Shown piece after piece: positions 1 through 64,000 of a stretch of 64,000 bases of DNA (its first letter is position 1; every line of letters begins with the position of its first letter). The DNA is from Brumimicrobium aurantiacum (lineage in GTDB: Bacteria > Bacteroidota > Bacteroidia > Flavobacteriales_D > Crocinitomicaceae), in NCBI RefSeq assembly GCF_003402975.1, contig NZ_QURB01000001.1, positions 496,001 to 560,000 on the forward strand, written 5' to 3'. Below the pieces are notes generated by a model. The model ran no database searches. It was not told the origin of the DNA and worked only from the letters and a program-made list of their open reading frames with translations. Both the position numbers and the translations under genes were made by a program.

Positions 1-2439
1 TCGTTTAACAACACTACAAAGCGAATTCAGTTTACTGCACCTTTAAATGCTGGAGTAAACACGGTGAATATAACAGTAATCAACAATGACGGAAGTGACT
101 TTGATGAAACACAAATCATCTACAGAGAACCTATTCCTGTTACGCCTCCAACTGTAAATATTCTTACTCCAAACGTGAGTCCTTACACGGTAACTCAACA
201 AACGCAAGGAGTTATTGCTGAAGTTGAAAACATTACTTCTACTTCTCAAATTGAAGTACGCATCAATGGCGTACAAACAAGTAACTACTCGTTTAACAAC
301 ACTACAAAGCGAATTCAATTTACTGCACCTTTAAATACTGGTGTAAACACGGTGAATATAACAGTAACCAACAATGACGGAAGTGACTTTGATGAAACGC
401 AAATCATCTACAAAGAGCCTGTTCCTGTTACGCCTCCAACTGTAAATATTCTTACTCCAAACGTGAGTCCTTACACGGTAACTCAGCAAACGCAAGGAGT
501 TATTGCTGAAGTTGAAAACATTACTTCTACTTCTCAAATTGAAGTACGTATCAATGGTGCACAAACAAGTAACTACTCGTTTAACAACACTACGAAGCGT
601 ATTCAATTTACTGCACCTTTAAATGCTGGAGTAAACACGGTGAATATAACGGTAACCAACAATGACGGAAGCGATTTTGATGAAACGCAAATCATCTACA
701 AAGAGCCTGTCCCTGTTACGCCACCAACTGTAAACATTATCTCACCTAACGTGAGTCCGTATACAGCTACGCAACAAACACAAACAATAATCGCTGAAGT
801 AGAGCACATTTCTTCTTCAACGCAAATTGAAGTACTTTTTAATGGGGTACAAACAAACAACTTTACATTTAATAGTAGTACACAACAAGTACAATTAGTT
901 GCATCATTGAATTTGGGATCAAACACTGTAAAAATCACCGCTACAAACAACGATGGAAGTGATTTTGATGAAGCACAATTAATTTTGAATACAAATCCAG
1001 ACATAGGTTTACCTCCAGTAGTTACATTTATTACACCAGATGTTAATCCATATGTAACCTTCCAATTTTCGGAATCAATTAAAGCACAAGTGGACCATGT
1101 TTCATCTGCACAAGAGATCGATGTAGAGATCAACGGTTCATCTACGAATAACTTCACTTTTAACAACACAACAAAAGAAGTACAGTTTTCCGCAAGCTTA
1201 AATACAGGAATGAATACTGTAAAAGTTACTGGGACGAATATGTATGGAGTTAATTTTGAAGAAGCAACGATTGTATATAAAGAGCAGAATGTACCTCAAC
1301 CTCCAACAATTCAATTTTTAGCACCTGTTCAAAATCAAGGGTCAGTTACACAAGAATCGTATAACATGATGGCCAAAGTATTCAATGTAACTCAAGGAAG
1401 TGATATTCAGGTATATTTCAATGGTAGTTTAGTGAGCGCTAACAACTACAATTTCAGTCCACAATCAAAACTGATTACATTTCCAAGTACTTTAATTATT
1501 GGTGTGAACACATTTAAGATTAAAGCTCAAAACAATGACGGTAATGCGGAAGAGACTGCTCAAATCACAAGAATTGGTGAAGGACCTGGGAAAGACGAAG
1601 GTGGAAACACTGGTATTAAACCAACGCCTTGTGAAAAGCCAAAAGCGAGCTTCACCTCACCAAGAACAACAACTTCTAATGTTGATGAGGAGTCTTATAA
1701 TGTTGTTGCATTTCTAAGTAACATTACTTCTAATAATCAAATAAAGGTTACACTAAATGGAAAAACAATTAAAGGTTTTACTTTCAATTCAAAAACAAAA
1801 CTATTCAAACACACCATTAAATTAACAGAAGGGAAAAACACTTACAAACTACATATAACAAATTCTTGCGGAACTATCGTGAAGACTTATCAGTTTAATT
1901 ACAAGCCGGAACCTGAATGTGGAGTAGTTGTTGAGATCATTAATAGTAGCTCTGAATTTTGTTTGACAACTTCAAACGGGACAGTTACCACTTTAGATCT
2001 TATGCGAAATGCTAAATTCATATACGCTGGACAAGCGAGTGCTATATATTTCAAAGCTCAATCTACAGGGTATTTAATGGTAAATGGAAAACCGTATAAA
2101 ATATACCAAGGGAACTATTATTACTTTAAAGGATTGATGACAGTTGATTTCTCTAGGAATAGGAAAGATATGCCTGGTCAATGGAGCATTTGTATCTCGA
2201 CAAATACCACTCCTAATTATGGAACTGGATTAAGAAAACCAAAAAATCCATGTAATACTATTAAAAACACAACTCCGGATAGTTCTCCAAACATCGAAAC
2301 AAAACCAGACATTCAAAATAAGCCGACAAGAGAAATTAATATTCAAGAATCTCCAAAACCGAAAATTGAAAATACCGAAGGAGAGATAAAACAAAGCTCA
2401 CCACAGATTCAAAGTAAACCAAATCTCAGAATACCGTAA
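1..2439 (+). CDS. Large repetitive surface protein, 3' part (5'-truncated)
   Basis: The reading frame is open from base 1, so the gene starts upstream of the window; only the last ~812 codons are here. The protein is built from 96-residue units with a PPTVNILTPNVSPY start and an NNDGSDFDE motif near the end, probably Ig-like beta-sandwich modules. The first complete copies (bases 61-348 and 349-636, plus a partial copy at 1-60) are almost identical in DNA; later copies diverge step by step. After the repeats comes a Cys-containing module (ESYNVVAFLSNITSNNQIKV), then a region around GTVTTLDLMRNAKFIYAG, and finally a ~55-residue tail rich in Pro, Lys, Glu and Ser. I see no T9SS sorting domain at the C terminus, so the export route is unclear. 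Function unknown; an adhesin-like or structural surface role is inference. Confidence 0.85.
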   Translation, partial: SFNNTTKRIQFTAPLNAGVNTVNITVINNDGSDFDETQIIYREPIPVTPPTVNILTPNVSPYTVTQQTQGVIAEVENITSTSQIEVRINGVQTSNYSFNNTTKRIQFTAPLNTGVNTVNITVTNNDGSDFDETQIIYKEPVPVTPPTVNILTPNVSPYTVTQQTQGVIAEVENITSTSQIEVRINGAQTSNYSFNNTTKRIQFTAPLNAGVNTVNITVTNNDGSDFDETQIIYKEPVPVTPPTVNIISPNVSPYTATQQTQTIIAEVEHISSSTQIEVLFNGVQTNNFTFNSSTQQVQLVASLNLGSNTVKITATNNDGSDFDEAQLILNTNPDIGLPPVVTFITPDVNPYVTFQFSESIKAQVDHVSSAQEIDVEINGSSTNNFTFNNTTKEVQFSASLNTGMNTVKVTGTNMYGVNFEEATIVYKEQNVPQPPTIQFLAPVQNQGSVTQESYNMMAKVFNVTQGSDIQVYFNGSLVSANNYNFSPQSKLITFPSTLIIGVNTFKIKAQNNDGNAEETAQITRIGEGPGKDEGGNTGIKPTPCEKPKASFTSPRTTTSNVDEESYNVVAFLSNITSNNQIKVTLNGKTIKGFTFNSKTKLFKHTIKLTEGKNTYKLHITNSCGTIVKTYQFNYKPEPECGVVVEIINSSSEFCLTTSNGTVTTLDLMRNAKFIYAGQASAIYFKAQSTGYLMVNGKPYKIYQGNYYYFKGLMTVDFSRNRKDMPGQWSICISTNTTPNYGTGLRKPKNPCNTIKNTTPDSSPNIETKPDIQNKPTREINIQESPKPKIENTEGEIKQSSPQIQSKPNLRIP
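61..924 (+). repeat. 288-bp tandem repeats (96 codons per unit)
   Basis: Units at 61-348 and 349-636 differ at only a handful of bases, and the partial unit at 1-60 matches 289-348 with about three differences. The unit at 637-924 keeps the frame and the NNDGSDFDE motif but is clearly diverged. The period is an exact multiple of three, so copy number can change without breaking the frame. Confidence 0.9.
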
Positions 2440-2475
2440 ACCTGTTTTTACCAAAAATAAATAACATAGCAAAAA

Positions 2476-2513
2476 TAAATGAGGTCTATTTTAGGCCTCA
2501 TTTACTGTTTTTT
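2476..2513 (+). terminator. Rho-independent terminator of the repeat-protein gene
   Basis: An 11-bp stem (2476-2486 with 2494-2504, one G-T pair) is followed by a T-rich run, 37 bases after the stop codon at 2439. Confidence 0.8.
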
Positions 2514-2624
2514 ATACTTATTTTTGTAGATTAGAAGTAAATTTAATATTGCAACCCTGCTTTCTAAGCAAAGTCTTGATGCAACAAAATTGAATTCAAA
2601 AACGTCATTAATAAAAACAGACCT

Positions 2625-2987
2625 ATGATAAATAAAATAATACTTTGCTTGTTCTTGTCAGTTTCACTGATTGGTTTTTCTCAAACTAATCACGACGAGC
2701 GATTACTTGACCGTTACACTGAAGTAGAATTAAACGAATTACAGAAAAACAATCCTGAAGAGTACGAAATAATTAATCATGCTTTAAAAGTTGGTATTTC
2801 TATTGGCGATATTCAAGAAGGAAAGGATTTAAAATTTGATGGAACATTAGATAAAGATCCAAATCTACCGCATACCTACATTAGTTTAGGTTTAAAATTA
2901 GAAAATCGTTACCAATATTATAAATTCAAAGGGACAAACAAAATGGTTATTGTACGTCCAAAAGATAAAATCACTTTAATCAAATAG
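2625..2987 (+). CDS. Small secreted protein of unknown function
   Basis: 120 residues. The N terminus MINKIILCLFLSVSLIGFSQ is a clear signal peptide with cleavage likely after FSQ. The mature part is a short alpha/beta-looking domain that includes DRYTEVELNELQKNNPEEYEIINHALKVG. I do not recognise a named family. The stop codon is two bases before the start of the T9SS type-B protein, so the two genes are probably co-transcribed and this product may act at the cell surface with it. Confidence 0.75.
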   Translation: MINKIILCLFLSVSLIGFSQTNHDERLLDRYTEVELNELQKNNPEEYEIINHALKVGISIGDIQEGKDLKFDGTLDKDPNLPHTYISLGLKLENRYQYYKFKGTNKMVIVRPKDKITLIK

Positions 2988-2989
2988 AC

Positions 2990-5731
2990 ATGAAGAACTT
3001 TTTTTACATACTGATTTTTATTCTGTCGGGGCAATTTACACTTGGACAGTCTATTAATATAACAGACCCCGATTTTCCGCAATCTAATCCATTAACATGT
3101 TCTAACTACACAACAGTAGGAAACGCGAACTTCTTTGATGATGGAGGAACAGGCGATTACAGTCCAAACATTAATGAGACCATTACGATTTGTCCAGACC
3201 TTCCTAATGGAACACCAAAAATTCAAGCTTCCTTTGGTACAGGAACAGGTCTAACTTGGGATGTTCATGCAAGTGACTTCATCACAGTATATGATGGTCC
3301 GAACACCTCCTCACCAGTTATCGGGACATATAACAGTGCGACTGCACCTACAGGCTTTGGAGCAGTAGCTTCTTGGACCAACACTTCTGGATGTTTGACG
3401 ATTGAATTTATCTCTGATGGATCAAACGAAGGTACTGGTTGGGAAGCTAACATTTCTTGTGCCTCACCTTCACAAGATATGGATTTACATATGGAAGCTT
3501 TTGTGAATACTTCAACAACAAACTCAATGTTTCCATTAGATACTGGATATGTCAACATTTGTCAAGGCGATTCTGTTTTACTTGTTGCAAAACCTTTGTT
3601 TCCTTATTCATTAGAGAATACAAATTCAGGGTATTCTCAAAACATGAACAATATTGACTTCTTATGGGAGTTTAGTGATGGTCAAGTAGGACCGAATGAT
3701 GATAGTGTATGGTTTAAACCTCAAAATGACGTTGGAGTTTTCGCCAATTTAACCATTACTGATGAATATCCACATAACGCATCTATACGTTCAAGAATTA
3801 GGGTTAGTCCAACACCAGACTTTAGTTCTTCTGGACCTTTAGAAGACACTGTTTGTTTTGGACAACAAGTTGAATTATCGGGTGGTGTAACAACTTCAGA
3901 TACAGCAGGAGTTTCTCTTCCACTAGGTACATTTGAGTTAGGAGGAAATTTTGCAGGGTTAACTTTCTTACCTGATGGTTCAAATGCAGAATATACTACA
4001 GATATCAACATGGCTTCATTTACTCCAGGAGCAGTTGTAACTGCAGCTAGTGACATTCAACAAATGTGTGTAAATATGGAACATAGTTTCCTCGGTGATT
4101 TAGAAATGTGGTTAGAATGTCCTAACGGAACAAATGTATTAATTTTCAATTCTTATGCTGCTGGAGGTAATTATCCAGGAGGATTTGGTGGAGGAGGTAC
4201 TTATCTTGGGGAACCAAATGACTCAGGTACTGGCCCTGGAAATGGATATGAATATTGTTTTTCATCTGTAAACAATACTTGGAGCACGTTTGAAAATGAT
4301 TACGCTGCAAATACAATTCCAACACCACCTACTGCACCTTCAGCTGGAAACACAGTTGATCCAAACGGAATTTGGGCTCCTGAAGAGTCTTTTGCTGACT
4401 TTGTTGGTTGTCCATTAAATGGAGACTGGACATTACACATTAAAGATAATTGGGGTGGTGATGACGGATATATTTTTGAATGGGGAATTTACTTTGACCC
4501 AGCGTTATACCCTACAAATGAAACATACCAAACATCTGTTGTTGATGCATTTTGGACACCAGACCCTACAATTGTTACAGATCCTAATAATGATACTTCT
4601 ATTGTTGTTGAACCTCCAACTCCAGGAGATTATACATACCAATTTAATGTAGTAGATGATTTCGGATGTTCTTATGATACAACTTTAGCGATACATGTTC
4701 TAGATACATTAATTGAGATCGAAACTTCATATGATACAATTTTCTGTATGTCTGACAGTGTTCCGGTTTGGGCTAGTGCAACAGGAACAGTTGCGCCATT
4801 CACATTTGATTGGTCAAATGGAGAATCTTTAGACTCAGTATTGCTAGACACTGCATACTACGATGTAAATGCCAATGGTCTACACTCATATCCTGTTACA
4901 GTTACAGATCAATGTGGATTCAGTGAAGTGGATTCAGCCTTTCTTTTCGTTAATCAAACATTAGGCATAGATACTTTATTACAAAGTCCTGCCGACTGTG
5001 GATTAGAAAATGGTTATGTCTCGGGTATGGGAAGTGGATATACCGGAACACCAAAATACCTTTGGAAAGGTCCAGGACTTACTTCACAAGATAGTGTTAC
5101 CGCAAGTGTTTGGTCAGATAAACCTTCAGGCTGGTATTATTTCTCAATAAAAGATGATGTTTGTATTGTTAATGATAGCATTTTCTTAGAGCAAAATCCA
5201 CCTCCGGTTGCAGATTTCACACCAACTCCTGCGCAAGGTGCTGCACCATTAGATGTTACTTTTGTAAATAATTCTGACCCTGGTTCTAGTTATGTATGGG
5301 ACTTTGGTAATGGAGAAGGAATTACAGTGAATGATTTAAGTGATCAGTTTACGACCTATTATGAAGAAGGAACATATACAGTAACACTTGAAATCACAGA
5401 AGGAAATTGTTCAGATCAGGCAACGCGAACAGTTACAGTATTTTTCCCAATGACTTATGACTTACCAAATGTATTTACTCCGAATGGTGATGGTCAAAAC
5501 GACCTATTTACGATTAATGCAGAATATGCAACTAAACTGGAAGTAGTCATCGTAAATCGCTGGGGTAATGTTGTTTATGAGAGTACTGACTTAAACTTTG
5601 CTTGGAATGGTCAAATTCAAAACAATGGTGCTGAATGTAATGATGGAACATATTTCTATCAGTTCAAAATCCAAGGAAGTGGATCAGAAGTTATAGAAGA
5701 GCAAGGTTTTGTTCAGTTAGTCAGAGATTAA
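2990..5731 (+). CDS. T9SS type-B secreted protein with CUB, P-domain-like and PKD modules
   Basis: 913 residues. The signal peptide is MKNFFYILIFILSGQFTLGQ. A CUB-like domain follows (about residues 25-157, with DVHASDFITVYDGP). A region near residues 285-505 resembles a proprotein-convertase P-domain (HSFLGDLEMWLECPNGTNV, later GDWTLHIKDNWGGDDGYIFEW). A PKD domain lies near 738-820 (VADFTPTPAQGAAPLDVTF, YVWDFGNGEG). The last ~90 residues are a gliding-motility-type (type B) T9SS sorting domain (NVFTPNGDGQNDLF, VVIVNRWGNVVYES). It should be exported through the outer membrane by T9SS and kept at the surface or released. There is no protease or other catalytic domain, so an adhesive or matrix role is likely but inferred. 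Confidence 0.9.
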   Translation: MKNFFYILIFILSGQFTLGQSINITDPDFPQSNPLTCSNYTTVGNANFFDDGGTGDYSPNINETITICPDLPNGTPKIQASFGTGTGLTWDVHASDFITVYDGPNTSSPVIGTYNSATAPTGFGAVASWTNTSGCLTIEFISDGSNEGTGWEANISCASPSQDMDLHMEAFVNTSTTNSMFPLDTGYVNICQGDSVLLVAKPLFPYSLENTNSGYSQNMNNIDFLWEFSDGQVGPNDDSVWFKPQNDVGVFANLTITDEYPHNASIRSRIRVSPTPDFSSSGPLEDTVCFGQQVELSGGVTTSDTAGVSLPLGTFELGGNFAGLTFLPDGSNAEYTTDINMASFTPGAVVTAASDIQQMCVNMEHSFLGDLEMWLECPNGTNVLIFNSYAAGGNYPGGFGGGGTYLGEPNDSGTGPGNGYEYCFSSVNNTWSTFENDYAANTIPTPPTAPSAGNTVDPNGIWAPEESFADFVGCPLNGDWTLHIKDNWGGDDGYIFEWGIYFDPALYPTNETYQTSVVDAFWTPDPTIVTDPNNDTSIVVEPPTPGDYTYQFNVVDDFGCSYDTTLAIHVLDTLIEIETSYDTIFCMSDSVPVWASATGTVAPFTFDWSNGESLDSVLLDTAYYDVNANGLHSYPVTVTDQCGFSEVDSAFLFVNQTLGIDTLLQSPADCGLENGYVSGMGSGYTGTPKYLWKGPGLTSQDSVTASVWSDKPSGWYYFSIKDDVCIVNDSIFLEQNPPPVADFTPTPAQGAAPLDVTFVNNSDPGSSYVWDFGNGEGITVNDLSDQFTTYYEEGTYTVTLEITEGNCSDQATRTVTVFFPMTYDLPNVFTPNGDGQNDLFTINAEYATKLEVVIVNRWGNVVYESTDLNFAWNGQIQNNGAECNDGTYFYQFKIQGSGSEVIEEQGFVQLVRD

Positions 5732-5752
5732 TGGTTTAACATTTTGTTTTAG

Positions 5753-5784
5753 ACGGAGAGCAGTATTGTTCTCCGTTTTTTTTT
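5753..5784 (+). terminator. Terminator after the T9SS type-B gene
   Basis: Stem ACGGAGA (5753-5759) with TCTCCGT (5770-5776), then a run of nine T residues. Confidence 0.85.
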
Positions 5785-5803
5785 GACATAAAAACCCAAA
5801 TAC

Positions 5804-6327
5804 TCAACGGTAATTTACTAATCCAATATAGAAGTCAATAATTGCTTTTAGCGCTTTAATTTTGTCTTCAAATTGCAAATGATAACGAGTTAGCACCACA
5901 AACTCATTTGAATCGTTTTCTAGTGATATATATGGTTCAAAAAGATTGTCCTTTTCAATTTTTTGCATTCCCGAAGTACATAATAGTTTTTCGAGAAATA
6001 CCTTTTATATTGTGAAGACTGAACAATGAACGACGCCTTATTGAAAGAGAACAAACGTTTTAAATGGTTTCTCGTTTGTATATTAAAGGCAACCCACTTA
6101 CAATCACACAACTTCATTCTTACTTCGCCAACATTGGCTTTTCCATACTCGTTTTCAACCTCTATTTCATGATCTTTATATGGAATTTTAAGGACAAATT
6201 TGCTCATGAAACCATCATAGGTCATACCAAATACGTTGAAACGACTCTCTTCTTGATAAAGAAGGGCACCATCATAATTCGATAATAATGTTTCGTATTC
6301 TTCCTTCATTTTTGTAATGATGTTCAT
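5804..6327 (-). pseudogene. Frameshifted hypothetical protein gene
   Basis: Read from 6327, the frame gives 135 residues and stops at 5920 after an unlikely tail (LRECKKLKRTIFLNHIYH). In the neighbouring frame the sequence continues without a stop from about 5976 down to a TGA at 5804-5806, giving a plausible C terminus that includes GMQKIEKDNLFEPYISLEND and FVVLTRYHLQFEDKIKAL. Joining the frames near residue 117 (YYV) gives a product of about 174 residues. The shift equals loss of one base (or gain of two) around 5974-5980. It may be a real inactivating mutation or a sequencing error. The family is unknown. The N-terminal part looks soluble and has no signal peptide. Confidence 0.7.
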
Positions 6328-6381
6328 TCAAAGCGGAAAATAAACTTTGATTAGAGACCACCCAAGAAAAGTGACTAAACT

Positions 6382-6906
6382 TTATCTTTTCTTCTTTCGG
6401 TTATTCCATTTAAACTTTCGATTATTCACCAGGATGAACCTAAGATTAATGAATAATGTATTTGTTTCAGTAAAGGTTTTTGAAGGTGTTAATAACATAT
6501 ACCCAACACGAATATGAAATCCAAATAACTTATAGCCAATTACTGGTGAAATACCATATCTTTCTTCTTCGAAATTCGATCTTAATGTAACATCAAACCC
6601 ATAGGTGAGATCTACTCGACTTGGTTTATGCCAGTATCCAGCATTAAATCCTAAAACATTATTTGGAATATTGTATTCTATTCCTGCATGTAAGGCATGA
6701 GTTTTAGGTTTTACTAATTTGATGTCTTTAAATTGAGCCTCCATTCCAATTTCACCAACATAATACTTACCTTTTTGCACCCCAAAATAGGGACCTAATT
6801 TTCTCACACTAGGATCAAGCAAAGGTTTTTTCTTTTGTGCATTGAGTGTTGGCACGTTGAAAATCAAAGCAAAACCAAAAAGTAAATACATCAAACATCT
6901 CATCAT
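6382..6906 (-). CDS. Small exported protein, probably outer-membrane beta-barrel type
   Basis: 174 residues. The start MMRCLMYLLFGFALIFNVPTLNAQ is a signal peptide. The remainder alternates short amphipathic strands (KYYVGEIGMEAQFKDI, NVLGFNAGYWHKPSRV, GFHIRVGYMLLTPSK) and ends with a basic tail, as in small Bacteroidota barrel-like proteins of unknown function. Its ATG overlaps the CvpA stop codon in an ATGA arrangement, so it is translated from the same mRNA. Confidence 0.7.
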   Translation of the reverse strand: MMRCLMYLLFGFALIFNVPTLNAQKKKPLLDPSVRKLGPYFGVQKGKYYVGEIGMEAQFKDIKLVKPKTHALHAGIEYNIPNNVLGFNAGYWHKPSRVDLTYGFDVTLRSNFEEERYGISPVIGYKLFGFHIRVGYMLLTPSKTFTETNTLFINLRFILVNNRKFKWNNRKKKR

Positions 6907-7574
6907 TCTTGATTCATTTTAAGCTTCAATGAATCTATATCCAATGAATCAATATACTTGCTTTTTGCATCTTTTAAATCATCTATGGAGATTCCAAGAC
7001 TATCAGCATTCTCTCTTAATTCTTGAAGATCATTAAAATTGAAATCATATTCATCTGAAAATTTCTCATTCACACTATTCTTCAACCAAATCGTACTTTC
7101 TTCAATTGCAGGAATCGTTGCAGAGGCAACCACTTTAACAGGTGCATATAAAAGAGATTCTTCTTTAACGTCCTTAGGAATAAAGTTTCCTCTTTCATCA
7201 TAAGTTTCTATCAATATGATAAGGATTGACAAAGTGTACAGCATTTTGATAATTCCCAAAACCAAACCCAATACTTTGTTTACCGGACCAAGTTTTACAG
7301 CCTTAAGTAGTCTTTCAATTACCCTTCCTGCAAAATATACCATTGCACCAACTGCTAGAAAGGTTAATGTAAAAGCAACCACAGGTAAATAGCGGCCTTC
7401 AATATTAATTTTATCCTTGATTAACTCCGAAGTATAATCTGAAAAGTTAATTCCAGCATAAATCCCTACTAATAGAGCCAGCAAAGTGAATATTTCAATT
7501 ATTAATCCTTTTCGAAATCCAACCCATGCAGCGTAGAGTAATGGAACAGTAATGACTATATCAACGAAATTCAT
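6903..7574 (-). CDS. CvpA family membrane protein
   Basis: 223 residues with four hydrophobic segments in the first ~130 residues, starting with FVDIVITVPLLYAAWVGFRK and containing GLVLGIIKML, the pattern of the CvpA/colicin V production family. The last ~90 residues are charged and predicted helical. In other bacteria the family is linked to envelope homeostasis and colicin V export; its molecular role is not settled. It is followed with a 4-bp overlap by the exported protein gene. Confidence 0.8.
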   Translation of the reverse strand: MNFVDIVITVPLLYAAWVGFRKGLIIEIFTLLALLVGIYAGINFSDYTSELIKDKINIEGRYLPVVAFTLTFLAVGAMVYFAGRVIERLLKAVKLGPVNKVLGLVLGIIKMLYTLSILIILIETYDERGNFIPKDVKEESLLYAPVKVVASATIPAIEESTIWLKNSVNEKFSDEYDFNFNDLQELRENADSLGISIDDLKDAKSKYIDSLDIDSLKLKMNQE

Positions 7575-7687
7575 ACTTCAAATTTACAACACTAAACTTT
7601 AGCAAAAATCAGCTCACTAAAATGTTGCTAACAATAAGTATTTGATTGGCGTTAAACACTGTAGTTCACCCCTAAAAACAAAGGTTT

Positions 7688-8401
7688 TTATTCAATATTG
7701 GTAAAGACTTGTTGAATATCATCGTCATCTTCGATTTTATCAAGCAACTTTTCTATTTCTTCTAATTGTTCTTCAGATAATTGAATAGGGGAAGTTGGTA
7801 TTCTGTGCAAGTTAGATTTTGCAACCTCAATCTTCTTCTCCTCTAAAGCATTTTGAAGTGTACCAAAACTAGTGTAATCACCGTATATGGTAATATGTCC
7901 TTCATCGTTTTGCTCTATTTCTTCTAAACCTTCGTCAATTAATTCAAACTCCAATTCCTCGATATCCAAACCTTCAGATTCTTCAATTTCAAAAACAGCT
8001 TTACGATTAAACATAAATTCAATTGATCCATTAGGTACGACTTGACCTCCAGCCTTATTGAAATATGATTTTACATTCGCAACTGTTCTGGTTGTGTTAT
8101 CTGTAGCACATTCTACATATACTAAGACACCATGCGGTGCTTTTCCTTCATAATTAACTAACTCATAATTCTCAACATCTTTAGCTGAAGCTCTTTTAAT
8201 TGCTTTTTCGATGTTGTCCTTAGGTACATTTTGGGCTTTGGCGTTCTGTATTGCAGTTCTCAAAGTAGCATTCATTGCTGGATCGTCTCCACCTTCTTTT
8301 GCAGCCATCGTTATTACTTTCAATAACTTTGGAAACAATTTAGACATCTTACCACTTCGCTTTTCCTTAGAAGCTCTTCTTACTTCAAATGCTCTTCCCA
8401 T
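7688..8401 (-). CDS. yebC: YebC/PmpR family protein
   Basis: 237 residues from the chosen start. A longer frame begins at 8419, but the family starts [19 protein letters not shown], so ATG at 8399-8401 is preferred. The N-terminal domain ([32 protein letters not shown]) and the later three-domain pattern ([19 protein letters not shown]) are typical, and the length matches the family. YebC proteins were described as transcriptional regulators; some members promote translation through difficult proline stretches at the ribosome. The DNA does not show which applies. The C terminus is strongly acidic (DKIEDDDD). Confidence 0.92.
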
Positions 8402-8827
8402 AATGTTTATATTTTTCAATTCAAAAGTAACATTTATTGCCCAAAAATGAATTGAAAGCCTTTAATAATTACTCATAATATTGAGAAGAATACTTAATAC
8501 TCTATCCGAAAAAACGCAGTTGATATATATCGGTCTCAAATCTGACATAGGATCAGAATAAATTTCAAAAAGTGAATTATTGCGTATTTTTGACCATAAC
8601 CATTTTAGGGTATTTTAACAAGTCTATTTTATAGACATTTAAATCGAGAAAAAAATACGTAAATATCTGAGACATCTATCACTAGGTCGGTAAAAAAGCT
8701 AGGCATACACAATAACTAGTAAAACAGGGGGTGTTAGGAGCTTTTCAAATCCACATTTTAACAAAATAACCTCCAATAATCTGCCTAAGATTACGTATAT
8801 TGTAAACACAAATAAATTTTATCAACC
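8402..8827. other. Intergenic region between yebC and a small ORF
   Basis: 426 bases, very AT-rich, with no convincing reading frame. It contains a small perfect hairpin (GTCTATTTTATAGAC, near 8622-8636) without a T-run. It must carry the promoters for yebC (minus) and the 62-residue gene (plus), but I cannot place a clear -7 box. Confidence 0.4.
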
Positions 8828-9016
8828 ATGATTGAATTAAGTAAAAATATACTCACAAAAGTTAGTTTTGATAAACAATTGTTCCAAAAAGAATTGGAAA
8901 AATCTATCAAATGGATCAATAAATCAGAAGATTTACATTCTTTCAGAGAATGGTGTATGATAGAATTTGGGCATTTATATCCCTCAGTATTAAAAAAGGT
9001 ATTTAATAAAAGATAA
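8828..9016 (+). CDS. Small hypothetical protein, 62 residues
   Basis: The product begins MIELSKNILTKVSFDKQLF and contains SFREWCMIEFGHLYPSVL. It is mostly helical and charged, with no signal peptide or membrane segment. Support comes from its own strong terminator just after the stop and from an isolated position with no overlapping gene. Family not identified. Confidence 0.65.
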   Translation: MIELSKNILTKVSFDKQLFQKELEKSIKWINKSEDLHSFREWCMIEFGHLYPSVLKKVFNKR

Positions 9017-9019
9017 TCG

Positions 9020-9047
9020 AAAAGGAGTTTTAAAACTCCTTTTTTTA
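9020..9047. terminator. Bidirectional terminator between the 62-residue gene and ruvB
   Basis: AAAAGGAG / CTCCTTTT arms with a TTTTAAAA centre, flanked by A and T runs, so it can serve both convergent genes. Confidence 0.85.
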
Positions 9048-9052
9048 TTTTA

Positions 9053-10075
9053 CTAAAACAAGTCTCCTTGTTGTGAGCTCGGTGTTTTTCCTAAATGTTC
9101 ATAAGCCTTAGGTGTAACTTTTCTTCCACGTTGTGTTCTAACCAAAAATCCCTCTTGAATCAAAAATGGCTCGTAAACCTCTTCAATAGTACCTGCGTTT
9201 TCACCAACTGCAGTGGCAAGGGTTGTAATTCCAACTGGACCACCATTGAATTTCTCAATTAAAGCCGTAAGCAAACGATTATCCATCTCGTCTAATCCAT
9301 TTTGATCAACATTCAATGCCTTTAAAGCAATATTTGTAATGTCAATTTTAATGGTACCATCTCCTTTAATTTGAGCGAAATCTCTTACTCTTCGCAACAA
9401 AGCATTTGCAATACGTGGAGTTCCTCTACTTCTACTTGCTATTTCATAGGCTGCTTCATGAGAGATTGGTATATCTAGTAAATCTGCAGAACGATTAACT
9501 ATCGAAGTTAAGGTTTTGGCATTGTAATATTGTAATCGAGCATTGATACCGAAACGTGCTCTTAAAGGTGCTGTAAGTAATCCTGAACGCGTTGTTGCGC
9601 CAATTAAAGTAAAAGGATTAAGTGCAATTTGTACTGTACGCGCATTTGGACCAGAATCAATCATGATATCGATGACAAAATCCTCCATCGCTGAATAAAG
9701 ATACTCTTCAATAACTGGAGATAATCTATGGATTTCATCAATAAAAAGTACATCTCCTTCATCAAGATTGGTGAGTAAACCTGCTAAATCTCCTGGCTTG
9801 TCCAAAACAGGTCCAGAGGTAACCTTAAAACCAACTCCCAATTCATTAGCAATAATATTAGAAAGTGTTGTTTTACCAAGTCCTGGAGGTCCATGCAACA
9901 AGACATGATCCAAAGGTTCATTTCTTTGTTTTGTGGCTTGAACAAAGATTTGAAGATTCTCTACGATTTTCTTTTGTCCAGTAAAATCATCTAAGGTTTT
10001 TGGACGTAGTACACGATCAAAATCTGAATCAGAGTTAACGCTTTCCATTTGATAGTCAAAATCTTCTTCCTCCAC
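9053..10075 (-). CDS. ruvB: Holliday junction branch migration helicase RuvB
   Basis: 340 residues, the usual length. RuvB is the hexameric AAA+ motor that drives branch migration of Holliday junctions with RuvA. Visible motifs are the N-terminal [11 protein letters not shown], Walker [11 protein letters not shown], Walker [10 protein letters not shown], sensor 1 region [18 protein letters not shown], and a C-terminal winged-helix segment with [17 protein letters not shown]. The gene stands alone between a terminator and the oxidase operon; ruvA and ruvC are not in the window. Confidence 0.97.
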
Positions 10076-10149
10076 TTGTTATACTGTTATTAAATTGATG
10101 AATACGATTAATTGTACGTAAGTATATTTATACAATATTCAAATATAAG

Positions 10150-10180
10150 AAAAGCCCAGCACTAAATGTACTGGGCTTTA
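10150..10180 (-). terminator. Terminator of the act-cta operon
   Basis: Perfect 9-bp stem (10151-10159 AAAGCCCAG with 10171-10179 CTGGGCTTT), followed on the minus strand by TTTT, 20 bases after the ctaD stop. Confidence 0.85.
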
Positions 10181-10198
10181 TTAATTTTATTTAGAATA

Positions 10199-11998
10199 CT
10201 AGTGCTCTTCCTCACCTGGTTTTAAAGGTACAGTTTGAGGTATGAAGTCATCCTCTGCACCAGGCTTAGAGTAGTCATACGGCCAACGTTCTACAACAGG
10301 TAATTCACCTGGCCAGTTACCATGACCTGGCATTGCTGTTGGAGTTGTCCATTCTAATGTATTCGATTTCCATGGATTTAACGGAGCTTTAGGCCCTCTA
10401 AAAATACTGTAGAAGAAATTGAAGAAGAAGAACAATTGTCCGAATGCTCCAATAATTGCAAATACAGTTATAATGATATTTAAATCTAGAACCATTTCCC
10501 CAGCAGTTGGGTTAAATGTATCAAATACTGAATTATCATAGTATCTTCTTGGTGTTCCACCTAATCCAACGAAGTGCATTGGTAAGAATACCCCATAACC
10601 AGATACAATTGTTGTCCAGAAGTGAGCATAACCTAAACGGTTATTCATCATTCTACCATACATTTTCGGGAACCAGTGGTAAACACCAGCAAACATACCG
10701 AAGATTGCAGAAAGTCCCATTACTACGTGGAAGTGAGCAACAACAAAGTATGTATCATGAACTTGAATATCCAATGCTGAATCGGCCAAGATAATTCCTG
10801 TAACACCACCAGAGATAAATGTAGAAACAAGCCCTACTGCAAATAACATCGCCGGAGTGAAGATGATTGAACCTCTCCAAAGTGTTGTTAAGTAGTTAAA
10901 TACTTTTACAGCAGAAGGAATTGCAATCAATAGTGTTGTAAATACGAATACACTACCTAAGAATGGATCCATACCAGAAACGAACATGTGGTGAGCCCAT
11001 ACAATAAATGAAAGGAAACCAATAGCCAAAATAGAACCAATCATCGCACGGTAACCAAAGATTGGTTTTCTAGAATTCGTAGAAATAATTTCAGACGAAA
11101 TACCTAATGCAGGAAGAAGTACAATATATACCTCAGGGTGACCTAAGAACCAGAACAAGTGTTGGTATAAAATTGGTGAACCTCCAACATTATCTAACAT
11201 TTCACCACCAATAATGATTTCACTAAGGTAGAATGAAGTTCCCATTGTTCTATCCATGAACAATAAAAGTGCTGCTGATAATAAAACTGGGAAAGATAAT
11301 ACCCCAACAATAGCTGTAATTAAGAAAGCCCAAATTGTTAATGGCAATCTTGTCATCTTCATCCCTTTTGTTCTTAAGTTAATTACCGTTGAAATGTAAT
11401 TCAAAGAACCAATTAAAGAAGATGCAATGAAAATTGTTAAAGATAATAACCACAATGTCATTCCTAAACCTGAACCAGAAACTGCTTGTGGTAAAGCTGA
11501 TAAAGGAGGGTAAACCGTCCAACCTGACATTGCTGGTCCTGACTCAACGAAAAGAGAAATCAACATTATAATTGAAGAAACGTTGAATAACCAGTACGAC
11601 ATCATATTGATGAATCCAGAGGCCATATCACGTGCTCCAATTTGTAGCGGGATTAATACATTTGAGAAAGTACCACTTAATCCTCCTGTTAATACAAAGA
11701 AAACCATAATTGTACCGTGAATGGTAACTAAACCAAGATACATATCCTGATTTAATATTCCATCTGGTGCCCATCGTTCACCTAAAAACATATTTAGAAG
11801 GTCTGAAGATTCTCCAGGCCATGCTAATTGAATTCTAAAAAATATAGACAACATCATTCCCACAACTCCCATAAAAATAGCAGTTAGTAAAAATTGTTTA
11901 CCAATCATTTTATGGTCGTAGCTGAAGATATACTTTGATACAAAGCTCTCTTCGTGGTGATCATGTTCGTGAATTGCTTCTTGAGCTGCAGCTGCCAT
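10199..11998 (-). CDS. ctaD: Cytochrome c oxidase subunit I
   Basis: 599 residues and about 12 to 13 membrane segments. This is the catalytic haem-copper subunit that reduces oxygen and pumps protons in the inner membrane. Key features are TIHGTIMVFF near the low-spin haem site, GHPEVY (the CuB histidine linked to a tyrosine, with the A-type glutamate), WAHHMFVSGMD (CuB histidines), and VHDTYFVVAHFHVVMG (haem ligands). The N terminus carries a His/Glu-rich stretch (EAIHEHDHHEES). It is last in the eight-gene act-cta operon, after ctaC. Subunits III and IV are not encoded here and must lie elsewhere. Confidence 0.97.
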   Translation of the reverse strand: MAAAAQEAIHEHDHHEESFVSKYIFSYDHKMIGKQFLLTAIFMGVVGMMLSIFFRIQLAWPGESSDLLNMFLGERWAPDGILNQDMYLGLVTIHGTIMVFFVLTGGLSGTFSNVLIPLQIGARDMASGFINMMSYWLFNVSSIIMLISLFVESGPAMSGWTVYPPLSALPQAVSGSGLGMTLWLLSLTIFIASSLIGSLNYISTVINLRTKGMKMTRLPLTIWAFLITAIVGVLSFPVLLSAALLLFMDRTMGTSFYLSEIIIGGEMLDNVGGSPILYQHLFWFLGHPEVYIVLLPALGISSEIISTNSRKPIFGYRAMIGSILAIGFLSFIVWAHHMFVSGMDPFLGSVFVFTTLLIAIPSAVKVFNYLTTLWRGSIIFTPAMLFAVGLVSTFISGGVTGIILADSALDIQVHDTYFVVAHFHVVMGLSAIFGMFAGVYHWFPKMYGRMMNNRLGYAHFWTTIVSGYGVFLPMHFVGLGGTPRRYYDNSVFDTFNPTAGEMVLDLNIIITVFAIIGAFGQLFFFFNFFYSIFRGPKAPLNPWKSNTLEWTTPTAMPGHGNWPGELPVVERWPYDYSKPGAEDDFIPQTVPLKPGEEEH

Positions 11999-12030
11999 GT
12001 TTAAATATATTTATTTATTGATAATAATAA

Positions 12031-13275
12031 TTAGTTTTCTACTACTCTATTTGAGATTGACTGATAGTATTCAAGCATTTCTGCTTCATCATCTTCAACC
12101 CATGGAGTACCATCATAAGTAGATTTTGTTTTTTGCCAAGCTAAGTATTCTTCTGGTTCCAATACTTTCACAGACATCTTCATCTTGTAATGAGAACCTC
12201 CACAAATCTTGTTACATAAAAGAGCATATTCAAATTCTGGATCATCCAACTTTTCTTTCATTTCATCTGAAGAATAAATTGGTTGGAATTTGAAGTATGT
12301 TGTCATCCCAGGAACAGTGTTCATTTGAGCACGGAAATGTGGGAAATAAGCAGAGTGAATTACGTCTTTAGATCTAAAAGAGAAATTATACTTTTGACCT
12401 TTTAAAAGAACTAAACTATCTTCTAAAATAACATCATCATTCGCTAGTTCATCCAAAGAATCATTATACGTTATAGACATCGCCTCTAACATACGAGACA
12501 TTCTTTCCTTTCTACCTAGTTGATCTTCTAGATCACTTCTATCTTGAGCAGACATTATAATTGAACGGTCATTCAATTTTTCCTCCAACATTTTTACACC
12601 TTCTTGTCCTGGAGCTCCAACTTTCATAAGAGATAAAGAACGTTCGATGTTGTCCTTAGTCATAATTCCATAAGGATTCTCAGCTGTTGTAAGTTTATAA
12701 TCAAATTTACCTAATTCGTTGTTCATTCCAGAATAACGAGCTGTCCAAGCAAACTGATAGGCGAAAATTTCAATATCTTCAAATTCTGCTCCTGCTTTAG
12801 AAGTAGTTTCGTTCCATGTTCTAAGACCCAAAATAATAATGATAGAAAGTACAGCTGCAGGAATTACAGTCCATACCATCTCCAACTTATTATTATGAGC
12901 ATAGTAATATGCTTTTACTCCTTCTTTTCTTGAGTATTTCCAAGCAAAAACAAATAATAAGGTATTTGTTAATAGGAAAACTGAAATTACGATAAACCAG
13001 TTCACATTATATAACCAGTCGATTTCCTGACCATGAGCTGATGCAGCAGGTCCAAGGTGAACGTCACCAAACTTTACGATTAAGTATACGAATCCTGCAT
13101 ATAACGCTACCATGAAAACAAGCATCATATTTGCATTGAACTTGTTCTCAACTTTAGGAATATCTTCCTCCTTCAGTTTGTTTCTTTTTCTTGTTAGCTC
13201 ATTCACACGGATCAATTGCGCTATTGCAAGTACTCCTAGAATGATCACCAATATGATAATTAACTTACTATCCAT
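12031..13275 (-). CDS. ctaC: Cytochrome c oxidase subunit II with an internal insertion
   Basis: 414 residues, longer than most subunits II. One N-terminal hydrophobic segment (IIILVIILGVLAIAQLI) precedes the two canonical transmembrane helices, followed by the periplasmic cupredoxin domain. The CuA ligands are in CNKICGGSHYKM (C-x3-C-x3-H-x2-M), with VIHSAYFPHFRAQMNTVPG upstream. Between FAWTARYSG and the copper site lies an extra charged, probably helical stretch of about 90 residues (roughly 195-285, including MSAQDRSDLEDQLGRKERMS). There is no fused cytochrome c domain, so the donor is probably a haem of the neighbouring Act complex. Confidence 0.95.
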   Translation of the reverse strand: MDSKLIIILVIILGVLAIAQLIRVNELTRKRNKLKEEDIPKVENKFNANMMLVFMVALYAGFVYLIVKFGDVHLGPAASAHGQEIDWLYNVNWFIVISVFLLTNTLLFVFAWKYSRKEGVKAYYYAHNNKLEMVWTVIPAAVLSIIIILGLRTWNETTSKAGAEFEDIEIFAYQFAWTARYSGMNNELGKFDYKLTTAENPYGIMTKDNIERSLSLMKVGAPGQEGVKMLEEKLNDRSIIMSAQDRSDLEDQLGRKERMSRMLEAMSITYNDSLDELANDDVILEDSLVLLKGQKYNFSFRSKDVIHSAYFPHFRAQMNTVPGMTTYFKFQPIYSSDEMKEKLDDPEFEYALLCNKICGGSHYKMKMSVKVLEPEEYLAWQKTKSTYDGTPWVEDDEAEMLEYYQSISNRVVEN

Positions 13276-13309
13276 CTCTCTAAAATTAACTTATTCTAAA
13301 TTTAAAAAA

Positions 13310-14518
13310 TTATATCTCGTGATGTAAGGACTCGTCCAAGAATGGATGATTTTTACTTACTAGTGGAGATTTCGATAATTTAACCAATATTACTCTAACA
13401 AATAATCCTAAGAATAAAACTGCCATTCCGATTTCTAAGAAACCAATACTTGCAGTTGGCCCCATAGAACCACCCATAACCATAATCCATACATCTAACC
13501 AGTGTCCAGCTAAAATTACAAGCCCAACAAAAGTAAGTATTCCTGCATGTCTTTTGGCATCTCTTGACATTAAAATCAACATTGGGAATGCAAAATTAAT
13601 GATAAACATACCGAAGTAAAGTAATTTATAATGCTCAATTCTCATTAAGTAATAAGTTGTTTCTTCAGGAATGTTCGCATACCAAATCAACATGTACTGA
13701 GAGAACCATAAGTAAGCCCAAAGGAATGAAGTTGCGAAAACCCATTTTCCAATATCGTGGATGTGACTTTCATTAACTTTTGGTAAATAACCTAATTTCT
13801 TTAAGTACAATAGTAAAATGATGATGACTACCATTGCACTTGTCCAAGCACCTGCAAATACATACCATCCAAACAAAGTAGAGAACCAGTGAATATCAAT
13901 TGACATCAACCAATCCCAAGCACTTGTTGAACTAAATACAGCAAAAAATACAAGGAAAGTAGCTCCTTTACGGTAGTTTTTGAAGTGAATTTCTTCTGCT
14001 AATTCAGGACTATTATCTTGTTGGATAGATCTTTTCATAAACCCATTCCACATAATGTAGTAAATCGCTAAATAAGCAAGTGTTCTTACCCAGAAAAATG
14101 GTTTGTTCAAATACGCACCTTTTCCAGCAGATAAAGCATCATAATGTGAACCTCCTTCATTCATAACTTCTGGATCCATCCACATATAAATGTGCGCTCC
14201 GTTAGTAAAAGTTAATGATAAGAAAGTAACAATTAATAATCCAATTCCTAAAGGCAAGAAACCAGTAACAGCTTCTATAACTCTTTTAACGTAAGCATAC
14301 CAACCTGATTCAGTAGCATATTGTAATGCTAAGAAGAACATAGCACTAATGGCAATAGAAAAGAAGAAAAAACTATTTGACAATAGGTTTCCTAAGAACT
14401 TTTGACCAAGATGACCACTGCCTGAGGCAGCTATTATACCAATACCTGTAAATACGATTCCGACAATCATTAAGATTGTAGTCCATATTTTAGCTTTGTT
14501 TGAAACTTGATAATCCAT
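13310..14518 (-). CDS. actF: Alternative complex III subunit F (quinol:cytochrome c oxidoreductase membrane subunit)
   Basis: 402 residues with about ten hydrophobic segments. ActF is an integral membrane subunit of ACIII related to the NrfD-like ActC. Recognisable parts are WDWLMSIDIHWFSTLFGWYVFAG, SFLWAYLWFSQYMLIWYANIPEE and GHWLDVWIMVMGG. The position between actE and ctaC with 34-base gaps fits the standard Bacteroidota order. It contributes to the quinol oxidation module and has no cofactor-binding cysteines of its own. Confidence 0.92.
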   Translation of the reverse strand: MDYQVSNKAKIWTTILMIVGIVFTGIGIIAASGSGHLGQKFLGNLLSNSFFFFSIAISAMFFLALQYATESGWYAYVKRVIEAVTGFLPLGIGLLIVTFLSLTFTNGAHIYMWMDPEVMNEGGSHYDALSAGKGAYLNKPFFWVRTLAYLAIYYIMWNGFMKRSIQQDNSPELAEEIHFKNYRKGATFLVFFAVFSSTSAWDWLMSIDIHWFSTLFGWYVFAGAWTSAMVVIIILLLYLKKLGYLPKVNESHIHDIGKWVFATSFLWAYLWFSQYMLIWYANIPEETTYYLMRIEHYKLLYFGMFIINFAFPMLILMSRDAKRHAGILTFVGLVILAGHWLDVWIMVMGGSMGPTASIGFLEIGMAVLFLGLFVRVILVKLSKSPLVSKNHPFLDESLHHEI

Positions 14519-14552
14519 TTTATCTATTAATTTTCTATATTATAAATAACTA

Positions 14553-15308
14553 TTATTGTACAGTATCTTCAACAACTACTGTTGTATCAGTTTCTACTTT
14601 TTGAGGAGTTGCAGCACCATAATCTTCAAAACGTAATTTGTTGATATAATGAACTACTGTCCAGATTTCTTTTTTATTCAACAATGGTGCATGCGCTCCC
14701 ATCATTCCTTTACCATAGTAAATTGAATAGAAAAGCTGACCATCAGGTAAGTCTTTCAAGTTTGAATAATCAGGTACACCTGCATAAGCACCACTTTGTA
14801 CCATTGAACCTTTTCCATCACCGTCTTCACCATGACAGTGCGCACAATTGATTTCGTAAAGTTCTTTACCATCACTGAAAATAGATTTTTGATTATCTTC
14901 AGTTAATTGGATTGGGTTTTTATCTGCAGCTGCTGCATTATATTCAGCATCACCTTCTTCTGTTGTTAATCTCCAACCGTCCTTTTCTTGTAAACCATGA
15001 GTTACAGCAGCAAAACTACTTGCTTTTCTGTGGTATGGTAAATACATTTCTAAATCTTCCACTTTACCTTGGTAAGGGATAGTCGCCAATGGAGGATGTT
15101 TAGCAGATTGTTTCATTACTGCTTCAGGATTAACTTCTTCCTTCACCCAACCATAATCTACATATGTCTCCACCGCTGGAGAACGATACATATCTGGCAT
15201 CCATTCTAAACCTGGAGAATCTTTATCAGAAACACAAGAAAAAAGCGTTCCGATTCCAAAGGTAAGGGCAAGTGCCTTAGTTGATATTGCCTTAAAATTC
15301 TTTTTCAT
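14553..15308 (-). CDS. actE: Alternative complex III subunit E, mono-haem cytochrome c lipoprotein
   Basis: 251 residues. The N terminus is a lipoprotein signal peptide ending in LFSCVSD, so the protein is membrane-anchored on the periplasmic side. A single CAHCHG haem c site sits at about residue 155, followed by GEDGDGKGSM and a methionine-containing segment (YYGKGMMGAH) that probably gives the sixth ligand. ActE is thought to pass electrons to the terminal oxidase. It is separated from actD by only three bases. Confidence 0.92.
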   Translation of the reverse strand: MKKNFKAISTKALALTFGIGTLFSCVSDKDSPGLEWMPDMYRSPAVETYVDYGWVKEEVNPEAVMKQSAKHPPLATIPYQGKVEDLEMYLPYHRKASSFAAVTHGLQEKDGWRLTTEEGDAEYNAAAADKNPIQLTEDNQKSIFSDGKELYEINCAHCHGEDGDGKGSMVQSGAYAGVPDYSNLKDLPDGQLFYSIYYGKGMMGAHAPLLNKKEIWTVVHYINKLRFEDYGAATPQKVETDTTVVVEDTVQ

Positions 15309-15311
15309 GAC

Positions 15312-15851
15312 TTATTTAATGTGTTTTTGATCTAATTCTACAATTCCAGTTTCCATCAACATTGCTTCCAGTTCTTTTTCTGAAAATTTGCTGTTTTCAC
15401 TTAATCTTAATTCCATTACAAAACGATCATCCGTTGTACGTGGATCTGGATTTTCAGCTGGCATTCCAGGAATCGTTTTATTCGCTAATAAATAAGTAAT
15501 CGACATAAGGTGAGCAGCAAATAAAACTGTTAGCTCAAATCCGATTGGAACAAACGCTAGCATATTCTCTAAGAAAGAGAAGTTAGGCTTACCTCCAATA
15601 TTCATTGGCCAATCAGTAATCATGATATAACGCACACCGATTAAAGCTAATGCCAATCCAGTAAGTCCGTATAAGAAAGCCATAATTCCTAAGCGCGTTT
15701 CTTTCAGTCCAATTATTGGGTCAAGTCCATGAATTGGAAATGGTGAGAAAACATCTGTTACTTTAACTCCTTTTGCAACTAACTTCTTTGCGCCATCTTT
15801 AAGCACATCATCGTCGTTATACATTGCATAAAAAACTACGTTTGATCCCAT
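15312..15851 (-). CDS. actD: Alternative complex III subunit D (DUF3341)
   Basis: 179 residues with two transmembrane helices (LGIMAFLYGLTGLALALIGV and FVPIGFELTVLFAAHLMSIT) forming the hairpin seen in ActD. The N-terminal soluble part includes KVTDVFSPFPIHGLD, typical of DUF3341. It is a structural subunit without cofactors. The gene lies 3 bases after actC and 3 before actE, so translational coupling is likely. Confidence 0.92.
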   Translation of the reverse strand: MGSNVVFYAMYNDDDVLKDGAKKLVAKGVKVTDVFSPFPIHGLDPIIGLKETRLGIMAFLYGLTGLALALIGVRYIMITDWPMNIGGKPNFSFLENMLAFVPIGFELTVLFAAHLMSITYLLANKTIPGMPAENPDPRTTDDRFVMELRLSENSKFSEKELEAMLMETGIVELDQKHIK

Positions 15852-15854
15852 GAC

Positions 15855-17339
15855 TTATTTATTATCGTTATTTAATTCAACATCTGATCCATCTGAGTCT
15901 GAATTGTTAGATGGCTTCATTTTAACATCAGCTAAATGTTGTTCTTCAATTGAGAATGCAGGTGTTTTAGCATCTCCATCTTTGAACGACTGTCCTGATG
16001 ATTTCAAAATAGTTTTCACCTCATTCAATGCAAGAACTGGGAAGTATCTTGTAAACAATAAGAAGAATACAAAGAACAATCCGATTGTACCAACAAACAC
16101 ACCGATATCAATGTGAGATGGATAGAACATACTCCAAGAAGATGGTAAGTAATCTCTGTGAAGTGTAGTTCCGATAATTACGAAACGCTCAAACCACATC
16201 CCGATATTTACAACAATCGCAATTAAGAATGTAAATGTTAAACTCGTTCTTAATTTTTTGAACCACATCAACTGTGGAGAAACAACGTTACAAGTCATCA
16301 TTGACCAATATGCCCACCAGTAAGGACCAGTTGCTCTGTTAATGAATGCGTATGCTTCATATTCAACACCTGAATACCATGATACGAATAACTCTGTTAA
16401 GTATGCAACACCTACAATAGATCCTGTTGCCATAATAACGATGTTCATATATTCAATATGCTTAGTGTGAATGTATGCTTCTAAGTTGTATGCTTTTCTC
16501 ATCACAAGCATTAATGTTTGTACCATCGCAAAACCTGAGAATACCGCACCTGCCACGAAATATGGTGGGAAGATAGTGGTATGCCAACCTGGTATTACAG
16601 AAGTGGCAAAGTCAAATGATACAATAGAGTGTACAGAGAATACAAGTGGAGTAGCCAAACCTGCAAGTACTAATGAAACCATTTCGAAACGACTCCATTG
16701 TTTTGCTCTACCTGACCAACCAAAAGATAATAAGGAATATATCTTTTTAGCGACTGGCTTTTTAGCACGATCTCTAATTGTTGCGAAATCAGGAATCAAA
16801 CCAATATACCAGAATACTAATGAAACTGAAAGGTAAGTTGAGATCGCAAATACATCCCAAAGAAGTGGTGAATTAAAGTTTGGCCATAATGAACCAAATT
16901 GATTTGGTAATGGCATTACCCAGTAAGCTACCCAAATACGTCCCATGTGAATTAACGGGAACATACCTGCCATGAATACTGCGAAAATTGTCATCGCCTC
17001 AGCAGAACGGTTAATGGCCATTCTCCATTTCTGACGGAATAATAAAAGTACTGCAGAAATCAATGTTCCTGCGTGACCAATACCAACCCACCAAACGAAG
17101 TTAGTAATATCCCATGCCCAGTTGATGGTTTTGTTCAATCCCCAAGTACCAATACCTGTACCTAATAGATAAAGGATACATCCTACACCATACAAACCAA
17201 TAATGGCAGCGATAGCGAAAAGAACGTACCATGTTTTCGGTGCTTTTCCTTCGATTGGTTTACAAACATCTTCAGTTACTTCATGAAAGGTTTTGTGACC
17301 AATCACCAAAGGTTCTCTAATTGTTGCTTCCTTATGCAT
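15855..17339 (-). CDS. actC: Alternative complex III subunit C (NrfD/PsrC-like quinol-binding subunit)
   Basis: 494 residues with about ten membrane segments. ActC is the NrfD-like subunit believed to hold the menaquinol site next to the iron-sulfur clusters of ActB. Typical segments are NFVWWVGIGHAGTLISAVLLLF, GRIWVAYWVMPLPNQ, HSIVSFDFATSVIPGWHTTIFPPYF and WWAYWSMMTCNVVSPQ. The hydrophilic C-terminal tail ends in a Ser/Asp/Asn-rich stretch (SNNSDSDGSDVELNNDN). Confidence 0.95.
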   Translation of the reverse strand: MHKEATIREPLVIGHKTFHEVTEDVCKPIEGKAPKTWYVLFAIAAIIGLYGVGCILYLLGTGIGTWGLNKTINWAWDITNFVWWVGIGHAGTLISAVLLLFRQKWRMAINRSAEAMTIFAVFMAGMFPLIHMGRIWVAYWVMPLPNQFGSLWPNFNSPLLWDVFAISTYLSVSLVFWYIGLIPDFATIRDRAKKPVAKKIYSLLSFGWSGRAKQWSRFEMVSLVLAGLATPLVFSVHSIVSFDFATSVIPGWHTTIFPPYFVAGAVFSGFAMVQTLMLVMRKAYNLEAYIHTKHIEYMNIVIMATGSIVGVAYLTELFVSWYSGVEYEAYAFINRATGPYWWAYWSMMTCNVVSPQLMWFKKLRTSLTFTFLIAIVVNIGMWFERFVIIGTTLHRDYLPSSWSMFYPSHIDIGVFVGTIGLFFVFFLLFTRYFPVLALNEVKTILKSSGQSFKDGDAKTPAFSIEEQHLADVKMKPSNNSDSDGSDVELNNDNK

Positions 17340-17375
17340 TACAATATATTTATTGTTTTAATACTAATAATTCAA

Positions 17376-20300
17376 TTAATGACTTGCTTCTTCGTGTTCA
17401 GCATGACCGTGACTACCTGAATGTTCGTTGGCCAATTGAATATCTGAAAGAAGTTCATTCTCCTCGTTACGTACTTTAACTTTATACCACATGTTTGGTT
17501 TTAAACCAATTTCTTCAAGGGCTTGGTAAGAACGTTTATGATCAGCTGATTTTCTAATCTTAGAGTTTGGATCATTCCAGTCCCCAACGATAATTGCATT
17601 GGCTGGACATGCATCACCACACGCTGTAGTTACATCTCCATCTTGTACTGGACGTTGATCTTTCTTCGCGTTTAGTTTTCCTTCTTGAATTCGTTGAACA
17701 CAGAAAGAACATTTCTCCATAACACCACGCGTTCTTACAGTAACATCTGGATTTAATACCATACGTCCTAAGTCGTCTTGTGCTGGGTTAACTTCACCAA
17801 ACTTCTTATAAGATGGATAATTAAACCAGTTAAATCTTCTTACTTTATAAGGACAGTTGTTCGCACAGTAACGTGTACCGATACAACGGTTATATGTCAT
17901 TTGGTTTAATCCTTCGTTTGAGTGCGTTGTCGCAGAAACTGGACATACTGTTTCACAAGGTGCGTGATTACAGTGGTGACACATCATTGGTTGGTGAACA
18001 ACTTTTGGATTCATTGAAGCAATCTCTGCATCGCTATAATCAAAGTCATCTTTGTCTTTACGTTGACCAACCGTAGCTTCTTCATCAGAAGAATAGTAAC
18101 GGTCAATTCTCAACCAGTGCATTTCACGACCTCTTCTTACTTCGTCTTTACCAACAACTGGTACGTTGTTTTCAGACTGACAAGCAACTAGACAAGAACC
18201 ACAACCGAAACAAGCGTTAAGGTCAATAGTCATTCCCCAACGGTGACCTACATTCTCTACTGGATGTGCATCCCATAAATCGAATTCAGCGATTGGTGCC
18301 TCAACGTGGTGACCATGCTCATCGATTTTTTGTAATGTCCAATCAGGATTATAAGCTTCCTTAGAATGGTTTTTGTAAATATCTAGTGTTGTTTCTCTAA
18401 CAATAGAATTTCTCGCCATCACAGTTCTGTGAATTTGAGTTGTTGCTATAGGGTAATTTGTATTTTTATTTTCGATTGATGCAACTGCAGTATACTCCAT
18501 CGTATCATTTGCAGTTTGAATCATTCTAAATGCGTTTTTACCAATTGGTTTAGGGTTTCCATTTTCATCAGTGTATAACCCACCGTATTCTTTTGTTTGG
18601 AATGCAGCTTTACCAATGTTTGCTCCACCTTCACCACGACCATATCCTAATGCTACACCAACAGTTCCAGGAGCTTGTCCAGGAGATGGGTAAACAGGGA
18701 GTTCGTAAGTTACATTACCAACAGTAATTGAAGCTAATGTACAACCGTTTTCTTGATCAATTATCGTATTGTAACCTTTATCCCTCATAATAGAAGGATT
18801 CATTGTAATATAATTATCCCAAGTAACTTTTGTAATTGGATCTGGCGTTTCTTGTAACCATGGATTTGCAGCTTGTTGACCTAATCCAATTGCAGCTTTT
18901 TGATAGAATACTACTTCTAATTCACCTGCTTTAGGTAATTGTTTTGCCACAGTTGACAATGCACTTCCATTGAAACTTGGCTTGCTTGGTGCAGCCATTT
19001 TCTTAGAGTATACAGAATTGTGAATAGACGTATTCCAGAATGTCTCGAAATTAGAACTGTCTCCTAATCCGTTATTCTTCCAATTCTCTTTAATAAAGTT
19101 AAAGAAAACTTTACTGTCTTTTCCTTCACGTTCTGCTTTTTCAGACCAAACAAGGAAAGATTCTTGTGCACTTACAGTATCGTACAATGGACGAATTGTT
19201 GGTTGTGCAATAGAAAATTCATTTGCTTTTGGTGAGAAGTCATTCCATGACTCTAATGCGTGATGATCTGGAACAACAAACTTACATACAGAAGCTGTTT
19301 CGTCCATTACGCTAGATAATGATACTGACAAGTTTATTTTCTTTAATGCTTCTGCGAATTCAGCACCGTTTGGAGCAGAATATACAGGGTTAACACCGTA
19401 GAAGAATACTGCATCTGGTCCTTTGTTTGATAGTACATCAGCAACAAGCTTCATCATTTTATCATCTTCAGATGCAAACATCTGAACTGGGTTATTCAAG
19501 TTAACTGTTGAAGAATAAGCATCAATTAAATGATTTACTTTATTAACCAAAACTTGAATAGCAACGTTATTTGATCCAGAAACAACTAAACCGTTTCCTT
19601 TCTTTAAATCCTTTGCAATTTTCTTTACATTCTCAGCTCCAACAGTTGATGGAATAGCGCTTGAAACACCATTTGTGCTTCCTCCTAATTCCTTAACCAA
19701 TGCAGCAAGTAATCCTGCTTCCTCTGATGGCTTGATCATCAAACGCACATCTGCGTTAGAACCAGTGATAGACATATTAGACTCAATCTGGTAGTGCTTG
19801 TTCATCCACTCACCATCAGGGTTACGTCTTTGTCCGTATTGTCCAGAGTACTGAGTTGACAACAACCAAGTTGACAAGAAGTCAGCTCCGAAACTTACAA
19901 TTGTTTTTGCTTTTGAAAAATCATAATCAGGAATAACTGCCTTACCGAAAGAAAGTTCATTCGCTTTTCTGATTCCAGCATACGAAACAGCATCATATTG
20001 GATATGTTCGAATTTCGCACCTGTTGGAGTTCCTCCAGCTACTGCTGCAGCAACATTATTATCATCTCCATTGAAGACATCTTTTACTTTGTCAACAACT
20101 TTATCAATCACACCATCCTCTTCAGTTGAAACAACTGGAGCTGCTTTAGGCGCTACACGACCAGTAATCGATCTTTCAAATTCTTCAATTACTTTATAAG
20201 ATGAAGGAGAAGCTAAAGTATTGGATACAAGTGTTACTTTTCCTCCTTTACTTTTAATCTTATTGATTTCAGCAATGATTTCACTATCTGCATCTAGAGT

Positions 20301-20780
20301 CGAAATTCCTTGTCCATCTTTAAATGCATATTGCAATCTAGCCTCATTGTATAATGACAATACAGATGCAATAATTTGTGGTGTAACATTACCATTTGTA
20401 AATCCAAAGTCTTTGTTCCCTTTAATATAAATAGGACGACCTTCTCTTGTTTTTACAAGAATGTTAGCATAAGAATTTCCATCGTAATAAGTAGAAGCAT
20501 ACCATGTCGCTTCACCAGGAGTAACATCTACTGGTTTATTAACATAAGGAATAGCTTTCGTTACAGGAGCCTCACACGCAGCAATTGTAGCTGCAGCAAC
20601 ACTAAATCCTAAGAATTTCAAGAAATCTCTTCTTGGTGTTGATGACTCGCTTAGCTTTTCATCAGCTAAAAACTCATCTACACTTACCTCTTGACTAAAC
20701 TCTTGATCTCTGTTTTTAATAAACTCTGGAGTTTGATTTAACTCCTCAAGACCTTTCCAATATTTTTTGCTCATTGCCAT
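17376..20780 (-). CDS. actB: Alternative complex III subunit B (Tat-exported molybdopterin-like and iron-sulfur subunit)
   Basis: 1134 residues. A Tat motif lies near residues 49-66 (RRDFLKFLGFSVAAATIAAC). The large N-terminal region is related to molybdopterin oxidoreductases but in ACIII carries no molybdopterin. The C-terminal third is a ferredoxin-like domain with four cysteine groups, CFGCGSCLVAC, CHHCNHAPCETVCP, CIGTRYCANNCP and CSFCVQRI plus ACGDACPA, for four Fe-S clusters. These clusters take electrons from quinol bound at ActC and feed the haems of ActA and ActE. The C terminus is His-rich. A roughly 40-residue segment in the first part (KAAPVVSTEEDGVIDKVVDK to PTGAKFE) looks like a lineage insertion. 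Confidence 0.95.
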   Translation of the reverse strand: MAMSKKYWKGLEELNQTPEFIKNRDQEFSQEVSVDEFLADEKLSESSTPRRDFLKFLGFSVAAATIAACEAPVTKAIPYVNKPVDVTPGEATWYASTYYDGNSYANILVKTREGRPIYIKGNKDFGFTNGNVTPQIIASVLSLYNEARLQYAFKDGQGISTLDADSEIIAEINKIKSKGGKVTLVSNTLASPSSYKVIEEFERSITGRVAPKAAPVVSTEEDGVIDKVVDKVKDVFNGDDNNVAAAVAGGTPTGAKFEHIQYDAVSYAGIRKANELSFGKAVIPDYDFSKAKTIVSFGADFLSTWLLSTQYSGQYGQRRNPDGEWMNKHYQIESNMSITGSNADVRLMIKPSEEAGLLAALVKELGGSTNGVSSAIPSTVGAENVKKIAKDLKKGNGLVVSGSNNVAIQVLVNKVNHLIDAYSSTVNLNNPVQMFASEDDKMMKLVADVLSNKGPDAVFFYGVNPVYSAPNGAEFAEALKKINLSVSLSSVMDETASVCKFVVPDHHALESWNDFSPKANEFSIAQPTIRPLYDTVSAQESFLVWSEKAEREGKDSKVFFNFIKENWKNNGLGDSSNFETFWNTSIHNSVYSKKMAAPSKPSFNGSALSTVAKQLPKAGELEVVFYQKAAIGLGQQAANPWLQETPDPITKVTWDNYITMNPSIMRDKGYNTIIDQENGCTLASITVGNVTYELPVYPSPGQAPGTVGVALGYGRGEGGANIGKAAFQTKEYGGLYTDENGNPKPIGKNAFRMIQTANDTMEYTAVASIENKNTNYPIATTQIHRTVMARNSIVRETTLDIYKNHSKEAYNPDWTLQKIDEHGHHVEAPIAEFDLWDAHPVENVGHRWGMTIDLNACFGCGSCLVACQSENNVPVVGKDEVRRGREMHWLRIDRYYSSDEEATVGQRKDKDDFDYSDAEIASMNPKVVHQPMMCHHCNHAPCETVCPVSATTHSNEGLNQMTYNRCIGTRYCANNCPYKVRRFNWFNYPSYKKFGEVNPAQDDLGRMVLNPDVTVRTRGVMEKCSFCVQRIQEGKLNAKKDQRPVQDGDVTTACGDACPANAIIVGDWNDPNSKIRKSADHKRSYQALEEIGLKPNMWYKVKVRNEENELLSDIQLANEHSGSHGHAEHEEASH

Positions 20781-20809
20781 ATCTTATTTAGCTATCAACT
20801 TTCTATTAA

Positions 20810-22114
20810 TTAGTAGTGACACTTAGCACATTCCCATCCGCCAAGTTCGCTCACTGTTACTTTGCCATCCTCAAGGTATTCCTCGTATAATGACTCGTCG
20901 TTCTCAAGTAGTCTTTTATGAATTTCGTCATAATAACCTCCTTTTCCTTCTAAACTACCTGTTGACACTTCTTTCTCACTGTGACATTCAATACACCATC
21001 CCATTGTCAATGTTGGTTTAGTTAATTGAATATTACCTTCGATTTCATTTAATTCTTCAACTGGAACTACACGTGGCAAAGCATTTTGCTTTGTCATGTC
21101 TCCGTGACATTGCTTACAATCGATTCCTCCGATTTCAACGTGTTGTGAGTGATTAAAGTAAACATGGTCTGGTAAGTTATGTACTTTATTCCAAACAATA
21201 TTTTCTGTTTCACCACTATACTTCCCTCCACCTTCTGGAGAATATCCAGCTGATGCGTAAATTTTCTTGATTTTCTCTACTTGATCACCTTCTCCCTGAA
21301 CCTGTTTGTGACAGTTCATACAAACATTGGTTGTTGGAATACCAGCTGTTTTAGATTTATTCGCTGAATTGTGACAGTATTTACAGTCAATTCCATTAAT
21401 ACCAGCGTGGACATCATGTGGAAACGCAATTGGTTGACTTGGTTGGTAAGCAGTCACAACACCAATTTGGTATAGACCTAAGAACAACCAAACTACTCCA
21501 GCCATAACGACAACTAACACTCCCATTCCTACATACTTTCTGTTCTTAAAGATCCAAGCTTTAGAACCTACTTTAATGTAAGAATCATTATCCTCGTCCA
21601 TCTCTTGAAGTTGACGCTTAGTCCCTCCAAGTGAAATTATCAATACTAAGAAAACAGCTCCTAATACATACCAAACCCATCCAAGACTTTCTTCTTCTAC
21701 TGGAGTTGAAGTACCACTATTACCTCCAGTATCTCCTGGAGTTACTGCTTCTTCTTTAGGTTGTGCATCAACGTAATCAAAAACAGCTTCGATTTGCTCG
21801 TCTGTTAAGTCTGCAAAAGTCGTCATTGAAGAAGCCGCCCAACTAGACACTTCCTTCGCATAAGGATCAGTTGCTGCTGCTACTTGCCAGTTTCTCACCC
21901 ATTGGTGAAGCGAACCTTCCATTGCACCGCCTTCTTCCCATTTTTGACGAACCTCGAATAACTTTGGCCCTGTCATATCCTTGTGAGGTTGGTGACACGT
22001 GGCACATTTTGAATTAAATATTGACTCGCCTTCTTGCGCTCCTGACGTAAAAGTAGTCAACATAATAAGCGTTAAAACCAACGCAAACAATCCTTTATTT
22101 CCCATATTAAACAT
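20810..22114 (-). CDS. actA: Alternative complex III subunit A, hexahaem cytochrome c
   Basis: 434 residues. Six CxxCH sites are visible: CATCH (N-terminal cytochrome c module), CKYCH, CMNCH, CKQCH, CIECH and, at the extreme C terminus, CAKCHY. A signal peptide (NKGLFALVLTLIMLTTFTSG) is followed by the mono-haem domain, a first membrane helix (SLGWVWYVLGAVFLVLIISL), a second (GMGVLVVVMAGVVWLFLGLY), and then the pentahaem domain. This is the mono-haem-plus-pentahaem fusion known from Bacteroidota ActA. It is first in the operon. An alternative start is the ATG three codons downstream. Confidence 0.94.
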   Translation of the reverse strand: MFNMGNKGLFALVLTLIMLTTFTSGAQEGESIFNSKCATCHQPHKDMTGPKLFEVRQKWEEGGAMEGSLHQWVRNWQVAAATDPYAKEVSSWAASSMTTFADLTDEQIEAVFDYVDAQPKEEAVTPGDTGGNSGTSTPVEEESLGWVWYVLGAVFLVLIISLGGTKRQLQEMDEDNDSYIKVGSKAWIFKNRKYVGMGVLVVVMAGVVWLFLGLYQIGVVTAYQPSQPIAFPHDVHAGINGIDCKYCHNSANKSKTAGIPTTNVCMNCHKQVQGEGDQVEKIKKIYASAGYSPEGGGKYSGETENIVWNKVHNLPDHVYFNHSQHVEIGGIDCKQCHGDMTKQNALPRVVPVEELNEIEGNIQLTKPTLTMGWCIECHSEKEVSTGSLEGKGGYYDEIHKRLLENDESLYEEYLEDGKVTVSELGGWECAKCHY

Positions 22115-22600
22115 CTGATTCTTAGATATTTTGATTTATAATTTCACAAACTTACATGAAAATTCGTAATACATATCGGTAGCAAAATTAGCAGAATATC
22201 CCTAGTCTATGACAGTTTCATGACATAATTGACGCTTTTGAAATTAATTTAGAACGATTTTAAATAAGACGAAAGTTGAAATTATCCTTAGGATTTTAGT
22301 GCCTTCAAGGGATAAAATCGCTCATCTACTTTAAAATCAATTCATAAAGTTTGTTAACACAGCTGTAAATTTCAAGAATCAGATATATTTAAACACCAAA
22401 CAACGTTAAAGCTAATAAATGTGGATATCTTTTTAAAGGAGTTTTTTGATGAAAAACGGGGCTTTGGGAATATCACAATAAGACTTATCAACAATTGAGA
22501 TAATAAACTGTAATATTCGAACGTGTACTACAAAACCATTATGACAAAAAATTAATCCATTTATTTCATTAGCTTTATAAAACATAAACTTTTCTATAAA
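22115..22600. other. Divergent regulatory region between actA and the GNAT gene
   Basis: 486 bases without a supported gene. The actA-proximal part carries a -7 box on the minus strand (22147-22154). The rest is AT-rich, with small frames such as one near 22402-22490 that lack a good start. Regulatory content beyond the -7 box cannot be resolved by eye. Confidence 0.5.
22147..22154 (-). promoter_or_regulatory. -7 box of the act-cta operon (TAAGTTTG)
   Basis: The minus-strand sequence TAAGTTTG matches the Bacteroidota TAnnTTTG consensus and lies 33 bases upstream of the actA ATG. A clear TTTG -33 element at the usual spacing was not found. Confidence 0.55.
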
Positions 22601-23068
22601 ATGACAGATATAAAACTGAGACTAGCCACTTTAGATGATCTTGATGCGCTTGAGGAATTTGAGCAAGGAGTTATTCAATATGAACGCCCTTTTGCACCAC
22701 AATTAAAACCTGATCCAATACATTATTATGCCATTGAAGATTTAATTAAAAATGATGACGCCTGTTTTATTGTTGCAGAGAAAGAAGGTAAATTAATTGC
22801 TTCTGGATATGCACTCATTCAAGAGTCTTCTCCCAACAAAAAATATAGAAATCATGTTTACCTTGGCTTCATGTATGTTGTTCCGGAACACAGAGGAAAG
22901 GGAATTAACGCGATGGTAATTAATTACCTTGTTGACTGGGCAAGAGTACATGAAATATCAGAAGTTGTTTTGGAAGTTTACGATGCAAATGAAAGTGCTA
23001 AAAGGGCCTACAAAAAAATCGGATTCGAACCTGGCTTACTTAAAATGAGGTTAAATACGAATATATAA
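22601..23068 (+). CDS. GNAT family N-acetyltransferase
   Basis: 155 residues with the GNAT fold order: an N-terminal IKLRLATLDDLDALEEFE, a central sheet with HVYLGFMYVVPEHRGKGINAMVINYL (acetyl-CoA pyrophosphate loop RGKGI), and a C-terminal EVYDANESAKRAYKKIGFEP. It probably acetylates a small molecule or protein amine; the substrate cannot be read from the sequence. The stop is 12 bases before the DoxX-like gene, so the two may be co-transcribed. Confidence 0.88.
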   Translation: MTDIKLRLATLDDLDALEEFEQGVIQYERPFAPQLKPDPIHYYAIEDLIKNDDACFIVAEKEGKLIASGYALIQESSPNKKYRNHVYLGFMYVVPEHRGKGINAMVINYLVDWARVHEISEVVLEVYDANESAKRAYKKIGFEPGLLKMRLNTNI

Positions 23069-23080
23069 CATACAATACTT

Positions 23081-23434
23081 ATGTCTTTAAACAATTCACT
23101 CTATATTATGTCAGCATTATACTGTATTGCAGGAATCCTACATTTTGTAAAACCTAAACCATATATTAAGATTGTTCCACGCTATATTCCCTATCCAAAA
23201 CTTATGGTTTACATTTCCGGATTATTTGAATTGATTTTTGGAATAGGCTTACTTTTTGAAGTTACACAATCATTTTCAGCAGTAGGGCTCATTTTATTAT
23301 TGATCGCAGTTTTTCCGGCAAACATTTATATGGCCAAAAGAATGCACGAAAAGAAAAGTAAAAATAGATGGATTGCTTTTATCCGACTTCCATTGCAGTT
23401 TTTACTTATTTATTGGGCATACCTATTTGTTTAA
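23081..23434 (+). CDS. DoxX family membrane protein
   Basis: 117 residues and four hydrophobic helices (SLYIMSALYCIAGILHFV, KLMVYISGLFELIFGIGLLF, AVGLILLLIAVFPANIYMA, IAFIRLPLQFLLIYWAYLF), the size and layout of DoxX/DoxD-type proteins. KPKPYIKIVPRYIPYP between helices 1 and 2 is typical of the subgroup. Role unknown; family members are linked to redox or detoxification functions in the inner membrane. Confidence 0.8.
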   Translation: MSLNNSLYIMSALYCIAGILHFVKPKPYIKIVPRYIPYPKLMVYISGLFELIFGIGLLFEVTQSFSAVGLILLLIAVFPANIYMAKRMHEKKSKNRWIAFIRLPLQFLLIYWAYLFV

Positions 23435-23461
23435 AGGAAAAAAACGGCATATCTAAACATA

Positions 23462-23490
23462 AAAAAACCCACACAAATTAATGCGTGGGC
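23462..23490 (-). terminator. Terminator of the aldehyde dehydrogenase gene
   Basis: On the minus strand, GCCCACGC pairs with GTGTGGG (one wobble pair) and is followed by seven T residues, about 20 bases past the stop codon. Confidence 0.8.
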
Positions 23491-23510
23491 TATCAATTAT
23501 TCTAATTCGA

Positions 23511-25058
23511 TTATAAATCAAACTTAATACCTTGTGCCAATGGCAACTCAGTCGTATAATTAATTGTATTTGTTTGTCTTCTCATGTAAACTTTCCAAGC
23601 GTCTGATCCAGACTCACGTCCTCCACCAGTTTCTTTTTCACCACCGAAAGCACCTCCGATTTCAGCACCAGAAGTTCCAATGTTTACGTTGGCAATACCA
23701 CAATCAGAACCTTGTGCAGATAAGAATTGCTCCGCTTCACGCAAATTCGTTGTCATGATTGCTGAAGATAATCCTTGAGCAACACCGTTTTGTAATTCGA
23801 TAGCATTTGTTACATCACCAGAATACTTCATCACATAAAGAATAGGTGCGAAAGTTTCATTCTGAACAATATCATAATGATTTTCTACTTCGATGATTGC
23901 AGGTTTAACATAACAACCAGACTCATACCCTTCTCCTTCAAGTACACCTCCTTCAACAAGTACTTTACCACCTTCTTTCTTAGCTGATTCGATAGCGTTT
24001 AAGTAATTGTTTACAGAATCTTTGTCGATAAGCGGTCCAACATGATTGTTTTCATCCAAAGGATTACCAATTTTAATTTGACCATAAGCATCAACAATAG
24101 TATTCATTACTTTATCATAAATACTGTCATGAATAATCAAACGACGAGTAGATGTACAACGTTGTCCGGCAGTACCAACTGCACCAAATACAGCTCCTGG
24201 AACTACAATTTTCAAGTCAGCATCTGGAGTAATGATCATTGCATTGTTTCCACCCAATTCCAATAGTGATTTTCCTAATCGTTTGGCTACCGCTTCATTT
24301 ACAGATTTACCCATACGTGTTGAACCTGTAGCAGAAACCAAGGCCATTTTTGGATCTTCAGCCAATGCTTTACCGATTTCAGCACCACCAATAACCATTG
24401 TTGAAACTCCTTCTGGAACATCATTTTTGGCAAAAACTTCTTGTGCGATGTTTTGACAAGCGATAGAAGTTAAAGGTGTTTTCTCTGATGGTTTCCAAAC
24501 ACAAGCATCACCACAAACCCATGCCAATGCAGTATTCCAACTCCATACAGCAACTGGGAAATTGAAAGCAGAAATAATTCCTACAACTCCTAGTGGATGA
24601 TATTGTTCATACATTCTGTGACCTGGACGCTCAGAAGCAATTGTTAAACCATAAAGTTGACGAGAAAGACCTACTGCAAAGTCACAGATGTCAATCATCT
24701 CTTGAACTTCTCCTAATCCTTCTTGATAAGATTTACCCATTTCATAAGAAACGAGTGCTCCTAGTGGTTCTTTATATTCTCTTAAAGCATTTCCTAATTG
24801 ACGAACAACTTCTCCACGCGCTGGTGCAGTCCATTGTCTCCATTCATGAAATCCTTTTGTAGCAACTTCTACTGCTTTGTTATAATCTTCAACTGAAGCT
24901 AACTTTACTTGTCCTATTTTTGAACCATCTACTGGTGTGAATGAGTCTATAACTTCGCCTTGAGTATCGATCCAGTTTTTACCTGTCGATGCTCCTTTAT
25001 TGACCTCGCTATTTACCCCTAATTGGTTAAGTACTTTTTTGATATCAATTCCTGACAT
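23511..25058 (-). CDS. ALDH7-type aldehyde dehydrogenase (probable piperideine-6-carboxylate/aminoadipate semialdehyde dehydrogenase)
   Basis: 515 residues, full length for the family. The NAD(P)-dependent catalytic residues are visible: Glu267 in LLELGGNNA and Cys301 in GTAGQRCTSTRR. ELGGNNA and GQRCTSTRR are characteristic of the ALDH7 (antiquitin) subgroup, whose bacterial members oxidise aminoadipate semialdehyde in lysine catabolism. The substrate assignment is by family. The gene is monocistronic with its own terminator, and no other lysine-degradation gene is near. Confidence 0.9.
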   Translation of the reverse strand: MSGIDIKKVLNQLGVNSEVNKGASTGKNWIDTQGEVIDSFTPVDGSKIGQVKLASVEDYNKAVEVATKGFHEWRQWTAPARGEVVRQLGNALREYKEPLGALVSYEMGKSYQEGLGEVQEMIDICDFAVGLSRQLYGLTIASERPGHRMYEQYHPLGVVGIISAFNFPVAVWSWNTALAWVCGDACVWKPSEKTPLTSIACQNIAQEVFAKNDVPEGVSTMVIGGAEIGKALAEDPKMALVSATGSTRMGKSVNEAVAKRLGKSLLELGGNNAMIITPDADLKIVVPGAVFGAVGTAGQRCTSTRRLIIHDSIYDKVMNTIVDAYGQIKIGNPLDENNHVGPLIDKDSVNNYLNAIESAKKEGGKVLVEGGVLEGEGYESGCYVKPAIIEVENHYDIVQNETFAPILYVMKYSGDVTNAIELQNGVAQGLSSAIMTTNLREAEQFLSAQGSDCGIANVNIGTSGAEIGGAFGGEKETGGGRESGSDAWKVYMRRQTNTINYTTELPLAQGIKFDL

Positions 25059-25181
25059 TATTCATTTTTTTTGATTCACACAAATGTAATAAGTTCTTTT
25101 GATAAAAGAAAGGAATTAGATAAGTGCTCTATTTTCAGTTTTTCCTGAAACTTAACAACTCAATTTCATTGTAGTTCAACA

Positions 25182-25661
25182 CTAATATAATTGAAAAAAA
25201 GAAGCAAGAAGATTCGCAATTAAAATTGTATTTATAGAGTAGTCGTGTGTGTAATGGAACTCTTTTTTATCCATTTTAAAAGTAATAACATGCAAAATAA
25301 ATGGAACCAATAAAGTCAATCGAAAGACATTTAATCCTGGTAAATTTAAAAGTTGAATTGCAATTAGGATTAAGGTAAAAACACTTATGGTAAAACTTAT
25401 TAATTTCTTAACCAAAACACATCTAATTGCGTAAGCTAAGCTTGCAAGGACAAAAACATGTAACCCAATACTTGTCAACATTGAGTTTTGAAAAAGCGAC
25501 AAAACAAAGCCCAAAATTAAGGCTCCATATATCAAGTTATACACGAAGCCTTGTGCTCTTCTCTTATAAAAAAAACTTACACAAACTCCAGCTAGCATTG
25601 TAAAAACAGATATCCACATATCTAAACAAAGTAAGCGTAAATAGTTGATTTTCTGAATCAA
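25182..25661 (-). CDS. Hypothetical multi-pass membrane protein
   Basis: 159 residues with about five hydrophobic segments (FTMLAGVCVSFFYKRRAQGF, LIYGALILGFVLSLF, LTSIGLHVFVLASLAYAI, FTISVFTLILIAIQLLNLPG, IAN LLASFFQLY). No family recognised. ATG at 25659-25661 gives the longest product; an internal methionine at residue 15 (25619) is also possible. It starts divergently from the lipoprotein gene. Confidence 0.65.
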   Translation of the reverse strand: MIQKINYLRLLCLDMWISVFTMLAGVCVSFFYKRRAQGFVYNLIYGALILGFVLSLFQNSMLTSIGLHVFVLASLAYAIRCVLVKKLISFTISVFTLILIAIQLLNLPGLNVFRLTLLVPFILHVITFKMDKKEFHYTHDYSINTILIANLLASFFQLY

Positions 25662-25771
25662 TAAAGACCTAATTTCTCGTATTGATGAATAAATAAGAAA
25701 TGAAAATACAATAAATTATAAATCCTATGAATTTTCCGAAAGAATGTTTAGATTTAAAGAAAACACACACA

Positions 25772-26269
25772 ATGCTAATAAAAACCGCATCATTTTTCTT
25801 TACAATTATTTTACTAATTAGTTGTGCCAACACTAAAACTACAAATATTCCAACACCTGAGGAACAAAGTACTATTGGAACTAGTAATCCACTTGAAATA
25901 ACTGTAATTGATTTTGAAATGATTGAGCGAAAAAATAAAGATTTTAAAGTATCCTTTCAAAAAGCATCTACTATTAAGGGGCAGTTAAAAGAAAGTAAGA
26001 TTGTTTATCCATCCAATAAAATAGGAAAATTCATTGTTCAACTGCTAGATGGAGAAGGCGAAATCATTGAAGAGCTGGTGATAAAAGAGCCATATCAGCA
26101 AATCATTGAAGAGAAAGAAGCACAAATAAATGAAGAACTCATCAATGATCAAATTAGAAGAAATAAATTTTCGGTTCAATACAATAGAAACTTAGGAGTT
26201 CAATCAATTAAAATCTTAAAAATGATAGACAATCAAGCAGTAGAACTTTATCATCACAAAACCCCATAA
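25772..26269 (+). CDS. Hypothetical lipoprotein
   Basis: 165 residues from the chosen start. The reading frame is open from 25727, but ATG at 25772 places a lipoprotein signal peptide at the N terminus (MLIKTASFFFTIILLISC), so it is preferred. The mature part is soluble, charged and probably beta-rich (ITVIDFEMIERKNKDFKVSF, GKFIVQLLDGEGEIIEEL), with no recognised domain. It converges on the minus-strand operon with only three bases between stop codons. Confidence 0.7.
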   Translation: MLIKTASFFFTIILLISCANTKTTNIPTPEEQSTIGTSNPLEITVIDFEMIERKNKDFKVSFQKASTIKGQLKESKIVYPSNKIGKFIVQLLDGEGEIIEELVIKEPYQQIIEEKEAQINEELINDQIRRNKFSVQYNRNLGVQSIKILKMIDNQAVELYHHKTP

Positions 26270-26272
26270 ACA

Positions 26273-27889
26273 TTATTTATTATCAAAATTAAATGGTGGA
26301 GAAAAGTTCTCGCCTATTTTCAACCTATACAGAGAAGGTAAGTCTTCTGAAAGTATGGCAACCGAACTAATTACTATTTCATTTTTCGGTAAGAATATTG
26401 ATGACAAGCCCATGCCACACGCATAAGTAAAGGGATGATCACAAATTACCCAAGAATTTGTAGAATCTTTCCTCTGAAGAACGAGAGGTATTTGCGCGCC
26501 ATAACCTATCACTATAGTTGAATCACTAATGTTTTTTAAACGAACTGGGAAGGCACGATAGCAGGCTTTTTCTGTAGAAAAAGTTGCCTCACGATAATTA
26601 CTTACAATCTGAGTTGTATCTACAGACAATTCTATTTTTGCATTATTCCAATTGGGAATATGTCGCCCTAGATATGGATCTTTAAAATAATCACTGTAAA
26701 GATTTGAATCAATATTTTGTAGATTAGAAGACGTCATTTTAATTAAAAAATCACTCTCATCATTAGGCAAAGGGACTTCTTGAACGACAGGATTTTCATA
26801 AGAGAAGTATTTATCACTCAAATCATAATCCAACATCAAGCTATCTTTTTCTTCACCTATATACAAGACTTTAGAATCAGACTTACTCAATCCAACAAGA
26901 ATCCTAAGTGAATCACAAGTTTTAACTGTATCTATTAGGAAAGGGAATTTTGGAACTAAAGTCTCATTTTCAATTAAATTTTCTTCTGAAGTCGATTTCA
27001 TCTCATCACTTTTTATCTCGTAATAGAAAATTAAATTTAGTATCACTACAATCGATGTGATTAAAAACAATGGTGATTTAACCATACTATCAAAGTTAGA
27101 GGTTGTTTTCATAGGTGGCTCCTTAATCTTCTTCGCTCTAATAAAAACATCTCTCCGAATACTCGATTCTTTATCTAATTTAACTTTCATGATGGTAGAC
27201 TTAATCATTTCTAATTCTACCTTACTCAATTCATTTTTGTTAAATAATAACTTTGCAGTTTGCACAAATTGCTGTCTCAGGGAAGAAAAGTAGTCATCCA
27301 TTTCATTAAGCACACATGCAATATCATTATCGAAAACCTTTAAAATTTGAAATCGCAAACTAACTCCTTGACTTACTTTAAGCTGACCAATAATCTGATT
27401 TAAATAATTAGCAATTGGTTTTTGAATAGCAATACGTGATTTGTATGGAATAAAATCACAAAATTTCAAATGATAACTCAATTCAACTGTAGAACTATTC
27501 TTTAAGTTAAATTGAATTTTTTCAATCAAGATTGGCTTTAAGAAAATAGAAACAAAAGATTGAAATTTCTCTGCATTTTCCACTTCAATAGAATGCACTA
27601 CGGAAATTTCCGGCATACTTTGGAATTCACCACTATTTAATAAATAGCTTACGAGTGAATTATTGTTTTCAATTTCATTATAGTAAATTTGATATTCCTC
27701 TTTTTCAAGTAAGTCAAAAAAAGATCGAAATTCATAATACCTATACTTCTGTTCAAAAACAGAGAGTGTATCTTCATTATCAAAATGTTTTGATAGTTTA
27801 CGGTTAATTTCGGCAATTAGATCTTTATTAAGGTAAGCGTTATTCAGCCCCAGTGAAACTACTAATCGTCTTACGCTTATATACCTCAT
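26273..27889 (-). CDS. Unknown single-pass membrane protein
   Basis: 538 residues. Residues 1-265 look cytoplasmic, helical and rich in Lys/Glu/Ile. One transmembrane helix lies near 271-290 (KSPLFLITSIVVILNLIFYY). Residues 295-538 would be outside the inner membrane and probably fold as a beta domain (CYRAFPVRLKNISDSTIVIG, WVICDHPFTYACGMGLSSIF). I recognise no domain. It starts two bases after the stop of the prenylglyceryl phosphate synthase gene, so it is the third gene of that operon. Confidence 0.75.
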   Translation of the reverse strand: MRYISVRRLVVSLGLNNAYLNKDLIAEINRKLSKHFDNEDTLSVFEQKYRYYEFRSFFDLLEKEEYQIYYNEIENNNSLVSYLLNSGEFQSMPEISVVHSIEVENAEKFQSFVSIFLKPILIEKIQFNLKNSSTVELSYHLKFCDFIPYKSRIAIQKPIANYLNQIIGQLKVSQGVSLRFQILKVFDNDIACVLNEMDDYFSSLRQQFVQTAKLLFNKNELSKVELEMIKSTIMKVKLDKESSIRRDVFIRAKKIKEPPMKTTSNFDSMVKSPLFLITSIVVILNLIFYYEIKSDEMKSTSEENLIENETLVPKFPFLIDTVKTCDSLRILVGLSKSDSKVLYIGEEKDSLMLDYDLSDKYFSYENPVVQEVPLPNDESDFLIKMTSSNLQNIDSNLYSDYFKDPYLGRHIPNWNNAKIELSVDTTQIVSNYREATFSTEKACYRAFPVRLKNISDSTIVIGYGAQIPLVLQRKDSTNSWVICDHPFTYACGMGLSSIFLPKNEIVISSVAILSEDLPSLYRLKIGENFSPPFNFDNK

Positions 27890-27891
27890 TC

Positions 27892-28632
27892 CTAATTTGT
27901 CTGTTTATAATTTTGAACATCCAACAGGAAATCTATATCCTCTTCTATTTTATTCCCAACAACAATCACATTTGTCCCAACTTTTTCTAATTCCTGGATC
28001 TGTTCCAAGGTTCTAACACCTCCCCCAACAATTGTTACCGCTTCTAAATGCTCTTTTACCTCCTTTATTAAAGAAGAATCAACAGAATTTTTCGCTCCGC
28101 TTCCAGCATCAAAATACAAGACTTTATTACCTTTCAGTATTCCTGCAATAGCAGTATTCAAAGCAATGGAAGAATTATTTTTGGGAATCGGACTGGTTTG
28201 ACTCACATAAGCCACTGAAGATTGTGTTCCACCATCAATTAAAATATAAGCCGTTGGAATTACCTCAATATTAAGCTGCAAAACTTCTTTAGCGCTTTTG
28301 ACATGTTGTCCAATTAGATACTCTGGATTCCTTCCCGACAAAAGACTCAAATAAAGTAAGGCATCTGCATCTCTTGACAATTGTTGAAAATCTCCCGGAA
28401 ACATTACTACCGGAATCTCTGTTAACGATTTTAGAATTGCAATTGTATTTTGAAAGTCCTTTCTCATGACCGTGCTTCCACCAACAAAGAAATAATCCAC
28501 ATTGGCAAAAGCAGATTTTTCAACAATCCTTTTAAGAACGGAAAGTTCATGCGTTTTTTCAGGATCAATAAGCACAGCTATCTGACCAGTCTTCGATTTA
28601 AATTGTTTGTATATTTCTTCATTTAATCTCAT
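27892..28632 (-). CDS. PcrB-like geranylgeranylglyceryl/heptaprenylglyceryl phosphate synthase
   Basis: 246 residues from MRLNEEIYKQF; the frame extends five codons further upstream to 28647. A TIM-barrel prenyltransferase that joins glycerol-1-phosphate to a long prenyl diphosphate, the first step of archaeal-type ether lipids. Visible parts are IAVLIDPEKTHELS, DYFFVGGSTV, VVMFPGDFQQLS, ALLYLSLLSGRNPEYLIG, LYFDAGSGAKNSV and the C-terminal TIVGGGVRTLEQI phosphate-binding loop. Such enzymes occur in several Bacteroidota although the lipids they make there are poorly known. The start overlaps the PPTase stop. Confidence 0.9.
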   Translation of the reverse strand: MRLNEEIYKQFKSKTGQIAVLIDPEKTHELSVLKRIVEKSAFANVDYFFVGGSTVMRKDFQNTIAILKSLTEIPVVMFPGDFQQLSRDADALLYLSLLSGRNPEYLIGQHVKSAKEVLQLNIEVIPTAYILIDGGTQSSVAYVSQTSPIPKNNSSIALNTAIAGILKGNKVLYFDAGSGAKNSVDSSLIKEVKEHLEAVTIVGGGVRTLEQIQELEKVGTNVIVVGNKIEEDIDFLLDVQNYKQTN

Positions 28633-29245
28633 AAACGGGGGTAGCATTAATTGAAATAACGAAATCGTTTTTAGTTTGCAGAATCAATTCCACTTCTTTT
28701 TTCATTTCTGGAAATGTGATTAAACCCTTCCATCTTAAATCATCTTTTCTAGTCAACAATAAATTATCAGCAAAAATTATACGCTTTCTTCCTGCTAATT
28801 TATAAAGCGCCTCTTTTCCAGACCAAATTTTTATCATTTCTTCTACAGAGGAAGTATCATATGCACATTTTTCGGTCTCACTTAAAAATTTATGTTTTAC
28901 GCGCATCACCTTTTCCCGAATTGGCTCCAAGTCAAGACCAATCTGAAAGTCAGCACAGTAAGCCATACCCACAACATGATTTGCATGGGAAATAGAAATA
29001 AACCCCTCTCCTTCAATATAAGGCGCTCCGATTTCAGAATACAAAATGGGCTCATTACCAAAATGCATTGTCCTCAGTACACGTGTAGCAACATACTCTC
29101 TTTGACGACCTTTATGGTTAAAACTTTTCAGGCGTTGATGTTCTTCAGGTAAGAGATTATGCAAATGTTCTTCAGTCACAAAATCATCATAATAAAGTAA
29201 AAAAACCGAAACAGGTCCGTACACAAGATTTTCAGTATGAAACAT
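28619..29245 (-). CDS. 4'-phosphopantetheinyl transferase superfamily protein
   Basis: 208 residues from MFHTENLVYGPVS; the frame is open to 29302, but the upstream 19 residues are hydrophobic and unlike the family. The conserved catalytic set is present: FQIGLDLEPIREKV (Mg-binding Asp/Glu) and MIKIWSGKEALYKLAG (W-x2-KEA). It attaches phosphopantetheine to acyl or peptidyl carrier proteins. It leads the operon with the prenylglyceryl phosphate synthase gene; their 14-bp overlap suggests translational coupling. Confidence 0.9.
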   Translation of the reverse strand: MFHTENLVYGPVSVFLLYYDDFVTEEHLHNLLPEEHQRLKSFNHKGRQREYVATRVLRTMHFGNEPILYSEIGAPYIEGEGFISISHANHVVGMAYCADFQIGLDLEPIREKVMRVKHKFLSETEKCAYDTSSVEEMIKIWSGKEALYKLAGRKRIIFADNLLLTRKDDLRWKGLITFPEMKKEVELILQTKNDFVISINATPVYEIK

Positions 29246-29415
29246 AATATAAAAGTAACAAATACGACATAAAATAGAGAGAGATAAACACAGAATTAAC
29301 AAATAAAAAAATAAAAAAATAGAAAGTTAACATGTGTTCATAACTTGTTTAGTGTAAAAAAGTGTAACTTTGTCGATTCTTTTGTAAGAAGAAGTGCGTT
29401 GTATATTAATTTTTA

Positions 29416-29423
29416 TACATTTG
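29416..29423 (+). promoter_or_regulatory. -7 box (TACATTTG) of the yceD-rpmF-fatty acid operon
   Basis: Matches TAnnTTTG and ends 22 bases before the ATG at 29445. A TTG at 29399-29401 is closer than the normal -33 spacing, so only the -7 element is convincing. Confidence 0.6.
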
Positions 29424-29444
29424 CACTCCAATTTTTTGGACATT

Positions 29445-29963
29445 ATGGCTTCGAATAAAGAGTATATTATCCCGTTTGAGGGCTTAAAGAATGGAAAACA
29501 TTCCTTTGAGTTCAAGATAACGACAGCGTTCTTTGAAGAATTAGCGTATTCAATTATTCAAGGAGGAGATGTTAAAGTCGACTTCCAACTGAATAAGAAA
29601 GATACCATGTTAATCGGGGCTTTTGAAATGTCAGGAACAATTCAAAAGCCTTGTGACCGATGTACAGAATTAATGGACATTGACATTGACTTATCTCACC
29701 AAATGATTTATAAGTTTGGGGAGAACGAGAGTGAAGATGAAAATTTAATTGTATTGCCGTCATCAGCATTTACGATTGACATTTCTTCTACCATGTATGA
29801 GTTATTAACGGTTTCGTTACCTACTCGAAATGTACATGACGAGAATGAATGTAATGAGGATATGTTGGATTTGATTGACAAATATGTTGATTCATCAGAA
29901 GAAGAAGATACCGATGAGGATGAAATAGATCCACGTTGGAATGCATTAAAAAATTTGAATTAA
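29445..29963 (+). CDS. yceD: DUF177/YceD family protein
   Basis: 172 residues starting MASNKEYIIPFEGLKNG; an upstream in-frame ATG at 29394 lies before the promoter box and is rejected. The signature region CDRCTELMDIDIDLSH and the acidic C terminus (SSEEEDTDEDEIDPRWNALK) are typical of YceD, which is almost always encoded just before rpmF and is linked to 23S rRNA or ribosome assembly. First gene of the operon. Confidence 0.9.
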   Translation: MASNKEYIIPFEGLKNGKHSFEFKITTAFFEELAYSIIQGGDVKVDFQLNKKDTMLIGAFEMSGTIQKPCDRCTELMDIDIDLSHQMIYKFGENESEDENLIVLPSSAFTIDISSTMYELLTVSLPTRNVHDENECNEDMLDLIDKYVDSSEEEDTDEDEIDPRWNALKNLN

Positions 29964-29984
29964 AAATCTTAAATATAAAGTAAA

Positions 29985-30176
29985 ATGGCACATCCAAAAA
30001 GAAGAACGTCGACAACAAGAAGAGACAAAAGACGTACACACAAGAAAGCAGTAGCTGCAAATGTAGCAACTTGTCCAACAACAGGACAACCGCATTTATA
30101 CCACCGTGCACACTGGCACGAAGGTAAACTTTATTACAAAGGTCAAGTAATTGCTGAAAAAGAAGTAGCAGTATAA
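29985..30176 (+). CDS. rpmF: 50S ribosomal protein L32
   Basis: 63 residues. Starts [20 protein letters not shown], the diagnostic basic N terminus of L32. The body ([24 protein letters not shown]) has only one cysteine, so this is a form without the four-Cys zinc ribbon. Position between yceD and plsX is the classic arrangement. Confidence 0.97.
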
Positions 30177-30215
30177 TTGTGCTGATCCGGCATAACTAAA
30201 GTGTAAGATACACTT

Positions 30216-31154
30216 ATGAAACTTGGATTAGATATTAGTGGAGGTGATTTTGCACCAAGAGCAAACGTTCTTGGTGCAATATTAGCCCTCGAGCAACTGC
30301 CCGACGATGTAGAATTAGTTCTCATCGGTCGTGAGAATGATATTACCTCAATTTTGGAAGAAAAGGGGGTAAAATCTGACCGTATTTCAGTAGTTGATGC
30401 TCCGGACGTCATTACGATGGAGGATCATCCTACCCGAGCAATTCCACAAAAACCAAACAGTTCAATATCCGTAGGTTTTGAACTTTTATCCCAAAACAAA
30501 ATAGATTCATTTGCAAGTACTGGTAACACTGGTGCTATGCTTGTTGGATCTATGTATAAGGTAAACGCCATCCCTGGTGTTATTCGTCCTTGTATAACAT
30601 CTGTCCTACCAACAGTAAATGGAGGGGACTCTATCATCTTAGATGTTGGAGCAAATGCTGATTGTAAACCTGATGTGTTATATCAATTTGCAAGTTTAGG
30701 CTCACTCTATGCTAAAAATGTAATGAATATTTCTGATCCGCGTATTGGTTTATTGAATATAGGAGAAGAAGAAGGTAAAGGAAATTTACTAACCCAATCA
30801 GCATATAAGCTAATGAAGGAATCGAAAGATTTCAATTTCATTGGAAATATTGAGGGAAGAGATTTATTTACAGGCAAGGCAGATGTAGTTGTATGTGACG
30901 GATTTACGGGTAATGTAGTACTGAAACAAGCTGAAGGTATGTATACAATTACACGTCAATTGGGGATAAAAGATGATTACTTAGAACGCTTTAATTATGA
31001 AAATTATGGCGGAACTCCTATATTGGGCGTAAATTCAGATGTGATTATAGGCCATGGTATATCAAATGACGTTGCTGTAAAAGGCATGCTTTGTTTGGCT
31101 TATGATGTCGCAAAATCTGAATTAACACAAAAGATTAAAGAAGCTTTTAAATAA
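30216..31154 (+). CDS. plsX: Phosphate acyltransferase PlsX
   Basis: 312 residues. PlsX converts acyl-ACP to acyl-phosphate, the first step of phospholipid synthesis with Pls[61 protein letters not shown] and [18 protein letters not shown] are hallmarks. Its last base is the first base of the fabH ATG. Confidence 0.97.
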
Positions 31155-32146
31155 TGAAAAAAATAACTGCAGCAATAACAGGCGTTCAAGGTTATGTTCC
31201 AGATAATATTCTGTCGAACAAAGACCTAGAAAAAATGATTGACACAACTGATGAGTGGATCACTACTCGAACAGGGATCAAGGAAAGGCGCATGCTAGGA
31301 GACGGAAACCCTACTTCTGATATTGGAGTGGCGGCCGTAAATAAATTGCTAGCAAAAAAAGGAATTTCTCCTGAAGAAATTGACTTGGTTATTTGTGCAA
31401 CAGTTACGCCAGATCATCCATTCCCAGCAACAGCGAATATTATTTCTGATAGAACAGGAATGAAAAACGCATGGAGTTTTGATGTGAATGCGGCTTGTTC
31501 TGGATTTATCTATGCTTTAACAACAGGTTCTCAGTTTATCGAAACAGGGAAATACAAAAAGGTTATTGTAATAGGTTCAGATAAAATGTCTTCTATCATA
31601 GATTATGAAGATCGTGCAACATGTGTGATTTTCGGAGACGGTGGTGGAGCTGTTTTATTGGAACCAAACGAAGAAGGTTTAGGTGTTATTGACAGCGTAT
31701 TAAAAAGCGATGGTCAAGGGAAGAAATTCTTGGTACAACCAGCAGGTGGATCCAAACAACCAGCAAGTCAAAAAACTGTAGACGAAAGACTACACTATGT
31801 TCATCAAGAAGGTAAAGCAGTATTCAAATTTGCGGTAACCAATATGGCTGATGTTTCGGCTGAAATTATGGAACGTAATGAGCTAACTTCAGAAAATGTA
31901 GATTGGTTGGTTCCACATCAAGCAAATTTGCGTATTATCGATGCTACAGCAAACAGAATGGGATTATCTAAAGATAAGGTGATGATCAATATTCAAAAAT
32001 ACGGAAACACAACTGCTGGAACTTTACCATTATGCCTTTGGGATTGGGAAAAGAAACTAAAAAAAGGTGATAATATTGTATTGTCAGCATTTGGAGGTGG
32101 CTTCACTTGGGGAGCTATTTATCTAAAATGGGCATATAATTCTTAA
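31154..32146 (+). CDS. fabH: 3-oxoacyl-ACP synthase III (KAS III)
   Basis: 330 residues. FabH condenses an acyl-CoA primer with malonyl-ACP to start type II fatty acid synthesis. The catalytic triad is visible: Cys in [14 protein letters not shown], His in [13 protein letters not shown], Asn in [12 protein letters not shown]. The TGIKERR motif near the N terminus is also typical. Overlaps plsX by one base. Confidence 0.97.
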
Positions 32147-32181
32147 AAAAATACTTACATTTATCCTATAAAAATTCATAC

Positions 32182-32688
32182 ATGATGAATCAAAAAGAAA
32201 TACAAGAACTTATAAAATTCGTTTCAAAATCTGGTGTTACAGAGGTAGAAATCGAAGAAAAAGACTTTAAAATTACGATTAAGTCTGAACCAAAAAGAAA
32301 GAAAGAAGAGGCGAAGGAAACTGTTTACATCCAACAACCGATGCAAGCAATGCCACAACAGCAGCCTGTTCAAACTCAAATGCCTCAAGCAGCTCCTGCA
32401 CCTGCAGCGACTCAAGAGAAAGCTCCAGAAGCAAATGATGATAGTAAATACATCACAGTGAAATCACCAATGATTGGGACTTTTTACCGTTCGCCATCTC
32501 CAGAGAAACCTGTATTTGTTGAAGTAGGAGATACAATCAAAAATGGAGATCCAGTATGCATTATCGAAGCGATGAAGTTATTTAATGAAATCGAAGCGGA
32601 AGTACAAGGTAAGATTGTAAAAGTATTGGTAGATGACGCATCTCCAGTAGAATATGACCAACCATTATTTTTGGTTGACCCATCGTAA
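32182..32688 (+). CDS. accB: Acetyl-CoA carboxylase biotin carboxyl carrier protein
   Basis: 168 residues. The N-terminal helical part (EIQELIKFVSKSGVTEVEIEE) and a Gln/Pro/Ala-rich linker (PMQAMPQQQPVQTQ) are followed by the biotinyl domain (VKSPMIGTFYRSPSPEKP, IIEAMKLFNEIEAE). The lysine of EAMK is the biotinylation site. A second ATG one codon in is equally possible. Followed by accC after 36 bases. Confidence 0.96.
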   Translation: MMNQKEIQELIKFVSKSGVTEVEIEEKDFKITIKSEPKRKKEEAKETVYIQQPMQAMPQQQPVQTQMPQAAPAPAATQEKAPEANDDSKYITVKSPMIGTFYRSPSPEKPVFVEVGDTIKNGDPVCIIEAMKLFNEIEAEVQGKIVKVLVDDASPVEYDQPLFLVDPS

Positions 32689-32724
32689 GCAAATTATTTA
32701 TAAGAACTAAATACCCAATAAGGC

Positions 32725-34059
32725 ATGTTCAAAAAAATATTGATTGCCAATAGGGGCGAAATTGCCTTACGTGTTATCAGAACATGTAAGGAAATGGGAA
32801 TTAAAACTGTTGCTGTATACAGTATAGCTGACAAGGATAGTTTGCATGTTCGTTTCGCCGATGAGGCAGTATGTATAGGACCAGCACAAAGTGCAAAGTC
32901 TTATCTTCAAATACCAAATATTATTGCTGCAGCAGAAATTACAAATGCTGATGCAATTCATCCAGGATATGGATTCCTTTCTGAAAACGCTAAGTTTTCA
33001 AAAGTATGTCAAGAACACAATATTAAATTTATTGGAGCTACCCCAGAACAAATTGATGGAATGGGAGATAAAGCGAATGCTAAAGCAACAATGATTAAAG
33101 CCGGTGTTCCTTGTATTCCTGGTTCAAAAGGTCTTTTAAAAGATTTAGAAGAAAGTTATAAAATAGCTGAGAAGATTAAATATCCTGTAATTCTAAAAGC
33201 CACTGCTGGTGGTGGAGGAAAAGGGATGAGAATCGTATGGAACAAAGATGAAATGGAAGCTGCTTGGGATTCTGCAAGACAAGAGTCAAAAGCTGCATTT
33301 TCAAACGATGGTTTGTACATGGAAAAGTACATTGAAATGCCACGTCATATTGAGATCCAAATTGCTGGTGACCAATACGGAAATGCTTGTCACCTTTCTG
33401 AAAGAGACTGTTCTATTCAGCGAAGACACCAAAAATTAGTTGAAGAAACACCATCTCCATTCATGACTAAAAAGTTGCGTAAGGAAATGGGTGAAGCAGC
33501 TATTAAAGCAGCAAAAGCTGTAAAATATGAAGGTGTAGGTACGGTAGAATTTCTTGTAGATAAAAACAGAGATTTTTACTTCATGGAAATGAATACACGT
33601 ATTCAGGTTGAGCACACAATTACAGAAGAAGTAATTAACTTCGACTTGATTAAAGAGCAAATCAAATTAGCAGCTGGAAGTGAGATCAGTGGAAAAAATT
33701 ATGAGCCTATCATGCATGCAATTCAATGTAGAATTAATGCTGAGGACCCTCACAATGGATTCCGTCCATCTCCAGGAAAGATCACAGAATATCATGAACC
33801 AGGAGGACATGGATTACGTATTGATACGCATGTTTATGCAGGATATACAATTCCACCTCACTACGATTCAATGATTGCAAAATTAATCACAGTGGCACAA
33901 ACTCGTGAAGAAGCTATTTTGAAAATGCGTAGAGCTTTGGATGAATACATTATTGAAGGTGTGAAAAGTACTATTCCATTCCACCAAAAATTAATGCTTG
34001 ATGAGAAATTCAATGCTGGTGATTTTACGACCAAATTCATGGAAGATTTTGAATTCTAG
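32725..34059 (+). CDS. accC: Acetyl-CoA carboxylase biotin carboxylase
   Basis: 444 residues, normal length. Carboxylates the biotin of AccB using ATP and bicarbonate. Recognisable motifs are [37 protein letters not shown], the glycine-rich ATP loop [27 protein letters not shown] and [15 protein letters not shown]. Last gene of the operon, followed by a strong terminator. Confidence 0.97.
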
Positions 34060-34083
34060 AAATTCGAATCATTAAAGAATATG

Positions 34084-34114
34084 AATCCAGACCTTTATGG
34101 TCTGGATTTTTTTT
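34084..34114 (+). terminator. Terminator of the yceD-accC operon
   Basis: Perfect 10-bp stem (34084-34093 with 34099-34108), loop TTTAT, then eight T residues. Confidence 0.9.
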
Positions 34115-34176
34115 ATGTATATACTTTATTGACATCAAAATAACTCTGCAAAAAAGTCGTTGAAACATAAAATAGA

Positions 34177-34755
34177 ATGATGAGATACGCTATAACTACA
34201 ATTACGCTACTCCTCCTATGTATTACTTCACAATCAAATGCACAACTCGGAATAAAGGCTTCAATCGTAACTGGAAGTCCGAATTATTTGCCAGGATATG
34301 TAACTCATATTGGATTCAATACAGGACTTAATTATAAACTAAATGATCGATGGAGAGCAGATTTATCATTGGAGATGTTATTTAGAAAAGAAAAGATCAC
34401 CTACCTTTCTTCATCACAAGGAAGTCAAGCTCCAATTAAACTTTACATGAACAATAGTTTGACATTCATTTCACCCGTAACCATGGGAGTCGATTATCGC
34501 TTTTTAAAAGACAAAATAAGACCATTTATAGGATTAAATACAGGAGTTCTATCCACAGGTATTAAAATTAATGGAGAATGGTATAATTCGTATTATTTTG
34601 CAATTCAACCTAAGATTGGTGTTGATATCGCACTAAAGGAGAATATACTTTTAGATTTTACCATGAAACAAACTTTCGCTACTAAAAGGAATTTAACCAA
34701 ACATTTTTCATATCAAACCATTGCTATGCAATTAGGACTTCAATATTATTTTTAG
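34177..34755 (+). CDS. Outer membrane beta-barrel protein
   Basis: 192 residues. Signal peptide MRYAITTITLLLLCITSQSNAQ, then alternating amphipathic strands (YVTHIGFNTGLNYKLNDRWR, PIKLYMNNSLTFISPVTMGV, KIRPFIGLNTGVLSTGI) ending in LGLQYYF, the aromatic C terminus recognised by the BAM machinery. It resembles the PorT/OmpW-size family of small Bacteroidota barrels. Ligand or role unknown. Confidence 0.8.
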   Translation: MMRYAITTITLLLLCITSQSNAQLGIKASIVTGSPNYLPGYVTHIGFNTGLNYKLNDRWRADLSLEMLFRKEKITYLSSSQGSQAPIKLYMNNSLTFISPVTMGVDYRFLKDKIRPFIGLNTGVLSTGIKINGEWYNSYYFAIQPKIGVDIALKENILLDFTMKQTFATKRNLTKHFSYQTIAMQLGLQYYF

Positions 34756-34859
34756 ATCGAGCAGCCAATAAATTAGTTTAATTGAACTTCAAATAGACAA
34801 TTGGATCATAAGATTATTTAAAAATTACATAAAACTGATGGTTAATTGCATTAAGGTAT

Positions 34860-34867
34860 TAAATTTG
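34860..34867 (+). promoter_or_regulatory. -7 box (TAAATTTG) before the 119-residue gene
   Basis: Perfect TAnnTTTG match, 22 bases upstream of the ATG at 34890. No good -33 element was found. Confidence 0.55.
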
Positions 34868-34889
34868 TCAACATAAATATTATCAGAAT

Positions 34890-35249
34890 ATGAAGACAGG
34901 TATAGCAAATAAAAAAATAGAAAAGATCATCGCTTTAGTTGAAAAAGAAGGTGTACTTGCAGAATCATTGGTTCAAGAATTAACTGAACTAAGAGAATTG
35001 GCTTTAAAAGAAGAAGATCCGTTATTGGCTAAAGTTACAAGATTATCATTTGAGTACCTAACTGAAAACGAAGCTTATGATGTTCAAGCTTTATGGGAAG
35101 AAGACGAAGAAGGTGGTGAATTTCCATTGGAAATCGATGATAAAGAAAATCTTTTGAACCTTTTGAACTTGATGCTTAAATCTGACCATAAGATTAACAG
35201 AGAAGAAATTAAAGACTACCGTACAGCTTTGAAAGAAGAGCTTTATTAG
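34890..35249 (+). CDS. Conserved-looking acidic hypothetical protein
   Basis: 119 residues, acidic and helical (KIEKIIALVEKEGVLAESLV, YDVQALWEEDEEGGEFPLE, NLLNLMLKSDHKINREEI). No signal peptide, membrane segment or recognised motif. It has its own -7 box and a strong terminator, supporting a real gene. Function unknown. Confidence 0.75.
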   Translation: MKTGIANKKIEKIIALVEKEGVLAESLVQELTELRELALKEEDPLLAKVTRLSFEYLTENEAYDVQALWEEDEEGGEFPLEIDDKENLLNLLNLMLKSDHKINREEIKDYRTALKEELY

Positions 35250-35265
35250 TCTCAAAATATTAAAC

Positions 35266-35305
35266 AAAAAAAAGTCTGTCTAATATATTAGACAGACTTT
35301 TTTTA
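35266..35305. terminator. Bidirectional terminator
   Basis: A long perfect stem with arms AGTCTGTCTAAT and ATTAGACAGACT, flanked by A7 and T7. It separates the convergent 119-residue gene and the carbonic anhydrase gene. Confidence 0.92.
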
Positions 35306-35321
35306 TGCTCTATTTTTCGGT

Positions 35322-35939
35322 TTAAATGAAATGAACTTTTCCATCAGCTACATCATAATATGCACCGATAATTTCAATTTCACCATTCTTCTCCATTTCA
35401 GCTAAGATTTCACTATTGTTACGAATTTCAGCCATAGAATTATGAATGTTTTCGATCACAACTTTTTGAATTGATTCAGTTGTTGTAACGTCCTCTACCT
35501 CTTTCTCAACTTTTTGAACAGAAGGTTTCATTTTGCTCAATAAAGTAGTGATGTTTCCTAATTCTACACCTTTACAAGCAGAAGTTACTGCACCACATGA
35601 AGTATGCCCCAACACAACAATTAATTTTGAACCGGCAACTTTACAGCCGTATTCCATAGATCCAAGAATGTCTTCATTGACAATATTTCCTGCAACACGT
35701 GCGTTAAAAATATCCCCAACTCCTAAATCAAATATTTGTTCAGCTGTTACTCTCGAGTCAATACAACCCAACACTACAGTGTGAGGGAACTGACCTGTTG
35801 AGGTTTCATTTACTTGTTGAAGAAGGTTTCTTTCAGCAGACTCTCCGTTGACGAATCTTTTATTTCCATCAACTAAAATTTGTTTAACCTCCGAAATTGA
35901 TAATTTACTTTGTAATTCTTTATTTAATGTTTCCATCAT
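35322..35939 (-). CDS. Beta-class carbonic anhydrase
   Basis: 205 residues. Interconverts CO2 and bicarbonate. Zinc ligands and the catalytic dyad are visible in VLGCIDSRVTAEQIFD (Cys, Asp-Arg) and VLGHTSCGAVTSAC (His, Cys). No signal peptide, so cytoplasmic. The start (two ATGs in a row; 35936 is the alternative) overlaps the SulP stop codon, so it is translated with the transporter and probably works with it in bicarbonate supply or pH balance. Confidence 0.95.
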   Translation of the reverse strand: MMETLNKELQSKLSISEVKQILVDGNKRFVNGESAERNLLQQVNETSTGQFPHTVVLGCIDSRVTAEQIFDLGVGDIFNARVAGNIVNEDILGSMEYGCKVAGSKLIVVLGHTSCGAVTSACKGVELGNITTLLSKMKPSVQKVEKEVEDVTTTESIQKVVIENIHNSMAEIRNNSEILAEMEKNGEIEIIGAYYDVADGKVHFI

Positions 35940-37579
35940 TATGTTGTTTTTAGAAATGAATTTTCACTTAGATTTTCTCTGTTGTAAAACCCAACGAATT
36001 TAACGTTAATATTTCGACTTTTAGAATTATGATAAAAATCTTCTAGAAGGTCATAAATATCATAATCCATATGTTTATTTAACGAGCCATCAATAACTAC
36101 GTTACTATCATCTTTGATTTCATCAAAGGTTTTGTGTAAGTTTCCTTTATTAAAAAATGAAACTACCTCACCAAGTTGAATTGTTTGTACATCTTCTTTT
36201 TTCATATACTTAGAATGCATTCCATTCTCATAATTTCTTTTAATGATATAGAAAACAGCAATAGCAAAACCTATGATTATACCCCATAAAAGATTAACAC
36301 CAACAATAATTACAATTGTTACAATGAACGGTAAAAACTGACTCATACCTTGCTTGTAAAGCTCCTTAAACAGGGAAATATTCGCCAATTTATAACCTAC
36401 AACAAAAAGTACTGCAGCCAAAACAGCTAAAGGAATTTTATTAAGAATTGATGGCAAAGCTAAAACAAAAACCATCAGGAAAATACCATGAGAAATACCC
36501 GCCATTTTTGTTCTACCTCCAGAAGAAATATTTGTTGAACTTCGCACAATTACCTGGGTAATCGGCAGTCCTCCGATAAGTGATGAAACAACGTTACCAG
36601 AACCTTGAGCAAGTAACTCTCTATTGGTTGGTGTTGTTCTTTTATATGGATCTAACTTGTCTGTAGCTGCTACACTTAACAATGTTTCAAGACTGGCTAC
36701 AATGGCTAAAGTTGCACCAATCAAATAAATTCTTGGGTTACTTAAAATAGTCCAATCAGGAAAAGTCAATAAACCGTAATAAGGCAAATTACTATCAGCG
36801 GCTTGTATGTCCACCAAATGAGAATTTGCAACTTGTTGCTCACCCATCATAATAAACTCATTTGTTAGCGCAAGATTTGGAGCTGCTACGACAAACAATT
36901 CATTTGTTAAAACTGCAACAACCACAGCTAGCAAAGGACCAGGAATTATTTTTAAAATCTTATGCTCTTTAAAAGCCGGTCTTTGAAATAAGATTAAAAT
37001 AGTTAATGAAATAATTGTAATAATTATGGCTCCAAGAGAAAAATGACTGAATGAATAAAGGATATCAGAGAAGAATCCGCTGTTATCCATTTCGAAGTAC
37101 TTCCAATTTCCTTCTGGATTTTTATCCATTCCAAATGCATGAGGAATTTGTTTTAATATCAAGGTAATACCAATACCTGCTAGCATACCTTTAATCACAG
37201 AAGAAGGAAAATAATAACCAATGATTCCGGCCCTTAATACAGCAAGAATAATTTGAAGAACTCCTGCGATTACACCAGCTACCAAAAATGCCTGAAAACC
37301 AACGGCCATATCAAACTCTCCAGCAGCATTGGTACCTAATTCTAATATACTATCTGCAACAATTACTGCTAAACCAGCAGCAGGACCTGATACTCCAAGC
37401 GACGAACCACTTATAGCACCAACAACAATACCACCAACAACACCAGCAATAATTCCTGAAAACATAGGCGCGCCTGATGCGAGTGCAATTCCTAAACATA
37501 ATGGTAATGCGACTAAGAAGACTACCAATCCTGAAGGAATATCATATTTTAAATTTTTAAATAAATCTGAACTTTTCAT
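35939..37579 (-). CDS. SulP family anion transporter (probable bicarbonate or sulfate)
   Basis: 546 residues from MKSSDLFKNLKYDIPSG; an in-frame ATG at 37624 adds 15 unlikely residues. About ten to fourteen membrane segments with the SulP pattern (GLVVFLVALPLCLGIALASGAP, SGPAAGLAVIV, NRELLAQGSGNVVSSLIGGLPITQVIVRSS). The C terminus (residues ~450-546) is a short, divergent STAS-like domain (DDSNVVIDGSLNKHMDYDIY). Direct coupling to a beta-carbonic anhydrase gene argues for bicarbonate as the substrate, as in other SulP-CA pairs; this is inference. Confidence 0.9.
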   Translation of the reverse strand: MKSSDLFKNLKYDIPSGLVVFLVALPLCLGIALASGAPMFSGIIAGVVGGIVVGAISGSSLGVSGPAAGLAVIVADSILELGTNAAGEFDMAVGFQAFLVAGVIAGVLQIILAVLRAGIIGYYFPSSVIKGMLAGIGITLILKQIPHAFGMDKNPEGNWKYFEMDNSGFFSDILYSFSHFSLGAIIITIISLTILILFQRPAFKEHKILKIIPGPLLAVVVAVLTNELFVVAAPNLALTNEFIMMGEQQVANSHLVDIQAADSNLPYYGLLTFPDWTILSNPRIYLIGATLAIVASLETLLSVAATDKLDPYKRTTPTNRELLAQGSGNVVSSLIGGLPITQVIVRSSTNISSGGRTKMAGISHGIFLMVFVLALPSILNKIPLAVLAAVLFVVGYKLANISLFKELYKQGMSQFLPFIVTIVIIVGVNLLWGIIIGFAIAVFYIIKRNYENGMHSKYMKKEDVQTIQLGEVVSFFNKGNLHKTFDEIKDDSNVVIDGSLNKHMDYDIYDLLEDFYHNSKSRNINVKFVGFYNRENLSENSFLKTT

Positions 37580-37672
37580 GAATAATTTTTTTGGGCATAG
37601 AAATGCCATATAACAACGTAACAAACAACCTATTAAGGCTGAATAAATAATTAAATAAATTGCGGAAAAAAA

Positions 37673-37987
37673 TTATACGTGTTCAGGGGGTGGAGTTGTA
37701 TTCTCCTGGTAATTGGTTTTTATTTTGAAGAAATAAAGACTGTATTCTTTCTCTTTTTGAGATGAAGTGTTATACGTATGAACTATTTCAATTGAAGGGT
37801 GAAGGGTTTCCTCTTCTAAAGGATTTGCAGTCCGGTTTGAATTTTCTTGTTCTCCAAGATCCATACATGCATTAACTTCGTCGATGTGGTAATTGATAAA
37901 AGTGTCTGCAATGAAAAGTACAGACGACTGAAAAAACATTAGCAAACTTGCTAAGCATATCATTGCATAAATTTTTTGTTTTTTCAT
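37673..37987 (-). CDS. Small membrane-anchored or secreted protein, unknown
   Basis: 104 residues. N-terminal hydrophobic segment KIYAMICLASLLMFFQSSVLFIADTFI, then a hydrophilic region with one cysteine (NACMDLGEQENSNRT), ending NTTPPPEHV. The size, the hydrophobic start and the Pro-rich end recall small Bacteroidota proteins that carry a Cys motif after the membrane segment and end in a PP motif, but the similarity is weak. Function unknown. Confidence 0.6.
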   Translation of the reverse strand: MKKQKIYAMICLASLLMFFQSSVLFIADTFINYHIDEVNACMDLGEQENSNRTANPLEEETLHPSIEIVHTYNTSSQKEKEYSLYFFKIKTNYQENTTPPPEHV

Positions 37988-38176
37988 CGATGCAAATTTA
38001 GGGAATCAAATCGAAATTTTTAAGCTTCGTTATTAAAAGTTAGTTAAATTTAATAAAAGTGAATCGTGAGTCTTGCGTTTTTTTGATATAAACATCTGTG
38101 AACTAGGTTTCCAAAATCAGAATAAAAGCATCTCTTTATTTTAAAAACATTCTAAATAACAAATTGTGACAATGCT

Positions 38177-39457
38177 ATGACAATAAAAACAGGCATTATC
38201 ACGATATTTGCAAGTACAAAAAGAGAAGATTCAGTGAAAGGAATTCAAATATTTGCATTTACCCATCGCCAACTTGAAGTTAGTCAAATTGGGCTATTGC
38301 ACATTGCTATTGATGACCAAAAGGAAAAGCTCTCTCTTTTAAAGTCTAAATTTGACCTTGATGAATTGATGTACGTTTCAACTTGTAATCGTGTGGAATT
38401 CATCATTTCTAGAAAAGAGGAAATAGATACATTGACTTTTCAATCATTTTTAGCCTTTCTATTCCCTCATTTAAATGCTGATCAACTTAGTTTGTTTGGT
38501 AAACAAGTTGAAAAGTATGATGATTTCTCTGCGGTTGAACATTTAATTAAAGTAACCTCTTCAATTGACTCTATGGTGATTGGAGAACGAGAAATCATTA
38601 CACAAATAAGGAAAGCATTTGATACTTGTAAGTCTTTTGACCTTACTGGAGATTCGATTCGATTAATGATTCGTCATACCATAGAAACAGCAAAACGTAT
38701 TTATACAGAAACAAATATTGCACAAAGCCCTGTTTCCGTTGTTTCTTTGGCCTATCATACACTCCGACTTAAAGAGATTCCGCTAGATGCGCGAATTTTA
38801 ATTATTGGAGCTGGAGTGACAAATACCAATATGAGTCGCTTTTTAAAGAAGCATGGTTTTACCAATTTTGCAGTCTTTAATAGAACATTAAGTAAAGCAC
38901 AAAATTTAGCTCAACAACTGAATGGCGAAGCGTATTCACTTAATGAATTACCTATTTACAACAAAGGGTTTGATATAATTATTACTTGTACTGGTGCCGA
39001 TTCTTCGATCATTAGTCCAACATTGTACACGCATTTATTGAATGGAGATCAAGATTCAAAAATTGTAATAGATTTGGCTATTCCAAACGACTTAGATGTA
39101 AAAGTTACAGAAACAAATACCTTAGATTACATCTCTATTGAGTATCTTCAAAAGATCTCTTCTAAAAACTTAGAAAAACGAGCGCGTGAAATTATTCATG
39201 TGGAAGAAATCGTAGAAGATGCTGTTCGCGAATTTAAATCTATTGCACATGAACGTGAAGTTGAACGTGCAATGCGTAAAGTTCCTCAAACAGTTAAAGA
39301 AATTAAAACAGCAGCTATTGAACAGGTTTTCGCTAAGGAAATTGAAAACCTTGACGATACTTCGAAAGAAACTGTTGAAAAGATAATCGCTTATTTTGAA
39401 AAGAAATATATGAGCGTGCCAATGAAAATGGCAAAAGAAATATTACTGAAGAAATGA
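38177..39457 (+). CDS. hemA: Glutamyl-tRNA reductase
   Basis: 426 residues. First committed step of C5-pathway haem synthesis: glutamyl-tRNA to glutamate-1-semialdehyde. The catalytic cysteine is in LMYVSTCNRVEFI; further signatures are DSMVIGEREIITQIRKAFD and the NADPH-binding ILIIGAGVTNTNMSRFLKKHG. The N terminus has about 20 residues before the usual family start, with no better ATG. Its stop overlaps the hemC start by four bases. Confidence 0.95.
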   Translation: MTIKTGIITIFASTKREDSVKGIQIFAFTHRQLEVSQIGLLHIAIDDQKEKLSLLKSKFDLDELMYVSTCNRVEFIISRKEEIDTLTFQSFLAFLFPHLNADQLSLFGKQVEKYDDFSAVEHLIKVTSSIDSMVIGEREIITQIRKAFDTCKSFDLTGDSIRLMIRHTIETAKRIYTETNIAQSPVSVVSLAYHTLRLKEIPLDARILIIGAGVTNTNMSRFLKKHGFTNFAVFNRTLSKAQNLAQQLNGEAYSLNELPIYNKGFDIIITCTGADSSIISPTLYTHLLNGDQDSKIVIDLAIPNDLDVKVTETNTLDYISIEYLQKISSKNLEKRAREIIHVEEIVEDAVREFKSIAHEREVERAMRKVPQTVKEIKTAAIEQVFAKEIENLDDTSKETVEKIIAYFEKKYMSVPMKMAKEILLKK

Positions 39458-40338
39458 AGAAAATAATCATTGGATCTCGTGGTAGTGACCTTGCATTGTG
39501 GCAAGCAAACTTTGTTAAAGACGAATTAGAAAAATTAGGGCAAGAAGTTGAAATTAAGGTGATTTCTACACAAGGTGACCGAATTCAGCATTTGAGTTTT
39601 GACAAAATGGAAGGGAAAGGATTCTTTACGAAAGAAATCGAAGCTGCGCTACTCGATAAATCCATTGATTTAGCAGTCCACTCACACAAAGATTTGGAAA
39701 CAACATCACCAAAAGGATTAAAAATCGCTGCTGTTTCACACCGTGAAGATCCGTCTGAATTGTTATTGATCAGAAATGAATCTGTAGACAATGAAGCGGT
39801 TTTAGGAATTAAGAAAAATCCAATTATCGGAACTTCTTCAGCAAGAAGAAAATCTCAATTAATCACTTTCCGTGATGATTTAGAGATCAAAGATTTACGT
39901 GGAAATGTAGGAACACGTATCAATAAGCTTCGCGAAGGTCAATACGACGCAATTGTTTTGGCTATGGCTGGAGTAAAAAGATTAGATTTAGATTTATCTG
40001 ATTTAACAATTTCAACATTAGACCCAACAATGTTTATTCCAGCACCTGCACAGGGTGTTCTTGGTTTACAAATCAGGGAGGAAGATGAAGAATTATCAGC
40101 GATTTTATCAAAAATGAATGATACATCTGTGGCCAATAGAATCGCCATAGAAAGAGGAGTATTAAAACAATTAAATGGAGGGTGTCAATTGCCTTTAGGT
40201 ATCTACTGTGATACTGATAATACGGTTCACGTAGCATTTGCTGAAGAATGGAAAAATGGCGCAGAATTTAGCACTTATTCCGCTAATGACAATGTCAACA
40301 TCGTAGACGAAATTACTGGTGATTTACAAGCTAGTTAG
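39454..40338 (+). CDS. hemC: Hydroxymethylbilane synthase (porphobilinogen deaminase)
   Basis: 294 residues, slightly shorter than the usual 300-315. Polymerises four porphobilinogens. Clear motifs are IIGSRGSDLALWQANFV, ISTQGDRI, GKGFFTKEIEAALL, AVHSHKDLETTSP, GTSSARRKSQL, RGNVGTRINKLREG and the dipyrromethane-binding cysteine in LNGGCQLPLG. The short C-terminal domain ends DEITGDLQAS. Overlaps hemA by ATGA and is six bases before hemD. Confidence 0.96.
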   Translation: MKKIIIGSRGSDLALWQANFVKDELEKLGQEVEIKVISTQGDRIQHLSFDKMEGKGFFTKEIEAALLDKSIDLAVHSHKDLETTSPKGLKIAAVSHREDPSELLLIRNESVDNEAVLGIKKNPIIGTSSARRKSQLITFRDDLEIKDLRGNVGTRINKLREGQYDAIVLAMAGVKRLDLDLSDLTISTLDPTMFIPAPAQGVLGLQIREEDEELSAILSKMNDTSVANRIAIERGVLKQLNGGCQLPLGIYCDTDNTVHVAFAEEWKNGAEFSTYSANDNVNIVDEITGDLQAS

Positions 40339-40344
40339 TCCACA

Positions 40345-41016
40345 ATGTTATTTGTTTCGAAAAAAGTAAACGATCCCTCATTTTTAGATTACATACAATC
40401 GAAAGCGATTCGGCTATGTGACATTCCAATGATTTCATTTGCGCATGTTCCATTTGAGCTTCCAGAAACAAATTTTGAAATAATCTTTTTCACAAGTCCA
40501 CGATCTGTCGCTTATTTTTTAGCACAATATAGAATACCTAAAGATGTTGTAATTGCTACAATTGGCGATTCAACGACACAACATTTAACAGACAAAGGAT
40601 ATACAGTTCAATTCACTGGAAAAACGAGTGGAGAACCGGAGATTGTAAGCGCTTCGTTTAAATCATTTGTTGGAGACAGAACAGTGCTATTTCCACAATC
40701 TAATTTTTCTCATCGCTCGATGCAAAAAAATTTAAATCAAAGTCAGATTATTGATTTAGTGATTTACGAAACGCAATACACTCCTATTCAACTTAAAGAA
40801 AATCCATCTATTCTTGTTTTTACTAGCCCAACGAATTTGAGGTCATTTTTAAAAAAGAATACAGTTTATCCACATCAAAAAATAATTGCTTGGGGTAAAA
40901 CTACTGCGTCAGCAATTTTAGCAGAAGGAATGCAAGCGGATTACACCATGAAGTATTCTAACTTTGAAGAGCTAAAGGAAATTTTAATGACAATGAATTT
41001 GCCTAATCATAAATGA
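40345..41016 (+). CDS. hemD: Uroporphyrinogen-III synthase
   Basis: 223 residues with the weakly conserved HemD pattern: FFTSPRSVAYFLAQYRIP, ATIGDSTTQHLTDKGYTVQF, LFPQSNFSHRSM, ILVFTSPTNLRSFLKKN and KIIAWGKTTASAILAEGM. Assignment rests on these motifs plus its place after hemC. It cyclises hydroxymethylbilane. The 3' end overlaps the convergent LD-carboxypeptidase gene by 14 bases. Confidence 0.9.
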   Translation: MLFVSKKVNDPSFLDYIQSKAIRLCDIPMISFAHVPFELPETNFEIIFFTSPRSVAYFLAQYRIPKDVVIATIGDSTTQHLTDKGYTVQFTGKTSGEPEIVSASFKSFVGDRTVLFPQSNFSHRSMQKNLNQSQIIDLVIYETQYTPIQLKENPSILVFTSPTNLRSFLKKNTVYPHQKIIAWGKTTASAILAEGMQADYTMKYSNFEELKEILMTMNLPNHK

Positions 41017-41896
41017 GTTCGGCAGTATTATTTTCTACCTTTAAATTCGCATGCTTACCAAAAATTAAGGCTCGGTTATCTTCTGTATGACCTGCTGGGA
41101 AATCAAAACAGATCGGAATAGAATTATAAGCAAAATGAGATTTAATGATTTCAGTTAAACTACTTCCGAAAGGTGGATTAGTGTCTTTAATTCCACTAAA
41201 ATCTCCAACAATCAAACCACGAATTTGATCAAGAATACCGGCTTTACTCAACTGATGAAACTGACGATCTATAGCATACAAATGTTCTCCAACATCTTCA
41301 ATAAACAAGAGTTTATTTTGAAAATCAGGTTGATGTTTCGTACCTATCAATCCAGTCAATACTGTAAGGTTCCCACCGATGACCTCCCCTCCTACACTTC
41401 CTGGAATATTTGAAGTTTCGCTTGTCCAAGAATAGTGAAGTTTAGAACCATCAAGAGATTTAAACAAACTATCAAGAGCCTCTTTTGTATTACTTTCAAA
41501 ATTCAAAGGCATGGTAGAATGTATAGAAGGCGCTCCAATTTTAGCTAGGTGTTGATGAAAAACAGTAACGTCAGAAAACCCTAACAACCATTTTGGCTCA
41601 TCGATGAAGCCAGCCCAATTGATACGATCTAACAATTGAACACAACCATAACCACCTCTTGCACATAAAATAGCAGTGACCTCATCATTATTAATTGCCC
41701 ATTGTAAATCATCAGCTCTTTCTTTCACTGTACCTGAAAAGTAATGATGTTGGCCTAAGCAATTTTCTGAGGTTAGCACTTTAAAGCCTCGCTCTTCAAT
41801 ACATTGCTTTGCATAGTCGACAAAATGCTTTTCAATCCCTTTTGCTGGTGCGACAATGGCGACAGTATCTCCTTTTTTAAGATTATGAGGCAACAT
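41003..41896 (-). CDS. LD-carboxypeptidase (peptidase S66 family)
   Basis: 297 residues. The family removes the terminal D-alanine from murein tetrapeptides during peptidoglycan recycling. Visible: LKKGDTVAIVAPAKGI, AILCARGGYGCVQLLDRINW, LLGFSDVTVFHQHLAKIGAPSIHS, VIGGNLTVLTGLIGT and LFIEDVGEHLYAIDRQFHQL. No signal peptide, consistent with a cytoplasmic enzyme. Three bases from the ChaN-like gene. Confidence 0.9.
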   Translation of the reverse strand: MLPHNLKKGDTVAIVAPAKGIEKHFVDYAKQCIEERGFKVLTSENCLGQHHYFSGTVKERADDLQWAINNDEVTAILCARGGYGCVQLLDRINWAGFIDEPKWLLGFSDVTVFHQHLAKIGAPSIHSTMPLNFESNTKEALDSLFKSLDGSKLHYSWTSETSNIPGSVGGEVIGGNLTVLTGLIGTKHQPDFQNKLLFIEDVGEHLYAIDRQFHQLSKAGILDQIRGLIVGDFSGIKDTNPPFGSSLTEIIKSHFAYNSIPICFDFPAGHTEDNRALIFGKHANLKVENNTAELIYD

Positions 41897-41899
41897 GAA

Positions 41900-42754
41900 T
41901 TAATAGGTTTTGGTCATGTCTTTATCCACTACTAAAATGTAATCTGCTTGACCAACAAATTCTTCATTTAGGGTATTGACATCAGATTGTTCTACAGTTG
42001 AAATTGTAATAATATTTAAGGATTCATCTTGTCTTTTTAAGTACCAGTAAATCCCCTCAAAATCTTTCGAATGGTAATCCCCATTGAAATGAATAAATTG
42101 ATTTTGATTCTTCGCGTATTCTTGATAAATAAAGTGTGCCATCGTTGCGTCCTTAATTGCTTGTGCTTTTGGAAAATTAGGATTTGCGTGATCGCTCATC
42201 ATTGTCAACATTGCTTTATAATTTGGTAATTCAGGGTCAAATGCTATTGGTAAAGGCGCTATCCAATTTTTCTCTACAACTGTTAGGTGAGTGTCTAAAG
42301 ACTCTAATCCATTTCTGTAGACATGACTTGCATATTTTCTTGGCACATTTGTCGCGATAAAATTCAAGTTATTTTCCTTTGCATGATCAACCAATGGTTT
42401 ATAATCTGTCTTATAATTCATCCATAATGAAGCTGTAGAATCAAGTTCTTGCTGTGTTATTTCACCTTTAAGATAAGCGTCCAATTGCTCTTGATTATTC
42501 GCTTCCAACATTTCAGCACCTAATGAAATCGTTTTATTTTCATTCATCACTTGCGTTGTTTTCAATTGCATCCAATGTGCAATTGGATTATTGTGCAATT
42601 CACCAAAAAGGATGATTTGACCTTCATCTATTTTTTTAAAGAACTTTTTGGTTTTTATTTTTTTACCTTTCTTATTATACAATTGAAAAGGTTCAACATT
42701 TTGTCCAAATGCGAAATGGCTTACAGCAAACAACAGAATCAGTAGGTTTTTCAT
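41900..42754 (-). CDS. ChaN family haem-binding-type lipoprotein/exported protein
   Basis: 284 residues. Signal peptide MKNLLILLFAVSHFAFGQ without a lipobox cysteine. The ChaN domain (formerly DUF399) starts with IILFGELHNNPIAHWMQL and has SLGAEMLEANNQEQLDAYLK and FIHFNGDYHSKDFEGIYWYL. ChaN relatives bind haem and are linked to iron uptake. The gene lies head-to-tail with the LD-carboxypeptidase gene, with hemACD on the other strand. Confidence 0.85.
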   Translation of the reverse strand: MKNLLILLFAVSHFAFGQNVEPFQLYNKKGKKIKTKKFFKKIDEGQIILFGELHNNPIAHWMQLKTTQVMNENKTISLGAEMLEANNQEQLDAYLKGEITQQELDSTASLWMNYKTDYKPLVDHAKENNLNFIATNVPRKYASHVYRNGLESLDTHLTVVEKNWIAPLPIAFDPELPNYKAMLTMMSDHANPNFPKAQAIKDATMAHFIYQEYAKNQNQFIHFNGDYHSKDFEGIYWYLKRQDESLNIITISTVEQSDVNTLNEEFVGQADYILVVDKDMTKTY

Positions 42755-42828
42755 AATTTACTTTTTTTACAAATATCTAAAATATCAGGTTTAAAACGGT
42801 CTAAAAGCATTGATTTATTTAATGCATA

Positions 42829-42857
42829 AAAAAAGGGGCGCTTAAAAAAGCACCCCA
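42829..42857 (-). terminator. Terminator of the coiled-coil protein gene
   Basis: On the minus strand, GGGGTGCTT pairs with AAGCGCCCC (one wobble) and is followed by T7; located 33 bases past the stop at 42890. Confidence 0.85.
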
Positions 42858-42889
42858 AAATCAACTGAATTTGATTACACTACTCAGAT

Positions 42890-44149
42890 TTAATCTTTAC
42901 CATATTTCTTTTTCAACGCTTCTAAATCTTCTGCGATTTCTTTAAGATCCTCATCAAGTTCTTTATGTTCTTCGTTGATTTCATTTTGTTCTTCACGTGC
43001 TTCTTCAACTTCGATTTTTCCTTTTTCAATTTTCTTATCTAGTTTCTCTTGAGACTTGTCCAATTTAGCTCTTTTCTTCGCAATTTTCTCTTGAGACCTT
43101 ACCAGTTTAGAAAGTTTTTTCGTGTACTTTTCTTCAGCTTTCGCAGCTTTTTCTGCTTCTTTAGCTTCTTTTTCGGCAGCTTTTCTTGCAGCTTTAGCTT
43201 CTTTAGCGGCAGCCTTTTCTTCCTTTACCCTTTCTTTTTCTGCTTTTGCAGCTTCCTTGGCTTCTTTGGCTCTTTGTTTTTCAGCTTCAAGTTTTTCTTT
43301 TGCTGCTTCTTCTTTTGCCTTAGCCTCCTCTTTTGCTTCTTTCTCAGCTTCCTTGGCTGCCTTTTCAGCTTCCTTTTTAGCTGCTACCGCTGCGGCTGCG
43401 GCTGCTTCTTTAGCCTTTTGTTCTTCTAACGCAGAAATACTTTCCGCTCTTTTTTCTGCTTGTTCTTTACGAACTGCTTCATTAGCTGTAGACTCTTCTA
43501 ATTGCTTCTCCATCATAGCAGCTTTTTCAGCAGCTTCCTTAGATTCTTCTAACTCTTCTTCAGCTGCTTTTTTGGCTGCCGCAATCTTTTCTTTTTCAGC
43601 TTCTGTTTTCTCCTTATAATCAGCCGCATCCTCTTTATATTCTTTAACTTCCGATTTGGCATCTTCAGCCTTTTCTTCTGCTTTTTCTTTTTTGGATTCT
43701 AAGGCCTGAATCTCCTCTTTACTTTTTTCGGAAATTTCCGCTACGTTATTGGATACAGCCGTTGTTATTTCTCCAGTTCCTCGAACCAAAGAAAATTCAT
43801 AATCACTTCCATCTCTTAAAATGAATCCTGTTAGAACTTGGGATTTATACCCTTCTTTACTCACCTTTAACTGTGTTTCTTCACCGTTGTAATCGTTTAC
43901 AGTAATACTGGTCTGTCCATCTACAGAAGTCACAGATGAAGCCAAAGCAGAACCATTATTTATAATTTCTACTCTAGCGCCTTCAACAGGCTTTCCTAAA
44001 TATGTCACATTGACTTTAATACTAACTGATTTTGCCTCAAGTATATTTTTCTCAGTGATAAAAGCTGATTCATTATTAGCATTTACAATTGGCGATAAAC
44101 TCATCCCAAGTGCAAACGTAGTAAGTAGTGCAATTTTTTTGTTTTTCAT
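42890..44149 (-). CDS. Exported protein with a carboxypeptidase-regulatory-like domain and a long Ala/Lys/Glu coiled coil
   Basis: 419 residues. A signal peptide (KKIALLTTFALGMSLSPIVNA) is followed by a beta domain near residues 40-130 (SIKVNVTYLGKPVEGARVEI, GQTSITVNDYNGEETQLKVSKEGY) resembling carboxypeptidase-regulatory/PEGA-like modules. Residues ~145-415 are a continuous charged helix dominated by Ala, Lys and Glu, e.g. AEKAAKEAEKEAKEEAKAKE. The likely form is a periplasmic or outer-membrane-associated rod. Cargo or partner unknown. Confidence 0.8.
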   Translation of the reverse strand: MKNKKIALLTTFALGMSLSPIVNANNESAFITEKNILEAKSVSIKVNVTYLGKPVEGARVEIINNGSALASSVTSVDGQTSITVNDYNGEETQLKVSKEGYKSQVLTGFILRDGSDYEFSLVRGTGEITTAVSNNVAEISEKSKEEIQALESKKEKAEEKAEDAKSEVKEYKEDAADYKEKTEAEKEKIAAAKKAAEEELEESKEAAEKAAMMEKQLEESTANEAVRKEQAEKRAESISALEEQKAKEAAAAAAVAAKKEAEKAAKEAEKEAKEEAKAKEEAAKEKLEAEKQRAKEAKEAAKAEKERVKEEKAAAKEAKAARKAAEKEAKEAEKAAKAEEKYTKKLSKLVRSQEKIAKKRAKLDKSQEKLDKKIEKGKIEVEEAREEQNEINEEHKELDEDLKEIAEDLEALKKKYGKD

Positions 44150-44310
44150 TTTGTAGTTTTTTGTATTAACATAACAATCTACGGAAAAATTCAGAATAAG
44201 TTAGACTTGAGCTTCACAACTTTTTCTAAAATACCATTGAACATTTATTTTTTACACGGTTTATTTTGGCAAACAATCAAATTCCAAGCAGAAATATTTA
44301 TCTTTATCCT

Positions 44311-45429
44311 ATGCTTTTCAAGAACATTTTAGGACATCAAGATCTGAAGAACAAATTCATCAATGATGTACAGAAACAACAGGTTTCTCACGCACATCTC
44401 ATGCTTGGAAAAATAGGCTACGGTGGCCTTTCCTTGACCTTGGCAATTTCACAATATTTAATGTGTGAAAACAAACAAGAAAATGATAGTTGCGGACAAT
44501 GTTCTTCGTGCAAAAAAGTGCAGAAGTTGGAACATCCCGATATCCATTTTTCATTTCCTACAGTACAAGCAATCTCAAAAACTTCGGATCCAATGTTTTC
44601 CTTATGGAAAGAATCCGTCTTGAAAAATCCTTACATGGATTTGAATGAATGGATTAACATTTCAGATGAAAAAGGAAGAAAACCGATTATTTCCGTTCAT
44701 CAAAGTGAGGAAATCATTAAGAAGTTAACATTAAAATCGTTCGAAGGAGGATATAAAATCAGTATTATATGGATTGCAGAAGAAATGAATATAGCTTGTG
44801 CAAACAAATTATTGAAAATCATAGAAGAACCACCTAAAGACACTATTTTCTTTTTGGTAGTTGAAAATGAAGACACTGTTTTACCTACCATTTTAAGTCG
44901 AACGCAAATCACAAAAATAAAGCAGCTCAACGATGAGCATCTCATTGGTTTTTTACGAAACCAAGGGCATTCTAATGAAGATTTACTTAAAAGTGTTTCA
45001 TCAAGAGCAGAGGGAGATGTGACTGCTGCTTTAGATATGTTGAATTCCAGCGCACAATCTAATAGCAACTATCAACGATTCGTTGAACTCATGCGTGTTT
45101 GCTACAAAAAAGAAGTGTTACCCATGATGCATTGGGCAGAAACAATGTCAAAAGAAAGTAGAGAAGAACAAAAACACTTCATCAAATACGCATTATATAT
45201 GGTAAGACAAAGTATGATGAAAAATTATACAGAGGACTTATTGATGCGTGTATCTTCTGATGAGGCTAAGTTCCTTGCCAATTTTGCACGTTTCATTACA
45301 GGAAATAACGTTTTAGAATTTCATTCTTTGTTCAACGAAGCTCATTATAATATTGAGCGTAATGCCAATAGTAAACTACTGTTTACAAACATTACTTTCG
45401 AAATTATGCGTTATATACATAGAGCGTAG
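44311..45429 (+). CDS. holB: DNA polymerase III subunit delta prime
   Basis: 372 residues from MLFKNILGHQDLKNKF, the conserved start; the frame extends upstream only to a TTG at 44266. Clamp-loader subunit of the replicase. The zinc module is visible (CENKQENDSCGQCSSCKKV), as are HPDIHFSFP and ANKLLKIIEEPPKDTIFFLV with the SRT motif (TILSRTQITKI). As usual for delta prime, the P-loop is degenerate (MLGKIGYGGLS). Confidence 0.92.
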   Translation: MLFKNILGHQDLKNKFINDVQKQQVSHAHLMLGKIGYGGLSLTLAISQYLMCENKQENDSCGQCSSCKKVQKLEHPDIHFSFPTVQAISKTSDPMFSLWKESVLKNPYMDLNEWINISDEKGRKPIISVHQSEEIIKKLTLKSFEGGYKISIIWIAEEMNIACANKLLKIIEEPPKDTIFFLVVENEDTVLPTILSRTQITKIKQLNDEHLIGFLRNQGHSNEDLLKSVSSRAEGDVTAALDMLNSSAQSNSNYQRFVELMRVCYKKEVLPMMHWAETMSKESREEQKHFIKYALYMVRQSMMKNYTEDLLMRVSSDEAKFLANFARFITGNNVLEFHSLFNEAHYNIERNANSKLLFTNITFEIMRYIHRA

Positions 45430-45563
45430 AGAGGTAGACGAAAAGAGAGATTAAAGGGAGAAGGAGAGAAAAGAGCGAGTGGTTTTGCCCTATTAAAAAT
45501 CATTATTTCAATTTTTATCATACTTTTTCATCGTGTCACAAATCATAATAAATGATAAATGTA

Positions 45564-45571
45564 TATATTTG
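45564..45571 (+). promoter_or_regulatory. -7 box (TATATTTG) before the 94-residue membrane protein gene
   Basis: Perfect TAnnTTTG match, 26 bases upstream of the ATG at 45598. Confidence 0.6.
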
Positions 45572-45597
45572 TTCTATAAAATAAATAAAATCAGGTT

Positions 45598-45882
45598 ATG
45601 GCAGATACAAGCACTTCAATTTGGAATAAGTTTTTAGGTGATGATTTAGAAGTTAACAGACTGGGAATTATTAGTATTGTATTACTGGTAATCGGATGTC
45701 TTGGAGGAATGACAGTTGGTTTAGGTGCAATCCACCATACATGGCAACTATTTTTAGTTGTACTTCCAACAATGTTAACATTATCTTTCCTAATTGCTGT
45801 TGCACCGCTTAAGCAAATCCTTAACTTGGCTGTAATCACAATTATTATTGACTTAATCTTAATAACGATTAACTTAGTGTAA
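45598..45882 (+). CDS. Small membrane protein of unknown function
   Basis: 94 residues with a short soluble start (MADTSTSIWNKFLGDDLEVN) and three hydrophobic helices (LGIISIVLLVIGCLGGMTVG, LFLVVLPTMLTLSFLIAVAP, LNLAVITIIIDLILITINLV). Flanked by a good -7 box and a terminator, so expressed alone. No family recognised. Confidence 0.78.
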   Translation: MADTSTSIWNKFLGDDLEVNRLGIISIVLLVIGCLGGMTVGLGAIHHTWQLFLVVLPTMLTLSFLIAVAPLKQILNLAVITIIIDLILITINLV

Positions 45883-45945
45883 GTAAATCACACGGTTTTT
45901 CTATTTCATTAGAATTACCTACTTATACAACATTATATTAGTATT

Positions 45946-45976
45946 AAAGGCATGATTTTTCATGCCTTTTCTTATT
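45946..45976 (+). terminator. Terminator after the 94-residue membrane protein gene
   Basis: Stem AAAGGCATG (45946-45954) with CATGCCTTT (45961-45969), followed by a T-rich run. Confidence 0.85.
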
Positions 45977-45986
45977 TTTAAGCATT

Positions 45987-46841
45987 ATGAAAAACTATAC
46001 TCTTTTCATCCTATTTATTTCTACGTTGCTAATATCGCCAGTTTTTGGTCAACGTAAAACGAAATTGAACACCAACGCCCAAGGAACTTTATTTGCCCAA
46101 ATCGGGATGAACCGTAGTTTATACAGCAATACAGATGTTGTTTTAAAGGACGATTATTATGATTTAACCTTAAGCAACACTTCGGTTCATGATAATGCTG
46201 AAGGAAAAGGTTTAAGTGATTTTTTCCAGATGGAATCTCCTCAAATCAATCTCAAACTGGGTTATTTCTTTAAACCAAAATGGGCCATTACTATTGGATT
46301 TGACCGATACAACACCTTTTTTGAAAGTAATCAAACCGTAAATGTTTCCGGAACAATTGCCCCTCAAACAAATTCAGAATATTCAGGAGAAATTAATGAA
46401 GATATTGAACTGAATGGAGACAACTTTGATATCGCTCAAACTCAAGGAATAAACTTCATTTCCATCGGGATACAACGTAATGATTTACTCACAAGAACTC
46501 GAAAATCTGAATTTGCTATACACTCACTTTATGGAGTGCAAATAGGTCCTTTAATCTCAAATGTTGACTACACCTATGATTACACAACGATGGATCACAT
46601 TAGATCTGTAGGTGGATTTGGTGTTGCGGCCAACCTTGGAATTCGATTTGAATTTTTCCAACATATCTATCTACAATTAGAAGTAGATGGTGGAATATTG
46701 AATCAAAAAAGAATAGACTTATCTGCCAATGGTTCAGCTCAAGGTCAACAAGTTCATGGGTTCTTCTCTCCTTCTTTACATTTAGGGTTCAATGTATTTG
46801 CACGACCAAAAAATGGTTGTAACACTTGTCCAAAATGGTAA
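45987..46841 (+). CDS. Outer membrane protein, probable beta-barrel
   Basis: 284 residues. Signal peptide MKNYTLFILFISTLLISPVFGQ. Amphipathic strands follow (GTLFAQIGMNRSLYSN, INLKLGYFFKPKWAITIGFD, SEFAIHSLYGVQIGPLIS, HIYLQLEVDGGILNQKRI). The sequence ends FARPKNGCNTCPKW, an unusual Cys-x2-Cys tail after the last strand. No family recognised. Confidence 0.78.
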   Translation: MKNYTLFILFISTLLISPVFGQRKTKLNTNAQGTLFAQIGMNRSLYSNTDVVLKDDYYDLTLSNTSVHDNAEGKGLSDFFQMESPQINLKLGYFFKPKWAITIGFDRYNTFFESNQTVNVSGTIAPQTNSEYSGEINEDIELNGDNFDIAQTQGINFISIGIQRNDLLTRTRKSEFAIHSLYGVQIGPLISNVDYTYDYTTMDHIRSVGGFGVAANLGIRFEFFQHIYLQLEVDGGILNQKRIDLSANGSAQGQQVHGFFSPSLHLGFNVFARPKNGCNTCPKW

Positions 46842-46887
46842 ATAATGAGGAAGTTTAAAATGTAATTATTGCTTTAAATCAGCATAA

Positions 46888-47319
46888 TTACCCAACCAAA
46901 ACTCCTTTTTTATTCAGAATTGGAATATTGACAAAGTTTTCCTCTTTAACAGTTTCTGAAAGGAATATGAATTTCTTATCATACATTGTTGTTCCGACAA
47001 AGAAACTTACCCAGTATTCATTATTTAAAGTCAAGACATCTTCCATAATTGGCTCTACTTTCTTTGCAGATTTTGCTTCGATTGATCCTAATAATTTACG
47101 TAAAGTTGTTGTTTCCACTTTTTGCTCCGTTTCACCAACTTGAGAGGTTCCTTTTTTAAGTGTAGCGTAACCTTTTGAAGTCACCAAAACTTGCTCTAGC
47201 TCTTCCTCTTTTTCATTAATGATATACACATTGTAAACAATCACATTGTCATCACCTAACTCTTGCACTACTGCTACAGAAACGCCTTCAACTTCTGGTC
47301 CTTTCAACTCCTCTTTCAT
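46888..47319 (-). CDS. Conserved hypothetical protein
   Basis: 143 residues. Patterns such as VYNVYIINEKEEELEQVLVT, SKGYATLKKGTSQVGE and LNNEYWVSFFVGTTMYDKKF are those of a hypothetical family that I recall as widespread in Bacteroidota and as sometimes mislabelled as a phenylalanyl-tRNA synthetase subunit; it has no synthetase motifs. Soluble, no signal peptide. Separated from the serine hydrolase gene by four bases, so probably the last gene of the lipB operon. Confidence 0.75.
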   Translation of the reverse strand: MKEELKGPEVEGVSVAVVQELGDDNVIVYNVYIINEKEEELEQVLVTSKGYATLKKGTSQVGETEQKVETTTLRKLLGSIEAKSAKKVEPIMEDVLTLNNEYWVSFFVGTTMYDKKFIFLSETVKEENFVNIPILNKKGVLVG

Positions 47320-47323
47320 AATC

Positions 47324-48559
47324 TCAATCTATTTCTTGGTCAATTAACTCTTCGAGGATGGAAAAATAATTAAAAAGATCTAATGGATGATATTCTTTGT
47401 ACTTGTTTTTTGATACGAATTCGGCATCTTTTCGTTTACTTTTTGGAATAAAGTATTTCTGTCTTCGTTCATGGCCTGTCCTAACCATTACAACATCCAA
47501 AGATGGAATAACGATAATATATTGACCCAATATTCCCCGTGCATAAATGGCAGGGTGTTTTAGATGATTAAAACGCCAAAAATGTAAACCGTAATGTTTA
47601 GTTTCACGGTTGAAAGGCGCAATTATTTCACTTAGGTTTTGTTCAGAAATAATTGCTTTTCCATTCCATTTCCCATTGTTTAAAATGAGTTGACCAATTC
47701 TTGCATAATCTCGTGTAGTAGCATAAGCACAACAGAAGGTTTTTTCGATGCCATTTTCGTGATCCAAACTCCACAACATTTCATTCTCAGCATTTACTTT
47801 CTGCCATACTTTCTCTTGAAAATATTCAGTGGGATTCTTGCCAGTGGCATTTTCTATGATTAAGCCTAATAACTGACTATTACCACTGGCATAATCAAAC
47901 TGAACACCTGGTTTACCACTAAAACTTTCTGTTTGAATAAAGCGTGTAAGTTCATTGGTATAATACGCCTCAGCATTATCAGACAATGGATTACTTCCGC
48001 TTTCTGACCAGTCAAGTCCGCTTGACATTCCCAACAAATGACGAATGGTAACCTCATCATCATTGACTAAACGAAAAGGCAAATGATCTTTTATTAAGGC
48101 ATCAAAGCCACTAATTGCTCCTTCATCGATTGCTATTCCGATCAATAATCCAATAAAACTCTTGGCCATGGAAAAGGAATTGCTTTTCATGAATTGATTG
48201 TGCTCACCGTAATAAGATTCATGGATAATTTCACCGTTTTGAACCACCATAAAGGAAGTCGTTTCAATTGCCAAAAGTGAATCTTTAGCAGATGAAGAAA
48301 TTGCTTTTTGAGTAGTGCTCACTTTCCATGATTCAGGATTTTCAGCAGCCTCAGCTATACGTACTGGAAAAAGGAGTGAATCATATATTCCTGGTCCAGA
48401 TTTTCCCTGTAAATATGTTGCTTGAACACCTTTGTAAAGATAGCTTTTACCCGTGACAAAAATAATGAGATTCAGAAGTCCAAAAAATAATAAAAGAATG
48501 AGCAAAAGGCGTTTTACCTTAAACCAAAATCCTTTATTTTTTCTCGGTGTATTTTGCAT
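47324..48559 (-). CDS. Serine hydrolase of the beta-lactamase/transpeptidase-like superfamily
   Basis: 411 residues. An N-terminal membrane anchor (LLLILLLFFGLLNLIIFVTG) is followed by a class C-type serine hydrolase domain. The S-x2-K nucleophile is SMAK (in NSFSMAKSFIGLLIG), and the second motif is in FDYASGNSQLLG. HYGLHFWRFNH near the C terminus corresponds to the third active-site element. Likely periplasmic and active on esters or D-amino acid peptides. Its 5' end overlaps the lipB 3' end by 26 bases. Confidence 0.88.
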   Translation of the reverse strand: MQNTPRKNKGFWFKVKRLLLILLLFFGLLNLIIFVTGKSYLYKGVQATYLQGKSGPGIYDSLLFPVRIAEAAENPESWKVSTTQKAISSSAKDSLLAIETTSFMVVQNGEIIHESYYGEHNQFMKSNSFSMAKSFIGLLIGIAIDEGAISGFDALIKDHLPFRLVNDDEVTIRHLLGMSSGLDWSESGSNPLSDNAEAYYTNELTRFIQTESFSGKPGVQFDYASGNSQLLGLIIENATGKNPTEYFQEKVWQKVNAENEMLWSLDHENGIEKTFCCAYATTRDYARIGQLILNNGKWNGKAIISEQNLSEIIAPFNRETKHYGLHFWRFNHLKHPAIYARGILGQYIIVIPSLDVVMVRTGHERRQKYFIPKSKRKDAEFVSKNKYKEYHPLDLFNYFSILEELIDQEID

Positions 48560-49238
48560 TAAATAGTGTAGCTACATGGTGTTGAAGTTTAGCCTTTATT
48601 TCATTCATATCTACTGAATGGCCCAACTCTTTTTGTAGGGAAGTTACGCTTTTATCTTCAATTCCGCAAGGAACAATATAATTAAAGTAATTCAAGTCTG
48701 TATTTACATTAAAGCCAATTCCATGCATTGTAACCCAACGGGAAGACTTTACACCCATAGCACAAATCTTACGTTCTTGATTCGTTCCACCGTCGATCCA
48801 AACACCAGTATATCCATCAACTCTTCCGCCTTTCACTCCATATTCTGCAATGGTAAGAATAACTGCTTCCTCCAAAAAACGCATGTATTTATGAATATCC
48901 GTAAAGAAATAAGTTTCCAAATCAAAAATCGGATACATAACCAATTGTCCAGGACCGTGATAGGTAATATCACCACCGCGATTGATTTTGTAATATGTGG
49001 CTTCGATTTCTTCTAAACGTTCTTCTGAAAGCAACAAATGAGATTGATCACCACTTTTCCCTAGTGTATATACGTGAGGATGCTCACAAAACAATAGAAA
49101 GTTTTTCGTTTTTTCTTCCGATTCGTTTCTGCCTTGTTCTATTTTAAGATCTATAGTTGACTTAAATAGCTGCTCTTGGTAATCCCATGCTTTTTTGTAG
49201 TCGATTAAGCCTAAATCTTCGAGAATTACTTCAGCCAT
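48534..49238 (-). CDS. lipB: Octanoyl-ACP:protein N-octanoyltransferase
   Basis: 234 residues. LipB transfers octanoate from ACP to lipoyl domains before LipA inserts sulfur. The signature RGGDITYHGPGQLVMYPIFDL and the catalytic pair Lys in KICAMGVKSSRWVTMHG and Cys in NYIVPCGIEDKSVTSL are present. Full length. It follows the PGI/PMI gene by six bases and overlaps the serine hydrolase gene. Confidence 0.95.
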   Translation of the reverse strand: MAEVILEDLGLIDYKKAWDYQEQLFKSTIDLKIEQGRNESEEKTKNFLLFCEHPHVYTLGKSGDQSHLLLSEERLEEIEATYYKINRGGDITYHGPGQLVMYPIFDLETYFFTDIHKYMRFLEEAVILTIAEYGVKGGRVDGYTGVWIDGGTNQERKICAMGVKSSRWVTMHGIGFNVNTDLNYFNYIVPCGIEDKSVTSLQKELGHSVDMNEIKAKLQHHVATLFNAKYTEKK

Positions 49239-49244
49239 GGTGAA

Positions 49245-50234
49245 TTAATCTTTGTCTAGAGTACTTTTTAAGTAATCAATAACCTTTACTTCAACAGGAT
49301 CACAACCGATTAATTCAGCTAGATATAATGAAGCCCAATCAATCAAATGAATAAAGTAAAATGCTTCTTCTACTTTTGATTTTCCTTTACCATTGATGCT
49401 CAAAATGTTTTCGGTTCTTTTACCGATAATTTCTTTACTCAATTCCATTCTTTTGGCATTTCTATCAGAAATAAATTGAGAAATAAAGAAAGTGACTGCA
49501 AAATTGTTATCACCACCAGCCCAACCAACGAGTTCGTTGTGGTTCATTTCTGGAACAACATGATGCCAACAAAGGCGTTTACTGTTTTCATTGATTTGTT
49601 GACGTGCACGAATCGCTACGAATTCAAGGTCGTTGTTGGCATAAAAAACAGCTTGCTTATTGAATAAGTGTTCGGCTAATTTCTTCGCTTCTGCTTTGAT
49701 GGTCATTAATTCATCGTTCAACAAATGACGACATTTAGCAACTGCATCAAGCGCATTGGCATCGATAATTTCAGCTTTTGCCAAAATATTGACAAGTTGA
49801 ATCACAGAAAACGCCATCATGCTACGTGGTGGATTTCCTCCAGGCAACTTGATATAATCATAGTTATTTTCTTTACAGAATTTCACCAATTCACCTCCAG
49901 AACTTACACCAACTATTGTTGCACCCTTTTGGTTTGCTTGATTAATGGCTGAAAGTGTTTCTTCAGTATTCCCGGAATACGAAGATCCTATAACCAATGT
50001 ATTTTCATTTACGAAAGAGGGTATTTGATAGTCTTGAACCAATACAATAGGCAATTTCGCTTGATCAGCAAATAATTGAGGAACCATTTTCCCACCAATA
50101 CCTGAACCTCCCATTCCGCATATTACAACGTTTGAAAAAGTTTTATTTTTATAAAATGAAAGTTCACTGCGAGAAGCGATTTCAAGCGCATCTGCAATTT
50201 GTTTTGGAAATTGAGCAACCAGTTTATCCATCAA
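49245..50234 (-). CDS. Bifunctional phosphoglucose/phosphomannose isomerase
   Basis: 329 residues. SIS-domain sugar isomerase acting on glucose-6-P and mannose-6-P. NVVICGMGGSGIGGKMVPQL, VIGSSYSGNTEETLSAINQA, LPGGNPPRSMMAFSVIQL and HHVVPEMNHNELVGW are characteristic of the small bifunctional PGI/PMI family first known from archaea. First gene of a run with lipB, the serine hydrolase gene and the conserved hypothetical gene. Confidence 0.9.
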   Translation of the reverse strand: MMDKLVAQFPKQIADALEIASRSELSFYKNKTFSNVVICGMGGSGIGGKMVPQLFADQAKLPIVLVQDYQIPSFVNENTLVIGSSYSGNTEETLSAINQANQKGATIVGVSSGGELVKFCKENNYDYIKLPGGNPPRSMMAFSVIQLVNILAKAEIIDANALDAVAKCRHLLNDELMTIKAEAKKLAEHLFNKQAVFYANNDLEFVAIRARQQINENSKRLCWHHVVPEMNHNELVGWAGGDNNFAVTFFISQFISDRNAKRMELSKEIIGKRTENILSINGKGKSKVEEAFYFIHLIDWASLYLAELIGCDPVEVKVIDYLKSTLDKD

Positions 50235-50349
50235 TGACGTGTGTTTTAAATAGAAATAGCATGTTGAATAATTTTCAACGCTAATTTTTTGTAAAATAAA
50301 CGAAAAAAAGAAGATTATAGCGCCTTGTTACCATATAAATTTTAAAAAA

Positions 50350-50517
50350 ATGCTATTCCGTGTTAAGATTGATAAAAATGAATTGATTAATAGGACGAAT
50401 TATAGTAAAACTCAAGACGAATTGTATTTTTGTACATTGCTTATTGTTTCGTTTTTGATTTCAATTTTCACTACTTTAGAAATCAGCTCACAAGGTTGGT
50501 TCTGTGAAAATCATTAA
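50350..50517 (+). CDS. Possible small membrane peptide (55 residues)
   Basis: ATG at 50350 opens 55 codons, starting MLFRVKIDKNELINRT, with a hydrophobic stretch (CTLLIVSFLISIFTTL) and the end ISSQGWFCENH. The upstream sequence is A-rich, as in many Bacteroidota translation starts. Against it, the response regulator -7 box lies inside this frame and no homologue is known to me. It may be chance. Confidence 0.25.
   Translation: MLFRVKIDKNELINRTNYSKTQDELYFCTLLIVSFLISIFTTLEISSQGWFCENH
50425..50432 (+). promoter_or_regulatory. -7 box (TATTTTTG) upstream of the response regulator gene
   Basis: Perfect TAnnTTTG match, 117 bases before the ATG at 50550, which would leave a long leader. Confidence 0.45.
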
Positions 50518-50549
50518 AATCAATTTTTCGATACTTATACAAAGAATAA

Positions 50550-51251
50550 ATGCCAAATACATCTAAGAAAATATTACTGATTGAGGATGAAGAGAGTTTG
50601 AGTAACGTGGTTGAACTCAATTTAAAGCTCGAAGGTTTCAATGTTGACTGTATTTCTAACGGAAGAACAGCCTTTGATCATGCCCATCAAGTTGGTCAAT
50701 ATGATTTGGTCATTTTGGATGTGATGTTGCCTGAAGTAAGTGGTTGGGATATTTGCGAAATGTATAAAAGCGTTGCGGACACACCAATTCTATTTGTTTC
50801 TGCCAAGGGGACGTCAAGCGACAAGATTAAAGGATTAAAATTAGGAGCCGACGATTTTTTAGCCAAGCCTTTCGACCTTGAAGAATTGCTCTTACGTGTT
50901 CAGGTTTTAATTTTGAGACACCAAGGAAAAAAATCAAATGAACAAACGCTGAATTTAGGTGAGTTCCAAGTGAACTTGCTGACTTACGAAGTGAAAAAAG
51001 ACGATCAATTGATTTCTACTTTATCCAAAAGAGAAATTAAGTTATTGCAATTGTTTCATGAACACGAAGGTGAAGTGCTTTCACGTGATTTCATTTTAGA
51101 TAAAATATGGGGAAAAGACGCTTATCCAACTTCTAGAACCATCGATAATTACATTTTATCTTTCAGAAAACTCTTCGAAAAAGACGCCAAAAACCCTGAG
51201 TATTTCCATAGTATAAGAGGTGTTGGGTATAAGTTTGTTGGAAAGAAGTAG
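50550..51251 (+). CDS. OmpR/PhoB-type response regulator (orphan)
   Basis: 233 residues. The receiver domain has the acidic pocket (LLIEDEESL), phosphoacceptor Asp57 in YDLVILDVMLPEVSGWD and the conserved lysine in DDFLAKPFDLEELLLRV. The C-terminal winged helix (LSKREIKLLQLFHEHEGEVL, TSRTIDNYILSFRKLFEKD, YFHSIRGVGYKFVGKK) binds DNA. No histidine kinase gene is adjacent on either side, so its partner lies elsewhere. Confidence 0.93.
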   Translation: MPNTSKKILLIEDEESLSNVVELNLKLEGFNVDCISNGRTAFDHAHQVGQYDLVILDVMLPEVSGWDICEMYKSVADTPILFVSAKGTSSDKIKGLKLGADDFLAKPFDLEELLLRVQVLILRHQGKKSNEQTLNLGEFQVNLLTYEVKKDDQLISTLSKREIKLLQLFHEHEGEVLSRDFILDKIWGKDAYPTSRTIDNYILSFRKLFEKDAKNPEYFHSIRGVGYKFVGKK

Positions 51252-51352
51252 ATTTGGTTTTAAACAAACAGTTGTTTAAATTTGTATAAACCCCAAGGAT
51301 TGAGGTTTTTGGTGATTGAGAAATTAGTTACTTGTTTTAAAAATTAATAATT

Positions 51353-51559
51353 ATGCATCATACTTTTCACATAAAAGACTCTTCCAACCCAAAGGTAAAA
51401 GCTTTTTTAGAATATATTAAAAGTCTTGATTTTGTTCATGTAGAAAGTGATGATAAGGACAAAGCTGAGGAAATAAAAATAAGTCTAAAACAATCTTTCA
51501 AAGAGCTAAAACTAATGAAGGAGGGGAAAATTAAGGCAACTCCTGCAAAAGACTTATAA
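51353..51559 (+). CDS. Small antitoxin-like protein without a toxin neighbour
   Basis: 68 residues with a ...KAFLEYIKSLDFVHVES... N-terminal strand-helix and a helical C terminus (SLKQSFKELKLMKEGKIKAT) ending PAKDL. The LKLMKEGKIKATPAKDL ending resembles that of small Bacteroidota antitoxins that precede RelE/ParE-type toxins. No toxin frame follows; the next gene is convergent. It may be an orphan antitoxin. The assignment is by pattern only. Confidence 0.55.
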   Translation: MHHTFHIKDSSNPKVKAFLEYIKSLDFVHVESDDKDKAEEIKISLKQSFKELKLMKEGKIKATPAKDL

Positions 51560-51674
51560 AACCTGATTATTTCATAGAATTAATAGTATTGGTGTTTCGA
51601 AAAGTACTAATACTTGATCAAATGACTTTCAATAGACGGGACGAGAATGAACAAGCGTCCTTTAAGCCGTTTAA

Positions 51675-52613
51675 CTATTTCGAAACCTTCTTCACAACTA
51701 AACCATCTTCCGATTTTATTCTTAAAATATAACTGCCCTTCGACAGCTTGTCAAGATTAACTATTCTTTCGTTAAAAACAATTCCACTTTTCGCTATACG
51801 ACCATCAATATGCAAGATCGAATACTCCGTTTGATCCTTAATTCCTTTTAAATTAAGTGTAGAACTGAATGGATTTGGGTAGATATTCACATTTTCTTCT
51901 TTGCCATATTTCTCCGTTTCGACAGAACATCTAGAAAACCTGTAGACCATTCCTTCACTCGGGATATCATTCATAGTTTGATCATCTATAAAGTCGGGTG
52001 AATTGGGGTCACCTGATAGATAAGTTTTATTGTGGTTAGTGTAATCACCAATTCCAATAAACGGGCTTAAATTATTGTTCCAGAAAACATTTGAGTTGAT
52101 AGAATTTGGCCCTATTCTCACTTCAAAATCACCACATTCTTCGTATAACCAAAGTTGAAAATTAACTGTGTCATCAAACTCATGATCTTCTACAAACCCA
52201 AAATTCGCATACTGAACTTTCATTATACGATTACCAGCTGTGCCCTCGGTTAAATAATTGAGTTTAGAATTAAAACCATGGGTTGTATCAGATAAATCAC
52301 TATCAAACATGGAGATATAACACTTGTTTGTGTTCATTTCTTGAAACAGTGCATAACCGTCTTGCGCCAATCTCAAAGAGTCAAAAGTTCCATTCAATAA
52401 ATTATAGTCGAAACCGATAGGGATTTTATTATAGTATGTCAAAAAGGTTGTGTCCGAACCAAATACATGAGGGACTGTATCAGAAGGAATAATACTCAGA
52501 GAGTTACTTGATACCAAAGGTGTATATTGATCAGTGCTTGTTTCAACCGTATATGATTGAGCAAATGTGAATATACTTGACATTAAAAAGGTAAATAAGA
52601 GTTTATTTTTCAT
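51675..52613 (-). CDS. T9SS type-A sorting domain protein
   Basis: 312 residues from MKNKLLFTFLMSSIFTFAQS, a signal peptide; the frame is open to 52637 but that adds eight residues in front. The body is beta-rich (FDYNLLNGTFDSLRLAQDGY, FEVRIGPNSINSNVFW) with no recognised enzyme motif. The last ~75 residues are a type-A T9SS C-terminal domain (NVNIYPNPFSSTLNLKG, YSILHIDGRIAKSG, LSKGSYILRIKSEDG). Predicted surface-exposed or secreted; function unknown. Confidence 0.88.
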   Translation of the reverse strand: MKNKLLFTFLMSSIFTFAQSYTVETSTDQYTPLVSSNSLSIIPSDTVPHVFGSDTTFLTYYNKIPIGFDYNLLNGTFDSLRLAQDGYALFQEMNTNKCYISMFDSDLSDTTHGFNSKLNYLTEGTAGNRIMKVQYANFGFVEDHEFDDTVNFQLWLYEECGDFEVRIGPNSINSNVFWNNNLSPFIGIGDYTNHNKTYLSGDPNSPDFIDDQTMNDIPSEGMVYRFSRCSVETEKYGKEENVNIYPNPFSSTLNLKGIKDQTEYSILHIDGRIAKSGIVFNERIVNLDKLSKGSYILRIKSEDGLVVKKVSK

Positions 52614-52669
52614 TGTTATATTTTTTAGGTTATCCATTATTGCAAACTGTCGAACTTTCCCAACTATTC

Positions 52670-53467
52670 TTATTTCTCCGCATAAAACGCATCCAATGCA
52701 TTATACAATCCTGGATGCTCCACTCTTAATCGTTCTGGATTTTCAAAAAAGAATTCACTCACAACAGCTAAAAACTCAGCACGATTCGCTGCACCATAAT
52801 CTCTAATTGATGACGTTCCAAAGTCAATTTCATTCATTTTAATGTTTATGATGTGTAGCCATGGCATTAAGTCTACATCATTCATGGAATTCCCCAACAC
52901 CCCATCGATTTTTCCATCTTGCATATCTAGCACATGAATAAACTCATGGATGACCACGTTTTTGTGATCGGTATTGTCGTGAAAGCCTTCATGGACAGAT
53001 TTTCGGGATAACATCACTATTCCTTCCTTAGCTCCCCAACCCACCAATCCATGGGCCATTTGATTTGAATCTGGAATTTGAAATTTATCTGGATATAACT
53101 GAACTTCTTTGAGGTTTGCATAATTCCAACTTGAAAAACGAAAAACAGGAATTACAGCTCCCGCAGCAATCAATATTTTATCTTCATGAGAAACTTCTGT
53201 TTCCATTCCTCGGATCCTAACATTCAACAAGAAAACGTGTACTTTTCTTTCGAATTCTGTTTTTTCATCTCTTGTAAGTCGACTATAAAAATTGACTTTA
53301 TCCTGAAGTATTTGTCTCCATAATCCTGGAAATGGTTTCTTCGGATTATTGTTGTGAATAGGCTTCACTGAATTATGAAATTTTTGCCTTGAGTCCTTTA
53401 ACTTTCTGTATCCAATAAATAATCCTAACGCGAGTCCTGTGAGTAAGTATAAATTGAGATCCTTCAT
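52670..53467 (-). CDS. MtfA-like zinc-dependent peptidase (M90 family)
   Basis: 265 residues. A short N-terminal hydrophobic stretch (LYLLTGLALGLFIGYRKL) precedes the peptidase domain. The zinc motif is HEFIHVLDMQDG, with the downstream glutamate in AEFLAVVSEFFFENPERL, as in MtfA. In E. coli MtfA binds the regulator Mlc; here a membrane-tethered version is suggested. Full length. Monocistronic. Confidence 0.9.
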   Translation of the reverse strand: MKDLNLYLLTGLALGLFIGYRKLKDSRQKFHNSVKPIHNNNPKKPFPGLWRQILQDKVNFYSRLTRDEKTEFERKVHVFLLNVRIRGMETEVSHEDKILIAAGAVIPVFRFSSWNYANLKEVQLYPDKFQIPDSNQMAHGLVGWGAKEGIVMLSRKSVHEGFHDNTDHKNVVIHEFIHVLDMQDGKIDGVLGNSMNDVDLMPWLHIINIKMNEIDFGTSSIRDYGAANRAEFLAVVSEFFFENPERLRVEHPGLYNALDAFYAEK

Positions 53468-53707
53468 GGATTTAAAGATAATATTTCGACCGAGATTATA
53501 AAGCAGGTTTTATAAAAATTCATTACGATGGCTCTATGAAGGAGTCTTGACAAAAAATAAAAATGTTGAAACATAAGGTAAGCACGAATAGTTATTACAC
53601 TTATTTTAACTATTTTGGACACTATTTATAGGCGATTTTCAAATTAAAAGCTGATTCAGTTTCATTCACTGTAATACAATACTACTCACGATAACTCAGG
53701 TATAACT

Positions 53708-54451
53708 ATGACTTTCTTTTTTATTTTGATTTTAGTTTTTCTCATACATATTATTGGAAACATTAAAAACGATAGAGCATGGGATCACAACTTATTTACG
53801 AATGAACAACCGACAAAGGAAATGCCTCCTCATGATCCTTTATTGGAGGCCTACATAAGTCTCGGTGCGCTTATGGTTCGTAAAGACAGTTCTGCTTACA
53901 GAGAGAAAATACTGTATTTAAATAATTATTTCTCTAGGTATTTTCCAAATTCACATTATGATTTTGGACGCTCGTTTACAGAAAGTTTAAAAAATCCTAT
54001 TCGTCCACGTGTGATTTCGAATTGGCTACGTAGAAAGTTACCACATCGAAAACAGCGTTTACAAATCATGTATTTCCTCGCAAGTTTAGCCACTGTTGAC
54101 GGAACTATGAATGAGCGAGAAATAGCATTGTTAAAAGAGGTCAACACTTTGTTAAATCTTTCGACTAAAGATTTTGACAGTATTATTGCAATGTACACGC
54201 AACAACAAAAAAGAGAAAAATCTTCGGGTAATTCAACTTCACGAGCTACTAAACTGGAAGTCGCAAGTAAAGTTATGGGTGTTTCTACGAATGCTTCAAA
54301 AGAAGAAATAAAAAAAGCCTACCGTCGCTTGGTTAAATTGCACCATCCTGATGTTTTTGCCACTCAGTCGAAAGCACATCAAGAAATTGCCGAAAAGAGA
54401 TTTATAGAGATTCAAAAAGCATACGAAACCTTAGAAACGCGCTGGAAGTAG
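53708..54451 (+). CDS. Membrane-anchored TerB-like and J-domain co-chaperone (DjlA-like)
   Basis: 247 residues. Membrane anchor at residues 2-17 (TFFFILILVFLIHIIGNI), a central TerB-like helical domain (MYFLASLATVDGTMNEREIA), and a C-terminal J domain with the HPD motif (RRLVKLHHPDVFATQS). This is the architecture of DjlA, a DnaK partner at the inner membrane. Which DnaK it serves cannot be seen. Confidence 0.88.
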   Translation: MTFFFILILVFLIHIIGNIKNDRAWDHNLFTNEQPTKEMPPHDPLLEAYISLGALMVRKDSSAYREKILYLNNYFSRYFPNSHYDFGRSFTESLKNPIRPRVISNWLRRKLPHRKQRLQIMYFLASLATVDGTMNEREIALLKEVNTLLNLSTKDFDSIIAMYTQQQKREKSSGNSTSRATKLEVASKVMGVSTNASKEEIKKAYRRLVKLHHPDVFATQSKAHQEIAEKRFIEIQKAYETLETRWK

Positions 54452-54483
54452 TTTTTTTTTGAATCGTTTATTTCAGTACCGAT

Positions 54484-55155
54484 CTACCCTTGCATATATA
54501 ATGCTTGAATTCCAATTCCGGTATCAAAACAATGTGGTTTCCAAGAGGTATTGCTGGCGGTTTCGATTTTCTTCCCATTATTTTTATAGTGGTAGAATTT
54601 ACCTTCCTCTTCATTTAAATTTGTTTCCCAAATAATTTCTTTGGCTTTCACAACTTTCAAATAGCTTTTGGTCGACAAAACTAAATTTGGTTTTACAATT
54701 TTTAAGCGACAAAAATCGGAAAAGATAATGGTGAGTGTTTCGAGTGAATCATCATATGAAATAGCTTTTAACGTGTGTTTTACGTCTAATTTTCTTCCCA
54801 CTTGATCTCCCCAAATGGAAACAGAAAGACCACGTGCATATTCAAGTTTCTTGACTTGAAATAATTCAACCAACTCCTTCGGCTTGCACTTTAGAATATT
54901 GCTTGTTGAATTGGGTTCAAGTTCATCCAGATCATAAGAAGCATAAGTTCCTGACATCACAGAAATCACACCTCTTCTCAACATCATTTTAAAAAGTAAT
55001 CCGCTCGCGATAATTCCAAGAAACAAAACGAATACCGTAAGTATAATATTCAGCGGCGATGAAATGTCGATGTAAAATATAAATCCAATAAACACAAAAC
55101 CAGACAATAATGTGAGTGAACTAAATAGTGCTGCTATAAATCGAATTTCTTTCAT
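54484..55155 (-). CDS. Hypothetical protein with two N-terminal membrane helices
   Basis: 223 residues. Two transmembrane helices (FIAALFSSLTLLSGFVFIGF, LNIILTVFVLFLGIIASGLL) are followed by a soluble domain of mixed alpha/beta composition (CKPKELVELFQVKKLEYARG, LETLTIIFSDFCRLKIVKPN). No family recognised. It is convergent with the J-domain gene. Confidence 0.7.
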   Translation of the reverse strand: MKEIRFIAALFSSLTLLSGFVFIGFIFYIDISSPLNIILTVFVLFLGIIASGLLFKMMLRRGVISVMSGTYASYDLDELEPNSTSNILKCKPKELVELFQVKKLEYARGLSVSIWGDQVGRKLDVKHTLKAISYDDSLETLTIIFSDFCRLKIVKPNLVLSTKSYLKVVKAKEIIWETNLNEEEGKFYHYKNNGKKIETASNTSWKPHCFDTGIGIQALYMQG

Positions 55156-55242
55156 TTCTCGATCAAAGATAAAATATATTTCATGGTCTAAAGAAGAAGA
55201 GATAACAATTTAATTTAGGTGAGAAGTAGTCTATTTCATTCT

Positions 55243-56685
55243 CTATTGCTTTATCAACATTTGCTTGGCAATAGCATTCCTACTGTAAACCTTTAAGATA
55301 TAATTTCCAGTTTCCACAAAACAAATGTCAAAGACACCATTTGTTTTGGATTGATACACAATTCTACCGCTTAAATCAACGATTTCTAATTTTTCAAAAT
55401 CGTCTATATTTTTTATTTGAAATTGATCCCTTGTAGGATTTGGAAATACAATCAATTCTTTGTTTTCATAGGTAATATTGCTTGACACACCTGATGAACA
55501 TTCGTTTTCACAACCAGCAGAAAAGCTTGCTGTTGCAGGAATGTTAAACCAATTTGTAGTTGAATAAGTAGCATCATCAACTTCTACACAAGTTAAATCT
55601 GGGTTTCCTGTACAATCAAAGCCACCATGATACATATTGTAATTGTTTCCATTTTTAACATTTAAACACGTTAAGGCATTATCATGACATTTTACAACCC
55701 TTAAATTTGGATTTCCAGAAACATTTAATTCTGAAATGTTATTCTCTCCGCAATACAAGCTTTCTAAATTTAGATTTTGACTAAGATCTAAACTGGTTAA
55801 CAAGTTGTCTGTACATCTTAAAATTTCCAAATTAGGATTAAAGCTAACATCAAGTGAATCGATCATGTTATTCATGCAACTCAAATATATCAAAGCATTG
55901 TTTTGACTAACATCTAATTCAGTCAATTGATTGAGCTGGCAGAAAAGACCAGTTAACTGACTACAATTTCTCACGTCGAGATTGGTGATGGCATTGTCAT
56001 AACAAGCTAAAAGATCAAGTTGAGTTAAGCCTGTAACATCTAATGCTGTTAAGTTATTACCTGTGCAACTCAACACTATCAAGCCTGAATTATTGTCCAA
56101 ATTCAACGCATTTAGATTATTCCCGTCACAATAAAGTGAATCTAAATTGACATTAGCACTTAAATCTATATTATTAAAAGTGTTGTATGATATCACTAAA
56201 TTCGTAAGGTTTGTGAGATTGGAAACATCAATACTTCCAAGTGAATTACCCTGAACATTTAGAAATTCAAGGTTATTATTCTGACTTAAATCAATTGATG
56301 TTAGGTTGTTTCCAGCAATTTCAAAATGAGTTAATCCTATATTTTGTGAAACGTCTAAACTACTGAGGTTATTTCCGTTGCAATTCAGTTCAATTAGCGC
56401 TGTATTTTGAGTAACATTTAATGAAGTTAAGTTATTTACTTCAAGATTTAGGTATTCCAGTGCAAGGAAATCTTCAATCCCAGTGAGATCTGAAATATCC
56501 TGATTATATAAATCCAAAGTAGTTATCCCACTAATGTTTGCAGTAAGTACGGCTCCATCTGTTGGACCGCTATCATAACCTAAATTGATGAGGGCTGTTT
56601 CGAAATTAACATCTGGAATAGTCGTAGTTTGAGCCACTGAATTGAATCCAATAAACAAAAGGCTCACAAAAATCAATCGTTTCAT
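55243..56685 (-). CDS. Leucine-rich-repeat protein with T9SS type-A sorting domain
   Basis: 480 residues. Signal peptide MKRLIFVSLLFIGFNSVAQ, a capping region (IPDVNFETALINLGYDSGP), then about 14 to 15 LRR units of ~21 residues with the pattern L-x2-L-D-V-S-x-N-x2-L-x2-L (e.g. NNLSSLDVSQNIGLTHFEIA). A Cys-containing cap follows (NPDLTCVEVDDATYSTTNW), then the type-A sorting domain (IVFPNPTRDQFQIKN, LEIVDLSGRIVYQS, TGNYILKVYSR). A surface protein probably involved in protein or glycan binding; ligand unknown. Confidence 0.9.
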   Translation of the reverse strand: MKRLIFVSLLFIGFNSVAQTTTIPDVNFETALINLGYDSGPTDGAVLTANISGITTLDLYNQDISDLTGIEDFLALEYLNLEVNNLTSLNVTQNTALIELNCNGNNLSSLDVSQNIGLTHFEIAGNNLTSIDLSQNNNLEFLNVQGNSLGSIDVSNLTNLTNLVISYNTFNNIDLSANVNLDSLYCDGNNLNALNLDNNSGLIVLSCTGNNLTALDVTGLTQLDLLACYDNAITNLDVRNCSQLTGLFCQLNQLTELDVSQNNALIYLSCMNNMIDSLDVSFNPNLEILRCTDNLLTSLDLSQNLNLESLYCGENNISELNVSGNPNLRVVKCHDNALTCLNVKNGNNYNMYHGGFDCTGNPDLTCVEVDDATYSTTNWFNIPATASFSAGCENECSSGVSSNITYENKELIVFPNPTRDQFQIKNIDDFEKLEIVDLSGRIVYQSKTNGVFDICFVETGNYILKVYSRNAIAKQMLIKQ

Positions 56686-56880
56686 AATGTCTTATTTTGT
56701 TATTAAGTTTCTACTTTAAAATACGACAAAATGAAGAAATGGGTTGGGAGATGGGATGTCATTTGTTGAACAAATCCTCTCGTAACACAAAGTATTTGAA
56801 GTTATTGATGTAAGGTAAATCGATACCTAAAACTGCATTATCTTCTAAAAATAAAAAGTCTAGTTTTTAGGCTTCGAACC

Positions 56881-56897
56881 CGCTACCGAAGGTAGCG
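56881..56897. other. GC-rich hairpin in the intergenic region
   Basis: CGCTACC-GAA-GGTAGCG is a perfect 7-bp stem with a 3-base loop. No T-run follows on either strand, so it is not a normal terminator. It lies between the LRR gene and the 160-residue gene. Role unknown. Confidence 0.5.
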
Positions 56898-56975
56898 TTC
56901 AACACTAAGCACAATGAGGTTAAGTCTTACTTGAGTTTATTGATGCTTAATTATTTAGGCAAGTTTTTTTCTTAC

Positions 56976-57458
56976 TTAAAAATTCGGAATTCTTTCTGGA
57001 ATTTTACTGATAAGATTCTTCGCTTCTAAATCAGATACATTCAAAGGTATTTCCTTCTTTCTTCCTTTTTCTAAATGAATTGTCAGCTGACTTTTATTGG
57101 TCGGAAAATAAAGTTCCCAAAGGGTATGAAATGCCAAGCCGTATCCATCATATCTCTTTCTTTCAAAGAATCTCGACTGAATTTCGGAAAGAGGAATTTC
57201 ATAATTGTCCTTTATAGTTCCTGACAGTTTTGAAATTCTGACCTTCATTTTCTCAGCCGTTAATTCTATTATGGTTTCTTCATGAATTATTAACTCTATA
57301 AATACAGAGAAAGCAATTGCTGCAGCAAAAATCAGCATCACAGTTGAGTTGTCCCTTAAACCATAAGTCAAAAGCAGTCCAATCAAAATTACAGCAAAGC
57401 CAATTCTAAAGAGTCTTCGTCCTTTCGATTTCAATATGTATTTGTCGTCTGTTTTCAA
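56976..57458 (-). CDS. Hypothetical membrane protein, PH-domain-like
   Basis: 160 residues. Two adjacent hydrophobic helices near the N terminus (LFRIGFAVILIGLLLTYGL, STVMLIFAAAIAFSVFIELI) followed by a beta-rich domain (IIELTAEKMKVRISKLSG, DGYGLAFHTLWELYFPTNKS), as in small bacterial membrane proteins with a PH-like domain. Not assigned further. It lies directly downstream of the methyltransferase/kinase island but outside its flanking repeat. Confidence 0.65.
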   Translation of the reverse strand: MKTDDKYILKSKGRRLFRIGFAVILIGLLLTYGLRDNSTVMLIFAAAIAFSVFIELIIHEETIIELTAEKMKVRISKLSGTIKDNYEIPLSEIQSRFFERKRYDGYGLAFHTLWELYFPTNKSQLTIHLEKGRKKEIPLNVSDLEAKNLISKIPERIPNF

Positions 57459-57630
57459 ATTGTAGCTGACGCTTTGTGTATGAGTAGTGACGGATTTAAA
57501 GCACTAACTTTCAGAATTATAACAAACCTTTAATTTATTTAATTTCTTTCGATTAAGCAATTAAACCGCTATTTTTTATATACGTTGTTACCTGGCTGGC
57601 TTTTCTTTCCGCAAACTTGCTAGTGTTGGC

Positions 57631-57662
57631 GTGAAAGCTCTTTTAAATTTGTGAGGCACGAG
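57631..57662. repeat. Left copy of the 32-bp direct repeat flanking the island
   Basis: Starts GTGAAAGCTCTTTT and ends GTGAGGCACGAG. It matches 62428-62459 at 29 of 32 positions. Weaker similarity continues to a shared TTGGCT at 57690-57695, overlapping the stop codon of the receiver-HEPN gene. The copy at the other end lies just upstream of the operon promoter, so the two bracket exactly four genes. Candidate attachment or insertion-boundary site. Confidence 0.75.
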
Positions 57663-57693
57663 AAAACTTTAAATGTACTTGAACTTGCGTTGG

Positions 57694-58623
57694 CTATTTA
57701 TCTAGTTCCATTTTTAAACTGTCTAAATTTCCCTTATGATTTATTATGTCAAGCCTGATTTGTTTGCACAACTCTTCATCAAAAGTTATATCCTCAGATT
57801 TATTACGAAATACTTCAATTCCATCTTCATTTATCTCTAGAATGGAATGAGCAAATTGGTTCCTAATTTTTATAACTCGCAGTTTAAATTCATCAATAAA
57901 ATCGTCAAAATTAATTTCTTCAATAATCGATTTAAGAGTATTCGCTCTTTGCGAAAACGAGAATAGTAATGGGTCGTTAAGCACCTTATCTATTCTACCA
58001 TTCTTTTTATATTTACTAACTTCTTCAAATTTTCTTTTGTAAAATGAAATGATTTCATCAAAGATTGATTCTTTAACTTTTTGACTATCTGTTTTTGTCA
58101 AATAGTCCGAAATTAATTCAAAACAAAATTCATCTAAAATGCTTGTCTCGTGCATTATCATTCCTCGCATTGCGACAATGTTTTGGAATTTACGGACAGT
58201 CAATTCTATTAGCTCTTTAGCTTTATTAAATATTGCTGAATAATGATCACCTCCAAGAACTCTTGAGCTTGAGAAAAAAGTAATTCTATCAAGTTTATGA
58301 GTGTCAACAATTTCACCTTGAGCTGAATAAAACATTATTTCTGTGAATATATTTTTATCACGTATTGTTTTAATAATTTCTGCTCCATTTCTCGTATTTC
58401 CCTTTGTTTCATCTAGATGATAATCAGTCATTATTAAATCATATTCGCCTGCTTTATCAAGTTTGGAAAATAATTCTTCTTCGGTTCTTACAAAATCAAT
58501 AGTCTCCTTAAAACCAAGTGATTTAATATATTCTTTCAAGTCTTCAATATCGTCCTGATAATCTGAAAGTACGACAGATTTAATTTTATCATCAAGCCAA
58601 AGTAATTTATAATCTAATTTCAT
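57694..58623 (-). CDS. Receiver domain fused to a HEPN-like helical domain (candidate phospho-regulated RNase effector)
   Basis: 309 residues. Residues 1-125 form a CheY-like receiver: the acidic pair Asp11-Asp12 (LLWLDDKI), phosphoacceptor Asp67 in LIMTDYHLDE, and Ser100 in IMFYSAQGE. Residues ~130-305 are all-helical and unlike any DNA-binding output domain. They contain IRNQFAHS (Arg254-x4-His259), the R-x4-6-H signature of HEPN RNases, and a second R-x4-H spacing at Arg153/His158 (RGMIMHETS). HEPN domains are the toxin part of many toxin-antitoxin and abortive infection systems. The family call is by motif; RNase activity is inference. It follows the kinase-like gene by one base and is last in the operon. 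Confidence 0.75.
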   Translation of the reverse strand: MKLDYKLLWLDDKIKSVVLSDYQDDIEDLKEYIKSLGFKETIDFVRTEEELFSKLDKAGEYDLIMTDYHLDETKGNTRNGAEIIKTIRDKNIFTEIMFYSAQGEIVDTHKLDRITFFSSSRVLGGDHYSAIFNKAKELIELTVRKFQNIVAMRGMIMHETSILDEFCFELISDYLTKTDSQKVKESIFDEIISFYKRKFEEVSKYKKNGRIDKVLNDPLLFSFSQRANTLKSIIEEINFDDFIDEFKLRVIKIRNQFAHSILEINEDGIEVFRNKSEDITFDEELCKQIRLDIINHKGNLDSLKMELDK

Positions 58624-58624
58624 T

Positions 58625-60922
58625 TTATTGTAGTGCTATTCTAAAAGTTATTCCTTCCTTGCTTGTTTTCTCGACTATAATCTCACCTCCTAAATCACTA
58701 TTAACGATTTCTTTTGCCTGAAATAATCCAATTCCAGAACCACTAGTTGTTGTAAATCCTAAATCGAAAATTGATTCTAAATGGTTTTCAGAGATTCCTT
58801 TGCCATTATCAGAAACAAATAGATATAGTTTCTTTTTCAAAACTTTAAAGCTAAAATTAATTTCGGTTGCTTTTGCTTTTTCTGAATTTGAAATGAAAAT
58901 ATCAACCAATGTTGTTATTTCAAGTGGTCTAAATATCTTTTCTAATTCTAAACCGTTCTTGTTTATGCTAATAGACATTTTGGTGTCGATAATTTTATCT
59001 TCAAAGAGGTAAACTTCATTAATATAGTCCTCAATGAAATTTACCAAGTCCACTTCAATCTCAGATGCTGTAAGGCTAAAATTAGCCTTGGTAATAAATT
59101 TAGCTATCGAGTTAATTTTAGTAGTCTCTCTTGAGATTACGGCAATATGTTTTTGACTTTTAGTATCAATATTTTCTATGCCTAAATGTCTAATAAGAAG
59201 TTTGATGTTTCTATGAATTCTACCCGAAGAATGATAAACCTGATGTTGTAACGAAACTATTCTTTCTTTGTCTGTACCAATTAAAGCACCTTGGAAAGCT
59301 CCTTTTTTCTTTTCAATTTCAAGTTCACCAGAAATTTTTACATTCTCCTTAGTGACTTCAAATTCAGACTCTTGAGCTTCTTTTGTTATATTTTCTAGTT
59401 GTTCAAGTCGTTTTAGTTCTTTTTTAATGTCAGTTGCTAATTCTCCAGGATTGAAGTTACCTTCTTTGACATTTTTTATAATTTTAGAAAGGTTACTTTT
59501 TACTGTTTTACTAGATTTTTCATCAATAATGTTGATTATATCTTGTGAAAGATTGAAAGAAACTAATCCTTTTGATTTAGTTAGCGATTCAATTAGTTTT
59601 CTTAGTTCTTCTTTCTTTTTCAATTCTGGTAAGCTAATGAATTCATCTTCTGATAAATCATTACCCCAGTTCACAATATCAACTACAAATTTTTCTAATC
59701 TTCTAAGGGTGACTAATAACCATTCCTCAAGCTGAATGTAAGTTGGGGTTCGCATTAAACCATCACCACGACTTGAAGTCTCTCTTAATTGGTCATTAGT
59801 TTCATCTTCTGTATCAAAAATTGATATAAAACCTATTTGTTCTCGAGTTCCAATAAAGCGATTATAGCCTTGAGCTTTTCTATTGTCAAATTTAAACTGG
59901 TCTTCACCTCTTTCTCCATAAGGATAAACTCTAATGCCATTTTTGTAAACCAATAAATGACCATATTGAACTGGTTGCATTTTCATTCTTCTAGAAAAGG
60001 TGGCTTTAGCAGACTGATTTAGATAGAATAACTCAAGATGTACATTAAATAAATCTTTAAAAGGGTTTTCTTCAATTATTTCATATACGAGCTGACCGGC
60101 TTCATATAAACTTGTTTGAATTTCATTCTTTTTTTTGCTTGAAACTGACGAAATGATTTTAGTTGTTTTTAAATCAATAGTCTCAAAAATTAAGTTTTCA
60201 ATCTTTCCATTTACCTTATGATGATATTCTTTCTCGTTTTTATCGTTTTCAAATTCTTCTGGGACAATGAGTTCAATTGAAAACTCATCTTCTTCAAACT
60301 GGTTATTTGGATTAATTAACTTTGCTAGAGAGTTTTTCAATTCTAAAAACTTACCCTTATCCCAATCACTTTTAAGGTTTGAAATTTCTAAAACTGTTCC
60401 GTGTTCTAAATTATAGTTGCTTTTAGGAATGGTTTCGTGAAGTACACTTATGTTTACAAATTCTTCTTTTAAATTACCTTCGAACTTATCCCATTCAGTT
60501 AATAAAGTTTCGACTTTTGAATTTTCCTCATCTTTAACTGTTTCCAGATATAATTCTCCACCAAGTCTATCACAAGAAAATCGTCCAATGCCTTTTGCTC
60601 CAGCATACGCTCTTTTTATCTTGATTTTATCCCGATAATCATAACTGTCTTCTTCTGTTCCTTCTTTTTTCGCAGAATAAGCAACAAATAGCCATTTATT
60701 AATTAAATCATCATAATTCATTCCTTTGCCATTATCCTTGATTATGATTTTGGCATTTTCGGAATAAATATTCTCAAATGTTATTTCAACTTTTGTTGCG
60801 TGTGCATCATATGAGTTTTTGACTAACTCGAAAACAGCAATGAAATCATCACTAATTAAGTCACTTCCTATGATGTTCTTTAATGCAGAACTAATTTTAA
60901 ATTGTAGTGGTTTTTTCTGCAT
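58625..60922 (-). CDS. Dual-GHKL sensor protein: Hsp90/MutL/MORC-type ATPase fused to a histidine-kinase catalytic domain
   Basis: 765 residues, no membrane segment. The N-terminal GHKL ATPase has Glu32 and Asn36 in FELVKNSYDAHA, DNGKGM (63-68) and GAKGIGRFSCDRLGG (108-121). A transducer-like segment follows near residue 330 (LLVYKNGIRVYPYGERGED). A helical, charged linker covers ~430-550. A possible phosphoacceptor helix is at ~555-575 (SLQHQVYHSSGRIHRN, with His560, His564 and His570). The C-terminal kinase ATPase has an N box (FISNSEKAKATEI, Asn679), G1 DNGKGI at 705-710 and G2 GSGIGLFQAKEI from 728. It probably senses a cytoplasmic signal, perhaps DNA, and phosphorylates the adjacent receiver protein. 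The ATG overlaps the methyltransferase stop. Confidence 0.85.
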   Translation of the reverse strand: MQKKPLQFKISSALKNIIGSDLISDDFIAVFELVKNSYDAHATKVEITFENIYSENAKIIIKDNGKGMNYDDLINKWLFVAYSAKKEGTEEDSYDYRDKIKIKRAYAGAKGIGRFSCDRLGGELYLETVKDEENSKVETLLTEWDKFEGNLKEEFVNISVLHETIPKSNYNLEHGTVLEISNLKSDWDKGKFLELKNSLAKLINPNNQFEEDEFSIELIVPEEFENDKNEKEYHHKVNGKIENLIFETIDLKTTKIISSVSSKKKNEIQTSLYEAGQLVYEIIEENPFKDLFNVHLELFYLNQSAKATFSRRMKMQPVQYGHLLVYKNGIRVYPYGERGEDQFKFDNRKAQGYNRFIGTREQIGFISIFDTEDETNDQLRETSSRGDGLMRTPTYIQLEEWLLVTLRRLEKFVVDIVNWGNDLSEDEFISLPELKKKEELRKLIESLTKSKGLVSFNLSQDIINIIDEKSSKTVKSNLSKIIKNVKEGNFNPGELATDIKKELKRLEQLENITKEAQESEFEVTKENVKISGELEIEKKKGAFQGALIGTDKERIVSLQHQVYHSSGRIHRNIKLLIRHLGIENIDTKSQKHIAVISRETTKINSIAKFITKANFSLTASEIEVDLVNFIEDYINEVYLFEDKIIDTKMSISINKNGLELEKIFRPLEITTLVDIFISNSEKAKATEINFSFKVLKKKLYLFVSDNGKGISENHLESIFDLGFTTTSGSGIGLFQAKEIVNSDLGGEIIVEKTSKEGITFRIALQ

Positions 60923-62127
60923 TAGGAAATAAGCTGTTTTAAAACTAAACCTGCTTGTTCACCAAATAATGGTGGAATTGCATTTCCAATTTGTGAATAT
61001 CTCGGAACCTCTTGTGTTCTTCTTTTTCCTCCAGTGGTGTATTTACCCTTAAATTCATAAGTGTCAGGAAAAGACTGTATTCTTGCGTACTCACGAACTG
61101 TCATAATTCTAGGTTCGCAGTAGTGAATATAATCGTCTGGTAATGTTGTAATTGTAGGTGTTGGTTTATTTGCTTGAAGTATTTTTGTACTGCTTTTTTT
61201 AAGTTGGAATCTTTCTCTGTATGCTGAGCTTGTAAGACTTTCATCCAATGCAATTTTAAACCTAGTTTTTATTGTATCTGTATGTTTTGCAAACCTATGA
61301 CTATCAACTCTACTATTTTGTCTTTTATATTTTCGAACAAATTTTTGATAATTTGATAGAGGTTCACCATAAACTCCTTCTTTAAATTTAGGTGTTTCAG
61401 ATTCAATTACTCCGTTAGATTGAAGTAAGTCAGAAATTGCATTTTCTAAGGTAGGATTCAGAGTAAGATTTTTGCTAACTAAAAAAGCTTCTTTGTTATT
61501 TTGAATTCCATTAAAGAAGCTTTCTTTATTTATAGTTGGATTCTCTTTAATAAAATCATTTTGAATTCCGACTAAAATAAATCTTGTTCGTTTTTGAGGA
61601 ATTCCATATTTGGAAAAATCTATTAACTGTCCTTTTACAGAATATCCTAAATTTTGCAGTTGTTCGACAACGTAAGCTGAATATGCTTTACCTTTTTTGT
61701 CATTATTTTTGAAACCAAGGGTGAAACCTTTGACATTTTCGAAGAATATCAATTTTGGTTTTACATAGTCAATGAATTTTATGTAAGAATTAATCAAGTC
61801 ATTTCTAGAGTCATTTTCGATTCTTCTTCCAGCCATTGAGAATCCTTGGCAAGGCGGTCCACCTGCTACCAAATCGATTTTTCCTCTAAGCTTAATTAGT
61901 TCATTTGAATTATTCTCTAGAATTTCATTTATATCGTGATGTTTTTGTTCCAACCAATTAGGCCAGTCAAAATGCTTTTTCTTTTTGATTAAATTATGTT
62001 CAAGAGTTTTAAAAGCATCTTCGCTTTTTTCAATTGCAAAAGCACCCTTCCATCCTGCATTATGTAAACCAAGAGAAAGTCCTCCGCAACCCGAGAATAG
62101 GTCTATATATGTTTTAGATTTGTTCAT
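60922..62127 (-). CDS. DNA (cytosine-5) methyltransferase
   Basis: 401 residues with all catalytic C5-MTase motifs: motif I DLFSGCGGLSLGLHNAG, motif IV GGPPCQGFSMAGR (nucleophile Cys93), motif VI FFENVKG (Glu130), motif VIII GIPQKRTRFILVGI and motif X near the C terminus (QIGNAIPPLFG). The target recognition domain between VIII and IX is intact. It methylates cytosine in a specific site that cannot be read from the protein. It starts directly after the XRE gene stop and overlaps the kinase-like gene by one base. No cognate restriction nuclease is encoded nearby. Confidence 0.95.
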   Translation of the reverse strand: MNKSKTYIDLFSGCGGLSLGLHNAGWKGAFAIEKSEDAFKTLEHNLIKKKKHFDWPNWLEQKHHDINEILENNSNELIKLRGKIDLVAGGPPCQGFSMAGRRIENDSRNDLINSYIKFIDYVKPKLIFFENVKGFTLGFKNNDKKGKAYSAYVVEQLQNLGYSVKGQLIDFSKYGIPQKRTRFILVGIQNDFIKENPTINKESFFNGIQNNKEAFLVSKNLTLNPTLENAISDLLQSNGVIESETPKFKEGVYGEPLSNYQKFVRKYKRQNSRVDSHRFAKHTDTIKTRFKIALDESLTSSAYRERFQLKKSSTKILQANKPTPTITTLPDDYIHYCEPRIMTVREYARIQSFPDTYEFKGKYTTGGKRRTQEVPRYSQIGNAIPPLFGEQAGLVLKQLIS

Positions 62128-62343
62128 TTAAGCACTTTCTTTTGTTGAGTATAATAATTCGCGTATGTCGATATCCAATACGCTCGCTATTCTCATTAAA
62201 TTTTCAAGCGATGGTTGTCTCGCGTTAGTACACCATTGGGATATAGTAGATTCATCTTTTCCAATTTGTTCAGCTAACCATTTGTTTTTTCTTCTTGTTT
62301 CAGCAAGAGCAACCTTAATTCTGTTGATTTCTACTTTAGCCAA
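62128..62343 (-). CDS. XRE-family helix-turn-helix controller protein
   Basis: 71 residues, nearly all HTH: KNKWLAEQIGKDESTISQWC as helices 2-3, then NARQPSLENLMRIASVLDID. Such small XRE proteins commonly precede methyltransferase genes in Bacteroidota and act as controller-type autoregulators. It is first in the four-gene operon, zero bases from the methyltransferase ATG. A palindrome overlapping its own promoter is a likely binding site. Confidence 0.88.
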   Translation of the reverse strand: MAKVEINRIKVALAETRRKNKWLAEQIGKDESTISQWCTNARQPSLENLMRIASVLDIDIRELLYSTKESA

Positions 62344-62345
62344 TT

Positions 62346-62366
62346 TATTTGTGTTTTACGCAAATA
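62346..62366. promoter_or_regulatory. Palindromic operator candidate of the XRE controller
   Basis: Arms TATTTG-T-GT and AC-G-CAAATA around a 3-base centre make an interrupted 21-bp palindrome with eight matched positions per arm. It sits between the controller ATG (62343) and the -7 box and overlaps that box, the expected place for an autorepressor. Confidence 0.6.
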
Positions 62367-62368
62367 TA
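62361..62368 (-). promoter_or_regulatory. -7 box (TATATTTG) of the island operon
   Basis: Minus-strand TATATTTG is a perfect TAnnTTTG match whose downstream edge is 17 bases before the XRE ATG, predicting a very short leader. Confidence 0.65.
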
Positions 62369-62427
62369 TTAACTTATCTGGAATAAAATTTACTTTTAAA
62401 TTTTTTCTTTTAGGGAGGTGGTGGAAA

Positions 62428-62459
62428 GTGAAAGCTCTTTTTATTTTGTGAGGTACGAG
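62428..62459. repeat. Right copy of the 32-bp direct repeat flanking the island
   Basis: Starts GTGAAAGCTCTTTT and ends GTGAGGTACGAG, in the same orientation as 57631-57662, 29 of 32 identical. Similarity extends weakly to TTGGCT at 62487-62492. Confidence 0.75.
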
Positions 62460-62804
62460 CAAAACAATATATGCTTAACTGTGCGGTTGGCTTTTTCTGT
62501 ATGAAACACAACAACAAACTATACACATTGCGCTATCGCCCGTATCTTTTCCATCAAATATAGCATTAATCTCCATACAAAACCTTGCCACATTATCTAT
62601 TTTCAATAGCTTATCGCAAGAAGTTGAAAATAGGTTATTCGCGTAAGAATATAAATATTCGTATATTATTCGAATAATTATACAGCCAAAAAGAAGGAGT
62701 AAACTTGAGGACGTAGTCGGAAATGGTGGCCTAGAAATAAAATTATATCATAAAAAGTTGCTTATTTGGATTAAAGATGAACTCAGAAATTGCATCTTTG
62801 AAGT

Positions 62805-62834
62805 CCTCCCCCTTGTCCCCCTCCAAAGGGGGAA
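62805..62834. repeat. CCCCCTT...AAGGGGG dispersed-type repeat
   Basis: A C/T-rich run ending in CCTCCAAAGGGGGAAG forms an imperfect hairpin (CCCCCTT with AAGGGGG). It stands out in this AT-rich region and resembles a short intergenic repeat I recall as scattered through many Bacteroidota genomes. Confidence 0.5.
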
Positions 62835-62907
62835 GAGCTTACCAACAAGTGTTTTAGAGCATTGAAAATGTATAAACCAACAAAATGTATCAGAGACCTA
62901 AAAAAAC

Positions 62908-63015
62908 TTACCCCAATTCCAACAGGACCGAACAATGGTCTGATCCCATCACGTCGTTTAGAATGTCGGCATTTTTGATTTTAAAAACCGTATTGTCGCA
63001 TTTGTAAGTTGTAAT
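62908..63015 (-). pseudogene. C-terminal remnant of exodeoxyribonuclease III
   Basis: The minus-strand frame from 63015 (just after an in-frame TAG) to the TAA at 62908-62910 encodes 35 residues ending DVMGSDHCSVLLELG. GSDHC-V is the conserved C-terminal catalytic motif (Asp-His) of the ExoIII/AP endonuclease family. Everything upstream of these codons is missing, so this is a relic of an xth gene, not a functional one. Confidence 0.75.
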
Positions 63016-63068
63016 CTACTCATTTTACAATTGCTTTCCTCAATCGTTCATCAATTTAAAATTAACCC

Positions 63069-63076
63069 TATTTTTG
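63069..63076 (+). promoter_or_regulatory. -7 box (TATTTTTG) of the dCMP deaminase gene
   Basis: Perfect TAnnTTTG match, 18 bases upstream of the ATG at 63095. Confidence 0.6.
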
Positions 63077-63094
63077 TCACTATAATAATGGATT

Positions 63095-63529
63095 ATGAGC
63101 AAAGCAAAGCAACTTCGATATGACAAGGCCTATTTAAGAATGGCTAAAGAGTGGGCGCAACTCTCCCACTGTAACCGTAAACAAGTTGGTGCCTTAATTG
63201 TTAAAGATGATATGATCATTTCTGACGGTTACAACGGTACGCCATCTGGATTTGATAATTGTTGTGAAGATGAAAATCAAAAAACGCATTGGTATGTATT
63301 GCATGCGGAAGCCAACGCCATTTTAAAAGTTGCAAAATCAACAAACAATGCGAAAGGTGCCACATTATATTTGACAATGTCTCCATGTAAAGATTGTAGT
63401 AAATTGGTTTTACAAGCGGGAATTAAACGTGTTGTATATATCGATCACTATAAAGACGATTCTGGAGTACATTTTTTAAAAACCGCTGGAGTAAATATCG
63501 AGCAAATTAAAGACATAGAGAATGAATAA
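63095..63529 (+). CDS. Deoxycytidylate (dCMP) deaminase family protein
   Basis: 144 residues. Zinc-dependent deaminase; dCMP to dUMP feeds thymidylate synthesis. Zinc and catalytic motifs are HAEANAIL (His, Glu) and SPCKDCSKLV (two Cys), with QVGALIVKDDMIISDGYNGT upstream. Full length for the family. The next gene starts eight bases before the stop of this one. Confidence 0.93.
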   Translation: MSKAKQLRYDKAYLRMAKEWAQLSHCNRKQVGALIVKDDMIISDGYNGTPSGFDNCCEDENQKTHWYVLHAEANAILKVAKSTNNAKGATLYLTMSPCKDCSKLVLQAGIKRVVYIDHYKDDSGVHFLKTAGVNIEQIKDIENE

Positions 63530-64000
63530 TTCAAACAAGGCTATATATCCATTAATCGGAAGTTTACTTATTGCCATAGGTTTACTTTTAGGTGTTTCTC
63601 TAGGGAAGGGAAAAACTTCTGGATCTTCTATCGAAGGGAAATACGAACAAAAATTAACGGATATTATTCAGGTTTTGGATCGTGAATATGTTGATTCTAT
63701 TGATAAAAAAGAACTTTTCGAAAAGACAATTACTGATTTATTGCATGGACTTGATCCGCACTCAAACTATATTGCTGCAGAAGATCTTGCAGCCTTAAGT
63801 GAAGGAATTCAAGGGAAGTTTGGTGGTGTCGGAATTCGATTTACAATTTATGACGACACTTTGAGCGTTGTGAATGTTATTGACCAATCTCCTGCTTATA
63901 GAACTGGAGTTCAGAAATTTGATCAAATTATCAATGTAGATGGAGAAGACATTGCCAATGTTGGCTTGTCGAATGAACATGTTAGGGAATTACTCAAAGG
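63522..64000 (+). CDS. S41 family C-terminal processing protease, 5' part
   Basis: The ATG at 63522 overlaps the dCMP deaminase stop; the frame runs off the window after 159 codons. An N-terminal membrane anchor (YPLIGSLLIAIGLLLGVSLG) is followed by the CTP helical region (DLLHGLDPHSNYIAAEDLAAL) and the start of a PDZ domain (GKFGGVGIRFTIYDDTLSVV, AYRTGVQKFDQIINVDGEDI). The catalytic Ser-Lys part lies beyond the window. It probably cleaves periplasmic proteins. Confidence 0.92.
   Translation, partial: MNNSNKAIYPLIGSLLIAIGLLLGVSLGKGKTSGSSIEGKYEQKLTDIIQVLDREYVDSIDKKELFEKTITDLLHGLDPHSNYIAAEDLAALSEGIQGKFGGVGIRFTIYDDTLSVVNVIDQSPAYRTGVQKFDQIINVDGEDIANVGLSNEHVRELLK

Follow-up and report, generated by a model that had tools for sequence, protein, structure and literature searches.

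A four-gene operon of Brumimicrobium aurantiacum, read within a window of 64,000 nucleotides (the whole stretch of DNA that was analysed), is on balance probably directed against invaders. We propose that a methylase would mark self and that an ATPase-kinase would signal to a toxic RNase, in a layout like that of restriction-modification (R-M) in which a relay replaces the nuclease. The proposal is built on features apparent in sequence or structure models: the domain make-up, the operon, invariant His, Asp and R-x4-H residues, the exchange of outputs between relatives and a variable chromosomal site. The operon consists of genes for a helix-turn-helix (HTH) protein, a C5-cytosine methylase, a sensor and a response regulator.

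62128..62343, minus strand: small Cro/C1-type HTH gene, controller-like (Pfam HTH_3 E 3.8e-10, translated without its start codon for the scan; TTG start at 62343 inferred)
60922..62127, minus strand: C5-cytosine DNA methyltransferase, 401 aa (Pfam DNA_methylase E 2.6e-58; PADLOC MTase_II E 2.1e-86)
58625..60922, minus strand: double-GHKL sensor kinase, 765 aa (open reading frame, Pfam, conservation, AlphaFold2 model, fold matches)
57694..58623, minus strand: response regulator, 309 aa, receiver plus HEPN-like output (conservation, structure model, Pfam, PADLOC)

The successive junctions measure 0, -1 and +1 nt: the last base of the methylase stop codon is the first base of the sensor start codon, and a single spacer base separates the sensor stop from the regulator gene. 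The sensor frame starts with ATG and has no internal stop in the window translation. There is a 4-nt overlap between the sensor gene and the regulator gene in 52/92 loci. An open reading frame (ORF) with C5-methylase motifs lies at most three ORFs from the sensor in 89 of the 92 homologous loci, a count that relies on the motifs PCQ and ENV, looked for in frames 150 to 600 aa long, and on no profile; each of the three loci where none was found (L027, L099, L100) has a contig end nearby on one side. Of the 79 loci whose upstream methylase is co-directional, 11 have a similar HTH gene no more than 700 bp upstream of that methylase. The receiver-HEPN-like partner, the C5 methylase, the HTH gene and the prior publication of a two-GHKL plan beside a C5 methylase were all absent from the preliminary description of this DNA.

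From its N-terminus the sensor comprises a MORC/Hsp90/MutL-type ATPase with its transducer, then a coiled coil and a hairpin of two helices, and finally the catalytic domain of a histidine kinase.

59672..60892, minus strand: MORC/Hsp90-type ATPase and transducer-like domain, sensor residues 11-417 (fold match; NCBIfam)
59087..59269, minus strand: two-helix DHp-like hairpin, sensor residues 552-612 (helices 552-580 and 587-612 in the model)
59243..59245, minus strand: His560, predicted phosphoacceptor
58628..59065, minus strand: histidine-kinase catalytic (CA) domain, sensor residues 620-765 (HATPase_c; fold match)

Pfam recognises HATPase_c_3 (residues 28-140, E 2.7e-26) and HATPase_c (residues 668-764, E 1.2e-21), both far over cut-off, and the same N-terminal and C-terminal pair is found in 62/62 aligned sensor proteins, the window's counted. 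In structure searches with the AlphaFold2 model of the full-length chain (pLDDT 78.1, pTM 0.57), residues 11-417 matched the MORC3 ATPase cassette (5ix2; Z 18.2, 289 residues, 4.1 A) and also Hsp90/TRAP1/SMCHD1, and residues 620-765 matched histidine-kinase catalytic domains (WalK 4u7o; Z 18.8, 144 residues, 2.4 A). In one structure alignment with the kinase HK853, model residues 560..765 lie on 259..477 of 6azr, such that His560 opens the matched region. The preliminary description had claimed two GHKL domains of different subfamilies in one protein, the first of them placed where a kinase has its input module and accompanied by a transducer-like segment; the distinct Pfam and fold matches bear this out, and the N-terminal motifs ELVKN, DNGKGM and GAKGIGRF, as well as the N, G1 and G2 box residues of the C-terminal domain, are present as it had read them. 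It had also suggested that the N-terminal module may be a clamp on DNA or protein.

Conservation was assessed in 93 proteins (the window sensor and 92 homologues), a set that leaves out loci whose best sensor frame scored at most 650 bits, among them L011-L014, L026, L029-L090 and L125. E32, N36, D63, G65, G67, G108, G111 and G113 of the N-terminal ATP site are each found in 93/93, figures inflated by the N-terminal patterns used in the underlying genome scan. The C-terminal residues were absent from those patterns, yet only the best full-length matches were retained in the set; within it N679, G730 and G732 are found in 93/93 and D705 and G707 in 90/93, and overall the kinase ATP-site residues are kept in 88-93 of the 93 sensors. 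His560, His564 and His570 had been put forward as phosphoacceptors. Alignment of homologues located an invariant histidine within residues 550-580 and singled out the first candidate: His560 is histidine in 93/93, His564 in only 35/93 and His570 in only 8/93. The two results that would have refuted the preliminary description, a linker with no conserved histidine or a C-terminal ATP site lost in most homologues, were not observed. A search with the N-terminal part alone, across 395 genomes of the phylum, gave 11 matches above 350 bits, the window included; in 8 of the 9 others fetched both His560 and the C-terminal ATP site are retained, and the 565-aa frame of L219 ends before these positions. 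The DHp hairpin, the invariant histidine and the N/G1/G2 residues identify the sensor as a predicted histidine kinase, for which autophosphorylation is predicted.

The regulator opens with what is, by sequence and model, a receiver: a (beta-alpha)5 fold with the Asp, the acidic pair and the Ser/Thr.

58249..58623, minus strand: receiver domain, regulator residues 1-125 (Pfam Response_reg, fold, conserved residues)
58423-58425, minus strand: Asp67, candidate phosphoacceptor of the regulator

A structure search with the regulator model matched the receiver to that of PorX (Z 13.9, 117 residues). The window protein meets Pfam Response_reg at E 5.5e-5, below cut-off, and 57 of 68 aligned regulators do so at E<=0.01. 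Among 92 regulators (that of L140, cut by a contig end, was dropped), position 11 is D/E in 92/92, position 12 is D in 81 and N in 11, D67 is found in 92/92 and position 100 is S/T in 92/92. The usual Lys after strand 5 seems to be missing from the receiver: at that position a gappy alignment gives Ser119 in the window, Arg in 48, Thr in 16 and Leu in 12 of the 92, with Lys outside the five commonest entries. As far as the available text of PMC12632262 goes, its definition would make the window receiver a pseudo-receiver, although the paper adds that phosphorylation may survive changes of this kind.

The apparent lack of Lys counts against the relay that we propose. So does the residue after His560, which is mostly non-acidic (Gln in 48/93, His in 30/93), unlike HisKA and HEF_HK, for which the available text of PMC8011034 reports Glu/Asp at this position. 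Both observations would fit a sensor that works by ATP-driven contact with no phosphotransfer, in which the receiver, being atypical, serves for docking and the C-terminal domain is a pseudokinase or dimer clamp. We consider this quite unlikely, as the constancy of His560, Asp67, the Ser/Thr at position 100 and the kinase ATP-site residues is what phosphotransfer needs and would be superfluous for docking.

The remainder of the regulator is predicted, from its sequence, to be a HEPN-like RNase.

57697..58245, minus strand: HEPN-like helical domain, regulator residues 127-309 (PADLOC; Pfam hits of aligned domains)
57847..57864, minus strand: R-x4-H motif, R254-N-Q-F-A-H259

R-x4-6-H is the defining motif of the HEPN superfamily. 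In regulators of at least 265 aa the R and H of the motif are found in 79/79 and the N in 76/79. The model shows a mostly helical output domain in which the motif falls where helix 243-258 ends. Searched alone against PADLOC, the window domain matched the C-terminal part of the Csx1/Csm6 CARF+HEPN (E 9.2e-4) and CARF_HEPN (E 1.2e-3) profiles, in a list that also includes the non-HEPN AbiB, HerA and BrxL. At E<=1 in Pfam, HEPN families top the list for 63 aligned output domains (HEPN_RiboL-PSP 7, HEPN_MAE_28990 7, Apea 4, Swt1 4, DUF4145 2, HepT-like 2; best E 2.2e-6), with weak single-member matches and with the non-HEPN ApoB100_C matching 4/63; the L023 regulator matched a HepT toxin in NCBIfam (E 0.0011). 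Profile-profile comparison scored 24.6 (E 0.0039) against at most 13.6 in 13 others, with an hhalign probability of 8.6%. Its six frames, chosen by motif from 7 loci (L178 excluded), comprise five of family-listed length and one, from L179, of different length whose match is under the family cut-off; four carry RNxxAH and the remaining two RNILVH and RHIIAH. A profile search of the PDB with the output domain found no HEPN chain among its five matches (E 0.29-0.92), and in the structure search with the full-length regulator the match list was filled by receivers. In four loci (L117, L119, L120, L122) the receiver stands alone and no effector is evident; no conserved partner was seen for them among the ORFs listed. 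The HEPN matches count in favour of the RNase relay; the weakness of those matches, the non-HEPN families listed, the PDB result, the low hhalign probability and the bare-receiver loci count against it.

In related operons the place of this output is taken by an HpaII restriction enzyme or by a caspase-like protein. An HpaII-type nuclease is retained in the operon at three loci, and Pfam RE_HpaII was found in L145 and L151, in a scan that left out the HpaII-like protein of L164 and the post-regulator proteins of L104, L110, L111 and L172. The caspase-like proteins share an invariant His64-Gly65 and Cys102 (7/7), which we take to be the caspase dyad. Pfam gave no caspase family for three of these proteins, nor for those of L020 and L011, and NCBIfam gave none for two. 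On the sensor tree, which holds 41 of the 93 rows, the caspase-like output needs at least three changes on well-supported branches.

The operon occupies a variable site, at which some relatives carry defence genes. Six relatives were read at this place in the chromosome: three have no insert, with flanking-gene matches just 36 to 387 bp apart, and three have another insert, consisting of the S and M subunits of a type I R-M system together with an AAA protein, of AbiJ_NTD3-AAA with HNH, or of ParDE and Phd genes. No tRNA was found as an insertion target in window positions 44000-64000. Signalling by a histidine kinase paired with a response regulator is very common, and the pair could be an ordinary housekeeping two-component system regulating transcription, with the methylase merely adjacent. 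That reading is already unlikely, and we hold it to be very improbable: no DNA-binding output was found, only the receiver and the HEPN-like domain; the methylase linkage is near-constant in loci from several phyla; the output is exchanged in relatives; and, besides the variability of the site, the matches listed for 58 further genomes include none of full length.

Another question is what the sensor watches. It might guard the methylase and not DNA, so that methylase failure, through phage inhibition or loss with the element, would trigger the HEPN RNase as part of an addiction or anti-anti-restriction module. PrrC guarding EcoprrI is a precedent. The methylase-sensor-regulator operon is tight, Pfam found no site-specific, stand-alone restriction endonuclease among its four window proteins, and homologues occur on plasmids and virus-like contigs (in the viral_contigs set a single-protein scan gave one locus, and the search was redone with an alignment). 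This alternative nevertheless appears unlikely, because sensor residues 13-217 resemble a named restriction-enzyme family, BbrUII/HgiDII (NCBIfam NF050001; E 1.2e-23, 83.6 bits, below the cut-off of 550). Together with the three loci that retain an HpaII-type nuclease, this points to DNA as the signal.

The sensor design has a precedent. A two-GHKL plan beside a C5 methylase was already published in 2021, in the HEF_HK (PF19191)/Response_reg_2 (PF19192) two-component-like elements of Bellieny-Rabelo et al. (PMC8011034). According to the available text of that paper, HEF_HK proteins also combine HATPase_c_3, DHp and HATPase_c in one soluble protein with an adjacent regulator gene, often have a C5 methylase upstream and are tied to R-M and paraMORC. 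The window family differs in having mostly Gln or His after the H-box histidine and a HEPN-like regulator output; in that text the regulators have no other known domain, and HEPN never occurs in its main text. Neither Pfam model provides a home for the window proteins. PF19191 has no match in the window at E<=1 and none in its own genome, and matches 1 of 59 genomes searched (G038); PF19192 does not match the window regulator and weakly matches 2 of 68 aligned regulators (best E 1.4e-4). In G038, which matches both models, the regulator ends, unlike that of the window, with a TPSCD motif. No description of a receiver-HEPN regulator with a C5 methylase was found among the literature matches listed, a scope mostly outside subscription papers; the abbreviations that a figure legend in PMC13092281 gives for predicted systems include HATPase and REC.

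Another comparison is with Detocs, a defensive two-component system (PMC11249213, PMC10952713). Detocs is a defence operon of three genes that provide a sensor kinase and a receiver-fused toxic effector, the best described effector being an ATP-cleaving PNP. The window system shares the sensor kinase and, if the HEPN-like domain acts as an effector, the receiver fusion. It differs in its HEPN-like effector, its MORC-type ATPase input and the C5 methylase in the operon, and no PNP family occurs among the Pfam matches of the window regulator or the list for 68 regulators. Like BbrUII/HgiDII and the paraMORC/MORC proteins of R-M operons (PMC2292703, available text), the sensor has a methylase-linked N-terminal GHKL ATPase; the GHKL-transducer module that matches MORC3 makes it akin to the latter, and it departs from BbrUII/HgiDII by ending in a histidine kinase and by confining the similarity to residues 13-217. 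In the paraMORC3-like GHKL-Shedu protein VcSduA, a GHKL ATPase and a clamp-like middle domain are likewise hypothesised to control a defence effector (PMC12137116, available text); the nuclease of that protein belongs to the same polypeptide, whereas in the window control would run through a kinase and a separate regulator. The Csx1/Csm6 RNases, the best PADLOC match of the output domain, also place a regulatory domain before HEPN, with CARF where the window has a receiver.

We propose that the C5 methylase would mark host sites and that the N-terminal ATPase dimer of the sensor would close on unmarked DNA, or on a sign of the methylase failing; the sensing of unmodified DNA is suggested because of the gene neighbours and the likeness to BbrUII/HgiDII. 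ATP-driven closure would rearrange the coiled coil and DHp helices, allowing the C-terminal kinase to phosphorylate His560. The phosphate would pass to Asp67 of the partner receiver, which would free or dimerise the HEPN domain; RNA cleavage would then halt the cell or the invader. We infer phosphotransfer, RNase activity, the thing sensed and the outcome; the tight junctions, the methylase linkage, the invariant residues, the exchange of outputs and the variable site count in favour of this scheme.

A wider reading, which we advance tentatively, is that such operons form a signalling class of restriction. A His-Asp relay would uncouple the recognition of unmarked DNA, by a MORC-type ATPase, from the killing step, so that a single sensor could be paired with any of several interchangeable effectors: a HEPN RNase, a caspase-like protease, or a nuclease of HpaII or HNH type. 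In that case a loss of methylation would be converted into a phosphorylation signal.

If right, this would be a restriction-like system that reports on DNA and does not itself cut it: the methylase would define self, a MORC-family ATPase would detect the rest and a two-component relay would drive a suicide RNase. The MORC-kinase family described in 2021 with no known output would gain a function, and receiver domains would join CARF among the switches of HEPN toxins. MORC-family ATPases are relatives of eukaryotic silencing ATPases, and the old question of what their prokaryotic counterparts sense would become testable by phospho-readout.

The sensor is a predicted histidine kinase encoded in an operon of four genes, whose junctions are 0, -1 and +1 nt:

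62128-62343, HTH, first gene of the operon
60922-62127, C5 methylase, between the HTH gene and the sensor
58625-60922, minus strand, sensor of 765 aa
57694-58623, minus strand, regulator of 309 aa, beginning one spacer base after the sensor

The sensor frame has exactly the coordinates of the preliminary description, which had read two GHKL ATPase domains of different subfamilies in this one chain. That reading is borne out, since Pfam domains and fold matches agree on it at both ends. Pfam places HATPase_c_3 at residues 28-140 (E 2.7e-26) and HATPase_c at residues 668-764 (E 1.2e-21). The AlphaFold2 model, built on 62 aligned sequences (pLDDT 78.1, pTM 0.57; pLDDT below 50 at residues 81-108, 540-550 and 614-619), has the ATPase and a second alpha/beta domain, which together reach to around residue 417; a long helix (492-547) and a two-helix hairpin (552-580/587-612) follow in the middle, with an alpha/beta domain at the C-terminal end. 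Among PDB chains ranked by Foldseek, the MORC3 ATPase cassette (5ix2) aligns to residues 11-417 (Z 18.2, 289 residues, 4.1 A), yeast Hsp90 Hsc82 to a similar range (Z 18.3, 281 residues), as do TRAP1 and SMCHD1, and WalK to residues 620-765 (Z 18.8, 144 residues, 2.4 A). The best NCBIfam match, the BbrUII/HgiDII restriction-enzyme family, covers residues 13-217 of the N-terminus only (E 1.2e-23), at 83.6 bits versus a cut-off of 550.

Of the sensor homologues collected, 76 loci came from viral contigs and 80 from genome contigs, the latter being the best of at least 500 relatives; the 92 loci with a sensor frame above 650 bits were kept, giving 93 sequences with the window. Across these sequences His560 is invariant (93/93). 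It is the one of three proposed phosphoacceptors that stands as a candidate, as His564 is present in 35/93 and His570 in 8/93. In the C-terminal domain, the N, G1 and G2 residues are kept in 88-93 of the 93 sensors (G709 lowest, 88), counted on best full-length matches, which are biased towards chains with a kinase end and not towards a particular histidine; N-terminal conservation is inflated because the scan patterns were N-terminal. Both the linker histidine and the C-terminal ATP-binding residues, whose loss would have spoken against the preliminary description, are retained in these sensors. A second sample used the N-terminal part of the sensor alone as query against 395 genomes of the same phylum; 47 matched at E<=1e-20, with 11 matches above 350 bits, the window included. 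His560 and the ATP-site residues are kept in eight of the nine other fetched matches above 350 bits. The ninth, locus L219, has a sensor frame of 565 aa that stops before the kinase part, short of His560 and the ATP-site residues. The residue following His560 is Gln in 48 of the 93 sensors, His in 30 and Asp in only 3, whereas HisKA and the published HEF_HK family have Glu/Asp after the H-box His (PMC8011034).

The regulator is not a bare receiver; its model (pLDDT 87.5) comprises a receiver and a second domain that is largely helical and includes a small beta hairpin. The receiver fold matches PorX (Z 13.9 over 117 residues), and 57 of the 68 aligned regulators have a Response_reg match at E<=0.01. 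Asp67 and a Ser/Thr at position 100 are each present in 92/92; most regulators also keep the acidic pair, position 12 being D in 81 and N in 11. In place of the usual lysine after strand 5 there seems to be another residue, Arg in 48/92, at a point where the alignment has many gaps, and this apparent loss is the main point against an ordinary phosphorelay. Receivers of such make-up are termed pseudo-receivers in PMC12632262, which also notes that phosphorylation can survive such substitutions.

HEPN RNases have R-x4-6-H as their catalytic signature. With the regulator taken simply as the next co-directional gene in all 93 loci, R254-x4-H259 occurs in all 79 regulators of at least 265 aa, 76 of them as RNxxxH. 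The window output domain alone matches Csx1/Csm6 CARF+HEPN at E 9.2e-4 and CARF_HEPN at E 1.2e-3, both times towards the profile's C-terminal end; non-HEPN models, AbiB, HerA and BrxL among them, also turn up in that search, each singly. For 63 diverse output domains, the commonest Pfam matches at E<=1, with 25 of 130 families listed, were HEPN_RiboL-PSP (7), HEPN_MAE_28990 (7), Apea (4) and Swt1 (4), with DUF4145 (2) and HepT-like (2) further down, the best E among all these being 2.2e-6; the same list holds the non-HEPN families ApoB100_C (4) and HIP1_clath_bdg (3). Six HEPN_RiboL-PSP frames from the same order carry RNxxAH in four cases and RNILVH and RHIIAH in the other two. Profile-profile alignment of the output domains to these frames scored 24.6 (E 0.0039, probability 8.6%) with the motifs in register, versus 13.6 or less in thirteen other comparisons. 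A PDB sequence search with the output domain found no HEPN protein. Judged on these sequence comparisons, the output domain very probably belongs to HEPN, a superfamily treated in PMC3710099. The genome that holds the window also encodes a separate HEPN_RiboL-PSP protein (G000:C18:67364-68014, E 9.6e-22) with an RNDIAH motif.

The output is exchanged between loci. Six of 92 (L020, L118, L121, L146, L156, L167), and a distant Stenotrophomonas plasmid locus (L011), have a regulator without the HEPN part, followed by a protein of 220-251 aa in which His64-Gly65 and Cys102 are invariant (7/7), a layout we take to be that of a caspase-like protease. At the plasmid locus a Sir2 protein (L011:9472-10122, E 8.2e-24) is convergent to this caspase-like protein. 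On the sensor tree (41 rows, with the caspase-type L020 on a long branch), three or more changes on well-supported branches are required to account for the caspase-like type. L145, L151 and L164 combine a bare-receiver regulator with an HpaII-type restriction enzyme encoded between the methylase and the sensor; RE_HpaII matches it at E 5.3e-144 in L145 and 8.5e-141 in L151, and L164 is assigned by sequence similarity only. An HNH_2 protein is also present in some HEPN loci (L108, E 1.4e-10; L104, L110, L111 and L172 by similar start only), and in L046 and L049, distant relatives on virus-like contigs, the receiver is paired with an HNH protein. No partner for the bare receiver was seen in L117, L119, L120 and L122. 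This exchange argues for a signalling core made of sensor and receiver, to which the toxin is added as a plug-in part.

At 89 of the 92 homologous loci, C5-methylase motifs occur in an ORF no more than three ORFs away, which is upstream and co-directional in 79 of them, downstream and convergent in 6, and placed otherwise in 4; each of the three loci where none was found has a contig end nearby on one side. Methylase, sensor (52% identical) and regulator occur together on a virus-like IMG/VR contig (L015). Campylobacter conjugative plasmids (L013, L014) carry a distant version with sensor kinase, response regulator and convergent dcm, and 43 of 87 matched plasmid records are Campylobacter. Immediately after the receiver-HEPN regulator comes a PNKP-type 3'-phosphatase gene at L017:9368-9820 (HAD_PNKP E 1.3e-36), L148:10210-10683 (E 7.1e-30) and L018:9416-9871 (by similar start only); a phosphatase for nucleic-acid ends, encoded next to a predicted RNase, may act as an antidote or carry out a second step. 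Repair genes of a kind suited to methylcytosine deamination occur at some loci: Vsr (L145:1115-1546) and an HhH-GPD glycosylase (L147:10106-10843), while L118:4046-5653 has genes resembling, by look only, HNH and MutY/EndoIII-type proteins.

The dCMP deaminase gene downstream of the island has a strong match in 10/10 genus genomes, our own included, and the site was read in six of the nine others between matches to the left gene (50550-51251) and the deaminase. These two genes are 11.8 kb apart in the window; their matches are 48, 36 and 387 bp apart in G001, G008 and G002, respectively. In G004 the site holds the S and M subunits of type I R-M (no R subunit was seen in that stretch) together with an AAA_21 protein and one gene that has no family; G003 has an AbiJ_NTD3-AAA protein and an HNH protein there, and G005 has ParD, ParE and Phd proteins. 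Since the site is near-empty in three relatives and carries other cargo in three, the operon occupies a variable position where defence genes are housed. Among the matches listed in 58 other genomes there is no other full-length match to the sensor, partial matches only. A gene of the same variable stretch (54484-55155) has a 50% identical copy in a relative's island (L209:10435-11103), so part of the cargo is common to relatives.

The double-GHKL sensor is not new: Bellieny-Rabelo et al. 2021 (PMC8011034) describe HATPase_c_3 + HEF_HK + HATPase_c proteins adjoining Response_reg_2 genes and C5 methylases, and suggest that these form a two-component system with ties to R-M and a relationship to paraMORCs; they report no further known domain in those regulators. 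The window family shares this plan yet matches neither the HEF_HK nor the Response_reg_2 model. In G038, which matches both, a C5 methylase adjoins the sensor and the regulator has a TPSCD motif at its end; Campylobacter and Enterobacter plasmid regulators carry similar TPSCD/NPACD motifs. Regions with either motif end the regulators of distant relatives (L012:8132-9205, L014:8138-9202 and the 605-aa frame of L092), with no Pfam family reported for them in L012 and L014, and are a candidate unknown effector. Judged by the papers searched, what is new is the window family itself, along with its HEPN-like output and the way outputs are exchanged.

An operon that lies at a variable site and combines a methylase, a MORC/MutL-kind DNA-handling ATPase and a kinase with a receiver and a toxic output is consistent with a surveillance system. 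Detocs is a known precedent for a kinase firing a receiver-fused toxin. From the parts and their conservation, which are what we observe, we infer every step of its action. Cytosine methylation would mark self, and the ATPase clamp of the sensor would read DNA without the methyl mark, or methylase failure. ATP-driven closure would reorient the DHp helices, whereupon the C-terminal domain would phosphorylate His560 and the phosphate would pass to Asp67 of the regulator. The HEPN domain would then be released and cut RNA.
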